Assembly (NCBI GenBank): GCA_002899765.1
Contig: PPDH01000041.1
Coordinates: forward strand, 1 to 43,567
Source of the DNA: Sulfurimonas sp.
Lineage (GTDB): Bacteria; Campylobacterota; Campylobacteria; Campylobacterales; Sulfurimonadaceae
Length of the DNA: 43,567 nt
Direction of reading: 5' to 3'
Each line of letters begins with the position of its first letter. Within the stretch, counting starts at the first letter, position 1. Both the position numbers and the translations under genes were made by a program. The notes beneath the pieces are model-generated. The model was not told where the DNA came from, did no database searches, and worked only from the letters and a program-made list of their open reading frames with translations. This document shows, piece by piece, positions 1 through 43,567 of this stretch.

Positions 1-84
1 CCATTCCGAACCCAGAAGCTAAGCCTCTCATCGCTGATAATACTGCATCTTTCAGGTGTGGAAATGTAGGTCGCTGCCTAGTTG
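1..84 (+). rRNA. rrf: 5S ribosomal RNA, 3' part
   Basis: The first bases match the conserved 5S core (CCATTCCGAACCCAGAAG and the following loop), and the segment closes with a GGTCGCTGCCTAGTTG-like 3' end around position 84. Only the last roughly 85 nucleotides are present, so an rRNA operon lies to the left of the window and is read in the plus direction. A pyrimidine-rich tail (TCATTTCTTCTTTTCTATC) follows and may be the operon end, but no strong hairpin is seen. The rest of the gap up to 202 is AT-rich with no gene. Confidence 0.9.
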
Positions 85-202
85 ATCATTTCTTCTTTTC
101 TATCTTATAAATCTCACGATAAAATCATAAAAAATATTACAATTCTTGAAGCTTTAACAATTTATTATATGGTATTATTTTATATACTATTTAGGATGTT
201 AT

Positions 203-790
203 ATGAAAAATTATATAAAAGATCAGATAAAAAAATCATTTGAGACAAAACAAGCTATTTATCAAAATGAAGAGTTATTAAATAAAATTGTAGAGGTCTG
301 TACACTATGTGTAGAGCTTTATAAAGGCAAAAATAAAACTATATTAGCTGGAAACGGCGGAAGTGCTGCTGATGCGCAACATATAGCTGCTGAGCTGGTT
401 GGCAGATATGGATTCGACAGACCTTCAATTCCTTCATTGGCACTAACAACAGATACATCCAACTTAACGGCGATCGGGAATGACTATGGATATTACAAAG
501 TATTTTCACGTCAACTTGAGGGTATGGGGCAAGAAGGTGATATATTTATCGGTATATCGACTTCCGGAAATTCTAAAAATATTATAAATGCATTTGAAGT
601 TGCAAAGCAAAAGGGGATAAAAACTGTTGCTTTGGTAGGTAAAGACGGCGGAGAGATGGCTAAAATGGCTGATATAGCTTTAGTTGTACCATCTGATTCT
701 ACACCAAGGATACAAGAATCTCACATACTTATAGGGCATATTATTTGTGATATTATTGAAAAAGAGATTTTTGGCGAGGGTGTTAACTGA
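203..790 (+). CDS. gmhA: Sedoheptulose-7-phosphate isomerase GmhA
   Basis: A 195-residue cytosolic SIS-domain protein of normal length for GmhA, which converts sedoheptulose 7-phosphate to D-glycero-D-manno-heptose 7-phosphate, the first step toward ADP-heptose for the LPS core. The phosphosugar-binding signature AGNGGSAADAQHIAAELVGR lies near residues 49-68, an ISTSGNS loop near 118, and a SHILIGHIICD helix near the C-terminus. The ATG at 203 is preceded by GGATGTTAT, a weak ribosome site. It ends 5 bp before gmhB, so the two are probably co-transcribed. Function follows from the family and the neighbouring heptose genes. Confidence 0.93.
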   Translation: MKNYIKDQIKKSFETKQAIYQNEELLNKIVEVCTLCVELYKGKNKTILAGNGGSAADAQHIAAELVGRYGFDRPSIPSLALTTDTSNLTAIGNDYGYYKVFSRQLEGMGQEGDIFIGISTSGNSKNIINAFEVAKQKGIKTVALVGKDGGEMAKMADIALVVPSDSTPRIQESHILIGHIICDIIEKEIFGEGVN

Positions 791-795
791 TATTT

Positions 796-1320
796 ATGAA
801 CAGAGCACTTTTTTTAGATCGTGATGGTGTTATAAACATTGAAAAGAACTACCTTTATAAGATTGAAGATTTTAAATTTATAGATGGCATATTTGAATTA
901 TGCAGGCATTATCAAAATTTGGGTTATCTTATTTTTGTAGTTACAAACCAGTCAGGGATAGCACGCGGCTATTATCGTGAATCAGATTTTGAGAAATTGA
1001 CACTATGGATGATTAAACAATTTTTAAAAGAGGGTATTACGATAACAAAAGTTTACCACTGCCCTCATCATCCTGATATCTCCGGTACATGTGAATGTAG
1101 AAAGCCAAAGTCAGGTATGATATTAGAGGCTAAAAAAGAGTTTGATTTAGATTTGAAAAATTCAATTTTAGTCGGCGATAAAGAGCGTGATATTGAAGCG
1201 GCGACACATGCAGGAATACAAGAGAGCTATCTTTTTGACGAAACTGCGTCTCATAAAGAGTCAAAAGCGACAAGGATAGTTTTAAAACTAAAGGATATAT
1301 ATAGTGTTGATACTAAATAG
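796..1320 (+). CDS. gmhB: D-glycero-beta-D-manno-heptose 1,7-bisphosphate 7-phosphatase GmhB
   Basis: A 174-residue HAD-superfamily phosphatase that removes the 7-phosphate of heptose bisphosphate in ADP-heptose synthesis. The catalytic Asp pair is in LDRDGVIN near residues 7-14, motif II is TNQSGIARG near 51, and the Mg-binding motif is VGDKERDIEAA near 126. Between them is the zinc loop CPHHPDISGTCECRKP that is typical of GmhB. Length is normal. It directly follows gmhA, and its 3' end overlaps the next gene by 17 bp. Confidence 0.92.
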   Translation: MNRALFLDRDGVINIEKNYLYKIEDFKFIDGIFELCRHYQNLGYLIFVVTNQSGIARGYYRESDFEKLTLWMIKQFLKEGITITKVYHCPHHPDISGTCECRKPKSGMILEAKKEFDLDLKNSILVGDKERDIEAATHAGIQESYLFDETASHKESKATRIVLKLKDIYSVDTK

Positions 1321-1789
1321 CGGCGGAACATTTAATAAAAAATATAATCTCTTAAACGGAGAGCTTGAAGTTCCATATAATAACGAAGCTATAGAGCAAA
1401 TTTTAAAAAGCATGGATGCTAAATATGATTTGGCAGGTGTTATTTATAAAGATAGTCAAGACATGACGATGGATGATAGAAAAATGCTGGTAAGAGTTAT
1501 CATGGAGTCTAAAGATGATACTTTTGTTATTGTGCATGGAACGGATACTATGCATTTGAGTGCTGAGTTTTTAGCCGAAATATTTGACGATAGAAAGATT
1601 GTTTTTGTCGGTGCGATGAAACCATTTGAGATAGACAATATAGAAGCGAGTCTCAACCTGGGAATGGCAATCGGTTTTGCGAAAGCTGTAAATGAAAATG
1701 GAGTTTATATTTGCATGAGCGGACATGTAGAGCCATGGGATAAAATCCAAAAAAATAAAAAATTCGGAAAATTTGAAGTTGTCAAATAA
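1304..1789 (+). CDS. Asparaginase N-terminal-domain-only protein
   Basis: A 161-residue protein starting at GTG 1304 (TTG 1307 is an alternative) inside the end of gmhB. It carries the two threonine-centred asparaginase motifs: NSGGTFNKKY at residues 5-14 and VHGTDTMHLS near 77-86, plus FVGAMKPFE near 100. L-asparaginases are about 330 residues with two domains, and only the N-terminal catalytic domain is present here, ending in a Lys-rich tail. It overlaps the presumed ccoI start by 11 bp. Whether a single-domain form hydrolyses asparagine cannot be told from sequence. Such short forms may be a real lineage-specific variant rather than a truncation. Confidence 0.75.
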   Translation: MLILNSGGTFNKKYNLLNGELEVPYNNEAIEQILKSMDAKYDLAGVIYKDSQDMTMDDRKMLVRVIMESKDDTFVIVHGTDTMHLSAEFLAEIFDDRKIVFVGAMKPFEIDNIEASLNLGMAIGFAKAVNENGVYICMSGHVEPWDKIQKNKKFGKFEVVK

Positions 1790-4178
1790 TATTTTATGTA
1801 ATCACTGCCATTTAGAATTTGACCCATCGGTTATGATAAAAGAGGGTGAACTCCATTTCTGCTGTAAGGGATGTCAAGGAGTTTATCATCTTTTGCAAGA
1901 TAAAGGTTTTGAGAGTTTTTATTAAAAAAGTAAAAGTTCTACTTTAGCTCCGCCGGCTCAAACGATTGAGGGCTCTTCTAGTTTTGACAGCCAATCTTTT
2001 TATGATAAATTTGTAAAAATAAATGATAAAGGCTTTTGTGAAGTCTCTTTGATAATCGAGGGGATTCACTGTTCTGCTTGTGTTTGGCTAAATGAAAAAG
2101 CGCTAAATAAGATGGATGGCGTAATAGAAGCCAATATCAACTTTACAAATAACAAAGCAACGATTGTATGGGCAGATGATGTCGTGAAGCTTTCAAAAAT
2201 TATAGACATGATACGAGCTATAGGTTATGATGCTTTTGCTTATGATGCAATGACACAAGAGCATCATGTCAACAAAGAGAGAAAATCGTACTATCTTAAA
2301 ATGGCAGTAGCAATATTTGCATCAATGAATATCATGTGGATAGCAGTTGCGCAGTATGCAGGATATTTTAGCGGAATAACGCAAGATGTAAAAACAATAC
2401 TAAATATTGCAGAGTGGATTCTCTCTACGCCTGTACTTTTTTACAGTGGCTGGGTCTTTTTTAGAGGTGCATACTATGGGCTAAAAGAGAAAGTCGTAAA
2501 TATGGACTTGCTGGTTTCAACTGGAGCATTGTTAACATATATATACTCAATATATATAACAGTTATGCAGCATGGTGAAGCTTATTTTGACTCTGTAAGC
2601 ATGATAATTACTTTTGTTTTGATAGGAAAATTTTTAGAAGTTTTAAGTAAAAAAAATGCAGCCGATGCACTTGATGTTATTACGAAAAATATTCCCAGTG
2701 AAGTGAAAATTATAAGAGACGGTATAATTACTCAGTGCAAATTAGATGACGTTAAGGTCGGTGATAGCGTTGTCGTCTCATCGGGTGAGAAAATTTTGTT
2801 TGATGGTGAAATCATTAAGGGAAGCGGTTCTTTTGATGAGTCAAGTTTGAGTGGAGAGAGCAATCCTGTTTATAAAAGTGTTGGAATGAGTGTCGTAAGC
2901 GGTACTACAAGTATAGATGCCGATATACACTTTAGAGCAACAAAAGACTTCAAACACTCAACACTCTCAAATATAGTAACACTGCTAGAATCCGCAATAC
3001 ATAAAAAACCAAAAATTCAGCAGATGGCAAATAGGTTGTCTGAGTACTTTTCATCACTTATTTTACTGCTGGCATTAGTTACATTTTTGGGGTGGTGGTT
3101 TTGGCCAAATAGTTTTGAGACCTCTTTTATGGTAGCTGTATCTGTCATAATAATAGCATGTCCATGTGCGCTGGCTCTTGCTACTCCTGTTGCAACTTTG
3201 GTCGGACTCAGCATAAGCGCTTCAAGAGGAATACTTTTTAAAGAAGCTGCAGGTCTTGAGACTATGGCAAATATAGATACACTTGTTTTGGATAAAACAG
3301 GAACTATTACCGTTGGAAAACCTGAAGTTGTAAAAGAGCATTTGTATAGAGAGTTTGATAAAAAATTGCTCTATTCATTAGTTAAATCTTCTAAACATCC
3401 CATAGCAAACGGGATTGCAAAATATATAAAAGAGCAGACAAAAGAGATACAAGAGATAGTTTTTGACGAGTATAAACAGATTCCTGCAAAAGGGATAAAA
3501 GCAAAGTATAAAAATATAGAATTATTGGGAGGTAATCTGAAGTTTCTTCATGAGCATAACTTCGATGTAAAGTTTACAACCGATGATACGGCATTTTATT
3601 TTGTACTTGAAAATGAAATTGCAGCGGTGTATGAACTAAAAGATAAAATCAAAGACGGGATACAAGAGCTTATAGCAAATATGAAGCAAAACGGAATTGA
3701 AGTTGTACTTTTAAGCGGAGATCATAAAAACATTACCACAAACATTGCAAAAGAGGTGGGCATAAAAGAATTCTTTTATGAACAAACTCCTCAAGATAAA
3801 GCAGAATATATAAATACTCTTCATAAAAGTGGTAAAAAGGTGGTTATGGTTGGAGACGGCGTGAATGATATTTTAGCATTGGCGTCGGCTGATATTGCCA
3901 TAGCTATGGGAAGTGGGAGTGATATAGCAGTTGAAGTAGGTGACGTTGTATTGCTTGATGATTCACTTAAGTCGTTAAATGAAGCATTTAAAATAAGCCG
4001 TACTACATATGGCTTAATTAAGCAAAATCTTTTAATCTCATTGGTCTACAATGCCCTAACTGTTCCTCTTGCCATGGCAGGATATATAATACCTCTTTTT
4101 GCGGCAATTTCTATGTCGCTAAGCTCGCTTTTGGTTGTAGGCAACTCAATGAGAATACGTTATAAATGGAAGAGGTAA
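1779..4178 (+). pseudogene. ccoI: CcoI/FixI-type copper P1B-ATPase, interrupted by one in-frame TAA
   Basis: This is the copper-exporting ATPase needed for assembly of cytochrome cbb3 oxidase in the inner membrane. Read from TTG 1779, the first 48 codons encode the CcoI-type N-terminal cysteine cluster (CNHC, then CCKGCQGVYHLL). TAA at 1923-1925 then interrupts the frame. The same frame continues to 4178 with GIHCSACVW (heavy-metal domain), CPCALA in the membrane core, the phosphorylation site DKTGTIT, SSKHPIA and GDGVNDILAL. A shorter product could restart at TTG 2049 and would keep GIHCSACVW but lose the cysteine-rich N-terminus. ccoS follows after 3 bp, confirming identity. The missing codon was probably GAA (Glu), one base from TAA. 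Confidence 0.85.
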
Positions 4179-4181
4179 TAG

Positions 4182-4397
4182 ATGGATAGTTGGGTAATAG
4201 CTATGATGCTCGGTGTTTCTATTTTTTTGGGAGCAGCTGCTCTTTTTGCATTTTTATGGGCGATTAAAAATGGGCAGTTTGATGATGAAGAGAAGTTTTT
4301 AAATGCTGCTAAATTTGATGGCGAAGATGAATTGAACGATGCTGTGATACAAGAAAAGAAAAGAAAAGATTTAGAGAAAAAATATAAGCCAGAATAA
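4182..4397 (+). CDS. ccoS: Cytochrome cbb3 oxidase maturation protein CcoS
   Basis: A 71-residue single-span membrane protein of CcoS length. An N-terminal hydrophobic helix (about residues 4-28) is followed by the family hallmark LWAIKNGQFDDEE at about 25-37 and then a charged cytosolic tail. CcoS helps insert heme/copper cofactors into cbb3 oxidase. It starts 3 bp after the end of ccoI, so the pair forms one transcription unit. If the ccoI stop is real, polarity on ccoS is possible. Confidence 0.9.
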   Translation: MDSWVIAMMLGVSIFLGAAALFAFLWAIKNGQFDDEEKFLNAAKFDGEDELNDAVIQEKKRKDLEKKYKPE

Positions 4398-4424
4398 TTT
4401 TTAATAAAGTGTGAAAGAGGATAG

Positions 4425-4445
4425 GAACTGCCCTTAAGGCAGTTC
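4425..4445. terminator. Hairpin between ccoS and the cytochrome gene
   Basis: A perfect 8-bp inverted repeat, GAACTGCC and GGCAGTTC, with a 5-base loop lies in the gap between two convergent genes. Neither strand shows a long T-run after it, so it is a possible bidirectional terminator of moderate strength. Confidence 0.5.
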
Positions 4446-4453
4446 AGGGTAGA

Positions 4454-4738
4454 TTATTTACCGATAGTTTGTGCAAAAGCTTCTAGCTCTTCATCAGAAT
4501 ACTTAGCAACTTGACCTTTCATAAGACCCTTCATTGGTCCGCCGTAAGTTCCAGCTTTGTAACCTTTAAGTGAAGCAGCGATATCAGCGTGAGTCATTTC
4601 TGCAACATTCTTAGATTTACGTAGAGCAGCTTTGCTCCAGTCAGTACCATGACAACCAGTACAAGCTCCGCTATTTACAGCAGCCATTAACGCAGTAGTT
4701 GCAGTTAATGCAACGATTGATAAAACGATTTTTTTCAT
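4454..4738 (-). CDS. Small periplasmic c-type cytochrome (c553-like)
   Basis: A 94-residue precursor. The start chosen is ATG at 4738, because AAGGA lies just upstream and the signal peptide MKKIVLSIVALTATTALMAA begins there; a longer reading from 4765 adds 9 residues and moves the signal inward. The mature part has one heme-attachment motif, CTGCH, soon after cleavage, and a Met-rich loop GGPMKGLMKGQ likely to give the axial Met ligand. The domain is class I, about 75 residues, of the type that donates electrons to cbb3 oxidase. It is convergent with ccoI-ccoS and divergent from hldD. Confidence 0.85.
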   Translation of the reverse strand: MKKIVLSIVALTATTALMAAVNSGACTGCHGTDWSKAALRKSKNVAEMTHADIAASLKGYKAGTYGGPMKGLMKGQVAKYSDEELEAFAQTIGK

Positions 4739-4842
4739 AATTTTTTCCTTGAATTTATTTCGCACAAATTATAGTAACTTTACTCTTAAATACATGTTAA
4801 TGATTTATCTGTTAATATTTTGTTAAATTAAATATACTATGT

Positions 4843-4864
4843 TGACAAAATAGTGACAAAATGG
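4843..4864 (+). repeat. Tandem 11-bp repeat upstream of hldD
   Basis: Two adjacent copies of TGACAAAATRG (TGACAAAATAG, TGACAAAATGG) sit 8 bp before the hldD start, just downstream of a possible -10 box TATACT at 4834-4839. One helical turn of spacing would fit a regulator site, but chance cannot be excluded. Confidence 0.4.
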
Positions 4865-4871
4865 TGGTGAA

Positions 4872-5879
4872 ATGCAATATATAAATAACAATTTGAAAGA
4901 TAAAATGATTTTAATAACAGGCGGTGCAGGTTTTATAGGTTCAAATCTGGCATTTTATTTTCAAGAAAACCATCCTGAGGCGAAAGTTGTCATATTAGAC
5001 AGCTTTAGGAGCACGGAACTGCTATCCAACGGGAATCTTAAAAGCTTTGGGCATTTTAAAAATCTGATAGGTTTTAGGGGTGAAATAATAAGCGGAGATA
5101 TTAACGACAAAGATTTATTGCTTAATTTAGAATTAAATTATAAATTTGACTATATTTTTCATGAAGCGGCTATTTCGGACACTACTGCACTAGAGCAAGA
5201 TTTGATGATAAGAACAAATGTTAACGCATATAAGAGTTTGCTTGAGTTGGCAATTAAGCATAATGCAAATATGATTTATGCATCGTCCGCAGCAACTTAC
5301 GGTAATGCAGAATCACCGCAGATAGTCGGACGTGAAGCACCGCAGAACGTTTACGGGTTTTCAAAATTATGCATGGATAACTTAAGCCACCAATACATGA
5401 AAAAGAGTAGCATTTCAATTGTCGGGCTTAGATATTTCAATGTTTACGGAGCTAGAGAGTATTTTAAAAATTCTACTGCATCTATGATTTTGCAGTTTGG
5501 ACATCAGATACTTTCAGGCAAAAATCCCCGTCTTTTTGAGCATAGCGATCAAATACTTCGCGATTTTGTATATATCGAGGATATAATTCAAGCAAATATA
5601 AAAGCGATGAATCCTAAAGAGAGCGGCATATATAATGTAGGAACGGGTAAAGCCAGAAGTTTTCAAGATATAGTAAATATTTTACAACTTGAGCTTGGCA
5701 CTTCTTTGACATGTGAGTATATACCAAACCCTTATATCGGAAGCTATCAATTCCATACTGAAGCTGATATAGCTTCAACGAAAGAAGCTCTTGGATATGA
5801 GCCGAGATTTGAGATGGAAGAGGGTATAAAAGATTATATCGGTGAAATAAAAAGAGTTTATGAAGAAGAAGTAAAATAA
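4872..5879 (+). CDS. hldD: ADP-L-glycero-D-manno-heptose 6-epimerase HldD
   Basis: A 335-residue short-chain dehydrogenase/epimerase that converts ADP-D,D-heptose to ADP-L,D-heptose. The NAD(P)-binding glycine motif TGGAGFIGSN is at about residues 16-25, a Ser/Thr site ASSAATYG at about 134, and the catalytic YxxxK pair in VYGFSK at about 157-162. The HldD-typical RYFNVYGAREYFK follows near 187. The length fits the family. It shares one base with hldE (TAATG), so the two are translationally coupled. A tandem repeat and possible promoter lie directly upstream. Confidence 0.92.
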   Translation: MQYINNNLKDKMILITGGAGFIGSNLAFYFQENHPEAKVVILDSFRSTELLSNGNLKSFGHFKNLIGFRGEIISGDINDKDLLLNLELNYKFDYIFHEAAISDTTALEQDLMIRTNVNAYKSLLELAIKHNANMIYASSAATYGNAESPQIVGREAPQNVYGFSKLCMDNLSHQYMKKSSISIVGLRYFNVYGAREYFKNSTASMILQFGHQILSGKNPRLFEHSDQILRDFVYIEDIIQANIKAMNPKESGIYNVGTGKARSFQDIVNILQLELGTSLTCEYIPNPYIGSYQFHTEADIASTKEALGYEPRFEMEEGIKDYIGEIKRVYEEEVK

Positions 5880-7303
5880 TGAAAATACTTAAAAATTTTT
5901 CCCCAAATATTTTGGTAATCGGTGATTTGATGATAGACCACTACTTATGGGGAAGTTGTGAGAGAATTTCTCCCGAAGCGCCCGTTCAAGTTGTTGACAT
6001 CGCTAAAGAAACGACGGTACTAGGCGGTGCCGGTAATGTGATAAATAATCTAAAAGTTCTCGGTGCAAAAGTGAGTGTCGGAAGTGTTATCGGGGATGAT
6101 GACAACGGCATAGAACTTGTTGACATGTTAAAAAAAATAGGGGTTGATACAAATAACATAATAACACTTCAAGGTAGAAAAACATCTAAGAAAAGCCGCG
6201 TTATAGCAAGTTCGCAACAAGTTCTAAGATATGACAAAGAGAGTAAAGAAGATATTTCAAAAACCGCTTCAGATGAGATTATAAACTCGCTAAAAGAGAC
6301 TGTATCTGACTATGATGCCGTTGTGCTTTCCGATTACGGTAAAGGTGTTTTAAGTCAAGATTTGTGTCAAGGCATAATAAAACTTTGCAATAAAGAGAGT
6401 GTAAAAGTTTTAGTCGACCCAAAAGGTAGTGATTATAGTAAATATAGAGGGGCATATCTTTTAACGCCAAATAAAAAAGATGCAATAACTGCTACAAGCA
6501 TTGATATAAAAGATAAAGAGTCTCTAAAAAAAGCACTTCTAAAATTAAAACAAGAGTGTGATTTGGCAATTTCACTTATCACTTTATCAGAAGACGGAAT
6601 CGCTACTTATGATAATGAGATGAAGATATTTCCTACCGTTGCAAAAGAGGTTTATGATGTAACGGGAGCAGGAGATACGGTAATAGCATCAATAGCGTTT
6701 GCACTTAGTGCAGGTAAAAGCATTGATGAAGCAGCGGCATTTGCAAATCTTGCGGCAGGTGTAGTGGTTGGAAAAATCGGTTCTGCTACGGTTACTCTTG
6801 ATGAGATTGAGGAGTATGAAGCAAGCCTGCATAAAAGTACTTCGGATGCGCATATAAAGAGTTTTGAAGATATTAATGCTATTGTTGAGAGATACAGAAA
6901 AAACGGCAAAAAAATCGTCTTTACAAACGGCTGTTTCGACATCTTGCATGTAGGGCATGTAAAGTATCTTCAAGAGGCAAAGAGTTTTGGAGACGTGCTC
7001 ATAGTCGGACTTAATTCCGACGCATCGGTAAAAAGGCTCAAAGGCGAGTCGAGACCTATCAATATTGCTCAGGATAGAGCTTATCTGCTGGCTGCTCTTG
7101 AAGCCGTTGATTTTGTCGTGCCGTTTGAAGATGATACGCCTTATGAGCTTATAAAAATGATTAAGCCCGACACGCTTGTAAAAGGCGGCGACTATGAAGG
7201 CAAAGATGTCGTCGGAACAGAATTTGCTAGGGAATTGAAACTGGTTGACTTTGTAGATGGAAAAAGTACAACGATGACAATTAAAAAAATTCAAGGAGAG
7301 TAG
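5879..7303 (+). CDS. hldE: Bifunctional heptose-7-phosphate kinase / heptose-1-phosphate adenylyltransferase HldE
   Basis: A 474-residue two-domain enzyme. Residues 1 to about 315 form a PfkB-type kinase (GDLMIDHYLWG near 15, LGGAGNV near 48, DVTGAGDT near 260) that phosphorylates heptose 7-phosphate. Residues from about 340 form a cytidylyltransferase-type domain (FTNGCFDILHVGHVKYL near 350, with a late TTMTIKKI) that adds AMP. Length matches the fused form. Together with GmhA, GmhB and HldD it completes the ADP-heptose pathway inside this window. It is coupled to hldD upstream, and the next ATG follows its stop directly. Confidence 0.93.
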   Translation: MKILKNFSPNILVIGDLMIDHYLWGSCERISPEAPVQVVDIAKETTVLGGAGNVINNLKVLGAKVSVGSVIGDDDNGIELVDMLKKIGVDTNNIITLQGRKTSKKSRVIASSQQVLRYDKESKEDISKTASDEIINSLKETVSDYDAVVLSDYGKGVLSQDLCQGIIKLCNKESVKVLVDPKGSDYSKYRGAYLLTPNKKDAITATSIDIKDKESLKKALLKLKQECDLAISLITLSEDGIATYDNEMKIFPTVAKEVYDVTGAGDTVIASIAFALSAGKSIDEAAAFANLAAGVVVGKIGSATVTLDEIEEYEASLHKSTSDAHIKSFEDINAIVERYRKNGKKIVFTNGCFDILHVGHVKYLQEAKSFGDVLIVGLNSDASVKRLKGESRPINIAQDRAYLLAALEAVDFVVPFEDDTPYELIKMIKPDTLVKGGDYEGKDVVGTEFARELKLVDFVDGKSTTMTIKKIQGE

Positions 7304-7876
7304 ATGTTTAAAAAAGCAGCTTTAACAGCACTAAGCGCCGTATCTGTTTTTGCGATGCATAGTGCTGAGGTTAATATTAATAATTCAGATATAGAGCTCT
7401 CAGCTAGCTTAGATATGGGTCAGTTTAATGAAAGTGTGGAACCAGCTACAATTTTTTTGGGCGCAAAATATTTAAATCCTGACGAGAGACACAGCAACGC
7501 AGATTCTATAGATGATTATCAAGAGATAAATTTTTTGATGCAAAAAAATGTAAATGCTGATTTTAGACTAGGACTGGGCGTTAAGCTGAATCATACCAAA
7601 AACTTTGTCTCAATCCCTCTGGGAGTAGAAGCCGTCTATAAACTTCCTCTGACTTCAAGTGTGCCGTTTTATATCGGTGCCTCTTTATATGCGGCTCCGG
7701 AGGTTCTCTCTTTAGATAAAGCCGATAACTTTTTAGAGTATCGCTTAAACGTAGAGGCAGAGGCGATACAAAACGGTTTTGTAACGCTTGGATACAGACA
7801 TATGGATACTAACTATAAAAGCGGTGACGTAGAGTATAACGACTCGCTGTATTTTGGTCTGAAATTTCTGTTTTAG
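7304..7876 (+). CDS. YfaZ-like outer membrane beta-barrel protein
   Basis: A 190-residue protein with a signal peptide (MFKKAALTALSAVSVFAMHS) followed by alternating strands and a terminal SLYFGLKFLF ending in Phe, the usual outer membrane insertion signal. Phrases such as IFLGAKYLNPD, LGLGVKLN and TLGYRHMDTNYK suit the YfaZ family, small barrels of unknown function. The ATG is immediately after the hldE stop, with AAGGAG overlapping hldE's last codons, so it is the last gene of the hldD-hldE unit. It is convergent with waaF, leaving a 1-bp gap. Confidence 0.7.
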   Translation: MFKKAALTALSAVSVFAMHSAEVNINNSDIELSASLDMGQFNESVEPATIFLGAKYLNPDERHSNADSIDDYQEINFLMQKNVNADFRLGLGVKLNHTKNFVSIPLGVEAVYKLPLTSSVPFYIGASLYAAPEVLSLDKADNFLEYRLNVEAEAIQNGFVTLGYRHMDTNYKSGDVEYNDSLYFGLKFLF

Positions 7877-7877
7877 A

Positions 7878-8852
7878 CTAAGGATTTAACTCTTTTACGG
7901 CTTCTATAACCTCTGCAGCCGTAATGCTCTTCATGCACTCATGATGTCCTAGAGGGCATTCTCTTCTCATGCACGGAGCGCATTCCATGTCATGTCTTAC
8001 GATACTGCTTTTTTTGTTCATCCATTGTGAAGTTTCCGTATGTTTTGTAGGACCGAATATTGAGACCGTAGGAACATCGTAAGCTGCCGCTACATGCATA
8101 GGTCCGCTGTCGTTTGTAACAAACAGTGAACATCCGCCGATAAGCGAACATAACTCTTTTATGTTTGTTTTTCCTGCTAGATTTGTGTAATTTGTTACAT
8201 GTAAAGATTTAAGGTGCGACTCTATCTCATCTGCCATCTCTACTTCGTTTGGCCCGCCAAAAATCACTATATCGTATCTATCGCTAAACTCGACTGCTAC
8301 TTGGGCAAATCTCTCGGGATACCATCTTTTCGCACTTCCGTATGTTGCTCCGGCATTAATTCCCAACGTAGGTTTTCCAAATTTTTCAGGCTCTATGTAA
8401 AGGTGCAGTTTTGGGGTTATTTTGTTCCATTCGTCGGTGTTTATCATGGCAAGTTCGGCATACTGCTTAGAGAGGTGTTTATCTGTTTTGATGCTCGGTG
8501 TATGTGAGAGTAAAAACATAGAGTGCCATGACTTTTTGGCAACACAAAAAAAGCTTCCAGTTAGTTTTAAAAGCAAAGAGGAGTGGATTTGATTTCTAAA
8601 AGAGATTGCCATGTCAAAACTGCCTAACTTTTTTGCAAGCTCGTATGTTGCTTTGATTCTGTTTTTTGCTTTTTTTGTATCATCCACTACCGCTCTTTCG
8701 CACTTAGGGTGATATTTTAGCGCTTCAATGGAGACATGGCTTCCGACAAAAGTAAATCTCGCACTTGGATAGTAAGTGCCAAGAAGTTCAATAGCGGGAG
8801 TCGCCATAACAGCGTCGCCCAGCCAGTTTGGTAAAATTATCAGTATTTTCAT
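7878..8852 (-). CDS. waaF: ADP-heptose:LPS heptosyltransferase II WaaF
   Basis: A 324-residue GT9 transferase that adds the second heptose to the inner core. The N-terminus MKILIILPNWLGDAVMATPA is the WaaF signature, and TNDSGPMHVAAAYDVPTVSIFGPT near residues 243-266 is the nucleotide-heptose site. Cysteines in CAPCMRRECPLGHHECM near the C-terminus are typical of WaaF proteins. The gene starts 7 bp after the end of the glycosidase-like gene upstream on the same strand. No promoter of its own is evident. Confidence 0.9.
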   Translation of the reverse strand: MKILIILPNWLGDAVMATPAIELLGTYYPSARFTFVGSHVSIEALKYHPKCERAVVDDTKKAKNRIKATYELAKKLGSFDMAISFRNQIHSSLLLKLTGSFFCVAKKSWHSMFLLSHTPSIKTDKHLSKQYAELAMINTDEWNKITPKLHLYIEPEKFGKPTLGINAGATYGSAKRWYPERFAQVAVEFSDRYDIVIFGGPNEVEMADEIESHLKSLHVTNYTNLAGKTNIKELCSLIGGCSLFVTNDSGPMHVAAAYDVPTVSIFGPTKHTETSQWMNKKSSIVRHDMECAPCMRRECPLGHHECMKSITAAEVIEAVKELNP

Positions 8853-8859
8853 AGTGGAA

Positions 8860-10119
8860 TTATACCGCGTCTTTTATATAAATATAAATCGGAGATGAGC
8901 CAATACTGAGCGTTTGATTCTCTATCTTCTCTCCTTCATGAGAGAAGACTGTGAAAAATTCTTCATTTTTTAGTATTGTGGGTTTTTGCGACCAGTGGAT
9001 TTGAAGAAGCTTGTTCTCAACTAAAAACTGAAGGATATAGTATCCACGTTTTATATCAAGCCGCAAAAACTGGGCATTTTTTAGAGTTTGCACCATAAAT
9101 TTGTATGTCTTATATGCGTAGCGTTTTTTGATGCCCTCTCTATTATCGATGAGTCCGTATCCCGGAGCAATCAGCTGATGCCATGAAACAGAGTCGACCT
9201 GCTGTGACGCAAGTGAGAGAAGATAGTATCTTAACATGTAGTCTGCATAAAGCTCTTCGCTTACACACTCATATTCGCTTGTCGGAGCATAAGGCGCAGT
9301 GCCGCTTATAGGCCAGTTTGTTTATGTAATATGAAGCTCATGAGTGCTTTTTGGACTGAGCCAAACCATAGTGCTAAGCAGTGCTATTTTATCCTGCAGA
9401 GTAAATCCCATCTGCATATTTTCAGGAGCTCCGCGTCTGTCTACATAGAGAAGCGATGATACGCCGTCATAGCGGTATTTAAAAAGATTAAAAAGTGTAT
9501 GAGCGGTGAAGTGATACTCAAAGTCTATAACTCCGCCCCCTATAAGTTTTACATGTGGAAATTTTGAAGTTTTTAAATCATACGCAACCTGATAAAAACG
9601 GCTGTATTCATCAACGCTGAAAAATCCCCATTTTGCCCTGTTTATGGTTGAGCCGATTTCAAAAATATCTACATGTTGATTTAGTGAGGTAAAAATTGTC
9701 TCTAAATCTTTTTGCAAAAGTGATAAATCTTCTACATGTTCTCTGTCTTGAAGAATTTTAAGCGTTATTTTTCTATCTTTACATGAGAGTATAAACTCTT
9801 TTAAGGGCGGTAGTTTATCCATTTCCCAAAGTTTTATGCGCAGCAGAATTCTATTTACGCCAAGCTCTTCTATCATCTTAAGAGTCTCATTTGGGTTGCG
9901 CTCAAAATCAATGCCTATGCAGAAAAAATCATTTGAGTTTATCTTTTTCCTTTTGACAAAAGGCGTCATGATAATTGAGAGAGGCAGAATAAAAAGTGAG
10001 ATAAGAAAAGTTTTTAAAAGTGAGCCGATTTGGCTTTTCCTCATCTTTTTTTTATATACTTTGTCTTGTAATGGATATGGATGGTCGGAATAACTATCCC
10101 ATCTGTACGGTTCTTTCAT
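8860..10119 (-). pseudogene. Membrane-anchored glycoside-hydrolase-like TIM-barrel protein, interrupted by TAA
   Basis: Reading from ATG 10119 (10161 is an alternative start) gives one continuous frame to 8860, broken only by TAA at 9322-9324. The N-terminus has one hydrophobic anchor (LLKTFLISLFILPLSIIM). The body reads like a clan-A glycosidase: IGIDFERNPNETL, VDIFEIGSTINRAKWGF (candidate acid/base Glu), then SPKSTHELHIT, stop, TNWPISGTAPYAP. In this fold the strand ending ITExNWP normally carries the nucleophile Glu, so the stop falls on that codon. Residues after the stop (SWHQLIAPGYGLID and onward) are well preserved. It lies in the LPS region next to waaF, and its substrate is unknown. 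Confidence 0.7.
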
Positions 10120-10155
10120 AAGGCGAATTATAACCGTTTTAAGATAAAATACTTC

Positions 10156-10974
10156 ATGCATAATTTAAATAAAATCATAATATCTCTTTTACTTTTTACA
10201 CTCTCATTGAGTGCATTAACGCTTCAAAAAGCAAACAGTTACAACTCTCAAAATATAGAAGGTTGGGTAATGTCTGAGAAACTTGACGGCATAAGAGCTT
10301 ACTGGAACGGAAAAAATTTGCTTACAAGACAAAACAAAATTATAAATGCTCCGAAATATTTTACTAAAAATCTTCCGCCGTTTGAGCTTGACGGAGAACT
10401 TTGGAGTAAAAGAGGAGATTTTGAAAATATCCAGTCTATAGTTATGGATAAAACTCCGACTAAAAAATGGAGTGAGATAAAATATATGATTTTTTAAGCT
10501 CCTCATGCCAAGGGTAATTTTTTACAGCGACTGGAAAAAGTAAGAGTACATGTAGAAAAAAACAATCTCTTACATGTAAAGATAATAGAGCAAAAAGTCT
10601 GTAATTCAAAAGAGGAGTTAAACTCTTTTAAAAAAACTGTTTTATCGCTCGGCGGAGAGGGCGCGATGCTAAAAGATGCTTCAAAAGAGTATTTTGAAGG
10701 CAGAAGCGATTATCTGTTAAAAGTAAAGGAAGCAGATGATATGGAAGCAAAAGTGATTGGCTATAAAGAGGGAAAAGGTAAATTTGAGGGCTTTATGGGA
10801 AGCTTACATGTAAAGCTTGAAAACGGTATTGAATTTTTTATAGGAAGCGGTTTTAGTGATGAGATAAGAAAAAGTCCGCCGAAAATAGGCTCTACGATTA
10901 CTTTTAAATATTACGGTTTTACAAAAGGAGGCAAACCGAAGTTTGCTTCATTTATGAGAGTGAGAGAAGATTAA
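10156..10974 (+). pseudogene. Periplasmic ATP-dependent DNA ligase (LigE type), interrupted by TAA
   Basis: The start chosen is ATG 10156, because a signal peptide follows (MHNLNKIIISLLLFTLSLSA); an upstream ATG at 10081 would bury it. The 272-codon frame has ligase motif I EKLDGIRAYW (adenylated Lys), motif III FELDGELW, motif IV GGEGAMLKD and motif V DYLLKVK, then a small OB domain ending GKPKFASFMRVRED. This is the minimal secreted LigE architecture. TAA at 10495-10497 interrupts motif IIIa (MIF, stop, APHAKG), where an acidic residue is expected; GAA is one base away. It is coupled to the following GT9 gene by TAATG. Confidence 0.82.
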
Positions 10975-11954
10975 TGAATATTCTTGTGGTTCGCACCGAT
11001 AAACTCGGTGATTTTATAACGGCGCTTCCTGCCATATATGTTTTAAAACAGCATAATCCAAACAACAGGGTTGTCGTATGTGTTGCTCCACTAAACAGAG
11101 CTTTGGCGGAATCTTGCAGCTTTATAGACGAGGTTATAGTCGATAACGGCGGCACTGTTTTTGAACTTGCAAAAAAACTGCAAAACGCAAAGATTGATGC
11201 GTCTATCACTCTTTTTTCAAATACCCGTGTAGCTCTTGCGCAGTTTTTGGCAAGGATTCCAAAGAGGATAGCACCTGCGACTAAAATCGCTCAGATTTTT
11301 TATACAAACAGGGTTGTACAAAGAAGAAGCGAAGTGAAAATGGCAGAGTTTGAGTACAACTTAGAGCTTACAAAGGCGCTTTTTAGCGATATAAGTTTAG
11401 AGTATAAAAAACCGCTCTTAGAGTTTAGCGATGCAAAGAAGATATATCAGGTTTTTTGTTTAAACAACGACATAGAAAAAGAGGTTATTGCTTTTCATGT
11501 CGGTTTCGGCGGTTCAAGCGATGCAAACTGGAATCTTGATGAGTATGAGATTTTAATCCGTGAAGTTATAAAGCAAGACAAGTATCAAGTAGTTTTAACC
11601 TTCGGACCTGATGAAAAAGAGCTATATGAAGAGATGCAAAAGAGGCTTTATGATGTCAATGCAGTTTTTTATCTCTCACTTGAAGGGTTGATTTACTTTG
11701 CAAAATTAGTAAGTAATTTTAAACTTTTTATCTCAACATCCACGGGAACTTATCATGTAGCTTCGCTTGTAGGAACGCCAACCATGACATTTTTTGCAGA
11801 TTCGCTTTTTGCAAGTGCCAAAAGATGGAAAAGTATTGGGGATATAAGGCTTCAAAAACACTACATGATACCTAGTGATAAACAAAAGAGGGTAGAATTA
11901 TTTGAAGAGCTAAAGAGAGAGTTATCAGAGATTGATTTTGTAAGTATAAAATAG
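10974..11954 (+). CDS. GT9 family glycosyltransferase (heptosyltransferase-like)
   Basis: A 326-residue protein with the GT9 N-terminus MNILVVRTDKLGDFITALPA and a C-terminal FISTSTGTYHVASLVGTPTMTFF, in which the usual heptosyltransferase ND-SGP is replaced by STSTGT. It is therefore a WaaQ/RfaQ-like relative rather than WaaC or WaaF, both present elsewhere in the window. It probably adds a further heptose or other sugar to the core. It overlaps the ligase stop by one base, an odd pairing of a periplasmic ligase with an LPS gene. Confidence 0.78.
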   Translation: MNILVVRTDKLGDFITALPAIYVLKQHNPNNRVVVCVAPLNRALAESCSFIDEVIVDNGGTVFELAKKLQNAKIDASITLFSNTRVALAQFLARIPKRIAPATKIAQIFYTNRVVQRRSEVKMAEFEYNLELTKALFSDISLEYKKPLLEFSDAKKIYQVFCLNNDIEKEVIAFHVGFGGSSDANWNLDEYEILIREVIKQDKYQVVLTFGPDEKELYEEMQKRLYDVNAVFYLSLEGLIYFAKLVSNFKLFISTSTGTYHVASLVGTPTMTFFADSLFASAKRWKSIGDIRLQKHYMIPSDKQKRVELFEELKRELSEIDFVSIK

Positions 11955-12026
11955 ATGCCCTCTATTTTATATATCTTATGTTAAAATCTTAACTAACACA
12001 ATACGCCAATAATAACCGGGGCTGCA

Positions 12027-12875
12027 ATGAAGTATGAAGATAATCCAAAAAGTATAAAATATTATGTCAAGCAGTTTTTTATAAGAGAAGAAAAAAGATT
12101 TAAGGGCAAAAAAATAGTTGATTTTCCTGCGGGCAACGGGGTGACTTCAAATATTATCAGGAGTATAGGAGCCGAGCCTCTGCCTTTTGATCTTTTCCCC
12201 GAATATTTTAATGTTGATGGTCTTGTATGCACTAGAGCAAATATAAATGAAGGTATTCCGCTTGATGATGAATCGGCAGATGCAATAGTGTCACAAGAGG
12301 GGATAGAGCATTTTGAAAATCAACTGGCTGCTTTGCAAGAATTTAATAGAATAATAAAAAAAGGCGGGAGTTTAATAGTTACAACACCGAATAATTCAAA
12401 TATGGTAGGTAGATTAAGTTACTTTTTATCCGAGAGTGAACTCTTCAATAAAACAATGCCGCAAAATGAACTCGATGATATTTTGATGTCTAATCAAGAG
12501 ATATCAAAAGAGATATATTACGGACATATTTTTTTAATAGGTATTAATAAACTAAGACTTTTGGCAAAACTCTCAGGTTTTAGAATAAAAAATGTAGAAA
12601 AAACAAAGCCAAAAACTACAGCTATTATTTTGCTTATTTTATTTTATCCTTTTATTTTATTCTCAAATTGGATAAGTTACAGAAGAAACCTAAAAAGAAA
12701 TAAAAGTTTCCCTATGAATATAAAAAAAGAAGTCTATTCTGAACTCTTTAGACTTGCTACAAATCCAAGATTTTTAATAAATAGTCATATCTTTATAGAG
12801 TTTGAGAAAGAGTTTAATGTTGATGAGGTTAAAGACAATTTATATAGTCAACATGAAGAATTTGGAACTACATAG
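12027..12875 (+). CDS. SAM-dependent class I methyltransferase
   Basis: A 282-residue protein with a glycine-rich SAM site KIVDFPAGNGVTSN at about residues 27-40, an acidic loop PFDLFPEYFN, DESADAIVSQEGIEHFEN near 85-102 and GGSLIVTTPNNSNM near 116-129, as in the methyltransferase 11/12 group. A hydrophobic stretch near residues 193-206 (TAIILLILFYPFILF) suggests membrane association. Position in the LPS cluster suggests sugar or lipid methylation, but the substrate is unknown. It is convergent with the next gene, the two 3' ends overlapping by 8 bp. Confidence 0.72.
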   Translation: MKYEDNPKSIKYYVKQFFIREEKRFKGKKIVDFPAGNGVTSNIIRSIGAEPLPFDLFPEYFNVDGLVCTRANINEGIPLDDESADAIVSQEGIEHFENQLAALQEFNRIIKKGGSLIVTTPNNSNMVGRLSYFLSESELFNKTMPQNELDDILMSNQEISKEIYYGHIFLIGINKLRLLAKLSGFRIKNVEKTKPKTTAIILLILFYPFILFSNWISYRRNLKRNKSFPMNIKKEVYSELFRLATNPRFLINSHIFIEFEKEFNVDEVKDNLYSQHEEFGTT

Positions 12876-13413
12876 TCCATTCAATATCTTTTTTTACAAT
12901 TACTGCAGGATTGCCTGCTGCAATTGAATTTGAAGGTATGCTTTTAGTTAGAGTTGAATTTATACCGACAACACTCCCTTCGCCAATCTCAACACCTTTT
13001 AGTATGGTTACATTGTCAGCCACCCATATTGAGCTTTGTAAAGTTATATTTTTTGCGGGGTTCATCCTTACATTGTTTTGATATATCGGGTGTCCGTCTG
13101 AGGTCATTATTTTTATATTTCTTGCTAATTTACACCCTTTATTGATAGTAAGTACGGCACCTTCTTTAGCACTTAAATAACTATTGTCACCTATCATGCA
13201 GTTGTTTTGAATATAAATTTTAGAATTATCCCCAATTATCTCTAGGAAAGAATTTCTTAAAACAGTGTTTTCGCCTATAAATAATTTATTGTTTTTACCT
13301 TTTACTTTTAAAGTACAACCTACCAGTTTTGCACTTTTTGAAATCTCTAAATCAAGCTCACCTTTTATTTTCAATTTGTTTCTTAGTTTTTGCAAAAAAG
13401 TAAAAGCTTTCAT
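12868..13413 (-). CDS. Left-handed beta-helix (hexapeptide) acyltransferase
   Basis: A 181-residue protein built of hexapeptide repeats (IGENTVLRNS, IGDNSKIYI, IGDNSYLSA, IWVADNVTILKGVEIGEGSVVGINSTL), as in serine/sugar O-acetyltransferases. The catalytic His is probably the one in TSDGHPIY near residue 110. The C-terminal NSIAAGNPAVIVKKDIEW is characteristic of this class. It is the last gene of the minus-strand LPS operon, with a 4-bp overlap with the GT2 gene. It probably acetylates a core or O-chain sugar. Confidence 0.78.
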   Translation of the reverse strand: MKAFTFLQKLRNKLKIKGELDLEISKSAKLVGCTLKVKGKNNKLFIGENTVLRNSFLEIIGDNSKIYIQNNCMIGDNSYLSAKEGAVLTINKGCKLARNIKIMTSDGHPIYQNNVRMNPAKNITLQSSIWVADNVTILKGVEIGEGSVVGINSTLTKSIPSNSIAAGNPAVIVKKDIEWTM

Positions 13414-14162
13414 AATTTTTGTTCCTTGTTAAGCTCATAAAGTTTGATATATTTATAAAAATTAGTTGCCATGTGGGAAAATGCTATAACCAGTCCTGCA
13501 TAGCCGTCTAAAAAACCTCTTTTTAAAAAATAGGTTTTAAAAAACGAGAAGAGGGCGTTAAAAAACGCTTTAGCAGGAGAGGAACTTTTTTTGCCTCTGT
13601 TATCATTTGCAAATATAGTTGAATAGCGCTCAAGCTTGATTATAAAATCTGTTATTGTAGAGTAGGGAAAGTGTAGAACCGACCCGTTGATTTGAGCTAC
13701 ATGAAAACCTTTTTCGATAACTTTTTCATGTACTTTTTCATTCGTAAAAGCCGTTTTTGTTATGTTATATAGCCGTACTATAATATCGTTGCCCCAGCAA
13801 TGTTTTACATGTATATCTTTGTAGTAGTTTTCTCTTAAGATGGTATATACTTTTTTTTCATCCAATTGAAGTTTTGAGAGATTTTCTATAAACTCATCTG
13901 ACAGAACTTCATCCGCATCAAGCGATAAAATACACTCATTTTTAGCAAAAGAGGCAGCAAGGTTTTTTGTCTCTCCAAAACCAAAGAACTCTCCCTGAAC
14001 AAGATTTACATTTGGGTATTTTTTTGCAATCTCTAAAGTTGTATCGGTTGAACCGTTGTCATAAATTACAACATCACTAAAAGATTTAAGAGATTCAAGA
14101 GTCTGTGTTATAGTAGAAGCCGCGTCTTTTACGATGATTACGCATGAGATATTTTCAATCAA
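13410..14162 (-). CDS. GT2 family glycosyltransferase (WaaE/KdtX-like)
   Basis: A 250-residue GT-A fold transferase with the start ISCVIIVKDAASTITQTLES, the nucleotide-sugar site VIYDNGSTDTT near residue 32, the metal-binding LSLDADEVLSDEF near 79-91, and late HFPYSTITDFIIKLERY, all typical of the WaaE/KdtX inner-core beta-glucosyltransferase group. It overlaps the kinase gene upstream by 8 bp and the acyltransferase downstream by 4 bp. The donor and acceptor are inferred only from family and operon. Confidence 0.8.
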   Translation of the reverse strand: MIENISCVIIVKDAASTITQTLESLKSFSDVVIYDNGSTDTTLEIAKKYPNVNLVQGEFFGFGETKNLAASFAKNECILSLDADEVLSDEFIENLSKLQLDEKKVYTILRENYYKDIHVKHCWGNDIIVRLYNITKTAFTNEKVHEKVIEKGFHVAQINGSVLHFPYSTITDFIIKLERYSTIFANDNRGKKSSSPAKAFFNALFSFFKTYFLKRGFLDGYAGLVIAFSHMATNFYKYIKLYELNKEQKL

Positions 14163-14889
14163 CTATCGCTTCCCCCCGTAATCTTTTTTTTGCATTTTTT
14201 CTATCTTTATGAGTCTGTGAGTACTTTAGCGCTATTTTAACACAACTTGACTCATCGGATTTTGATAATTTTGCATACTCTTTTACAATAGTCTCTAAAT
14301 CTTCATCTTTTGCCCAGAGTTTAGAGAAGTTCTTTAGCCTCTCATCAAGGCTTAGGGGCTTAAACTCCATTCTGTTAATATCTACGATTTTAAAAGTGTA
14401 GCTCTCATTCTCTTTTTTTATAAGTATATTACCAGGAGAGTAATCAAGATGGAAAATACCCTCTTCATGCAGTTTGAATGTAAACTCTGCAAAAGCTTTA
14501 AATACGCTCTCTTTTTCTAAAAAATTCCTGTTTATAAGAGGTTCTCGTATAGTAAAATCATATTCAAAATTCTCACTTACAAAGTAACTTTCATTAATCA
14601 GCCCAAATTTTTTAAACTCTATATAACCTATGGGTTTTGGAACAAAATCGACTATTTTTATGCTGTTTGCGTATGACTTTTTTGCTTTTTAATCTCTAAA
14701 AAAGGTATAAACTATTTTGTTTATTATATTTGGAATTTTAAATGATTTTACAACAAGATTTTCGGAATTAAACTCTATGGTTTTTATTTCGTTTCTTGCT
14801 TTATGTATGGAGTTGTGCGAGATATAAAAATACTCTTTTATATCTTTTAGCAGCTCATTATATCTGTCGTGAATTGATTCAAATTTCAT
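14155..14889 (-). pseudogene. LPS core kinase (WaaP/InaA/KdkA-like), interrupted by TAA
   Basis: One open frame from ATG 14889 to 14155 (244 codons), broken by TAA at 14689-14691 at codon 67. Before the stop: MKFESIHDRYNELLKDIK and SFKIPNIINKIVYTFFRD. After it: KAKKSYANS, the catalytic loop LHEEGIFHLDYSPGNILIKK (HxDxxxxN), KIVDINRMEFKPL (metal-binding Asp-x-Asn) and a C-terminal ALKYSQTHKDRKNAKKRL. Family members read FR-S-KA-RSY here, so a Ser TCA codon is likely to have become TAA. There is no credible restart until near 14370, which would miss the catalytic loop. It overlaps waaL by 11 bp. Confidence 0.8.
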
Positions 14890-16087
14890 TGTCTATCCTG
14901 CTTTGTGCTATAAAGATTCCGCTAAAGATGGCAAAAAATGCCATCGGGAATTGCTCATGAAACATAGTTTCTACTAAAGACGATATAGAGTAAACGCTTA
15001 CAAAAACAATCATCAAGTTAAAATAAAATTTATCTTTTATATTGAGTTTTAAAAGATTATAAAAAATACTCAAATATAAAACAAGACCGATTAATCCCAG
15101 ATGAACAGCCGTTTGAACATAAAAGTTATGGTAGCTCGGCATTATTTTTGCGCACTCCATATTTGGATGCTCCTTTGTTATACTCTCTTTCATTGCCTCC
15201 ATATCATTGGTAACTCCGATGCCTAAAACAGGATTGTCTGAGAAAATCCCGCCGCCTATCTGCCAAACGGCAAGTCTCAGTCCTATTGATGAACAGTAAT
15301 CATCTTTTGATATGATTTTTGTGATGTCAGAGAACCCGACTTCTACTCTTGCTTTAAAATTTGGGCTAATCATATATGAGATAAAAAATACTGATAAAAG
15401 CAGAGTAAGCATCCCAAAAAAAGCTAAAAGTTTGTTTTTAATATGTAAAAATCCTACTGCAAACAAAGAGACTGCAAATGCCGCCTGACCCGTTCTTCCT
15501 GCATTCATAAAAAGATTTGCCGTGGTTGTTATAAAAAATAGAGCATAGCCGATTTTTAGATTTAAGCTTTTTTCATAAAATATTCTGCTTAAGAGAAGCA
15601 ATGAAGTAAAAGCCAAAAACATTGAGTATTGCGGATGATTCATAAAAGGATTTGGAAAATCAACTGTTGCATTTTTAAAACTCCATAGTTCAAAAAATAC
15701 GCCGTATGAGATAAGTTCGCTAATAAACATACCCGTTAAAAATGCAGAAATTCCGTAGTTTAGATATTTTTTTTCTACCGTAGTTGCTATGACTATTGCG
15801 GTTAAAAAATACCAATATTTTCTTATGTAATCAAGCCCTCCGACGGGCTCTTGCGACCAGAGTAAAGAAATCAAACTAAAGGCGACAAAGAGCACTAAAG
15901 AGATAATAACTCTATTTGATTTTAAAAACTCTATTTTGTTTTTAAAACCATCGCTAAATAACCACAAAATAAATAGCAAAGCGGTTAATATTGATATTCC
16001 GCCTCTTGAAATCGGGAGTAAAAAAGCGTAAATAACAAATAAGTAGTTTATATATTTATTCATTTTCATCTTTAATAAGGGATTCAA
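14879..16087 (-). CDS. O-antigen ligase / polymerase (WaaL-like) membrane protein
   Basis: A 402-residue protein with about ten hydrophobic segments and a large periplasmic loop near residues 245-320 that contains IGLRLAVWQIGGGIFSDNPVLGIG and SYHNFYVQTAVHLGLIG, hallmarks of the Wzy_C/O-antigen ligase family. It joins O-polysaccharide or short sugar chains from undecaprenyl diphosphate to the lipid A-core at the outer face of the inner membrane. It overlaps the upstream GT4 gene by 32 bp and the kinase by 11 bp, so operon membership is clear. Ligase is preferred over polymerase because of the core-biosynthesis neighbours. Confidence 0.8.
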   Translation of the reverse strand: MNPLLKMKMNKYINYLFVIYAFLLPISRGGISILTALLFILWLFSDGFKNKIEFLKSNRVIISLVLFVAFSLISLLWSQEPVGGLDYIRKYWYFLTAIVIATTVEKKYLNYGISAFLTGMFISELISYGVFFELWSFKNATVDFPNPFMNHPQYSMFLAFTSLLLLSRIFYEKSLNLKIGYALFFITTTANLFMNAGRTGQAAFAVSLFAVGFLHIKNKLLAFFGMLTLLLSVFFISYMISPNFKARVEVGFSDITKIISKDDYCSSIGLRLAVWQIGGGIFSDNPVLGIGVTNDMEAMKESITKEHPNMECAKIMPSYHNFYVQTAVHLGLIGLVLYLSIFYNLLKLNIKDKFYFNLMIVFVSVYSISSLVETMFHEQFPMAFFAIFSGIFIAQSRIDNEI

Positions 16088-17153
16088 AATACTCTATATA
16101 TTTTTTGGCAGTTGTTTTATGAGATAGTTTGTCATTTATAATATCTTTTGCATGAGAGGTTACTCTCTCTAAAAGCTCTTTTGAATTATGCAACTCTCTT
16201 ATCTTCTTTGCTATCGCCGAGGCATCTTTTATGGGAACTATAAAGCCGTTTGTTCCGTCTTGGATTATTTCAAGTGAACTCTCGTTTGCCGATGCAATTA
16301 CGGTAGTACCGCTTGCAAGGGATTCCAGTATAACGCGAGGCAGCCCCTCTTTGCGGGTTGAAGCATGAATCAAAACGTCACACGCGGCGATGATTTGAGG
16401 CACGTCTTTTCTATGCCCAGTTACATGTATCCGCTCACTCATACCGCTTTTTTTTATCTCTGAGAGGTATGGCTCTTGAGAGATTTTATCGCCTATGAGA
16501 AGAATATGTAAATCTTTTATATCCGCTAACTCATGAGCGGCTTTTACGACATAAATCAAACCTTTATGCGGTCTTACGTTTGCTACAAAAGCAACATTGA
16601 AATTCTCTTTTGTCGTTTTAAACTCCTCTAAAGCGGCAGGAGTTTGATTGTACCAAGAAGTGTCATGTCCTTTGTAAATAGTCACAACTTTTTTATTTCT
16701 TGAAAAGACCTGCTTTTTTACATGTTGCGTTACTGCTTCAGAAACGCAGACAACTCCGTCAACTCTGGGATTTAGTGCGTTTAGATAAGAGCTTGGGTCA
16801 TGTCTGTAAAGTCCGCCCGTAGTTCCTCTGTAAGTTACCAGTTTTACATCACTGCCCATGCAGGCAAAAATTGCGTTAGATATTGCCCTTGAATTTGTCG
16901 CATATACAATCTCTATATTTTTATCTTTTATAACTTTTTTGATTAAAGAGATTAGTTTTAAATCTATTTTTTTTCTATACTTTGCGTCTATTACTTCAAT
17001 ACCGCTCTCTTGAAGTCTTGGTGCATATTGGCTCTCTTTTTCACTTATTAGTGTCACGGTATGTCCTGCTTTGGCAAGGGATACATAGATTTCAAGTTCA
17101 GGGCGCACGCTGTTAAAAGAGTCGTTTGTAACGGTTAGTACAAGTAGGTTCAA
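16056..17153 (-). CDS. GT4 family glycosyltransferase
   Basis: A 365-residue GT-B enzyme. The N-terminal domain begins MNLLVLTVTNDSFNSVRPEL. The C-terminal half shows NVAFVANVRPHKGLIYVVKA (phosphate loop), GHRKDVPQIIAACDVLIHAS and the GT4 donor signature KEGLPRVILESLASGTTVIA with its paired Glu residues. It probably transfers a hexose onto the core. It overlaps waaC by 4 bp and waaL by 32 bp. Confidence 0.82.
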   Translation of the reverse strand: MNLLVLTVTNDSFNSVRPELEIYVSLAKAGHTVTLISEKESQYAPRLQESGIEVIDAKYRKKIDLKLISLIKKVIKDKNIEIVYATNSRAISNAIFACMGSDVKLVTYRGTTGGLYRHDPSSYLNALNPRVDGVVCVSEAVTQHVKKQVFSRNKKVVTIYKGHDTSWYNQTPAALEEFKTTKENFNVAFVANVRPHKGLIYVVKAAHELADIKDLHILLIGDKISQEPYLSEIKKSGMSERIHVTGHRKDVPQIIAACDVLIHASTRKEGLPRVILESLASGTTVIASANESSLEIIQDGTNGFIVPIKDASAIAKKIRELHNSKELLERVTSHAKDIINDKLSHKTTAKKYIEYFESLIKDENE

Positions 17154-18130
17154 TTTAAGAGTTCCTTTGCTATTTTTACTATTCTCTCAGACTCTATCTC
17201 GCAAATAGAGAAGTCGTTTTTATTGAGTTTGTAGTGGTTTATTTCACTTGAAGATTTTATGACTTTGTTTATCGGCGTAACATATACACGGTTTATCGGA
17301 GTAGGTCCAAAAATAGTGATTGAGGGAATATTTAACCCCCATGCCATGTGGGTAGGTCCAGTATCGTTTCCTATAAGAAGCGAGCATTTGGAGATGACGA
17401 ATTTTAGTTCATCTAAAGAGCCGCGGGGCAGTACATGTAGATATTTAGAATTGTCCTGCATCCAGAGTGCTCTTAGATGCTCTTTCTCACTTCCCCAGAC
17501 TATAAATGTTTGTATACCTAGAGCCTCTGCAATTTTTACAAACTTCTCTTTTGGGTAATTTCTGCTCTCCCAAGTTGAGCCTATAACAAAGAGGTTGAAA
17601 ACTTCGGGAAGATTATTTACATGTGAGGTTGAAAATAGAAACTTATCTTTGTTTAGGATTTTTTCGCTTGTTATTCTTATGCCCAGCGGTTCGCAGATGA
17701 CGGTCGCATTTCGCTCAATCGTGTTTGCATCATAAGCGATACTTACTTTTTTGTTATAAAAAATCGAAGCAACACTCTCGCGAATGGACTCTTTGTCAAA
17801 ACCCGCTATGATTTTTGCACCGATTATTTTAGCAACTATGGCAGACTTTAAAAGCCCCTGCGCATCTATGACGATGTCGTAGTTGTTTTTTGAGTAAGAT
17901 TTTATGATTTTGTACTGAGAGAAAATTTCGCTCTTTTTCTTTTTGATAGATTTTAGATTTACTTCTAAAATGTTGTCGATATGCGGATTGTTTTGCAGCA
18001 CGCCTTTAAACGCGCTCTCGACTACCCAGTCTATTTGGGAGGAGGGAAGCTCTTTTTTTATAAATTGGAGTGCCGCCATAGCGTGAATGATATCTCCCAT
18101 GGCAGATAGCTTTACTATACATATTTTCAT
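17150..18130 (-). CDS. waaC: ADP-heptose:LPS heptosyltransferase I WaaC
   Basis: A 326-residue GT9 enzyme that adds the first heptose to Kdo. The N-terminus KICIVKLSAMGDIIHAMAAL and IDWVVESAFKGVLQNNPHID, then YDIVIDAQGLLKSA, are WaaC signatures. The C-terminal LLIGNDTGPTHMAWGLNIPS contains the donor site. Length is normal. It shares one base with the hexapeptide acyltransferase upstream and overlaps the GT4 gene by 4 bp. Confidence 0.9.
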   Translation of the reverse strand: MKICIVKLSAMGDIIHAMAALQFIKKELPSSQIDWVVESAFKGVLQNNPHIDNILEVNLKSIKKKKSEIFSQYKIIKSYSKNNYDIVIDAQGLLKSAIVAKIIGAKIIAGFDKESIRESVASIFYNKKVSIAYDANTIERNATVICEPLGIRITSEKILNKDKFLFSTSHVNNLPEVFNLFVIGSTWESRNYPKEKFVKIAEALGIQTFIVWGSEKEHLRALWMQDNSKYLHVLPRGSLDELKFVISKCSLLIGNDTGPTHMAWGLNIPSITIFGPTPINRVYVTPINKVIKSSSEINHYKLNKNDFSICEIESERIVKIAKELLN

Positions 18131-18810
18131 CAGTTATACCATCTTATATCTGTTTTTAAAACTCTTGCACTATCTCCACCGATTACACTATGCAAAGCGC
18201 CGCTGAAATTTTTTGCAACCGTTGTATTTGCCGCAATTATACATCCGTCATCAATAGATGTATTTTTTAGTATAAAGCATCTAGCTCCTATCCAGACATT
18301 GTTTCCGATAGTGATTTCAGTCGGAGTATTTATGATGTTATTGTTTATATCAAAAACCGGGTGGTGATCGCTATCCATGATTATACTCTGCCACGATATT
18401 CTGGCGTTATCGCCAATAGTTATTTTTTTAGCACACAGAATTATAGTATCACCTGTTATGCCAAATCTCTCTCCGGCACTAAAGTAAGCTTCTTTATCTA
18501 TAAGAAACTTTGAACCTAAACCGATTTTTGCTCTGCCTTTGAAGGCTGCAACACCATCGATTTTTAAGATAGTTCTTGTGTAAGAGTAGTCGATGTGCTC
18601 TGTTCCGCCAAAGCCTATACGGATAATCCCTGTTTTAACTTTGCCAAGGCTTACTTTTCCATCCAGTGAGATGATTTTAGTTTTACTAGAGACAATAATA
18701 GGCAGCTTTACAGCTTGATGAAAAGGCAGGAGTCGAAAGTTTACATATATGCTCTTTGGAAGTCCAAACAAGTACTTGAACAAATGTGATATCTTTCTTG
18801 ATTTTATCAT
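18130..18810 (-). CDS. Hexapeptide-repeat acyltransferase, first gene of the minus-strand LPS operon
   Basis: A 226-residue protein. The N-terminal 60 residues are a basic/hydrophobic segment (HLFKYLFGLPKSIYVNFRLL), followed by left-handed beta-helix repeats and a C-terminal catalytic part: MDSDHHPVFDINNN (catalytic His candidates), IGNNVWIGARCFILKNTSID, IIAANTTVAKNF. It resembles the other acyltransferase of this cluster, at the far end of the same operon, but is longer. The stretch 18811-18986 before it is a divergent promoter region shared with msbA. Confidence 0.76.
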   Translation of the reverse strand: MIKSRKISHLFKYLFGLPKSIYVNFRLLPFHQAVKLPIIVSSKTKIISLDGKVSLGKVKTGIIRIGFGGTEHIDYSYTRTILKIDGVAAFKGRAKIGLGSKFLIDKEAYFSAGERFGITGDTIILCAKKITIGDNARISWQSIIMDSDHHPVFDINNNIINTPTEITIGNNVWIGARCFILKNTSIDDGCIIAANTTVAKNFSGALHSVIGGDSARVLKTDIRWYN

Positions 18811-18986
18811 TTTATAACTCCAATAAATTACGCAATAATAGCGTAACTAACAGATTAAAATTAGTTGTTAATTATTTTGTAGATAAAGTTTATTTAAAGA
18901 TATCTATTAGATAAAGCTCTAATTTTATATCAATTGTTATGAAAATTAGATAAAATTCATCAAAATAAGAGCTTTGGAATAGTTAT

Positions 18987-20696
18987 TTGAGAAAAATTTT
19001 AAAACGCTACATGCCATATATAAAAGAGTACAAATTAGAGTATTTTTTAGTGCTTGTGGGCATTATTTTTACCGTTGGTGCCACGACGGCGACGGCACAT
19101 ATTATGAAGCCTCTTATGGATGAGATGTTCATAGAGAAAAAAGAGGAGATGTTATACTATATCCCAATCGGGCTTATAGTTATATATTTCTTTAAATCTG
19201 CAGGCAGGTATATACAGTCGGTTTTTATGAATTATATCGGGCAGCATATTGTTACGAGGTTTCGTGAGATACTTTTAGAAAAAATCATTAATCTTGACAT
19301 GTCATTTTTATATCTCAACCGCAGCGGCGAACTTATCTCAAGGGTTACAAACGATATAGAACGCATAAGATATTTTGTCTCTAACATGCTGCCTGAACTC
19401 TTTCGGGAGAGTTTAACCGTTGTCGCACTTATCGGCTACGTCATATATCTAAATCCTACGCTGGCTTTTTACTCTCTTGTCGTACTACCTGTTGTGGTTT
19501 ATCCGATTCTTTTAATCGGCAAAAAACTCAAAAAATACTCCCGCCGTTCACAAGAGAAAAATGCCGATGTCGTAACAAGACTTACCGAGGTTTTTAACAA
19601 CAGTGAAATCATAAAAGCAAATGCGACGCAGAGGTTTGAGCTGGATAGGTTCAGTGTTCAAAACTGGCAGTTTTTCAAGATAAATATGAAGTCTGTTTAT
19701 GTCGGGGATATAGTCTCTCCCATGATGGAGATTGTCGGAGCGTTGGGGCTTGCAGCGGTTATTTTTGTCGGCGGGCGGGAAGTTTATGAGGGCAGGATGA
19801 GCGTGGGTGAATTTACGGCGTTCATTACCGCCGTAGGACTTGTTTTTCAGCCGATTCGCCGTATCAGCTCAATATACTCAAAAATTCAAGATGCCCTAGC
19901 TGCAAGTGAGAGGGTTTTTGAGCTTCTTGATAGAGAAAACGGGATACTTGACGTAGTAAAAGTTTTAGAAGATGACATCACACATGTAGAATTCAGACAT
20001 GTTAAACTAAAGTATGATGACTCTTACGCGCTTGATGATGTAAACGTAGAGATAAAACAGGGCGAAAATATAGCGCTTGTCGGAGACAGCGGAGGCGGGA
20101 AAAGTACATTTATAAATATGCTTTTGCGTTTTTATGACCCGCACAGCGGTGAAGTTTTGGTAAACGGTACAAATATAAAAGAGTTTACGCAGGATTCACT
20201 CAAACATCATATCTCTTTGGTAACGCAGAGAATCTATATCTTCCAAGACACTCTTGCCGCTAACGTAGCTTACGGGCAGGAGATTGACGAGAAAAGAGTC
20301 ATAGAAGCTTTAAAGCTTGCCGATGCTTATGATTTTGTAACATCTTTAGAAGAGGGGATAGAGACAAAAATGGAAGAGTACGGCTCAAACCTCTCAGGCG
20401 GACAGAGACAGCGCATAGCAATCGCAAGAGCCATCTACAAACATGCCTCGCTTCTACTTTTTGACGAGGCAACTTCGGCTTTGGATAATGAGAGTGAAAA
20501 GAGAATCCAAAACGCTCTTCACGAGTACACAAAAGATAAGATTACTATAACGATTGCCCACCGACTTAGCACTATTGAGCATGCAGATAAGATTTTGGTT
20601 ATGCAAAAAGGCAAGATTATTGCAAGCGGGAATCACAGCGAACTTTTGGAAAACTGTGACGTTTATCAAAAGCTGGCAGGTCGCCTTGAAAATTGA
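18987..20696 (+). CDS. msbA: MsbA-type lipid A-core flippase ABC transporter
   Basis: A 569-residue half-transporter. Residues 1 to about 310 form six membrane helices, and the rest an ATPase with Walker A VGDSGGGKST near 360, signature LSGGQRQRIAIARA near 470, Walker B LLLFDEATSALD near 490 and the H-loop TIAHRLSTIEHADKI. The fused TM-NBD layout and LPS neighbours favour lipid A-core export over a drug exporter. The start is TTG 18987 (TTG AGA AAA ATT), the first start in frame before a long hydrophobic helix. The ribosome site is weak. It is divergent from the LPS operon. Confidence 0.86.
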   Translation: MRKILKRYMPYIKEYKLEYFLVLVGIIFTVGATTATAHIMKPLMDEMFIEKKEEMLYYIPIGLIVIYFFKSAGRYIQSVFMNYIGQHIVTRFREILLEKIINLDMSFLYLNRSGELISRVTNDIERIRYFVSNMLPELFRESLTVVALIGYVIYLNPTLAFYSLVVLPVVVYPILLIGKKLKKYSRRSQEKNADVVTRLTEVFNNSEIIKANATQRFELDRFSVQNWQFFKINMKSVYVGDIVSPMMEIVGALGLAAVIFVGGREVYEGRMSVGEFTAFITAVGLVFQPIRRISSIYSKIQDALAASERVFELLDRENGILDVVKVLEDDITHVEFRHVKLKYDDSYALDDVNVEIKQGENIALVGDSGGGKSTFINMLLRFYDPHSGEVLVNGTNIKEFTQDSLKHHISLVTQRIYIFQDTLAANVAYGQEIDEKRVIEALKLADAYDFVTSLEEGIETKMEEYGSNLSGGQRQRIAIARAIYKHASLLLFDEATSALDNESEKRIQNALHEYTKDKITITIAHRLSTIEHADKILVMQKGKIIASGNHSELLENCDVYQKLAGRLEN

Positions 20697-20719
20697 GTTA
20701 TTTGAATAAGTAAGTTTTT

Positions 20720-20763
20720 GGATTGCCGCGCTTGTCATTGCGAGGCTTCAGCCGTGGCAATCT
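20720..20763. repeat. Dispersed repeat unit, two half-copies head to head
   Basis: GATTGCCGCGCTTG is followed at once by GTCATTGCGAGGCTTCAGCC and a terminal GTGGCAATCT. The outer ends pair (ATTGCCGCG with CGTGGCAAT, one wobble), making a hairpin. The same words recur at 27.55-27.72 kb and 28.46 kb, so this is a member of a dispersed REP/MITE-like family. It lies between msbA and hemN and may also stop msbA transcripts. Confidence 0.75.
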
Positions 20764-20864
20764 ATGGTTAATTAAAGCACTCAATTAAATTAATGAGAAT
20801 TTCAACACTTTTTAGAGATAATCGCCCTAATTATAAAATATAAACAAGCTATATAAGGACAGAT

Positions 20865-22232
20865 ATGCTAGATTTTGCAAAATTTACAAAGTACTAAAAA
20901 CCGGGACCTCGTTATACGAGCTATCCTACGGCATTGGAGTTTAGCGACTCTTTTGGTTATGATGAGTATATTCAAAAGTTAAAATCTCAAGATTCGTCTC
21001 GTCCTCTTAGTTTATATTTTCATCTACCTTTTTGTAAAAATGCCTGTTATTTTTGCGGCTGTAATGTCGTCTTTACATCTAAAGAGGACAAGATGCTGCG
21101 TTACATGGACTATCTCAAAAGAGAGCTAAAGATACTCTCTTCACATGTAGACTGCTCTCGTAGTGTGATTCAGATGCACTTTGGCGGCGGAACGCCTACA
21201 TTTTTTAGCGCATCTGAACTTGAAGGTGTTATCAAAGAGATACGCTCTTTTTTCCCTAACTTTGTAAAAGATGCAGAGGTCAGCTGTGAGATAGACCCTC
21301 GTCATATTGACGAGGATCAGATGCGGGTTTTAAGCGAGAACGGATTTAACCGCGTAAGCTTCGGTATTCAAGATTTTAATGAAAAAGTGCAAATGGCAGT
21401 TCATAGAGTTCAGCCTTATGATGTTACAAAAAAAGCAATGGATTTGGCAAGAAAGTACAATATGGTATCAGTCAATGTAGACATTATTTACGGACTTCCT
21501 TTTCAATCTTTGGAGACTTTTAAAGAGACGCTCTCTCTTTCAATCACGCTAAATCCCGACAGATTTGCGGTGTTTAATTACGCTCATGTTCCTTGGATGA
21601 AAAAGACTATGCGAAAAATCGATGAGACGACTCTTCCTCTGCCTGATGAGAAGCTTCAAATCATGCAGTATACTATTGATTTTTTAACATCAAACGGCTA
21701 CAAAATGATTGGTATGGATCACTTTGCAAAACCTGAAGATGAGCTTTTTAAAGCGATAAAAAAAGGTGAACTTCATAGAAACTTTCAAGGATACACGACA
21801 AAAGGCGGCGCGGATTTGATAGGAGTAGGTCTTACTTCTATCGGCGAAGGAGTCGATTATTACGCGCAAAACTTTAAAGACATGAGAGAGTATGAAGAAG
21901 CAATTGACGCAGGAAAACTCCCTTTTGAGCGCGGTGTTGTCTTAAATGAGGATGATCAAATCAGACAATATGTAATCATGGAGCTTATGAGTAACTTCAA
22001 GCTTGATATAAAACGATTTGAAAAACTATTTAACATTGATTTTAAAGAGTATTTTGCAGATGCCGTAGAAGCGCTTAAGCCTTTTGAAGAAGATGAACTC
22101 TTAACAATAGACGATGATTTCATAAAGTGCAGCGAGACGGGAACACTTCTTATAAGAAATATTGCAATGCCTTTTGATGCCTACATGAAAAAACATGCGG
22201 CAAGTTCTAAAACATTTTCTAAAACGGTGTAA
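20865..22232 (+). pseudogene. hemN: Oxygen-independent coproporphyrinogen III oxidase HemN, interrupted by TAA near its start
   Basis: ATG 20865 has a good ribosome site (AAGGAC) and begins MLDFAKFTKY. TAA at 20895-20897 (codon 11) follows, then KPGPRYTSYPTALEF, the universal HemN N-terminal motif. The rest is intact: FHLPFCKNACYFCGCN (radical-SAM CxxxCxxC plus the fourth Cys), MHFGGGTPTFF, SCEIDPRHID, NRVSFGIQDFN and VDIIYGLPFQ. The consensus is KYSKPGPRYTSYPT, so a Ser codon TCA probably became TAA. A TTG at 20934 could restart but would drop PGPRYTSYPT. HemN decarboxylates coproporphyrinogen in anaerobic heme synthesis, so loss would matter unless another copy exists. Confidence 0.85.
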
Positions 22233-22234
22233 TA

Positions 22235-23518
22235 ATGAGCAAAACTGCGCAGGAAATTTTCAACTTTGGTGCAACCACCGATGAGTGTATAAAGTGCGGG
22301 AAATGTATTCCCGTTTGTACGATTCACAATGTAAATGCCGATGAAGTTACCTCTCCAAGGGTATTCTTAGACCTCTTAGGCGCGTACCAAAGAGGCAATT
22401 TAGAGTTAGATAAAAATGCAAAAGCCATCTTTGAGAGCTGTTTTTTATGTACGGCATGTGTTGAGGTGTGTCCGAAATCACTTCCTACCGACATGGTTAT
22501 AGAGCAGGTACGTGCTGACATAGGCAAAAAATTCGGTATAGCATGGTACAAAAAAGCTTTCTTTTTGCTTCTTCGCCACCGTTGGTTAAACGACATAGCT
22601 TTTAAACTCGGCTGGGTATTTCAGACATGTGGATTTAAGATTCAAGCTGATGTAGACTCTATGAGTTCTCGTTTTAATCTCCCGATGCTAAAAGCTGACA
22701 GACTTCTTCCGAGTCTTAGAAAAACATCATTTTTAAACTCGCATAAAGAAAATATAGACAACGGCGGCAAGAGAAAAGTGGCTATTTTTATTGGCTGCCT
22801 GGGCAATTACAACTATGTAAACGTCGGCAATTCGCTTTTGGAGATTTTGGAGCATTTGGGCATAGATGCTTTTTTAGCAAAAGACCAAAAGTGCTGCGGA
22901 GCACCCGCCTATTTTACGGGAGATTTTCACACGGTTGATTATAATGCGAAATTCAATATAGAGTATTTTGAGAGTTTTAGCAAAGACGTAGAGGCGATAA
23001 TCGTTCCCGAGGCGACATGTAGCGCAATGCTAAAGATAGACTACGAGCACTTCTTCCACGACCAGCCTGAGTGGAAGGCAAGAGCAGTTGCCTTAAGAGA
23101 CAAAATCTTTATGGCGACTGAGTGGCTTGAAAAACATACCGAGCTTAGCAAGATACTTGCATCTAAGAAAAAAGACCAGAAAATTGTGACTTATCATGAC
23201 CCCTTTCATGCAAAAAAGATGCAGGGGATTCACTTGGAACCTAGGGCTCTTATAAGTAAAAACTATGACATTGTTGAGATGAGCGACCCGAATACATGTT
23301 GCGGATTTGGCGGTGTGACGATGCAGAGCGAGAAGTATCACTTTGCAAAAGCAGCCGGAATCCAAAAAGCTGATATGATTAAAAAAACGGGTGCAGACGT
23401 GGTTAGTTCGGAGTGCAGCGCATGCCGTATGCAGATAAACGCCTCTATGAACTATGTGGAAGCTCCACAAATCTTTAAAAATCCTATAGAACTTGTTGCC
23501 GAGGCATTAAGAGACTAG
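22235..23518 (+). CDS. Fe-S oxidoreductase with two 4Fe-4S and two CCG domains (GlcF/HdrD-like)
   Basis: A 427-residue soluble protein. Two ferredoxin motifs, CIKCGKCIPVC at about residues 18-28 and CFLCTACVEVCPKS at about 69-82, are followed by two cysteine-rich CCG domains (KCCGAPAYFTGDF near 214, TCCGFGG near 349). This is the plan of glycolate oxidase iron-sulfur subunits and heterodisulfide reductase D-type proteins. No flavin partner gene is adjacent, so the substrate is unknown. It follows hemN by 2 bp and shares a base with lgt. Confidence 0.8.
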   Translation: MSKTAQEIFNFGATTDECIKCGKCIPVCTIHNVNADEVTSPRVFLDLLGAYQRGNLELDKNAKAIFESCFLCTACVEVCPKSLPTDMVIEQVRADIGKKFGIAWYKKAFFLLLRHRWLNDIAFKLGWVFQTCGFKIQADVDSMSSRFNLPMLKADRLLPSLRKTSFLNSHKENIDNGGKRKVAIFIGCLGNYNYVNVGNSLLEILEHLGIDAFLAKDQKCCGAPAYFTGDFHTVDYNAKFNIEYFESFSKDVEAIIVPEATCSAMLKIDYEHFFHDQPEWKARAVALRDKIFMATEWLEKHTELSKILASKKKDQKIVTYHDPFHAKKMQGIHLEPRALISKNYDIVEMSDPNTCCGFGGVTMQSEKYHFAKAAGIQKADMIKKTGADVVSSECSACRMQINASMNYVEAPQIFKNPIELVAEALRD

Positions 23519-24342
23519 TGCAGATGTCTGCTTGGAATAATATATATGAGACGTTTGACCCCGTAGCGTTTCATATATTTTCTCTGCCTATTCACTGGTA
23601 TGGAATCATGTATGTTTTGGCACTTCTGAGTGCTCTTTATATCGGGAAGTATTTTATCAAAAAAGATAATATCGATTTTGGCGCAAAAGGTATTGATATC
23701 TACTTTATCTATGTAGAGATTGGCGTTATTTTGGGTGCAAGACTAGGCTATATCCTCTTTTATGATACGCAAACGCTCTTTTATCTCTCTCATCCATGGC
23801 AGATATTCAACCCTTTTGTCGAGGGCGAATTTGTCGGTATAAGAGGCATGAGTTACCACGGTGCCGTGCTTGGTTTTTTACTGGCAACATATCTCTACTC
23901 AAAAAAGCATAAAATAGCCATCGGCAAGATAATGGATTTGGTTGCAATCAGCGTACCTCTTGCATTTGTGTTCGGACGTATAGGAAATTTTTTAAACAAA
24001 GAGCTTATCGGGCGCGAGACCGACGTACCGTGGGGAATTTTGGTCGAGGGTATTATGCGTCATCCTTCACAGCTTTATGAGGCGGTTTTAGAAGGGTTCG
24101 GTGTTTTTGCAGTCGTTTATATTTATAGAAGATTTCAGAGCTATAGCGGGGAGCTTATCTTAGTCTACGGCTTTAGTTACGGATTGTTTCGCGCTATCGC
24201 GGAGATTTGGCGTGCACCCGATATTCAGATAGGTTATGTCTGCTGCGGCGCAGTAACACAAGGGCAGGTTATGAGTCTGGTTATGAGTTTAACATGTGTT
24301 GCCGCGTGGGTATATTTTAAAAACAGAAGTGTTAGGATTTAG
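23518..24342 (+). CDS. lgt: Prolipoprotein diacylglyceryl transferase Lgt
   Basis: A 274-residue polytopic inner membrane enzyme that transfers diacylglycerol from phosphatidylglycerol to the lipobox Cys of prolipoproteins. The Lgt signature FGRIGNFLNKELIGRETDVPWG is at about residues 157-178, SYHGAVLGF near 113 carries the essential His, and RHPSQLYEA near 187 is the C-terminal motif. The start is GTG 23518, overlapping the previous stop, or ATG 23524. It is convergent with DUF2062, the 3' ends overlapping by 11 bp. Confidence 0.92.
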   Translation: MQMSAWNNIYETFDPVAFHIFSLPIHWYGIMYVLALLSALYIGKYFIKKDNIDFGAKGIDIYFIYVEIGVILGARLGYILFYDTQTLFYLSHPWQIFNPFVEGEFVGIRGMSYHGAVLGFLLATYLYSKKHKIAIGKIMDLVAISVPLAFVFGRIGNFLNKELIGRETDVPWGILVEGIMRHPSQLYEAVLEGFGVFAVVYIYRRFQSYSGELILVYGFSYGLFRAIAEIWRAPDIQIGYVCCGAVTQGQVMSLVMSLTCVAAWVYFKNRSVRI

Positions 24343-24877
24343 GCTCTTCATCCTTAGGCATGTCGTTCTCTTTTGTAATATTTCTTATATATGTACCGTT
24401 TTTGCGTGAATCTTTATCTTTTCTAACCGAACTTCTCCATAGATGATTTACTAGATAGTAAGCCAAAGAAGAGACAGATATAGAGTAAAAAGCGGTTCCT
24501 ACATAAAGCGGGATGAAAATATTACTTAAGTTCTGGCTGAACCACTCTAGTGTCATCTCTACGGGAGTAGTCTCCATGCCAAGGAGAAAACTTCCCGTGA
24601 GATACTCCACATAGTACATTGCAGGCATCGTAAAAGGGTTGCTCAACCAGCACATCGCAAGAGCAATCGTGACGTTGAATCTTGTAAAAGGTATAAAAGC
24701 CACAACCGCAAGCATCTGCATCGGCATTGGGATAAATGCTATAAAAAGTCCTATGAAAACGGCTCTTGAGACCATCTTTCTGTTTGCAGAGAGATACTCT
24801 ATGGGTATTTTATATTTATCGGTAAATGCCTTTAGCTTTTCATGTGCACTTAAGTTTTTAAACGTCTTTCTAATCAT
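24332..24877 (-). CDS. DUF2062 membrane protein
   Basis: A 181-residue protein with the DUF2062 phrases FIGLFIAFIPMPMQM near residue 38 and CWLSNPFTMPAMYYVEY near 76, and three or four hydrophobic segments, then a charged cytosolic tail (RKDKDSRKNGTYI and KDEEPKS). The family is widespread in Proteobacteria, without a settled function. The gene is divergent from the DEAD-box helicase, with a roughly 100-bp AT-rich promoter gap. Confidence 0.8.
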   Translation of the reverse strand: MIRKTFKNLSAHEKLKAFTDKYKIPIEYLSANRKMVSRAVFIGLFIAFIPMPMQMLAVVAFIPFTRFNVTIALAMCWLSNPFTMPAMYYVEYLTGSFLLGMETTPVEMTLEWFSQNLSNIFIPLYVGTAFYSISVSSLAYYLVNHLWRSSVRKDKDSRKNGTYIRNITKENDMPKDEEPKS

Positions 24878-24978
24878 AATTTATACCATTTTGAAATGTG
24901 GGGTGATTATAGCCATAAAAAACTTATTTTTTTAATAATATGTTAAAATTGCACTATTAATATGAAAGTGGGTAAGCG

Positions 24979-26286
24979 ATGTCATTCGAAAAACTCGGAG
25001 TTATAAAGCAGCTCCTTAGCGCCATAGAAGATTTGGGCTATGAAAAACCTACAAGTATCCAAACAAGAGCAATTCCTCTGGTTCTTGCAAAAAGCGATAT
25101 TTTTGCAACCGCTCAGACGGGAACGGGAAAAACTGCAGCATTTGGGCTTCCTATGCTTCAAAGGCTCAGAAAAACATCTGCAGACCAAAACAGAGTAGTA
25201 AGAGGGATTATTTTATCTCCAACCAGAGAGTTGTCTCTGCAGATTTATGATGATTTGCAAAATTATGCAAAAAATATGCCGCTGAATATTGCCGTTTTAG
25301 TCGGCGGAAAAGATTTGGAGCTGCAGCAGAGACTATTAAAAGAGGGAGTTGATATCGTAATCGCAACACCCGGCAGAATAATCGAACATATAGGAAAAGG
25401 TCTAGATATCTCACATGTAGAGATTTTTGTCATTGATGAAGCAGATAGAATGCTCGATATGGGCTTTGTAAAAGAGATAAGGACGATTCATCCGCTTCTG
25501 CCAAAGAGACATCAAACGCTTCTTTTTTCAGCTACCTATAGCGATAAGGTAAGAAAACTCTCAAAACTTCTTCTTACAAAACCAGCTTTTATAGAAGCTT
25601 CAAAGAAAAACTCTACCGTTGATACCATAAATCAAGTTGCTTATTTAGTCGACACGGATAAAAAAGCCCAGCTTTTAGCCTATGTCATCGGTTCAAGAAA
25701 CTTTAGGCAGGTTTTGGTCTTTACGAGAACAAAAGCAAGCGCGGATGAGCTTGTAATCGAGCTTAAAAAAGACGGTCTTAAGTGCGGCATAATACATGGC
25801 GATAAAACACAGGCAAACCGCCTAAAAACTCTAAACGATTTTAAAGAAGGCAAGATAAAAGTTCTAGTCGCAACAGACATAGCTTCAAGAGGTTTAGATA
25901 TAGAAGAGCTGCCTTTTGTTATCAACTATGAGCTTCCCTCAATTCCTGAAGATTATGTACATAGAGTAGGGCGGACAGGTCGTGCAGGGCGCGAAGGAAT
26001 GGCGATAAGTCTAATCGATATCTATGAAAAGTATGATATGAAAGCCATAGAGAAGCTAATCGGTATGAAAATACCACAAGAGACGGTGGAGGGTTTTGAA
26101 CCCGATCCGACAATTCGCAGACGTGATGAAGATGAGATAAAACTCAAAAGCGAGCATAAAAAAGTAGAGATAAAAAGAGATAAAAAACCTTACAAAAAAC
26201 CTCAAAAAGTCCAAAAGAGCGAAAAAGGTGAAACCTATAAAAAGCCGGTAACTACAAAAAAAAGAAAAACTACAAAGCGTGGTTAA
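24979..26286 (+). CDS. DEAD-box RNA helicase (RhlE-like)
   Basis: A 435-residue cytosolic helicase. The motifs are in order: the Q-motif near KPTSIQTRAIP, AQTGTGKTAAFGLP (I), PTRELSLQI (Ia), IATPGRI (Ib), VIDEADRMLDMGF (II), LLFSATYS (III), VFTRTKASAD, VATDIASRGLDIEELP (V) and HRVGRTGRAGREG (VI). A basic Lys-rich tail of about 60 residues follows, a typical RNA-tethering extension. Such helicases act in ribosome assembly or mRNA turnover. An ATG at 24979 is preceded by GGGTAAGCG. Confidence 0.9.
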   Translation: MSFEKLGVIKQLLSAIEDLGYEKPTSIQTRAIPLVLAKSDIFATAQTGTGKTAAFGLPMLQRLRKTSADQNRVVRGIILSPTRELSLQIYDDLQNYAKNMPLNIAVLVGGKDLELQQRLLKEGVDIVIATPGRIIEHIGKGLDISHVEIFVIDEADRMLDMGFVKEIRTIHPLLPKRHQTLLFSATYSDKVRKLSKLLLTKPAFIEASKKNSTVDTINQVAYLVDTDKKAQLLAYVIGSRNFRQVLVFTRTKASADELVIELKKDGLKCGIIHGDKTQANRLKTLNDFKEGKIKVLVATDIASRGLDIEELPFVINYELPSIPEDYVHRVGRTGRAGREGMAISLIDIYEKYDMKAIEKLIGMKIPQETVEGFEPDPTIRRRDEDEIKLKSEHKKVEIKRDKKPYKKPQKVQKSEKGETYKKPVTTKKRKTTKRG

Positions 26287-26292
26287 GCACTG

Positions 26293-27009
26293 TTGTTAGA
26301 GATTTTGTACAGAGATGAGTACCTAGTGGCGATAAACAAGCCATCGGGTCTTTTGGTTCACCGCTCACCAATCGACAGACATGAGACAGAGTTTGCGGTG
26401 CAGATTCTTCGAGATCAGATAGGGCAGTTTGTCTATCCCGTTCATCGTTTAGACAAGCCGACTTCGGGAGTTTTGCTTTTTGCACTTGATAAAGAGAGCG
26501 CAAAGCTTATGAGTGAGCAGTTTCGCTCAAGAGAGAGTAAAAAAAGTTATCTGGCAGTTGTCCGCGGTTATATTGATGAGAGCGGAGTTATCGAGCATGC
26601 CTTAAGCGTGAAACTTGATAAAATCGCAGATAAAGACAGCTCTAACGACAAAGAGGCTCAAGAGGCAACAACCCACTACAGAAGAGTTGCAACGGTTGAG
26701 ATTCCTTTTGCCGTAGGAAAGTATGACAAAACGAGATATTCTCTTGTGAGTCTTGAGCCCCAAACCGGACGAAAACATCAGCTACGCCGTCACATGAAAC
26801 ATATTTCACACCATATCTTGGGCGATACGAAGTATGGAAGAGGCGAGCATAACAAACTCATACGAGAAGAGTTTAACTGCCACAGAATGCTTTTACATGC
26901 AAGCTCTCTTCAAATTAAGCACCCGTATACGAATGATACGCTCATTATTAAAGCGCCTTTAGATGAGACTTTTAAAGCAATATACAAGTTTTTTAACTGG
27001 TATATTTGA
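26293..27009 (+). CDS. RluA-family pseudouridine synthase (TruC-like)
   Basis: A 238-residue enzyme without an S4 domain. The N-terminus LEILYRDEYLVAINKPSGLLVHRSPIDRHE and the catalytic VYPVHRLDKPTSGVLLFAL (Asp of HRLD) are the RluA/TruC signature. LEPQTGRKHQLRRHMKH and LGDTKYGRGEHN follow. TruC modifies U65 of tRNA; this assignment is by length and N-terminus only. The start is TTG 26293, six bases after the helicase stop, so the two are probably co-transcribed. Confidence 0.85.
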   Translation: MLEILYRDEYLVAINKPSGLLVHRSPIDRHETEFAVQILRDQIGQFVYPVHRLDKPTSGVLLFALDKESAKLMSEQFRSRESKKSYLAVVRGYIDESGVIEHALSVKLDKIADKDSSNDKEAQEATTHYRRVATVEIPFAVGKYDKTRYSLVSLEPQTGRKHQLRRHMKHISHHILGDTKYGRGEHNKLIREEFNCHRMLLHASSLQIKHPYTNDTLIIKAPLDETFKAIYKFFNWYI

Positions 27010-27041
27010 TATAATCCCACTAATTTTACATAGGAGCAACC

Positions 27042-27485
27042 ATGGAAGCAATCTATCCGTACGCACATCTAATTCACTTACTTTTGGCAATCATATTTTT
27101 AGGTTATGTTTTTACGGACGTATTTATGATTTCATCACTTAAAAATAAGTTTGGCAAAGAGACAGATGAGAAGATTAACCAGACATTAGGTTCTAAAAGC
27201 TTTAAAATCTTCCCTATTTCACTTCTTGTTATTGTTTTAACAGGCGGTATGATGATGTCAAGATATATCAACTCCACTGCAGGTTTTTTTGAGACAGATA
27301 TACAAAAACTTCTCGTTATCAAAATAGTGCTGGCACTTATTATCGTAGCGGGTGTGTTATTTAACCTTTTTACAAAATTTACGGGTAGAAAAAAACCAAA
27401 GTTTATGCAAGAGCAGTTTCATAAAGTAGTTCTAATCTTAGGATTTTTCATAGTAGTTTTAGCAAAAATGATGTTTAGCGCGTAA
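27042..27485 (+). CDS. CopD-like four-helix membrane protein
   Basis: A 147-residue inner membrane protein with four hydrophobic segments (about 9-29, 55-73, 88-110, 124-145) and an early His pair, YAHLIHLLLAIIFLGYVFTD, reminiscent of the CopD/DUF2269-type heme or copper membrane proteins. GAGCAACC precedes the ATG at 27042. No partner gene identifies its role. It is the last housekeeping gene before the repeat-rich region. Confidence 0.6.
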   Translation: MEAIYPYAHLIHLLLAIIFLGYVFTDVFMISSLKNKFGKETDEKINQTLGSKSFKIFPISLLVIVLTGGMMMSRYINSTAGFFETDIQKLLVIKIVLALIIVAGVLFNLFTKFTGRKKPKFMQEQFHKVVLILGFFIVVLAKMMFSA

Positions 27486-27718
27486 TAACGATGTGCGCTT
27501 ACTATGACATGTGAGTGTCACGTGCCAATGAGTGAAACAACGCGGCAGTCTGAAATGACAGTAGATTGCCGCGGCTAAAGCCTCGCAATGACAAGCGCGG
27601 GAATTTCCCACTTCGTCATTGCAAGCGAAACAATTTCCCACCTCGTCATTGCGAGGAGCCTGCGACGAAGCAATCTCTCTTGTCACTTTAGATTGCCGCG
27701 CTTCGCTCGCAATGACGG
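27486..27718. repeat. Cluster of dispersed REP/MITE-like repeat units
   Basis: A noncoding stretch packed with variants of one palindromic unit. They lie at 27564-27593 (GATTGCCGCGGC to CGCAATGAC), about 27616-27634 (GTCATTGCAAGCG), 27645-27677 (GTCATTGCGAGGAGCC to GAAGCAATCTC) and 27691-27718 (GATTGCCGCGCTTCG to CAATGACGG), with a degenerate copy around 27511-27560. Units alternate in orientation and their ends are complementary. Open frames across them are repeat artefacts. The unit at 27690-27718 has an exact inverted partner at 28457-28485. Confidence 0.8.
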
Positions 27719-27772
27719 AGAAGCTTTGCTTGCAATGTCACATAAGGTGGCGACTGACACCCTTTTCTGTTT

Positions 27773-28009
27773 CTAAACTCTTATTGATTTTTCATAAAGT
27801 ATTTCTGGATCTAAGTCTAAATGGTTTGACCACTCTATAGAATCAAAACTTACCCTTACACTGTTAAAAATAGATTTGTCTTTTAACTCTGAAAATTTAC
27901 CTATATGTAGATACTAAGATACATCAAAAATTATCTTTTCACTGTTTTCAAAAGTTAGAAGTAGTTTATAGTCCTTTTGTGGTTCTACTGATTTAATTGC
28001 TAAATACAT
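27773..28009 (-). pseudogene. DUF2442 protein, interrupted by TAG
   Basis: A 78-codon frame from ATG 28009 (AAGGAG upstream) to 27773 reads MYLAIKSVEPQKDYKLLLTF, then IIFDVS, TAG at 27914-27916, then YLHIGKFSELKDKSIFN, SIEWSNHLDLDPEILYEKS. The DUF2442 pattern (FDV...YL..G.F.ELKD, and I.W.......P..LY) is retained on both sides of the stop. The lost residue is uncertain because the family often has Pro there; GAG or TCG would be one base away from TAG. Its start overlaps the end of DUF4160 territory by 10 bp less than a full gap, as usual for this pair. The two domains commonly occur together and have been suspected of toxin-antitoxin-like behaviour. Confidence 0.75.
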
Positions 28010-28018
28010 TATTTCTCC

Positions 28019-28285
28019 TTATTTTAATGGCTCTATAGAAAATGGCAATTCACCGTTTTGAGCTAAATTCCAATCTGCCATCAATTCATCTTTATGCAAT
28101 TCTGCCCAAGCCTCAACTAACTTTTTTTGTTTATTTGGTAGTTTGCCATCGCTTACTTCACAACTATTTAAATCTAAGATTGCAGTATACTCATTATAGT
28201 AAACATGGATATGAGGTGGATTATGCTCATTTGGGGAACAATACATTCTAATAATTATCCCATAAAACATGCTGATAGTCGGCAT
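28019..28285 (-). CDS. DUF4160 protein
   Basis: An 88-residue protein with the DUF4160 core: PTISMFYGIIIRMYCSPNEH, NPPHIHVYYNEYTAILDLN and a C-terminal KKLVEAWAELHKDELMADW. It lies immediately upstream of the DUF2442 gene on the same strand, the standard arrangement for these families. No biochemical function is established. The pair sits alone between copies of an exact inverted repeat. Confidence 0.85.
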   Translation of the reverse strand: MPTISMFYGIIIRMYCSPNEHNPPHIHVYYNEYTAILDLNSCEVSDGKLPNKQKKLVEAWAELHKDELMADWNLAQNGELPFSIEPLK

Positions 28286-28456
28286 TAAGAACCTCTTCTG
28301 TTGACATAGTAGATATTATAGCTAAAAGTAATTTATAAAAGAAAAAAGAATAGAAATCAATTTAATAGAATTTTATTTTGATAGAAGTAGCGTTATGTTA
28401 ATTAAAGGAAAGTTTAAGAAAAAGCATAAAAGAGTGCCTAGTATCTTTTTACTCGC
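28286..28456. other. Intergenic DNA, no gene seen
   Basis: AT-rich sequence between DUF4160 and the right-hand inverted repeat. It should hold the promoter of the DUF4160/DUF2442 pair on the minus strand. No convincing coding frame or RNA gene is visible. Confidence 0.5.
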
Positions 28457-28485
28457 CCGTCATTGCGAGCGAAGCGCGGCAATCT
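28457..28485. repeat. Right copy of an exact 29-bp inverted repeat
   Basis: The sequence starting CCGTCATTGCGAGCG and ending GCGGCAATCT is the exact reverse complement of 27690-27718. The two copies flank the DUF4160/DUF2442 pair, enclosing 796 bp including the repeats. It belongs to the dispersed family seen at 20.72 and 27.5-27.7 kb. Confidence 0.9.
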
Positions 28486-28503
28486 CAATGACGAAAAAAA
28501 AAG

Positions 28504-28545
28504 CAAAAAAAAAGCCCCACCAACTCTTAAGAGAAAGTGAGGCTT
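28504..28545 (-). terminator. Rho-independent terminator of the S-layer-like gene
   Basis: On the minus strand the stem arms AAGCCTCAC and GTGGGGCTT are followed by a run of about nine T residues. It lies about 75 bp downstream of the stop at 28619, in the right orientation. Confidence 0.8.
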
Positions 28546-28567
28546 AGTTTAACTAACTTTTGTCCGC

Positions 28568-28601
28568 ATTACCACGCAGAACGTGGGAACGTGCGAACGA
28601 G
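28568..28601. repeat. Second dispersed palindromic repeat type
   Basis: TTACCACGCAGAACGTGGGAA with a CCACG/CGTGG hairpin, followed by CGTGCGAACGAG. The word set (TTCCCACGTTCTGCGTGG on the other strand) resembles a common intergenic repeat of Proteobacteria. It lies between the S-layer-like gene and its terminator. Confidence 0.5.
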
Positions 28602-28618
28602 AAAGAGGTTGCTTTGGA

Positions 28619-30862
28619 TTAAGCAATGATGTTATCAGCTGAAAAATCAGCTAAAGTTAATCCTGCCAACTCAATTAACATATCAGTTGTACCATCAGCA
28701 TCAGAATCTATTGCTAAATAAGTTGCAATTGCTTCATCAGCATCAGCTGTAGTATCATTTTCTAGTAATGCATACAATGTTGTAGCAGAAGATGTACCTG
28801 ATAACGTTGCAAATGCTCCATCTGCAGCAGTTACTATAGCAGCAATATCAGCATAGTCAGTAGCAGCTACTTCTACATAGTTACCTGTAGTCGCAGTTGC
28901 ATCACCAGCAAGTCCTAAAGATAAGAAATCTTCTGCATCATCAAAAGTAGTAATAACATCGAATGTATTTTCAGTTGTATCTGTACCATTACCAGTCATT
29001 CCTGAATCACCTGAAGCTATCACAACAGTATCAACTCCAGTGCCTAAAGTGATTGCATCTGCACCAATCGTACCAGTAATTGTATCTCCAAAATTTGAAC
29101 CCTCTATTTCAACAGTTGCAGATACACCATAAGCAAGTGTAATTGCAGAAGCATCGATAATTTGGGCTGTAGTTGCAGCAGAACCATCAATAAAAAGAAG
29201 ACCAGTGCCTTTTAGAGCAAAACCATTAAACTCATTGAATTGAGCAGAAGTAATATCTAAGCTAGTTACTACATTTACAGTATCAACATTACCTGTAATT
29301 GTTGCACCTGTTAAATCAGCACTTGTAGAAGTCAGTGTATTAGCACCTGTTCCTAAAGCTATAGTTGCTGTTGAAGCAAAAGTTGCAGCATTAAGAGTGT
29401 TAGCACCATCACCTAAATTGATATTGTATGCAGCAGTATTTCCTAGTGTAACTTCATCATCACCTGTACCAGTTACTAATACAACTTCACCAGCTGTAAC
29501 AAGAGTTACTGTGTCAGCACCAGCACCTGTCACGAATTGAGACTCATCAGCAGCATCTGTTACAGTTAATGTATCATCACCAGCACCTGTATCAACTGTA
29601 AATAAATCTGTTGCACCACCGTCATCTACTTCAACATCATCATTACCAGCACCTAAAGCAATAAGTTGCTCATCTGCAGTATTACCATCAGATATAACTG
29701 TAATAGCAGCAGTTGATGTAGAGATAATAGAGTTTGCATTAGTTACAGTACCTAAATCAATTGTTTGAGTACCAGTTACAACTAAATCAGCATCATAAAT
29801 ATCTAATGTAGTCATACTTAATTTATCAGCAGTAGCATCTAAATATACTGACTCAAATACATCATTTGCACCGATAGTAACACCGCCAAGTGTAACTGCA
29901 GTAGTTGCATTTTCATTATCAAGTACAGCAAATTTGAATGAACCAGTTGTTTCACCAACAACATTGTCAGCATCTACATTTGTTTGGTTCGTTTTAGTAG
30001 TAATTAATTGGCTATCAGCAACTACTATTGCAAATGTGTTAAAATCAGCATCTAAAACTACAGAGTTTACAGTACTTACATCAGTTAAATCTAAAGCAGC
30101 AGCAGTTCCAACTACTACAGTTACTGTGCCAGTTGCACTGTTTACTAATTCTTCAGCATTTAAAGTAGCAGCAGTCATATTTAATGTAATATCAGCATCA
30201 CCTGAAAGTGTCAATTCATCACCGATTGCATCTACAGTTAATTCTGTAGCAGCAGTAGCAACTAATGTTAATTCATCAACAGCATTTGTAACACTTACTT
30301 CACCAGATACACTAGCAGTAGCTTTTGAACCTGTTGCAGCAGCAGTTTCAGTTACAGATAAGTCTTTATCATTGATACCAGTGATAGTTGTACCTGCATA
30401 ATTAATATTAGCAACAGTAACATCACCTGTAGCAGCCGTAGCATTTACTGTAGCAGCTGTAGCAATGTTTGAAGTAGTATCCATAGTCACAGAGAAATCT
30501 GAAACTTGGTCACCAGCAACAAAATTTGTAGCTCTCATACTAGTTAATGAAACAGCACCAGTGCCGTCAATAGCACCATCTAAAAGGTCTAATCTGTTAA
30601 CAGTTACAGTAGTAGCACCGCTTACACTTGTACCTGCAAATGAGAAAGTACCAACTTTTTGAGCATTGATAGTAATGTTTTCAATACCAGAAACTGTTGG
30701 AGTTGCAGTAATATTTGATGTCGTAGTCAATGTTAATGTATCGCTATCAGTAGATGTAGCATCAATCATTAAGTCACCAGTATTATAAGTAGCTTGTGTA
30801 CCTACGAAAGAATCGTTCTTAGCTGTACCAATAAAACTATCTGTAGCAGCAGTAGTCAACAT
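28619..30862 (-). CDS. S-layer/RTX-like secreted protein with type I secretion C-terminus, apparently lacking its N-terminus
   Basis: 747 residues, extremely rich in Thr, Ala, Asp, Val and Gly, with almost no Cys, Trp or His. The start MLTTAATDSFIGTAKNDSF resembles the region that normally follows an N-terminal anchoring domain in such proteins. The centre has RTX-like glycine-aspartate turns (LGAGNDDVEV, DTGAGDDTLTV, VTGAGADTVTL, VTGTGDDEVTL). The end (FDVITTFDDAEDFLSL, then DSDADGTTDMLIELAGL and LADFSADNIIA) matches uncleaved type I secretion signals of S-layer proteins. The ATG at 30862 has no clear AGGAG site, and a TAG lies nine codons upstream. No ABC exporter genes are nearby. The truncation coincides with the start of accessory DNA. 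Confidence 0.75.
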   Translation of the reverse strand: MLTTAATDSFIGTAKNDSFVGTQATYNTGDLMIDATSTDSDTLTLTTTSNITATPTVSGIENITINAQKVGTFSFAGTSVSGATTVTVNRLDLLDGAIDGTGAVSLTSMRATNFVAGDQVSDFSVTMDTTSNIATAATVNATAATGDVTVANINYAGTTITGINDKDLSVTETAAATGSKATASVSGEVSVTNAVDELTLVATAATELTVDAIGDELTLSGDADITLNMTAATLNAEELVNSATGTVTVVVGTAAALDLTDVSTVNSVVLDADFNTFAIVVADSQLITTKTNQTNVDADNVVGETTGSFKFAVLDNENATTAVTLGGVTIGANDVFESVYLDATADKLSMTTLDIYDADLVVTGTQTIDLGTVTNANSIISTSTAAITVISDGNTADEQLIALGAGNDDVEVDDGGATDLFTVDTGAGDDTLTVTDAADESQFVTGAGADTVTLVTAGEVVLVTGTGDDEVTLGNTAAYNINLGDGANTLNAATFASTATIALGTGANTLTSTSADLTGATITGNVDTVNVVTSLDITSAQFNEFNGFALKGTGLLFIDGSAATTAQIIDASAITLAYGVSATVEIEGSNFGDTITGTIGADAITLGTGVDTVVIASGDSGMTGNGTDTTENTFDVITTFDDAEDFLSLGLAGDATATTGNYVEVAATDYADIAAIVTAADGAFATLSGTSSATTLYALLENDTTADADEAIATYLAIDSDADGTTDMLIELAGLTLADFSADNIIA

Positions 30863-31139
30863 TCCCGTTTCACCTACTCTAAAAACACCCTATTTTACAC
30901 CTTTTTACCCTCTATAAAGCCCTTAAATAAGGGAAATGAAAGTTTTATTTCACAAATTGACTTTTTAGTGTTAAATTTCTTGCTGGCACTATGCTGGCAG
31001 TGATTGAATGTAAAAATGAAGGAATGACACTTTATGAAGCATTATATTAAGGGAGATTATACTGAATATTTTGCTGGCATATTGCTGGCAGCAGGTTAAA
31101 TTTTAAGCTAGTTATAATGTTTAGATTTGGTGGTTTGAG
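30863..31139. other. Intergenic junction DNA with inverted and direct repeats
   Basis: A gap of about 330 bp between divergent genes. It holds the inverted repeat CCCTTAAATAAGGG (30920-30933), the words AAAGCCCTT (30916-30924) and GAAATG (30933-30938) shared with 33220-33234, and two copies of a TGCTGGCA-N3-TGCTGGCAG unit. No coding frame is convincing. It is the most likely boundary between chromosome and integrated DNA. Confidence 0.5.
30981..31091 (+). repeat. Two copies of a paired TGCTGGCA direct repeat
   Basis: TGCTGGCA occurs at 30981, 30992, 31072 and 31083. Each pair has exactly 11-bp spacing (TGCTGGCACTATGCTGGCAG and TGCTGGCATATTGCTGGCAG), and the pairs are 91 bp apart. Such helical-phase doublets are typical of arm-type integrase sites or iterons. 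No copy was seen elsewhere in the window. Confidence 0.7.
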
Positions 31140-31188
31140 TTGATTTAGAGGTTTATTTTGGTATAATAATCACAATTAAAGAAAGGAG
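31140..31188 (+). promoter_or_regulatory. Sigma70-type promoter and ribosome site of the MNT/HEPN pair
   Basis: A -35-like TTGATT (31140-31145), 16-bp spacer, and perfect -10 TATAAT (31162-31167, in GGTATAATAAT) are followed by AAAGGAG (31182-31188) eight bases before the ATG at 31197. Confidence 0.75.
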
Positions 31189-31196
31189 TATCAGCT

Positions 31197-31535
31197 ATGC
31201 CAATTATAGATATTGAAAAAGTCAAAGATGAAATAGTAGAACGATTAAAGCCACTTGATCCTGATAGAGTTATCTTGTTTGGTTCTTATGCTTATGGTAC
31301 TCCTAACGAAGATAGTGATATTGATTTGTATGTTGTTACTAAAGATGAATTTATACCTCAAGACTTTAAAGAAAGAATGACACTAACAAATAAGATTTCA
31401 AATGCAATTGACGCTATTAGAGATAGAACTGCTGTAGATTTAATAGTGCATACTAAAAGTATGGCAGATAAATTTAAAGAACTTAATAGTTCATTCTCTA
31501 GAGAGTTATTATCACAGGGAAAAGTTTTATTATGA
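31197..31535 (+). CDS. MNT-type nucleotidyltransferase (antitoxin of a MNT/HEPN pair)
   Basis: A 112-residue minimal nucleotidyltransferase with the active-site motif FGSYAYGTPNEDSDIDL at residues 29-45 (GSx10DxD) and VDLIVHTKS further on. In characterised pairs this antitoxin transfers AMP groups to the HEPN toxin. It overlaps the HEPN gene by 4 bp (ATGA), the usual coupling. A strong promoter lies directly upstream. Catalytic residues are all present. Confidence 0.87.
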   Translation: MPIIDIEKVKDEIVERLKPLDPDRVILFGSYAYGTPNEDSDIDLYVVTKDEFIPQDFKERMTLTNKISNAIDAIRDRTAVDLIVHTKSMADKFKELNSSFSRELLSQGKVLL

Positions 31536-31945
31536 GCAAATCATTAGCTCTTGACTGGCTTAAATCTTCTTACAGTGATATAGTTACCCTTAATAAAATT
31601 TCAGATGATGACTTTATAACGCATGTAACAGCGTTTCATTCTCAACAATCTACTGAAAAATGCTTAAAAGCTATACTGGAATACAACGACACTAAAGTAC
31701 CTTCAAAACATGATCTTAGAATGCTAAATAGACTTGTAAGTGATTATATTACAATTGATGATGATTTAATTCTTGATTCTCTTAATACTCTATATATAGA
31801 CTCACGCTACCCTGGAGATATGGGGTTACTTCCTCATGGAAAACCTACATTGGAACAAGCACAAGAGTTCTACGAGTTTGCTAAACATATATTCTATCGT
31901 GTGTGTAAACTTCTAGAAATAGATCCAGAAGAAGTAAAAAAATAA
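31532..31945 (+). CDS. HEPN domain protein (toxin partner)
   Basis: A 137-residue all-helical HEPN protein. The phrases SLALDWLKSSYSDI, AFHSQQSTEKCLKAILEYND, PSKHDLRMLNRL and SRYPGD match the HEPN branch that pairs with MNT proteins. The RX4-6H ribonuclease motif of HepT-type toxins is not visible: the candidate Arg in RYPGDMGLLPH is followed by His only at +10. It may therefore be non-nucleolytic or use other residues. A strong hairpin follows its stop. Confidence 0.85.
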   Translation: MSKSLALDWLKSSYSDIVTLNKISDDDFITHVTAFHSQQSTEKCLKAILEYNDTKVPSKHDLRMLNRLVSDYITIDDDLILDSLNTLYIDSRYPGDMGLLPHGKPTLEQAQEFYEFAKHIFYRVCKLLEIDPEEVKK

Positions 31946-31947
31946 AT

Positions 31948-31980
31948 AGTGCCAGAGTAGGACTACCCTACTCTGGTACT
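31948..31980. terminator. Bidirectional hairpin terminator between HEPN and the resolvase-like gene
   Basis: Arms AGTGCCAGAGTAGG (31948-31961) and CCTACTCTGGTACT (31967-31980) match at 13 of 14 positions around a 5-base loop. On the minus strand it is followed by TTTATTTTTTTAC, a good T-tract. It sits exactly between two convergent stops. Confidence 0.85.
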
Positions 31981-32535
31981 TTAACTAGCCTTTTTCTGCT
32001 TAGCAATATGCCGAAGTAAAGTTGACCTACCAACTCCAAACCTATTAGCTACATTTTGAGAAGTTTGATTGTGTTTTAACTCTATTGCTTTTAGTACTTG
32101 CTGTTGAGTTAGTTTTGGTGGTCTGCCTAATCTTACTCCATTTGCTTTTGCTTTAGAGATACCATAGACTTGTTTCTCTACTTTTATATCATCTATAAAC
32201 TCAATTAGATAGAGTAATAGTTCATCTAGGGTATGGGTATCTTTAGAGATAAACTTTTGTTGTACTACTTCTAGGGTTACATCTTTATCATTAAGTTCAA
32301 ATAGTACTTCTAAGAGTGATTGTACACTTATACATAGAATTGATAATATTGTAACTGCTAGTGCATCTCCACTAGATAATGAATCTATAGCTTCTTGAAG
32401 TTTACGCTTTAGTTTAAAGCTTAGCTCCTTTGAAGTCTCTACATATATTTTAGAGCAGCCATGTGAGATAAGAAGTTCTGATTGTTCCTCTATCTCTAGT
32501 TTTGATGTTGATTGTATATATCCTATTCTCTTCAT
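31981..32535 (-). CDS. Serine-recombinase-like protein lacking catalytic residues, with HTH
   Basis: A 184-residue protein with the layout of a resolvase/invertase. The N-terminus MKRIGYIQSTSKLEIEEQSE aligns with GYxRVST of active enzymes, but Arg is Gln and the nucleophile Ser position is Thr. The conserved KLDRLGRS segment reads TILSILCISVQS, losing both catalytic Arg residues. The long helix and the C-terminal Hin-type DNA-binding domain are intact (RLGRPPKLTQQQVLKAIE, then QNVANRFGVGRSTLLRHI). It is probably a DNA-binding accessory or repressor rather than a recombinase. It overlaps the tyrosine recombinase upstream by 4 bp, so the two are coupled. Confidence 0.75.
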   Translation of the reverse strand: MKRIGYIQSTSKLEIEEQSELLISHGCSKIYVETSKELSFKLKRKLQEAIDSLSSGDALAVTILSILCISVQSLLEVLFELNDKDVTLEVVQQKFISKDTHTLDELLLYLIEFIDDIKVEKQVYGISKAKANGVRLGRPPKLTQQQVLKAIELKHNQTSQNVANRFGVGRSTLLRHIAKQKKAS

Positions 32536-33140
32536 CGTATCATAGCTCCTTTTACATCATCATCTGTTGGCTTGATATATCCCATAGTAGTTTTTACATC
32601 ACTGTGACCTATAAACTTACTTATGATTTTTGCATTTATACCTTTTGCTCCCATTTCAGTTATTAAGCCTTGTCTGAATGAGTGTGAAGTGTAACCAGCT
32701 CCAAGTATTGATTTCATAACATCATTAACTTGTGCTATAAATGTGAGTGGGTGTATCCATGTTCGCTTAGAGTGGTTGCTGCCTTTGGCTATAACTTTGA
32801 TTTGTAGGTCTGTATCAGTTTCAAATACAAATAATTTCTTTAGCTGCTTTTTAAACTCATCACCTGCAAAGAGTTTTCTCTCTGATTTAGTTTTAGGTAG
32901 CAGTAACTTTGTCTCTCCTGTATCTAATAGCTCTTTTATATGTGATAGCTTCATCTCTTGTAACTCATTTAGTCGTAAACCTGTAAAGTATAAAATGGTA
33001 AATGCTCGAAGTAGATTATCTCTTGTGTTAGGACGAAGTGACTCATCACCTCTAACTGCACTCATCAGTTTTTTATACTCATGTTCGGTTACTGACTCTT
33101 TTATCCGTTTGGGTGTTTTTCTTTTAGATTTTGCTTTCAT
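32532..33140 (-). CDS. Short tyrosine recombinase (catalytic domain only, FimB size)
   Basis: A 202-residue protein consisting of the catalytic domain alone. It has Arg in LYFTGLRLNELQEMK near residue 56, HxxR in SHSFRQGLITEMGAKG near 153-168, the third box ISKFIGHSDVKTTMGYI with His and the nucleophile Tyr near 188. The usual N-terminal core-binding domain is absent, as in FimB/FimE invertases. AAGGAT precedes ATG 33140. It is coupled by ATGA overlap to the pseudo-resolvase. It is distinct from the larger integrase at 41.8 kb. Confidence 0.82.
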   Translation of the reverse strand: MKAKSKRKTPKRIKESVTEHEYKKLMSAVRGDESLRPNTRDNLLRAFTILYFTGLRLNELQEMKLSHIKELLDTGETKLLLPKTKSERKLFAGDEFKKQLKKLFVFETDTDLQIKVIAKGSNHSKRTWIHPLTFIAQVNDVMKSILGAGYTSHSFRQGLITEMGAKGINAKIISKFIGHSDVKTTMGYIKPTDDDVKGAMIR

Positions 33141-33213
33141 ATCCTTTTCCTTATATTATCTCCTTATTAAGGGGTGTTTTATGGGGTTTTATTTTTGCTT
33201 GATTAATTTGATA

Positions 33214-33268
33214 GGCTTTAAAGCCCTTGAAATGGAGAAACCTTATAAAATGATGAAGTTTATAAGGT
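33214..33268. repeat. Palindrome and inverted repeat upstream of the short recombinase
   Basis: A perfect 12-bp palindrome GGCTTTAAAGCC (33214-33225) is followed by a perfect 10-bp inverted repeat, ACCTTATAAA and TTTATAAGGT (33240-33249, 33259-33268), with a 9-base spacer. AAAGCCCTTGAAATG at 33220 is shared in part with 30916-30938. This may be a recombinase site, an operator, or a terminator for the lipoprotein gene, although no T-run follows. Confidence 0.5.
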
Positions 33269-33278
33269 AAATTACAAT

Positions 33279-33638
33279 CTACTCAAACTCGACACTCCAA
33301 TTTCCATTATCCGTAATTACTTCAACTTTTACTAAATTACACTTAGCTGTATATCCAGCAGTAGCTTTTTGTCCGTATGATAAAGTTTTTGGAAACTCTT
33401 TTTGTCTATGTGCTGTCATTTTACAGTTACCATTATTTGTTATAACATTTTCAATTGTAACTTTATCTATAACTGCAGTTACTTCTACCACTGGTACACT
33501 TATCATATATCCACCCCAATCACTAGAGAGTGTCTTTGCTTCAATTCTTACTGGTGATTGTTCTGGTGTACTATCTGTACAACCACTTAAACCTATTATT
33601 AGCGTTATTGCTACTATACTTGTAATTAATCTCTTCAT
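33279..33638 (-). CDS. Small secreted lipoprotein
   Basis: A 119-residue precursor with a clear lipoprotein signal, MKRLITSIVAITLIIGLSGC, and lipobox Cys at about residue 20. The mature part has two further Cys (GNCKMTAHRQ and AKCNLVKVEV) that may form a disulfide, and a beta-rich pattern. No family is recognised. A small surface lipoprotein next to recombinases and plasmid-type genes could act in surface exclusion, but that is a guess. Confidence 0.72.
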   Translation of the reverse strand: MKRLITSIVAITLIIGLSGCTDSTPEQSPVRIEAKTLSSDWGGYMISVPVVEVTAVIDKVTIENVITNNGNCKMTAHRQKEFPKTLSYGQKATAGYTAKCNLVKVEVITDNGNWSVEFE

Positions 33639-33688
33639 CTGTTTTATCCTTTGTATTTTTTATATAATTTGTTTGCCACTCTTGGCTA

Positions 33689-33916
33689 CTACTCTCTTAA
33701 ACTACCTATTTGATAAAACTCATCAGCACCATCATATTCAACCATTGCCTCATCCATTGTCTTATAAAACACTTCTGCTCTATTTCCACATATATGTTCC
33801 TCGAAATAGATATAACCATCACTATCATCATCCCACTGTACATAATCTATCCCTACACAGTTCTCGTGGAACTCTTTATATTTTTGGTTTTCTGTATATA
33901 TTCGTTTAGCTTTCAT
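33689..33916 (-). CDS. Hypothetical acidic protein
   Basis: A 75-residue acidic protein with WDDDSDGYIYFEEHICGNRAE and DEAMVEYDGADEFYQIG. No family is recognised. Its start overlaps the end of the preceding 55-residue gene by 11 bp, and that overlap supports it being real. Confidence 0.5.
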   Translation of the reverse strand: MKAKRIYTENQKYKEFHENCVGIDYVQWDDDSDGYIYFEEHICGNRAEVFYKTMDEAMVEYDGADEFYQIGSLRE

Positions 33917-34073
33917 CCTCTAGCTCTCTTATTGCGTTTTGTAGTATCTGATGGAAATATAGCTCACCTGTACTCTTCTTATTTTGAATATCTTTTGATA
34001 AAAACTTTAAACCCTCTTTAGTCCAACCTTTAAAGTTATGTTTTGCTTCATTAGTGATATAGAGATTTTCCAT
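33906..34073 (-). CDS. Small hypothetical protein (55 residues)
   Basis: Reads MENLYITNEAKHNFKGWTKE to a terminal ELEDES. GAGGAGCAAGAG stands just before ATG 34073, a good ribosome site. It overlaps the next gene by 11 bp. No known domain. The fit of start site, codon use and overlap supports a genuine gene of the accessory region. Confidence 0.55.
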   Translation of the reverse strand: MENLYITNEAKHNFKGWTKEGLKFLSKDIQNKKSTGELYFHQILQNAIRELEDES

Positions 34074-34432
34074 CTCTTGCTCCTCTTAATCTATTTATTT
34101 TTTTATACTAACTCTTATATGACAGAATTAGATCTGTTAGAACTCCCAATGAAAAGAAACCCACCCAACCTAATTACATTTAGGTTTTATTACATGACCT
34201 AGGCAGCATCCTAGGAGAGACTAAGAACAACCCATAAAAAGATAAAGATAGAAAGAAAAGATAGCACCGACAAGCCAGCAACAAACTCTATTCTTGAAAG
34301 AGGATAGGGGGGAGGGGCGCAAGCCCCGTTGGGGGAAAGGAGAGAACTTCTTAACATATAATCATCTCTAATATAGTCCTTTATACACCCTACTCTGTTG
34401 TAGCTTTTATTTACAAACCTCTCTTTATCAAT
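34074..34432. other. Noncoding structured island with G-rich hairpin
   Basis: About 360 bp without a gene in an otherwise gene-dense region. It contains ACAGA/TCTGT arms near 34133-34148, CCTAA/TTAGG arms near 34170, two CCTAGG palindromes, and a GC-rich block near 34300-34340. That block holds GGGGC-GCAA-GCCCC, a 5-bp stem with a GNRA loop, flanked by runs of five and six G. The latter is striking in AT-rich DNA and could be a replication origin, a structured RNA or a G-quadruplex. No function is shown. Confidence 0.5.
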
Positions 34433-34663
34433 TCATCTGATAGCTTGATAAAATGCTCTATTTGCTATCTTTGGCACTAGTGTTATGCAGATAGCTCCAT
34501 TTAATATATTATGTGGCTTATAGTCTATTTTAGAATAATGAATATCACCCTTATACTCTGCATCTGATTGTTGTTGAATATAGATAAAGTGTCTCTTGTG
34601 TTTGAATTGCACCTCTTGATGTTTATTTAGCTTTTTAGCTAATGTTTTAACTATAGTTTTCAT
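34433..34663 (-). CDS. Hypothetical protein, paralogue of its upstream neighbour
   Basis: A 76-residue protein sharing the frame TLA..L......V.FKHK.H...I....D..Y...I...., followed by a GA-IC segment, with the protein encoded just upstream. The 4-bp overlap (ATGA) with that gene indicates coupling. No family is recognised. A tandem duplication followed by divergence is likely. Confidence 0.55.
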   Translation of the reverse strand: MKTIVKTLAKKLNKHQEVQFKHKRHFIYIQQQSDAEYKGDIHYSKIDYKPHNILNGAICITLVPKIANRAFYQAIR

Positions 34664-34902
34664 AACATAAACGCTACTGCATCTCTTGCACTCCCCTCAC
34701 ATACTCCTCCATCTATCATATTAGCCTCTATAAGCTCATCCTCTTCATCTCTTGCATCACTAGAGTAGATATTGACTATATAGCCACTATCTGCACTTAA
34801 AAAGATTTCGTAATAGTGTTCTTTATGTTTGAACTCTACTATGTTTTTAGTTTTAAGGATTCTTGCTAAAGTGTTGAGTTTGTTATTATGTAGAGCTGAC
34901 AT
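34660..34902 (-). CDS. Hypothetical protein, paralogue of its downstream neighbour
   Basis: An 80-residue protein with NTLARILKTKNIVEFKHKEH, YYEIFLSADSGYIVNIYSSD and an acidic DEEDELIEA. It is related along its length to the 76-residue protein that follows. It starts 3 bp after DUF2958, in the same operon. Function unknown. Confidence 0.55.
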   Translation of the reverse strand: MSALHNNKLNTLARILKTKNIVEFKHKEHYYEIFLSADSGYIVNIYSSDARDEEDELIEANMIDGGVCEGSARDAVAFML

Positions 34903-34904
34903 CT

Positions 34905-35207
34905 TTACTCTCCTTTAATCTTTGAAAATGGTGTAGGTGTAAACGATAAGTCTCTCTCAACTGACAAACCAAGAGAACCGTGAACTGATTCTAACTCCAC
35001 TAAGGTGAAGTATCCCAATTCACTATCAAGCCCTTGTACGAAACCGAAACAAGTTGATACATCTGCTTTTGAGAACTCTATGATGTACCAAGTAAAATTA
35101 CTATCAGGTGTAAATAGCTTTACATGACAGATTGGGTCTAATGTATTTTCAGTTTCATATAGGTCTGGTATATCACTTAGTAGTGTTTGTGGTATTAATT
35201 TACTCAT
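34905..35207 (-). CDS. DUF2958 protein
   Basis: A 100-residue protein with the DUF2958 pattern: IPDLYETENTLDPICHVKLF, TPDSNFTWYIIEF, GLDSELGYFTLVELESVHG and LGLSVERDLSFTPTPFS. The family is common on plasmids, ICEs and phages and has no known activity. It is within a minus-strand operon. Confidence 0.85.
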   Translation of the reverse strand: MSKLIPQTLLSDIPDLYETENTLDPICHVKLFTPDSNFTWYIIEFSKADVSTCFGFVQGLDSELGYFTLVELESVHGSLGLSVERDLSFTPTPFSKIKGE

Positions 35208-35216
35208 CTGTATCTC

Positions 35217-36305
35217 CTATGCAGCAGTTGGTGTATCTATTTTATCTTCTACCAAAGTTTTAAACTTCCCATCTATAAGTTCTATCTCTATATCACTTAG
35301 TTGTGAAGTAAATGAGGTGTTTAGTTTAAATTTACGGTTAAAGAGTTTTGCTAAGAGTTCAGCACCCTCTTTATGGTTACCCTCTGCAACCTCTAGTATC
35401 TCTTGATTTATCCTTAACATCCTTGCTCTATTGGATGGTTTATCATTAGTTGCTTGTGTAGGTGTTATATCTGATAGCTGCTCTTTTTCATTTTGGGTGA
35501 GTTGTGTTTTAGAGTGATTTGTATTTGGTGTATATGGAAATAGTGTATCTTCATCTTCATAACCGTTTTCAAGTGATTTAAGTGCAGATGATAGCTGTAC
35601 TAATTTTATCTTATCCCATGATTTAGCTTTACCATAAGTTGCTTCTACTTTTGCTATATCTATTTTTAGATTATTTATCTTGTTGAGTAGCAGCTCTCTT
35701 GCTTTTACCTCTCCCATATTATTTATGTTTGCCATAGCGTTGTTTTTAGCTTCTTGGAGTACTTTAGTGGCTAGCCATCTAGGGATTGCATTTAGTACTA
35801 CATTTCTAATTGCTTTGCTTTGACCTATTTGGAAGATTATATCAACTCCTCTCTCACCCTCGTAGATCTCTTTGCCGTATTTGTTCTTAGGGCTTTGTTT
35901 GCTTTGTCTAAATGAGCGTGATATATTAAAGCCAGTCTCTAAGTCACAAAAATATGCTGTAAAGATATATGCTTTATCACTCTCTTGAACCTCTACATCT
36001 ACCATTGCATTTCCAAAGTTTCTAACTATTGATAATGCAGCTCCTACTGTTAATCCCTCTATGATAGTTCCCCCTTGTTTCCAGCTATAGATAAACTCTT
36101 CACCAGCAATACTAGCTTCCTCTACACATTTAGATATTACTCTATTTAGGCTTCTAGGGTTTATCACTTGCATAGCTGTTACATATCTGTTTTTAGTTTG
36201 TATTGCACCTGTAGTAAAATCTGTGTTATTCAGTGGTGTAACTGCAATGTTGTCTGCACTTATTAATTGTTGTGTGTCGCTTGTGTTGTTGTCGTTGTAT
36301 AACAT
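35217..36305 (-). CDS. Candidate phage-type recombination (single-strand annealing-like) protein
   Basis: A 362-residue protein. The central region (IEGLTVGAALSIVRNFGNAM, AYFCDLETGFNISRSFRQSK, DIIFQIGQSKAIRNVVLNAI) fits a phage family with the pattern IEG-S-LA, GN, DLE, then Q..SKA.RNAI...IP, which is usually encoded beside an exonuclease. The C-terminal third is low-complexity and charged. A RecB-like nuclease gene follows upstream in the operon order, 33 bp away, giving an exonuclease/annealing pair. The annealing role is an inference from context. Confidence 0.5.
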   Translation of the reverse strand: MLYNDNNTSDTQQLISADNIAVTPLNNTDFTTGAIQTKNRYVTAMQVINPRSLNRVISKCVEEASIAGEEFIYSWKQGGTIIEGLTVGAALSIVRNFGNAMVDVEVQESDKAYIFTAYFCDLETGFNISRSFRQSKQSPKNKYGKEIYEGERGVDIIFQIGQSKAIRNVVLNAIPRWLATKVLQEAKNNAMANINNMGEVKARELLLNKINNLKIDIAKVEATYGKAKSWDKIKLVQLSSALKSLENGYEDEDTLFPYTPNTNHSKTQLTQNEKEQLSDITPTQATNDKPSNRARMLRINQEILEVAEGNHKEGAELLAKLFNRKFKLNTSFTSQLSDIEIELIDGKFKTLVEDKIDTPTAA

Positions 36306-36338
36306 TTGTAATCTCCTGTGTTGTTTTAATTATTTTGT

Positions 36339-37112
36339 TTAAGCGTATAGATACTCTTTATTATCTATATGAAATAGATTTGCAGGGTCTAGTATAGGCT
36401 CACCATTGACTGCTCTGTAAAAATCAGCAATTCTACTTGCTAACATCTCTAAGAGTTCATCTGCCTTTTTCTCTTGTAGTTCAATATCTACTACTCTTGT
36501 TCTTGTGTCTAGTGTTGAAGTGGGTTTTACTATCTCGTGTATCTTTGCAGATGAGATGGTTATATCACTTTGCTTAGCAAGTAGGCTATAGATCGAGAGT
36601 TGCAGTTCATGTTTAAGTTGTAGGTTATTAGAGAGTGTCCCTGCTGTTTTTATATCTACTAGCTCATTATGTTCGGTTACTAGGTCTATAGTTCCTCTAA
36701 CCCCTGCAATGTAGGGATTAGAGTCAAACTTTACCTCTACATACTTTTCAGTATATTTAGGTTCTATGGTTGGCATGATCTCTTTGTGATACGCTTCTAC
36801 CAATCTATTAGCTAGTAGTGCTATCTCGTTTTCATCTTCATCCTCTTGCCAATCCGTTTGTTTAGATAGTATTAGAAACTCCTCATTGGTAGCTTCTATT
36901 ATATGTGAGATATTTGGTAATACACCTGCTTTAATAAACTCACTATATCCGATATGTAGTCCATGATGAACTGAGCTACCTAAGGTTAAGTAGCTTCTAG
37001 CTGGAGTGAACTGTTTGAGTAGATGGGTTTGATACCACTCATAAGGATTTTTTAGAAATGTCTTTATGCTACTTGGTCTTATCCATATTTTATCTTCTTG
37101 AGCTAACATCAA
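36339..37112 (-). CDS. PD-(D/E)XK (RecB/Cas4-like) exonuclease
   Basis: A 257-residue nuclease. The motifs in order are LGSSVHHGLH near residue 46 (metal-binding His), GTIDLVTEHNELVDIKTA near 138-155 (D...DxK core), and QLSIYSLLAK near 170 (QxxxY motif), the RecB/AddB-type nuclease signature. N-terminal WIRPSSIKTFLKNPYEW is also RecB-like. It would process DNA ends for recombination together with the adjacent candidate annealing protein. Confidence 0.8.
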   Translation of the reverse strand: MMLAQEDKIWIRPSSIKTFLKNPYEWYQTHLLKQFTPARSYLTLGSSVHHGLHIGYSEFIKAGVLPNISHIIEATNEEFLILSKQTDWQEDEDENEIALLANRLVEAYHKEIMPTIEPKYTEKYVEVKFDSNPYIAGVRGTIDLVTEHNELVDIKTAGTLSNNLQLKHELQLSIYSLLAKQSDITISSAKIHEIVKPTSTLDTRTRVVDIELQEKKADELLEMLASRIADFYRAVNGEPILDPANLFHIDNKEYLYA

Positions 37113-37119
37113 TAATCCT

Positions 37120-37944
37120 TTATGCTGCTAATTGTTGAGTTTTTAGCTCATATATCTTATCAGCAAGGTTAAATACACCTACATTTATCTCATAATCCTT
37201 TTTCAAAGATGAGATACTTTTCGAGGTGAAGCGTCTTCCAGTTTCTTTATTTACACCTGTTACATTGTTTGCTCTGATTAGGTTTTCTTGTATGATGTTA
37301 AGCACTGTGTAGATGCTACTATCTTTCATATCTTCCTCTCTTTGAGGTACTAGTAACTGTTTAGTATCAACTTCTAAATGAGGTGCAAACTTAAGTGGTG
37401 CAGCTAATCTTGCGAATGTTTGCATCTCTACTTGTGATAACATTGTAGTTGAGTACTCTTTTACTTTTTGTTCTAGCTTTGGTTTATAGTTGCTTACTTT
37501 TTCTATTATCTCTTCAAGATTATTTTCTAAATCTCCTATGTGTCTAAGCTTGTAACTATCGAATGTTTCTCCATCCACAAGCCCATTGGAACAGCAGAAG
37601 CGATATAATCCGATTGAGATAGAAAAAGCTTTGCTCCTATCAAAACTATTGAAGAATATCAGCTCAGGAACTGACTCTTTTTCTTCTAAAAAATCGTCAA
37701 AGTGTCTTAGTCTCACTAGATGGACTTGCTTATTTTCTCTTGACTCTTGTTTTACTTGAGATACCTGTACAGAGGTAACATACCAGTTGAATTTTTCTCT
37801 TAGTTCATTGATTATATCTATACTACTTATTAGAGTATATTTATCGCTCACATCTTCGTGTGCTACTTTATTATAGAGTACTGGATAACTTTGTAGCTCC
37901 TCTTGGCTTAGTGGTTTTAGTTTTGGTATTATGTTTGTTGACAT
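37120..37944 (-). CDS. DUF932 protein
   Basis: A 274-residue protein of the DUF932 type found on plasmids and phages. The family-like segment is PELIFFNSFDRSKAFSISIG and YRFCCSNGLVDGE, with a coiled C-terminal part (DLENNLEEIIEKVSNYKPKL). Role unknown. It follows a group of three micro-ORFs and starts the main metabolic block of the operon. Confidence 0.75.
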   Translation of the reverse strand: MSTNIIPKLKPLSQEELQSYPVLYNKVAHEDVSDKYTLISSIDIINELREKFNWYVTSVQVSQVKQESRENKQVHLVRLRHFDDFLEEKESVPELIFFNSFDRSKAFSISIGLYRFCCSNGLVDGETFDSYKLRHIGDLENNLEEIIEKVSNYKPKLEQKVKEYSTTMLSQVEMQTFARLAAPLKFAPHLEVDTKQLLVPQREEDMKDSSIYTVLNIIQENLIRANNVTGVNKETGRRFTSKSISSLKKDYEINVGVFNLADKIYELKTQQLAA

Positions 37945-37996
37945 TGGTATATCCTTTTGTATATTTCTTTATTTGCTTAAAAGTCTGAGACTAAAA

Positions 37997-38077
37997 CTAT
38001 TTTTCTTCATCTTCTAATACTTCTTTTACAACTGTTCCTACAGCTATTAAAAGTCCTATAATTGTTCCTGCATTCAT
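37997..38077 (-). CDS. Predicted 26-residue membrane peptide
   Basis: Reads MNAGTIIGLLIAVGTVVKEV plus LEDEEK. One hydrophobic helix (about residues 5-17) and a charged tail. ATG 38077 abuts the stop of the 61-residue gene, so translational coupling is likely. Too short for a family call; resembles small membrane-active peptides of mobile elements. Confidence 0.45.
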   Translation of the reverse strand: MNAGTIIGLLIAVGTVVKEVLEDEEK

Positions 38078-38263
38078 CTATGCACCTCTTAGTGGTTGGT
38101 AGTTTGTATTGTTACTTGGATAGATTTTATAAGATTGTTTTTGCATATCATCCAGTTCATCCTCTGTTGGTTCTTTACTAAAGTAATCTAACCACTTAGC
38201 AAATGACCAATCTAACTCATTCTTTTTATCTTGCTCTTTATTAAGCTCTTCTTTTACTTTCAT
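38078..38263 (-). CDS. Hypothetical acidic protein (61 residues)
   Basis: Highly charged N-terminus (MKVKEELNKEQDKKNELDWS), then WLDYFSKEPTEDELDDMQKQ. It starts within the stop of the 38-residue gene (ATGA), so it is coupled to it. No domain is recognised. Confidence 0.5.
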   Translation of the reverse strand: MKVKEELNKEQDKKNELDWSFAKWLDYFSKEPTEDELDDMQKQSYKIYPSNNTNYQPLRGA

Positions 38264-38376
38264 CTTGTTATCATCCTTTCAAGTAGTTTTTCTTTATTTG
38301 ACATTGGAAAAAGTAACTTCTCAAATATTGTTTTAGGTTTAGTATAAAACTTAACCATCACATCATCTTTTTGCAT
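38260..38376 (-). CDS. Small basic hypothetical protein (38 residues)
   Basis: Reads MQKDDVMVKFYTKPKTIFEK to a terminal ERMITR. CAAGGAGCAG before ATG 38376 is a strong ribosome site. It is the first gene of the operon running to 33689. No family is recognised. Confidence 0.5.
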   Translation of the reverse strand: MQKDDVMVKFYTKPKTIFEKLLFPMSNKEKLLERMITR

Positions 38377-38564
38377 ATAACTGCTCCTTGTATTGTGTGG
38401 AATTTTCAAAGCTTTATTAGGCTTATACATTAATGATATATTGTTATAAATTGTTGGAGTCTCCTGTTTAGGAGTGTTTTAGGGTGATATGGTGTAAAAA
38501 TGAGGTGTTTAGAACTTTATTGGGTGGTTTTAGTGTTGAGTTATAATTTTAGGGGTAAAGGGGT
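38377..38564. other. Promoter region of the accessory operon with GGTGT-type words
   Basis: AT-rich stretch upstream of the first operon gene. On the minus strand it has CAATTTATAACAATATAT, a 9-bp-period repeat near 38440-38455 that could be a promoter or operator. On the plus strand at about 38489-38515 the words GGTGTAAAAATGAGGTGTTT are similar to those upstream of the S-layer-like gene at 30.89 kb (minus strand). Confidence 0.4.
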
Positions 38565-38598
38565 GTAGCATAGACAGGAGAGTTCCTATCTATGCTAC
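38565..38598 (-). terminator. Strong hairpin at the end of higA
   Basis: Arms GTAGCATAGACAGGA and TCCTATCTATGCTAC match at 14 of 15 positions with a 4-base loop. The right arm overlaps the higA stop. No T-run follows, so it may stabilise the transcript or be a recombination remnant rather than a classic terminator. Confidence 0.6.
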
Positions 38599-38862
38599 TT
38601 TTATATCTATTTTTTTATCAAATGTTTTAGCTAGTTTTTGTAAGAAGTCTATACCTATGTTTACTGAGCCATTTTCTACTCTACTAATAACAGTTTGTGT
38701 TGTTCCAAGCTTTTTTGCTAGCTCTGATTGTGTTAGTTTGTACTGTAATCTAATACCAACTAAAATATCAACGATTTTATATCGTAACTCTTTTTGTTCA
38801 AACTCCTCTTTAAACTGTGGGTCTTTTAGCTATTTGTTTAAGTGTTTTGTGAAATCATCCAT
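38590..38862 (-). pseudogene. HigA-type XRE antitoxin, interrupted by TAG
   Basis: A 90-codon frame reading MDDFTKHLNK, TAG at 38830-38832 (codon 11), LKDPQFKEEFEQKEL, then the XRE helix-turn-helix KLTQSELAKKLGTTQTVISR and VENGSVNIGIDFLQKLA. The phrase YLxxQLKDPEF is typical of HigA N-termini, so Gln or Glu was probably lost. The HTH lies wholly after the stop, so a downstream restart could still make DNA-binding protein. The gene overlaps the toxin gene by 8 bp. Confidence 0.78.
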
Positions 38863-39197
38863 TTTTTACTTCCTTCATCCTTTTAAGAGCTATCTCTATC
38901 TCTTTTCTAGGTGTTTTTTGAGTTTTTTTTATAAAACCATGTAATAGAATAAAAGTTTTATCTGTATGTGCGAAGTATAATACTCTATATATACCAGACT
39001 TATCTTTAGCTCTTACTTCATATATCTTATTTTCAATAGGTCTTACAAATGGCAATCCTAAATCTATCCCATACTTACTAAGCATTTGAAATATTTTAAA
39101 TATCTCAGCTTTTGGTTCATTATCAATTGAATCAAGCCACTTTTCAATAGGAGAAATATTGTTTTGATTACGGTAGTAGTTTTATCTTCCATTCCAT
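38855..39197 (-). pseudogene. HigB/RelE-type toxin, frameshifted near its start
   Basis: From ATG 39197 the frame begins MEWKI and then shifts at a run of four A (39180-39183); removing one A joins it to NYYRNQNNISPIEKWLDSID, the normal second strand of HigB-type toxins. The rest is intact: MLSKYGIDLGLPFVRPIENK, IYEVRAKDKSGIYRVLYF, ILLHGFIKKTQKTPRKEIE. A product starting at Met 39085 would lack the first strands and probably the activity. Toxin loss may have relaxed selection on the adjoining antitoxin, which has a stop. Confidence 0.75.
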
Positions 39198-39205
39198 AGC
39201 TCAAT

Positions 39206-39223
39206 TATATCTTATAAGATATA
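39206..39223. promoter_or_regulatory. Perfect 18-bp palindrome, HigBA operator candidate
   Basis: TATATCTTATAAGATATA is an uninterrupted palindrome ending 9 bp before the higB start, where HigA-type antitoxins bind to autoregulate. Its centre TATAAG can double as a -10 box. Confidence 0.75.
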
Positions 39224-39260
39224 TTTAGTCAATTAAATTAAAGGCACAGCCCTTGTTAGC

Positions 39261-40127
39261 CTATTTAATAAAAAACTCACTATACATCTTTTCAACTTTT
39301 TTAACTGGAAGCTTTACAGTAGATGCTATTTGTTCTATATCAAGAGTTTTACATTTAAGCAAAATCAGCTTTTTAGCAATATCTATTTTTATATTGGTTT
39401 CAATCTGATTTTCGTTTAGATCATAAGCTCTATGATTTTTATTCATACTTGTTGGAACTATTATTTTTAAAGATTTCATACTCAATACTTTACTTCCAAC
39501 CCCTAGAGTTTTATGTATTGTGCCTCCTACTGATTTATCTGTAGATGTAAAATCTAGTGTTGCTAATCTATAGAGTGATTGAGCAAATCTTGCTAGAAGA
39601 ACTTTTTTATGTTTATAGATATTTAAACAAGTATCTACATATTCTATATCCAAATCTTTAAAGTAAATATTAAGTTTTTTTAAAAGATGTGTTCTAGCTA
39701 TAACAAACTCTCTTATTACATTAGTATCCAAATATACAATATCCTCAAACTTTACTTTTTCTAGTAAGTGGTACTTAATCTCACTATTTTGATCTAGCTG
39801 CTTGTTTTTAAGTAGGTATATCATCTTATTAATACTCTCACCATCCTCTACTAGGATTACATCTCTTTGTACTATCTTTTTCATATACTCAAAAGTTTTA
39901 TACTCTGTTGCAGAAGTAACAATAATTGCATTTTTAAAATAGTAACACCTTTGTATACTATCTAGCATCACTACATTTATATTACTTAAATAAGCATCAG
40001 CAATATTTCTTAAATCCAATAGATTATAATTAGTGTGATTTTGAGCTATTTTGAAAACAATTAACTCAGAATTTACTAAGCCTTTATAGCTATTTTCTAG
40101 CCATTGATTTATTCTATTGTTTTGCAT
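39261..40127 (-). CDS. Hypothetical protein with C-terminal helix-turn-helix
   Basis: 288 residues from ATG 40127, chosen because CAAGGAGAGC stands just before it (an upstream start at 40196 has none). The body contains no motif I recognise. The C-terminus reads IAKKLILLKCKTLDIEQIAS and TVKLPVKKVEKMYSEFF, which looks like a helix-turn-helix of the sigma-region-4 or transposase type. It lies between the toxin pair and the SF3 helicase, so it may regulate or initiate replication of the element. Two half-palindromic sites lie directly upstream. Confidence 0.55.
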   Translation of the reverse strand: MQNNRINQWLENSYKGLVNSELIVFKIAQNHTNYNLLDLRNIADAYLSNINVVMLDSIQRCYYFKNAIIVTSATEYKTFEYMKKIVQRDVILVEDGESINKMIYLLKNKQLDQNSEIKYHLLEKVKFEDIVYLDTNVIREFVIARTHLLKKLNIYFKDLDIEYVDTCLNIYKHKKVLLARFAQSLYRLATLDFTSTDKSVGGTIHKTLGVGSKVLSMKSLKIIVPTSMNKNHRAYDLNENQIETNIKIDIAKKLILLKCKTLDIEQIASTVKLPVKKVEKMYSEFFIK

Positions 40128-40150
40128 CAAGCTCTCCTTGTATTTTGTGC

Positions 40151-40167
40151 ATAACGCGTTATAACGC
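40151..40167. promoter_or_regulatory. ATAACGC palindrome plus direct repeat, operator candidate
   Basis: A perfect 12-bp palindrome ATAACGCGTTAT (40151-40162) and a second ATAACGC at 40161-40167 give half-sites exactly 10 bp apart. It lies 24 bp upstream of the HTH gene start and downstream of the helicase gene on the minus strand. Confidence 0.6.
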
Positions 40168-40210
40168 ATTCTTGTATAGATAAGTGGCTTTGGCATTGAT
40201 GATGTTTTTC

Positions 40211-40235
40211 AAAAAAGCCTACTAAATAGGAGGCT
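40211..40235 (-). terminator. Rho-independent terminator of the helicase gene
   Basis: On the minus strand, AGCCTCCTA and TAGTAGGCT arms form a stem with one mismatch and are followed by TTTTTT. It lies 12 bp past the stop of the SF3 helicase gene, in the correct orientation. Confidence 0.8.
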
Positions 40236-40247
40236 CTTTTATGGTTA

Positions 40248-41711
40248 TTAATAACCCACATATATACGAAGATAATCATCCACTGCTTCACCATATTTAC
40301 ACTGCATTATGTAGTTTCTGTTGAATTGGTGTATATCAAATTGTTGCAGCTCTTTAAAAAGCTCTGTGGTAGTTTTGATTGAATTAGTACCGTAGAGTAA
40401 TTTAAATACTGGAAGTAGATTATCAATTTTAAAGAGGTTATTATAAAGGTCTCTAATTACAATTTCATACAACTCTGGTGCATCAAATAGTATTGGTTCA
40501 AACTGCCAAATTTGGTTATATTTAATAGCATTAGCATACTCTTGAATGTTTTTTTGTAGTTTAGTAAGTCTAACTGGCTTAACTAAACCTTGTTTGATCT
40601 GTTTTTGATACTGTTGCTGTTCATACATAGAGATAAGCTCTTGTTTCTCTGGAGTCCATAAAGCAGTATTTGCTTTTTGCTCATCTACATAGCGTTGCTT
40701 TAAATAACAAGTAAATGCAGGTAGTTCTGATTTTATAGCCTTTATAAGCTCTTCTGCTCTACCATAACCTAAAAAGTTAATCTTTGATAATGCTTCACCT
40801 GTATTGGAAACTGTAAATCGTCTATCACTTGGCTCTATTTCAACTGGATACTGCTCATTTGAAGTTATTAAGACTTGACCATAAATATTTGTCTCTTTAT
40901 CAAGTGTTTTAAACTTCTTCTCAGCTGTTACTGTATCATTTGTTATAAATGATTTAAGGAAGTTCTTTGAACTTTCACTTTGAGACTTTTTAACAGATAT
41001 CTCATCAAGATTAAAATAGAGTGTGTTTTCAACAATTCCACCTAGATAAGAGGTGCTAAGACTTTTATCATTAATAGTTTTTGTGTAACCAAAGATTGGA
41101 CTTATAACTTCGTTAAAATAGATCCCCTTTCCACTTCCTTGACTTCCTCGTAAAACAAGGGCTATTTTTGATTTCTTTAATCCTTGCATAAAATATGCTT
41201 CACGATTAAGCATCCATTCTACTCTAATTGGGTCGTAATTACATAAATGAGATGATAGAGCATATATAGCAGGGAAATCCTGTACTGTATAGTTAAGAGA
41301 GCACTCTTGAAGCATATATGGAGTTGGTATAAAGATATTAAGTTCATAAAGACCATTTTCTGCCTCTATAAACTCCTCATTAGCCTGTGGATCAAACTTC
41401 TCACCTTTAACAAGTTTAAGCTCATGAGAGCTTACTTGTAGTACTTCATCCTCATCATCTTGTGAATCTTTCTTTTTAGTTGGTAATAGCTCAATATCTT
41501 CCCCTATAAAACTAGAAAAAGTTTGTGAGAGAACTTTATAGTTTTTGGATAGTTTAAATCTATCTTCTTTTGATAGTCTGTAAAGAAGTTCACCAGATTC
41601 ACTAAGTGCAAGTCCAGCACCTTTTTCTTCTATTTTGGCTAAAGCTACATTTGTATTGTTTGCTTTTAGCCAGTCATTAGAGTTATAAGACTCATATCTA
41701 TTTTTTTTCAT
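40248..41711 (-). CDS. SF3/D5-type helicase (DUF5906-like) replication protein
   Basis: A 487-residue protein with Walker A LRGSQGSGKGIYFNEV near residue 188, Walker B LYFNLDEISVKK near 231, motif C GQVLITSNEQYPVEI near 279 and DRRFTVSNTG, the superfamily 3 pattern of VapE/D5/DUF5906 phage and plasmid helicases. The N-terminal 140 residues have no primase motif that I can see. The C-terminus is helical. Likely role is unwinding the element's origin. It is followed by a clear terminator. Confidence 0.82.
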   Translation of the reverse strand: MKKNRYESYNSNDWLKANNTNVALAKIEEKGAGLALSESGELLYRLSKEDRFKLSKNYKVLSQTFSSFIGEDIELLPTKKKDSQDDEDEVLQVSSHELKLVKGEKFDPQANEEFIEAENGLYELNIFIPTPYMLQECSLNYTVQDFPAIYALSSHLCNYDPIRVEWMLNREAYFMQGLKKSKIALVLRGSQGSGKGIYFNEVISPIFGYTKTINDKSLSTSYLGGIVENTLYFNLDEISVKKSQSESSKNFLKSFITNDTVTAEKKFKTLDKETNIYGQVLITSNEQYPVEIEPSDRRFTVSNTGEALSKINFLGYGRAEELIKAIKSELPAFTCYLKQRYVDEQKANTALWTPEKQELISMYEQQQYQKQIKQGLVKPVRLTKLQKNIQEYANAIKYNQIWQFEPILFDAPELYEIVIRDLYNNLFKIDNLLPVFKLLYGTNSIKTTTELFKELQQFDIHQFNRNYIMQCKYGEAVDDYLRIYVGY

Positions 41712-41746
41712 AATTTTACCTTTTTATGTTATTTTAAAATCATCAT

Positions 41747-41777
41747 TATCAAAGAGATTACCGCTATCTCTTTGATA
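41747..41777 (-). terminator. Perfect 12-bp inverted repeat between integrase and helicase
   Basis: TATCAAAGAGAT and ATCTCTTTGATA with a 7-base loop lie 15 bp past the integrase stop. No long T-run follows, so it is a weak terminator or regulatory hairpin. Confidence 0.65.
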
Positions 41778-41791
41778 CATTAGTTATTTAG

Positions 41792-42952
41792 CTATGCGAC
41801 CAAACTTCCAGCACAAGAAGCTGCACTCATTAAGCTTTCATTACTCAAATGAGCGTATCTCTGTGTCATTGTTGATGTTGAATGACCTAATAATGTTTGT
41901 ACCTCGTATAGACTTCTACCGTTATTTACAAGAGCTGAAGCAAATGAATGTCTCAAGTCGTGCATCCTTACATCTGCTAAACCTGCTTTTACTCTTGCAC
42001 TATTCCAAGAGTTATATATAGATACATAAGGTTTACCTGTAACTGATGAAGCAAACAGATACTCACTATTACTTTTAGGAATTGATTTATACAGTTCTAG
42101 TAATTGTGGAGTAAGTGGTAGTATTCTCTTTTTACCATTTTTTGTAATTGGTATAGTCCAAGTGTTTTGCTCTAAGTTAAAATCATCGTGTTTAGCTTTA
42201 AGAACCTCTCCTCGTCTAGCTCCTGTAAGTATTAGCATGGGTACGATATATTTTAAGTGGATGTTTTGTTCAGTAGAGTTTATAGCTTCTAATAGTTTTG
42301 TGGCTTCCTCTTTCGTTAAAAACCTTTGTCTTTGGTTATTAAGCTCATACTGTTTTACTTTACTAGCTAGGTTCTCCTCAATACCCTCTATCTCTAAATC
42401 TTTTGCTATATTATAAGCATTTGATAAAAATATCAGTACTTTATTAGCTGTAGCTGGTGCTAACTTCTTTTTTATAGTCATATCTGAATGAAGTTGCATA
42501 ATATCTTTTTTCTTTATGCTATCCATTGGAGTGTTTTTAAATTCTGGTAGAATATGGTTCTTAAAGACGCTTATGTTCGTAGCATAGCTCTTTATGTGTT
42601 TTTCAATATGTGGCAGATAGTATGCTTCATAGAACTCTCCTAGAGTAGGTGTAGAGGCTTTGTTTTCAGATTTGGCACTCTTACCTAGAACTATGTCTTT
42701 CCCCTCCTCAATGGCTCTTTTTAACTTGATCGCTTTTACTCTTGCAGTTTTTATATCAACTACTTTTGCATCACCTATCTTGTTTGATTTTCGTTTACCA
42801 TCTATTGTGGTTTTTAGAAAGTAGCTTTTTGTTCCTGTGGCTCTTACTTCAAGTATAAAGCCTGTTATCTCATTGTCGTAGAACTCTTGTTTAGTTTTAC
42901 CTTGTTCACATTCTATTCTTTTAACGAATGCTTGTGTTATGTTTATTCTCAT
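41792..42952 (-). CDS. Arm-domain tyrosine integrase (DUF4102/P4-like)
   Basis: A 386-residue full-length integrase. Residues 1-85 form an arm-type DNA-binding domain (NITQAFVKRIEC, GFILEVRATGTKSYFLKTTI). Residues 105-200 form the SAM-like core-binding domain. The catalytic domain has Arg in LILTGARRGEVLKAK near 242, HDLRHSFASALVNNG near 330, and LLGHSTSTMTQRYAHL with His and the nucleophile Tyr near 354-367. It is the probable integrase of the accessory element. AGGAT precedes the ATG at 42952. No tRNA target is present in the window. Confidence 0.9.
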   Translation of the reverse strand: MRINITQAFVKRIECEQGKTKQEFYDNEITGFILEVRATGTKSYFLKTTIDGKRKSNKIGDAKVVDIKTARVKAIKLKRAIEEGKDIVLGKSAKSENKASTPTLGEFYEAYYLPHIEKHIKSYATNISVFKNHILPEFKNTPMDSIKKKDIMQLHSDMTIKKKLAPATANKVLIFLSNAYNIAKDLEIEGIEENLASKVKQYELNNQRQRFLTKEEATKLLEAINSTEQNIHLKYIVPMLILTGARRGEVLKAKHDDFNLEQNTWTIPITKNGKKRILPLTPQLLELYKSIPKSNSEYLFASSVTGKPYVSIYNSWNSARVKAGLADVRMHDLRHSFASALVNNGRSLYEVQTLLGHSTSTMTQRYAHLSNESLMSAASCAGSLVA

Positions 42953-43136
42953 CTTTAAATCCTAGATATTGATGTAGCAGATGTTTGTTTTTATACGGTA
43001 TTACCTCCTTTGTTTTTCCTATTAAGATTAAATTCAATTTATATGTGGCTACGGTACATTTGTAGCACTTTTGTGAGTGTATGTAAGTGTTTATCTCCTT
43101 ATCTGAAAAGAACTCTCTATGGCTCTTATATCGCTT
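42953..43136. other. Intergenic DNA with imperfect hairpin
   Basis: 184 bp between the integrase and the right-edge gene. GTGGCTAC and GTAGCAC near 43045-43068 form an imperfect stem (one bulge). No gene is visible. Should hold the promoter of the integrase. Confidence 0.4.
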
Positions 43137-43567
43137 CTAATTGCTATATAAATCCTCCATAGTTATTGTTTGAAGATAGTAAAGAAAATAATTGATATAT
43201 TCCATATTTGGATACAACCTATACTTTTCTAAGCCCATCCTACCTATCTCTCTTTGTGTTACTTTTGAGTAGCTGTTATATCTATCTATTATCTTGTTCT
43301 TATCACTAAGATTTTCAAAGTATAATAGATGATACTTACTCATAGTGTGTTCTATAGAGCTAATGTCTAAACCGTATTTGTGAAAGTATTTAGATTGTAG
43401 CTTTACTTCAAATCGCTGTATGTCATACCCGATGTTGTTATTGTGCATCACAAGTTCTTTATGTGTTTTATTATAAACTGAGCTTTCGCACCTAATTTTA
43501 ATCGATATGCTTTCTAAAACAACTGTAAGTAGGGCATAGTAATAAAATACTCCATGGTACTTGACAC
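43137..43567 (-). CDS. Possible phage/plasmid replication protein (gene II/X-like), 5' part off the window
   Basis: The minus-strand frame is open from 43137 to the window edge (142 residues visible, no start needed), so the gene is cut by the window boundary. A later GTG at 43451 exists, but the sequence upstream of it is coding in character (KIRCESSVYNKTHKELVMHN). The pattern VYNKTHKEL...DIQRFEVKLQSKYFHKYGL resembles the middle of gene II/X replication initiators of filamentous phages and plasmids (Y-K-T, R-E-x-L). The rest is helical. Family call is tentative. Confidence 0.45.
   Translation of the reverse strand, partial: VKYHGVFYYYALLTVVLESISIKIRCESSVYNKTHKELVMHNNNIGYDIQRFEVKLQSKYFHKYGLDISSIEHTMSKYHLLYFENLSDKNKIIDRYNSYSKVTQREIGRMGLEKYRLYPNMEYINYFLYYLQTITMEDLYSN

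Follow-up and report, generated by a model that had tools for sequence, protein, structure and literature searches.

What does a resolvase-like protein without a resolvase active site do directly behind the gene of a tyrosine recombinase? The question is raised by two genes of a Sulfurimonas draft genome (2.39 Mb, 45 contigs), located on a stretch of 43,567 nucleotides that was analysed as a whole and is called the window here. Serine and tyrosine recombinases form superfamilies that are unrelated in fold and chemistry, and we know of no arrangement of a serine-resolvase helper with a tyrosine recombinase other than engineered constructs of Cre and Tn3 resolvase. The leading, though unproven, explanation is a two-family recombination module: the pair would be a resolution module in which the tyrosine recombinase (TR) cuts while the dead resolvase binds DNA and assists in synapsis without any catalysis of its own, a reading to which we assign a probability of roughly 0.4.

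The gene pair and its lost active site

A first-pass annotation had placed two overlapping reading frames here, and the ORF coordinates agree with it in position and extent of overlap (4 bp):

32532-33140, minus strand: small TR of 202 aa (ORF list, Pfam, alignment with XerD)
31981-32535, minus strand: catalytically dead resolvase-type serine recombinase of 184 aa with retained HTH (ORF list, Pfam, alignment, selection)

The overlap consists of ATGA at 32532-32535, which holds the stop of the TR and the start of the dead resolvase. The TR matches Phage_integrase (Pfam, 54.4 bits, cut-off 27.1) and is placed among the tyrosine recombinases by its R, HxxR, H and Y, which align with XerD. Its catalytic set looks full in this alignment (the Arg of GLRLNE, HSFR, and GHSDVKTTMGY), with the Lys lacking a structural placement. 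FimB/FimE-type recombinases resemble the TR in size and domain content. As the annotation had stated, the second protein retains the domain order of resolvases and the HTH: the Resolvase N domain (40.1 bits, cut-off 23.3) and HTH_7 (25.3 bits, cut-off 23.8) both score above the Pfam cut-offs, and together with the alignment to Gin they assign the protein to the small serine recombinases by architecture. AlphaFold2 models computed from 3-4 sequences (mean pLDDT 58.7 and 45.5) were too poor for use.

The catalytic residues of the family are a different matter. The dead resolvases, six in number (see below), were aligned with the solved Gin invertase and with active relatives; residue numbers are those of gamma-delta resolvase (R8, S10, R45, D67, R68, R71). 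D67, R68, R71 and R45 are replaced in all six members, R45 by Lys throughout, and in place of the D-R-x-x-R-S segment the window has SILCIS and the other five have SILSSS. The position of R8 is occupied by Gln in the window and by Gln, Lys or Arg among the six, and a conserved Gly-Arg pair further along falls in an alignment gap. The S10 nucleophile is ambiguous, as the aligner sets a one-residue gap there; once that gap is removed, the window and G092 have Thr at this position, and each of the remaining four members has a Ser that can be aligned with it. Of the losses claimed in the annotation, that of the two Arg of the segment therefore stands, with D67 and R45 to be added, whereas that of the Ser nucleophile is ambiguous. 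The protein does not carry the catalytic set of small serine recombinases (R8, S10, R45, D67, R68, R71) and, judged by its residues, is a serine recombinase relative by descent, not an active member. In the loci examined without a motif filter, D-R-x-x-R is kept by all matches outside the dead family in which the segment is covered, with L029 (S-R-L-G-R) as the one exception; it is not covered in four rows (L006 and L032, which show one and the same remnant, L013, and L014), and the check extends to those of the 38 family-search matches that have a locus (all except 7). The nearest active resolvases found are at most 38% identical to the dead ones.

Recurrence, selection and descent

Three genome sets were searched, with 228 genomes from the family, 397 sampled from the phylum and 398 sampled from the order, as well as the GTDB 220 contigs (two N-terminal patterns only). 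The pair occurs in 6 loci of 5 genomes, with constant gene order:

window and contig C10, both in the window's genome (G000), which thus holds a second pair
G092
G196, whose 3054-base contig is identical to L065, a Sulfurimonas MAG
L064, a Nitratiruptor MAG; the loci of G651 are stretches identical to it
L066, a Campylobacterales MAG

The dead gene lies directly behind the TR with an ATGA overlap in 6 of 6 loci; the G196 contig begins inside the TR and shows its 3' end only. The annotation had named a pair unique to this genome, or close relatives with active residues, as outcomes that would speak against its proposal. Neither arose: the pair occurs in five genomes, of which the Nitratiruptor MAG belongs to another family, and all six members share the loss. 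Such recurrence indicates that the pair is more than chance. The dead resolvase is nevertheless rare (3 of 228 family genomes), and relatives of the TR are more common, with a match at E <= 1e-10 in 22 of 228, including the 3 with the pair. When 28 TR loci fetched from related genomes were checked by tblastn, only 2 (G092, G196) had a resolvase-like gene at a distance of up to about 1.5 kb; the other 26 had none in that range. IMG/VR viral contigs yielded neither protein by protein search and no match to the conserved upstream DNA. On plasmids, 1758 records match the dead protein, all below 60% identity (32-35% among the 15 matches listed), and 49 records match the TR, likewise all below 60%; of four plasmid regions inspected, two were scanned for an upstream inverted repeat, and neither contained one similarly placed. 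One match on an Aliarcobacter plasmid adjoins a Tn3-family transposase, but its frame differs from that of the preceding gene, and it was set aside.

All six dead resolvases are 184 aa long and align without an internal gap. Values of dN/dS range from 0.07 to 0.31 across all 15 pairs, with dS of at least 0.69 in 14 of them. Among the five close members, constraint on the dead catalytic (N) domain is about equal to that on the HTH; between the window and the other members, identity is 63-74% in the HTH and 55-58% in the N domain. Purifying selection on both halves of the protein supports a retained function. In view of the recurrence, the shared loss and this selection, the term 'two-family recombination module' used in the annotation is fair as a description of anatomy only.

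In the trees, the six dead proteins form one group (100/100; active resolvases were admitted only with a D/E-R-x-x-R motif), and the five complete partnered TRs form another (100/97), nested among partner-less TRs. Since the partnered TRs are a single clade among partner-less ones, the partner was probably gained once. The histories of the two proteins differ in part. Between the window and C10 the TRs are 97% identical and the dead resolvases 61%, and in blocks of 60 bases the nucleotide identity is 0.73-0.95 in the TR and 0.50-0.85 in the partner, with the drop at the gene overlap. This drop points to partners that are exchangeable, and the partner gene has probably been exchanged between TRs, which counts against tight co-evolution. 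The dead protein is a maintained pseudoenzyme behind one TR clade.

A candidate recombination site and the surrounding element

Upstream of the TR, three sequence features were distinguished:

33240-33268, minus strand: candidate core recombination site of the TR, a perfect inverted repeat ACCTTATAAA-N9-TTTATAAGGT (repeat scan, genome search; one per element in the window's genome)
33161-33187, minus strand: candidate accessory site, a degenerate second half-site copy (ACCCCATAAAA ... TTAATAAGGA) 81 bp from the left arm of the core (spacing)
33213-33228, no strand assigned: short palindrome AGGCTTTAAAGCC between the core and accessory candidates, with a similar sequence at 30911-30926

An inverted repeat of 29-31 bp, about 100 bp before the TR start, also precedes most of the close partner-less TRs; it is built alike and placed at nearly equal distance, with other arms (ACGACATAAA, ACACTATAAA) and other spacers. 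In the nearest TR clade, 10 of 12 members have the repeat, its near end 95-120 bp before the start, and arms and spacers vary by element (nine of the ten come from the automatic scan and the repeat of L088 is imperfect; L093 and L094 are copies of one TR). The automatic scan of 250 bp upstream returned an inverted repeat in 15 of 28 TR loci, some of them positioned elsewhere and possibly unrelated, as compared to 17 of 560 shuffles, which preserve base composition only. Its sample comprises 23 of the 28 fetched related-genome TR loci (motif filter) and the five complete pairs, with G092 taken from a longer stretch; 30 of the 31 TR matches have a locus. The site of G092 is without its left arm, yet both genes are intact; in L071, another member of this TR clade, a clear repeat is missing. 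The window's draft genome contains two mismatch-free copies of the site, one per element, and no further mismatch-free copy; four places match with 3 mismatches. A relaxed site pattern matches 5, 0 and 2 places in G088, G092 and G199, with 2, 2 and 1 for the controls; it misses the sites of some G088 TRs and that of G199. Three of the five matches in G088 adjoin TRs, and a perfect match at 474218, whose arms are incompletely paired, lies away from any TR found. The inverted repeat is a strong candidate for the crossover site of the TR.

The accessory candidate rests on its spacing. A degenerate direct repeat of the half-site lies exactly 81 bp from the left arm of the core in 6 of 10 loci (8/11 or 9/11 matches); shuffles reach 8/11 somewhere in 44-75% of cases, and single matches of that quality are not significant, so that the fixed distance is what favours the candidate. 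A binding site for the dead protein was not found in the stretches scanned. Active relatives have a TGTCTC half-site upstream, but in the paired loci it does not occur in the 250 bp before the TR; within the scanned stretches, TGTCTC is present three times in L066 and, for the window, C10 and L064, once each inside the TR gene.

The layout resembles TnpI/IRS of Tn4430 and Tn5401, for which a core inverted repeat of a tyrosine recombinase just upstream of its gene and additional half-sites in direct repeat are described, with toxin-antitoxin genes close by in Tn5401 and TnBth4 (PMC7157771). At the pair, too, a core-type inverted repeat, here with a putative role in crossover, stands immediately upstream of the recombinase gene, and toxin-antitoxin genes are nearby. 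The comparison is one of layout. TnpI is a single protein on a Tn3-type transposon, whereas here the element is apparently integrative, the TR has 202 aa and its dead partner comes from the serine family. One core site per element beside the recombinase gene fits resolution, as in TnpI/IRS or TnpS-TnpT, better than inversion. Invertible DNA, which the annotation had advised to look for near the pair, did not emerge in any form tied to the TR, the candidate core occurring once per element. Two inverted sites around a segment, as in fim-type systems, were not seen either: there is one TR-type site per element in the window's genome, and one per stretch of up to 20 kb around the TRs of G088, G139 and G199 where it was sought. 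The pair differs from FimB/FimE in that the search of the window's genome found no further copy of the inverted repeat with which an invertible segment could be delimited. As a side observation, G088 encodes two identical TR proteins (G088:C1:978538 and 1414490) with identical core-type repeats on one chromosome; the two copies are oppositely oriented and separated by about 436 kb, an arrangement that suggests a recombinase of low activity or one selective for orientation.

The pair appears to belong to an integrative element with the following further features:

31948-31980, no strand assigned: hairpin behind the dead resolvase in each of the six loci, read as an intrinsic terminator, bidirectional in the window
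31197-31945, plus strand: convergent toxin-antitoxin module of MNT nucleotidyltransferase and HEPN (Pfam)
30911-31127, no strand assigned: conserved non-coding block that contains AAGGGCTTTATAG and, at a distance of 91 bp, two pairs of TGCCAGC direct repeats, the putative right end of the element
41792-42952, minus strand: large integrase with Arm-DNA-bind_3, SAM-like and catalytic domains (Pfam), presumably of the same element

A protein-binding role of the hairpin was considered and rejected: as RNA it folds far better than shuffles, beating all of them in C10, G196, L064 and L066 and, for the window, on either strand, and a T run follows; it is therefore read as a terminator. Toxin-antitoxin genes accumulate downstream of the pair in most loci. 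By Pfam, the toxins are HEPN/MNT in the window, RelE-like (below cut-off) on C10, ParE in G196, PIN, BrnT and Zeta in L064, and RelE and Gp49 in L066; this typing left out the second module of G196 and the three of G092. One to three modules of differing families, in reverse orientation, lie at window 31197-31945, L064 4747-7605, L066 1652-3061, L032 819-2280 and G092:C1:1799640-1802003. Six modules come after the first of an array (two in G092, one in G196, two in L064, one in L066). Four of these are preceded by a 3' remnant of the dead resolvase (17, 49, 10 and 145 aa, that of 10 aa in L064 being a weak match with E 0.52); in front of the other two there is only the hairpin. We read the arrays as successive insertions of related elements of which the toxin-antitoxin part alone survives.

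The conserved non-coding block that closes the array is probably the right end of the element. Its TGCCAGC pairs are 91 bp apart in 7 of 7 places with both (window 30982-31090, C10, G092 twice, L064, L066 and G196), and a single pair occurs in three more places; they are possible arm-type or excisionase sites of the large integrase. Upstream of another integrase on C10, TGCAGGT repeats of similar build were noticed by eye. Further genes of the apparent element encode a primase-like protein, a DUF932 protein and an exonuclease. Tn3 transposases are about 1000 aa long, and judged by ORF length no reading frame of that class is present in the interval from integrase to pair in the window or ahead of the pair on C10. 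Directly at the putative element end, window 28619-30862 holds a repeat-rich RTX/S-layer-like coding sequence, apparently without a start. The label is our own, as no Pfam family matches this ORF at E 0.1, and the fragments of the window and C10 gave no match to DUF4214, which is the N-terminal domain of such genes at other places in the window's genome. An RTX-like fragment lies beyond the block in all four loci that reach so far (window, C10, G092, G196), and the start-less fragment at the element end suggests that the elements insert into RTX-like genes. The left junction of the window's element cannot be read because the contig ends in an IS-like repeat: positions 43475-43567 are shared with C10 near 86.0 kb and appear to be the terminal part of an insertion sequence by which the assembly was interrupted.

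Possible roles of the dead protein

In the favoured reading, the pair would be a resolution-type recombination module of an integrative element. The TR would recombine copies of the 29-31 bp inverted repeat, for example those of two element copies in direct order. The dead resolvase would bind DNA via its retained HTH, probably as a dimer, and would help to build or select the synaptic complex without cutting. What the sequences show is the loss of the active site, the gene overlap, the recurrence, a single clade for each protein, the purifying selection and, in the window's genome, one perfect inverted repeat per element. We infer crossover at the inverted repeat, resolution as the reaction and an action of the dead protein upon it. 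The pair may moreover be a natural hybrid, in which a resolvase-derived pseudoenzyme acts as the synaptic, topology-sensing part and an unrelated TR cuts the DNA, an idea that we regard as plausible but somewhat doubtful. Several observations count against a helper: partner-less TRs are the more common form (26 of 28 loci) and the scans gave no binding site for the protein, and the intact genes of G092 despite the lost left arm, as well as L071 with no clear repeat, point in the same direction, as do the probable exchange of partners seen between window and C10 and the G088 site match away from any TR found.

Precedents exist. At Tn3 res, catalytically inactive S10A resolvase is described to work at accessory sites II and III (PMC9943657). 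The dead protein is allied to Tn3/gamma-delta resolvase by its fold family, as judged from sequence, and by the fact that subunits at accessory sites need no catalysis; the difference is that the resolvase itself cuts at site I, whereas here the TR would cut. Two-component resolution by a tyrosine recombinase and a helper protein is described for TnpS-TnpT/rst of the Tn4651 subgroup (PMC7157771). There the helper is divergent across the site, whereas the present one is a resolvase pseudoenzyme by its Pfam match, in an overlapping, co-directional operon with the site upstream of both genes; the comparison is one of layout. Artificial systems have joined Tn3 res/resolvase elements to Cre (PMC2409434). 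The matches listed from a search of open-licence literature (titles and starts of abstracts, with subscription papers mostly outside) include no natural pair of such kind. An engineered Cre-Tn3 resolvase hybrid was reportedly made by Kilbride, Boocock and Stark (1999) and Kilbride et al. (2006); it shares the combination of resolvase/res with a tyrosine recombinase, and differs in being man-made, where the combination proposed here would be natural. If this is true, the pair is the natural counterpart of these hybrids, and the architectural half of a resolvase can be reused alone, as the accessory-site experiments with dead subunits predict. The setting is mobile DNA in a few Campylobacterota, and the compact two-gene system, with a candidate site of 130 bp, is testable on plasmids.

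Other roles of the dead protein have to be weighed against that of a helper. It might instead control transcription, be it of its own operon, of the toxin-antitoxin genes nearby or of the element, with no role in recombination. This is unlikely, though with arguments on its side: the HTH is retained and is better conserved than the N domain between the window and the other members, binding of resolvase is described to autoregulate Tn3 promoters (PMC7157771), and a regulator would explain the tolerated exchange between TRs. A plain repressor, however, would hardly need the N-terminal domain, which is about as constrained as the HTH in the five close members, nor is a regulatory role easily reconciled with the fact that all six proteins are found behind one TR clade. 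It is more doubtful still that the protein is a directionality factor for the large integrase (41792-42952) instead of a partner of the TR. Both genes are on the same strand and apparently in the same element, and the direct repeats with a period of 11 bp near the putative element end resemble arm or Xis sites. A resolvase dimer, however, uses inverted sites, and these repeats are direct; the pair of G092 is also intact with no large integrase among the ORFs between its two RTX-like genes. That the protein acts in trans as a competitor, occupying the res sites of other elements and blocking active resolvases, seems improbable. The HTH does resemble that of active DRCSRS resolvases in related genomes, and res-like sequences beside another integrase on C10 were noted by eye, but the competitor idea gives no reason why a single TR clade precedes the protein in all 6 loci.

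That the pair drives phase variation of the RTX-like surface gene next to it, through inversion or an exchange of cassettes, is about as improbable as such a competitor, even though a start-less RTX/S-layer-like fragment is present in all four loci that reach so far. There is one core-type inverted repeat per element and none on the RTX-like side, the partner-less relatives of the TR have other neighbours, and insertion of the element into an RTX-like gene explains the fragment better; this reading was dropped for lack of suitable sites. To a decaying passenger without function we give next to no credence. Remnants of the dead resolvase do accumulate behind the pair, but the gene is intact and of equal length in six loci, and purifying selection, with dN/dS well below 1 at the divergence given above, contradicts decay.

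Some minor observations concern other repeats. Upstream of other integrases in the window's genome (L043/L044, C10:65845-66490 and 85440-86220) lie res-like sequences that were recognised by eye, TGTCCCATAATTAGTTATAGGACA and a second, longer one, although the ORFs listed for their surroundings showed no apparent serine resolvase. Window 27581-28488 contains copies of a GC-rich repeat (CGTCATTGCGAGCGAAGCGCGGCAATC), of which one pair of 32 nt is inverted around a DUF4160 gene (27687/28457). This pair is one of several inverted repeats returned by a repeat search of 27000-43567 and is unlike the TR site.
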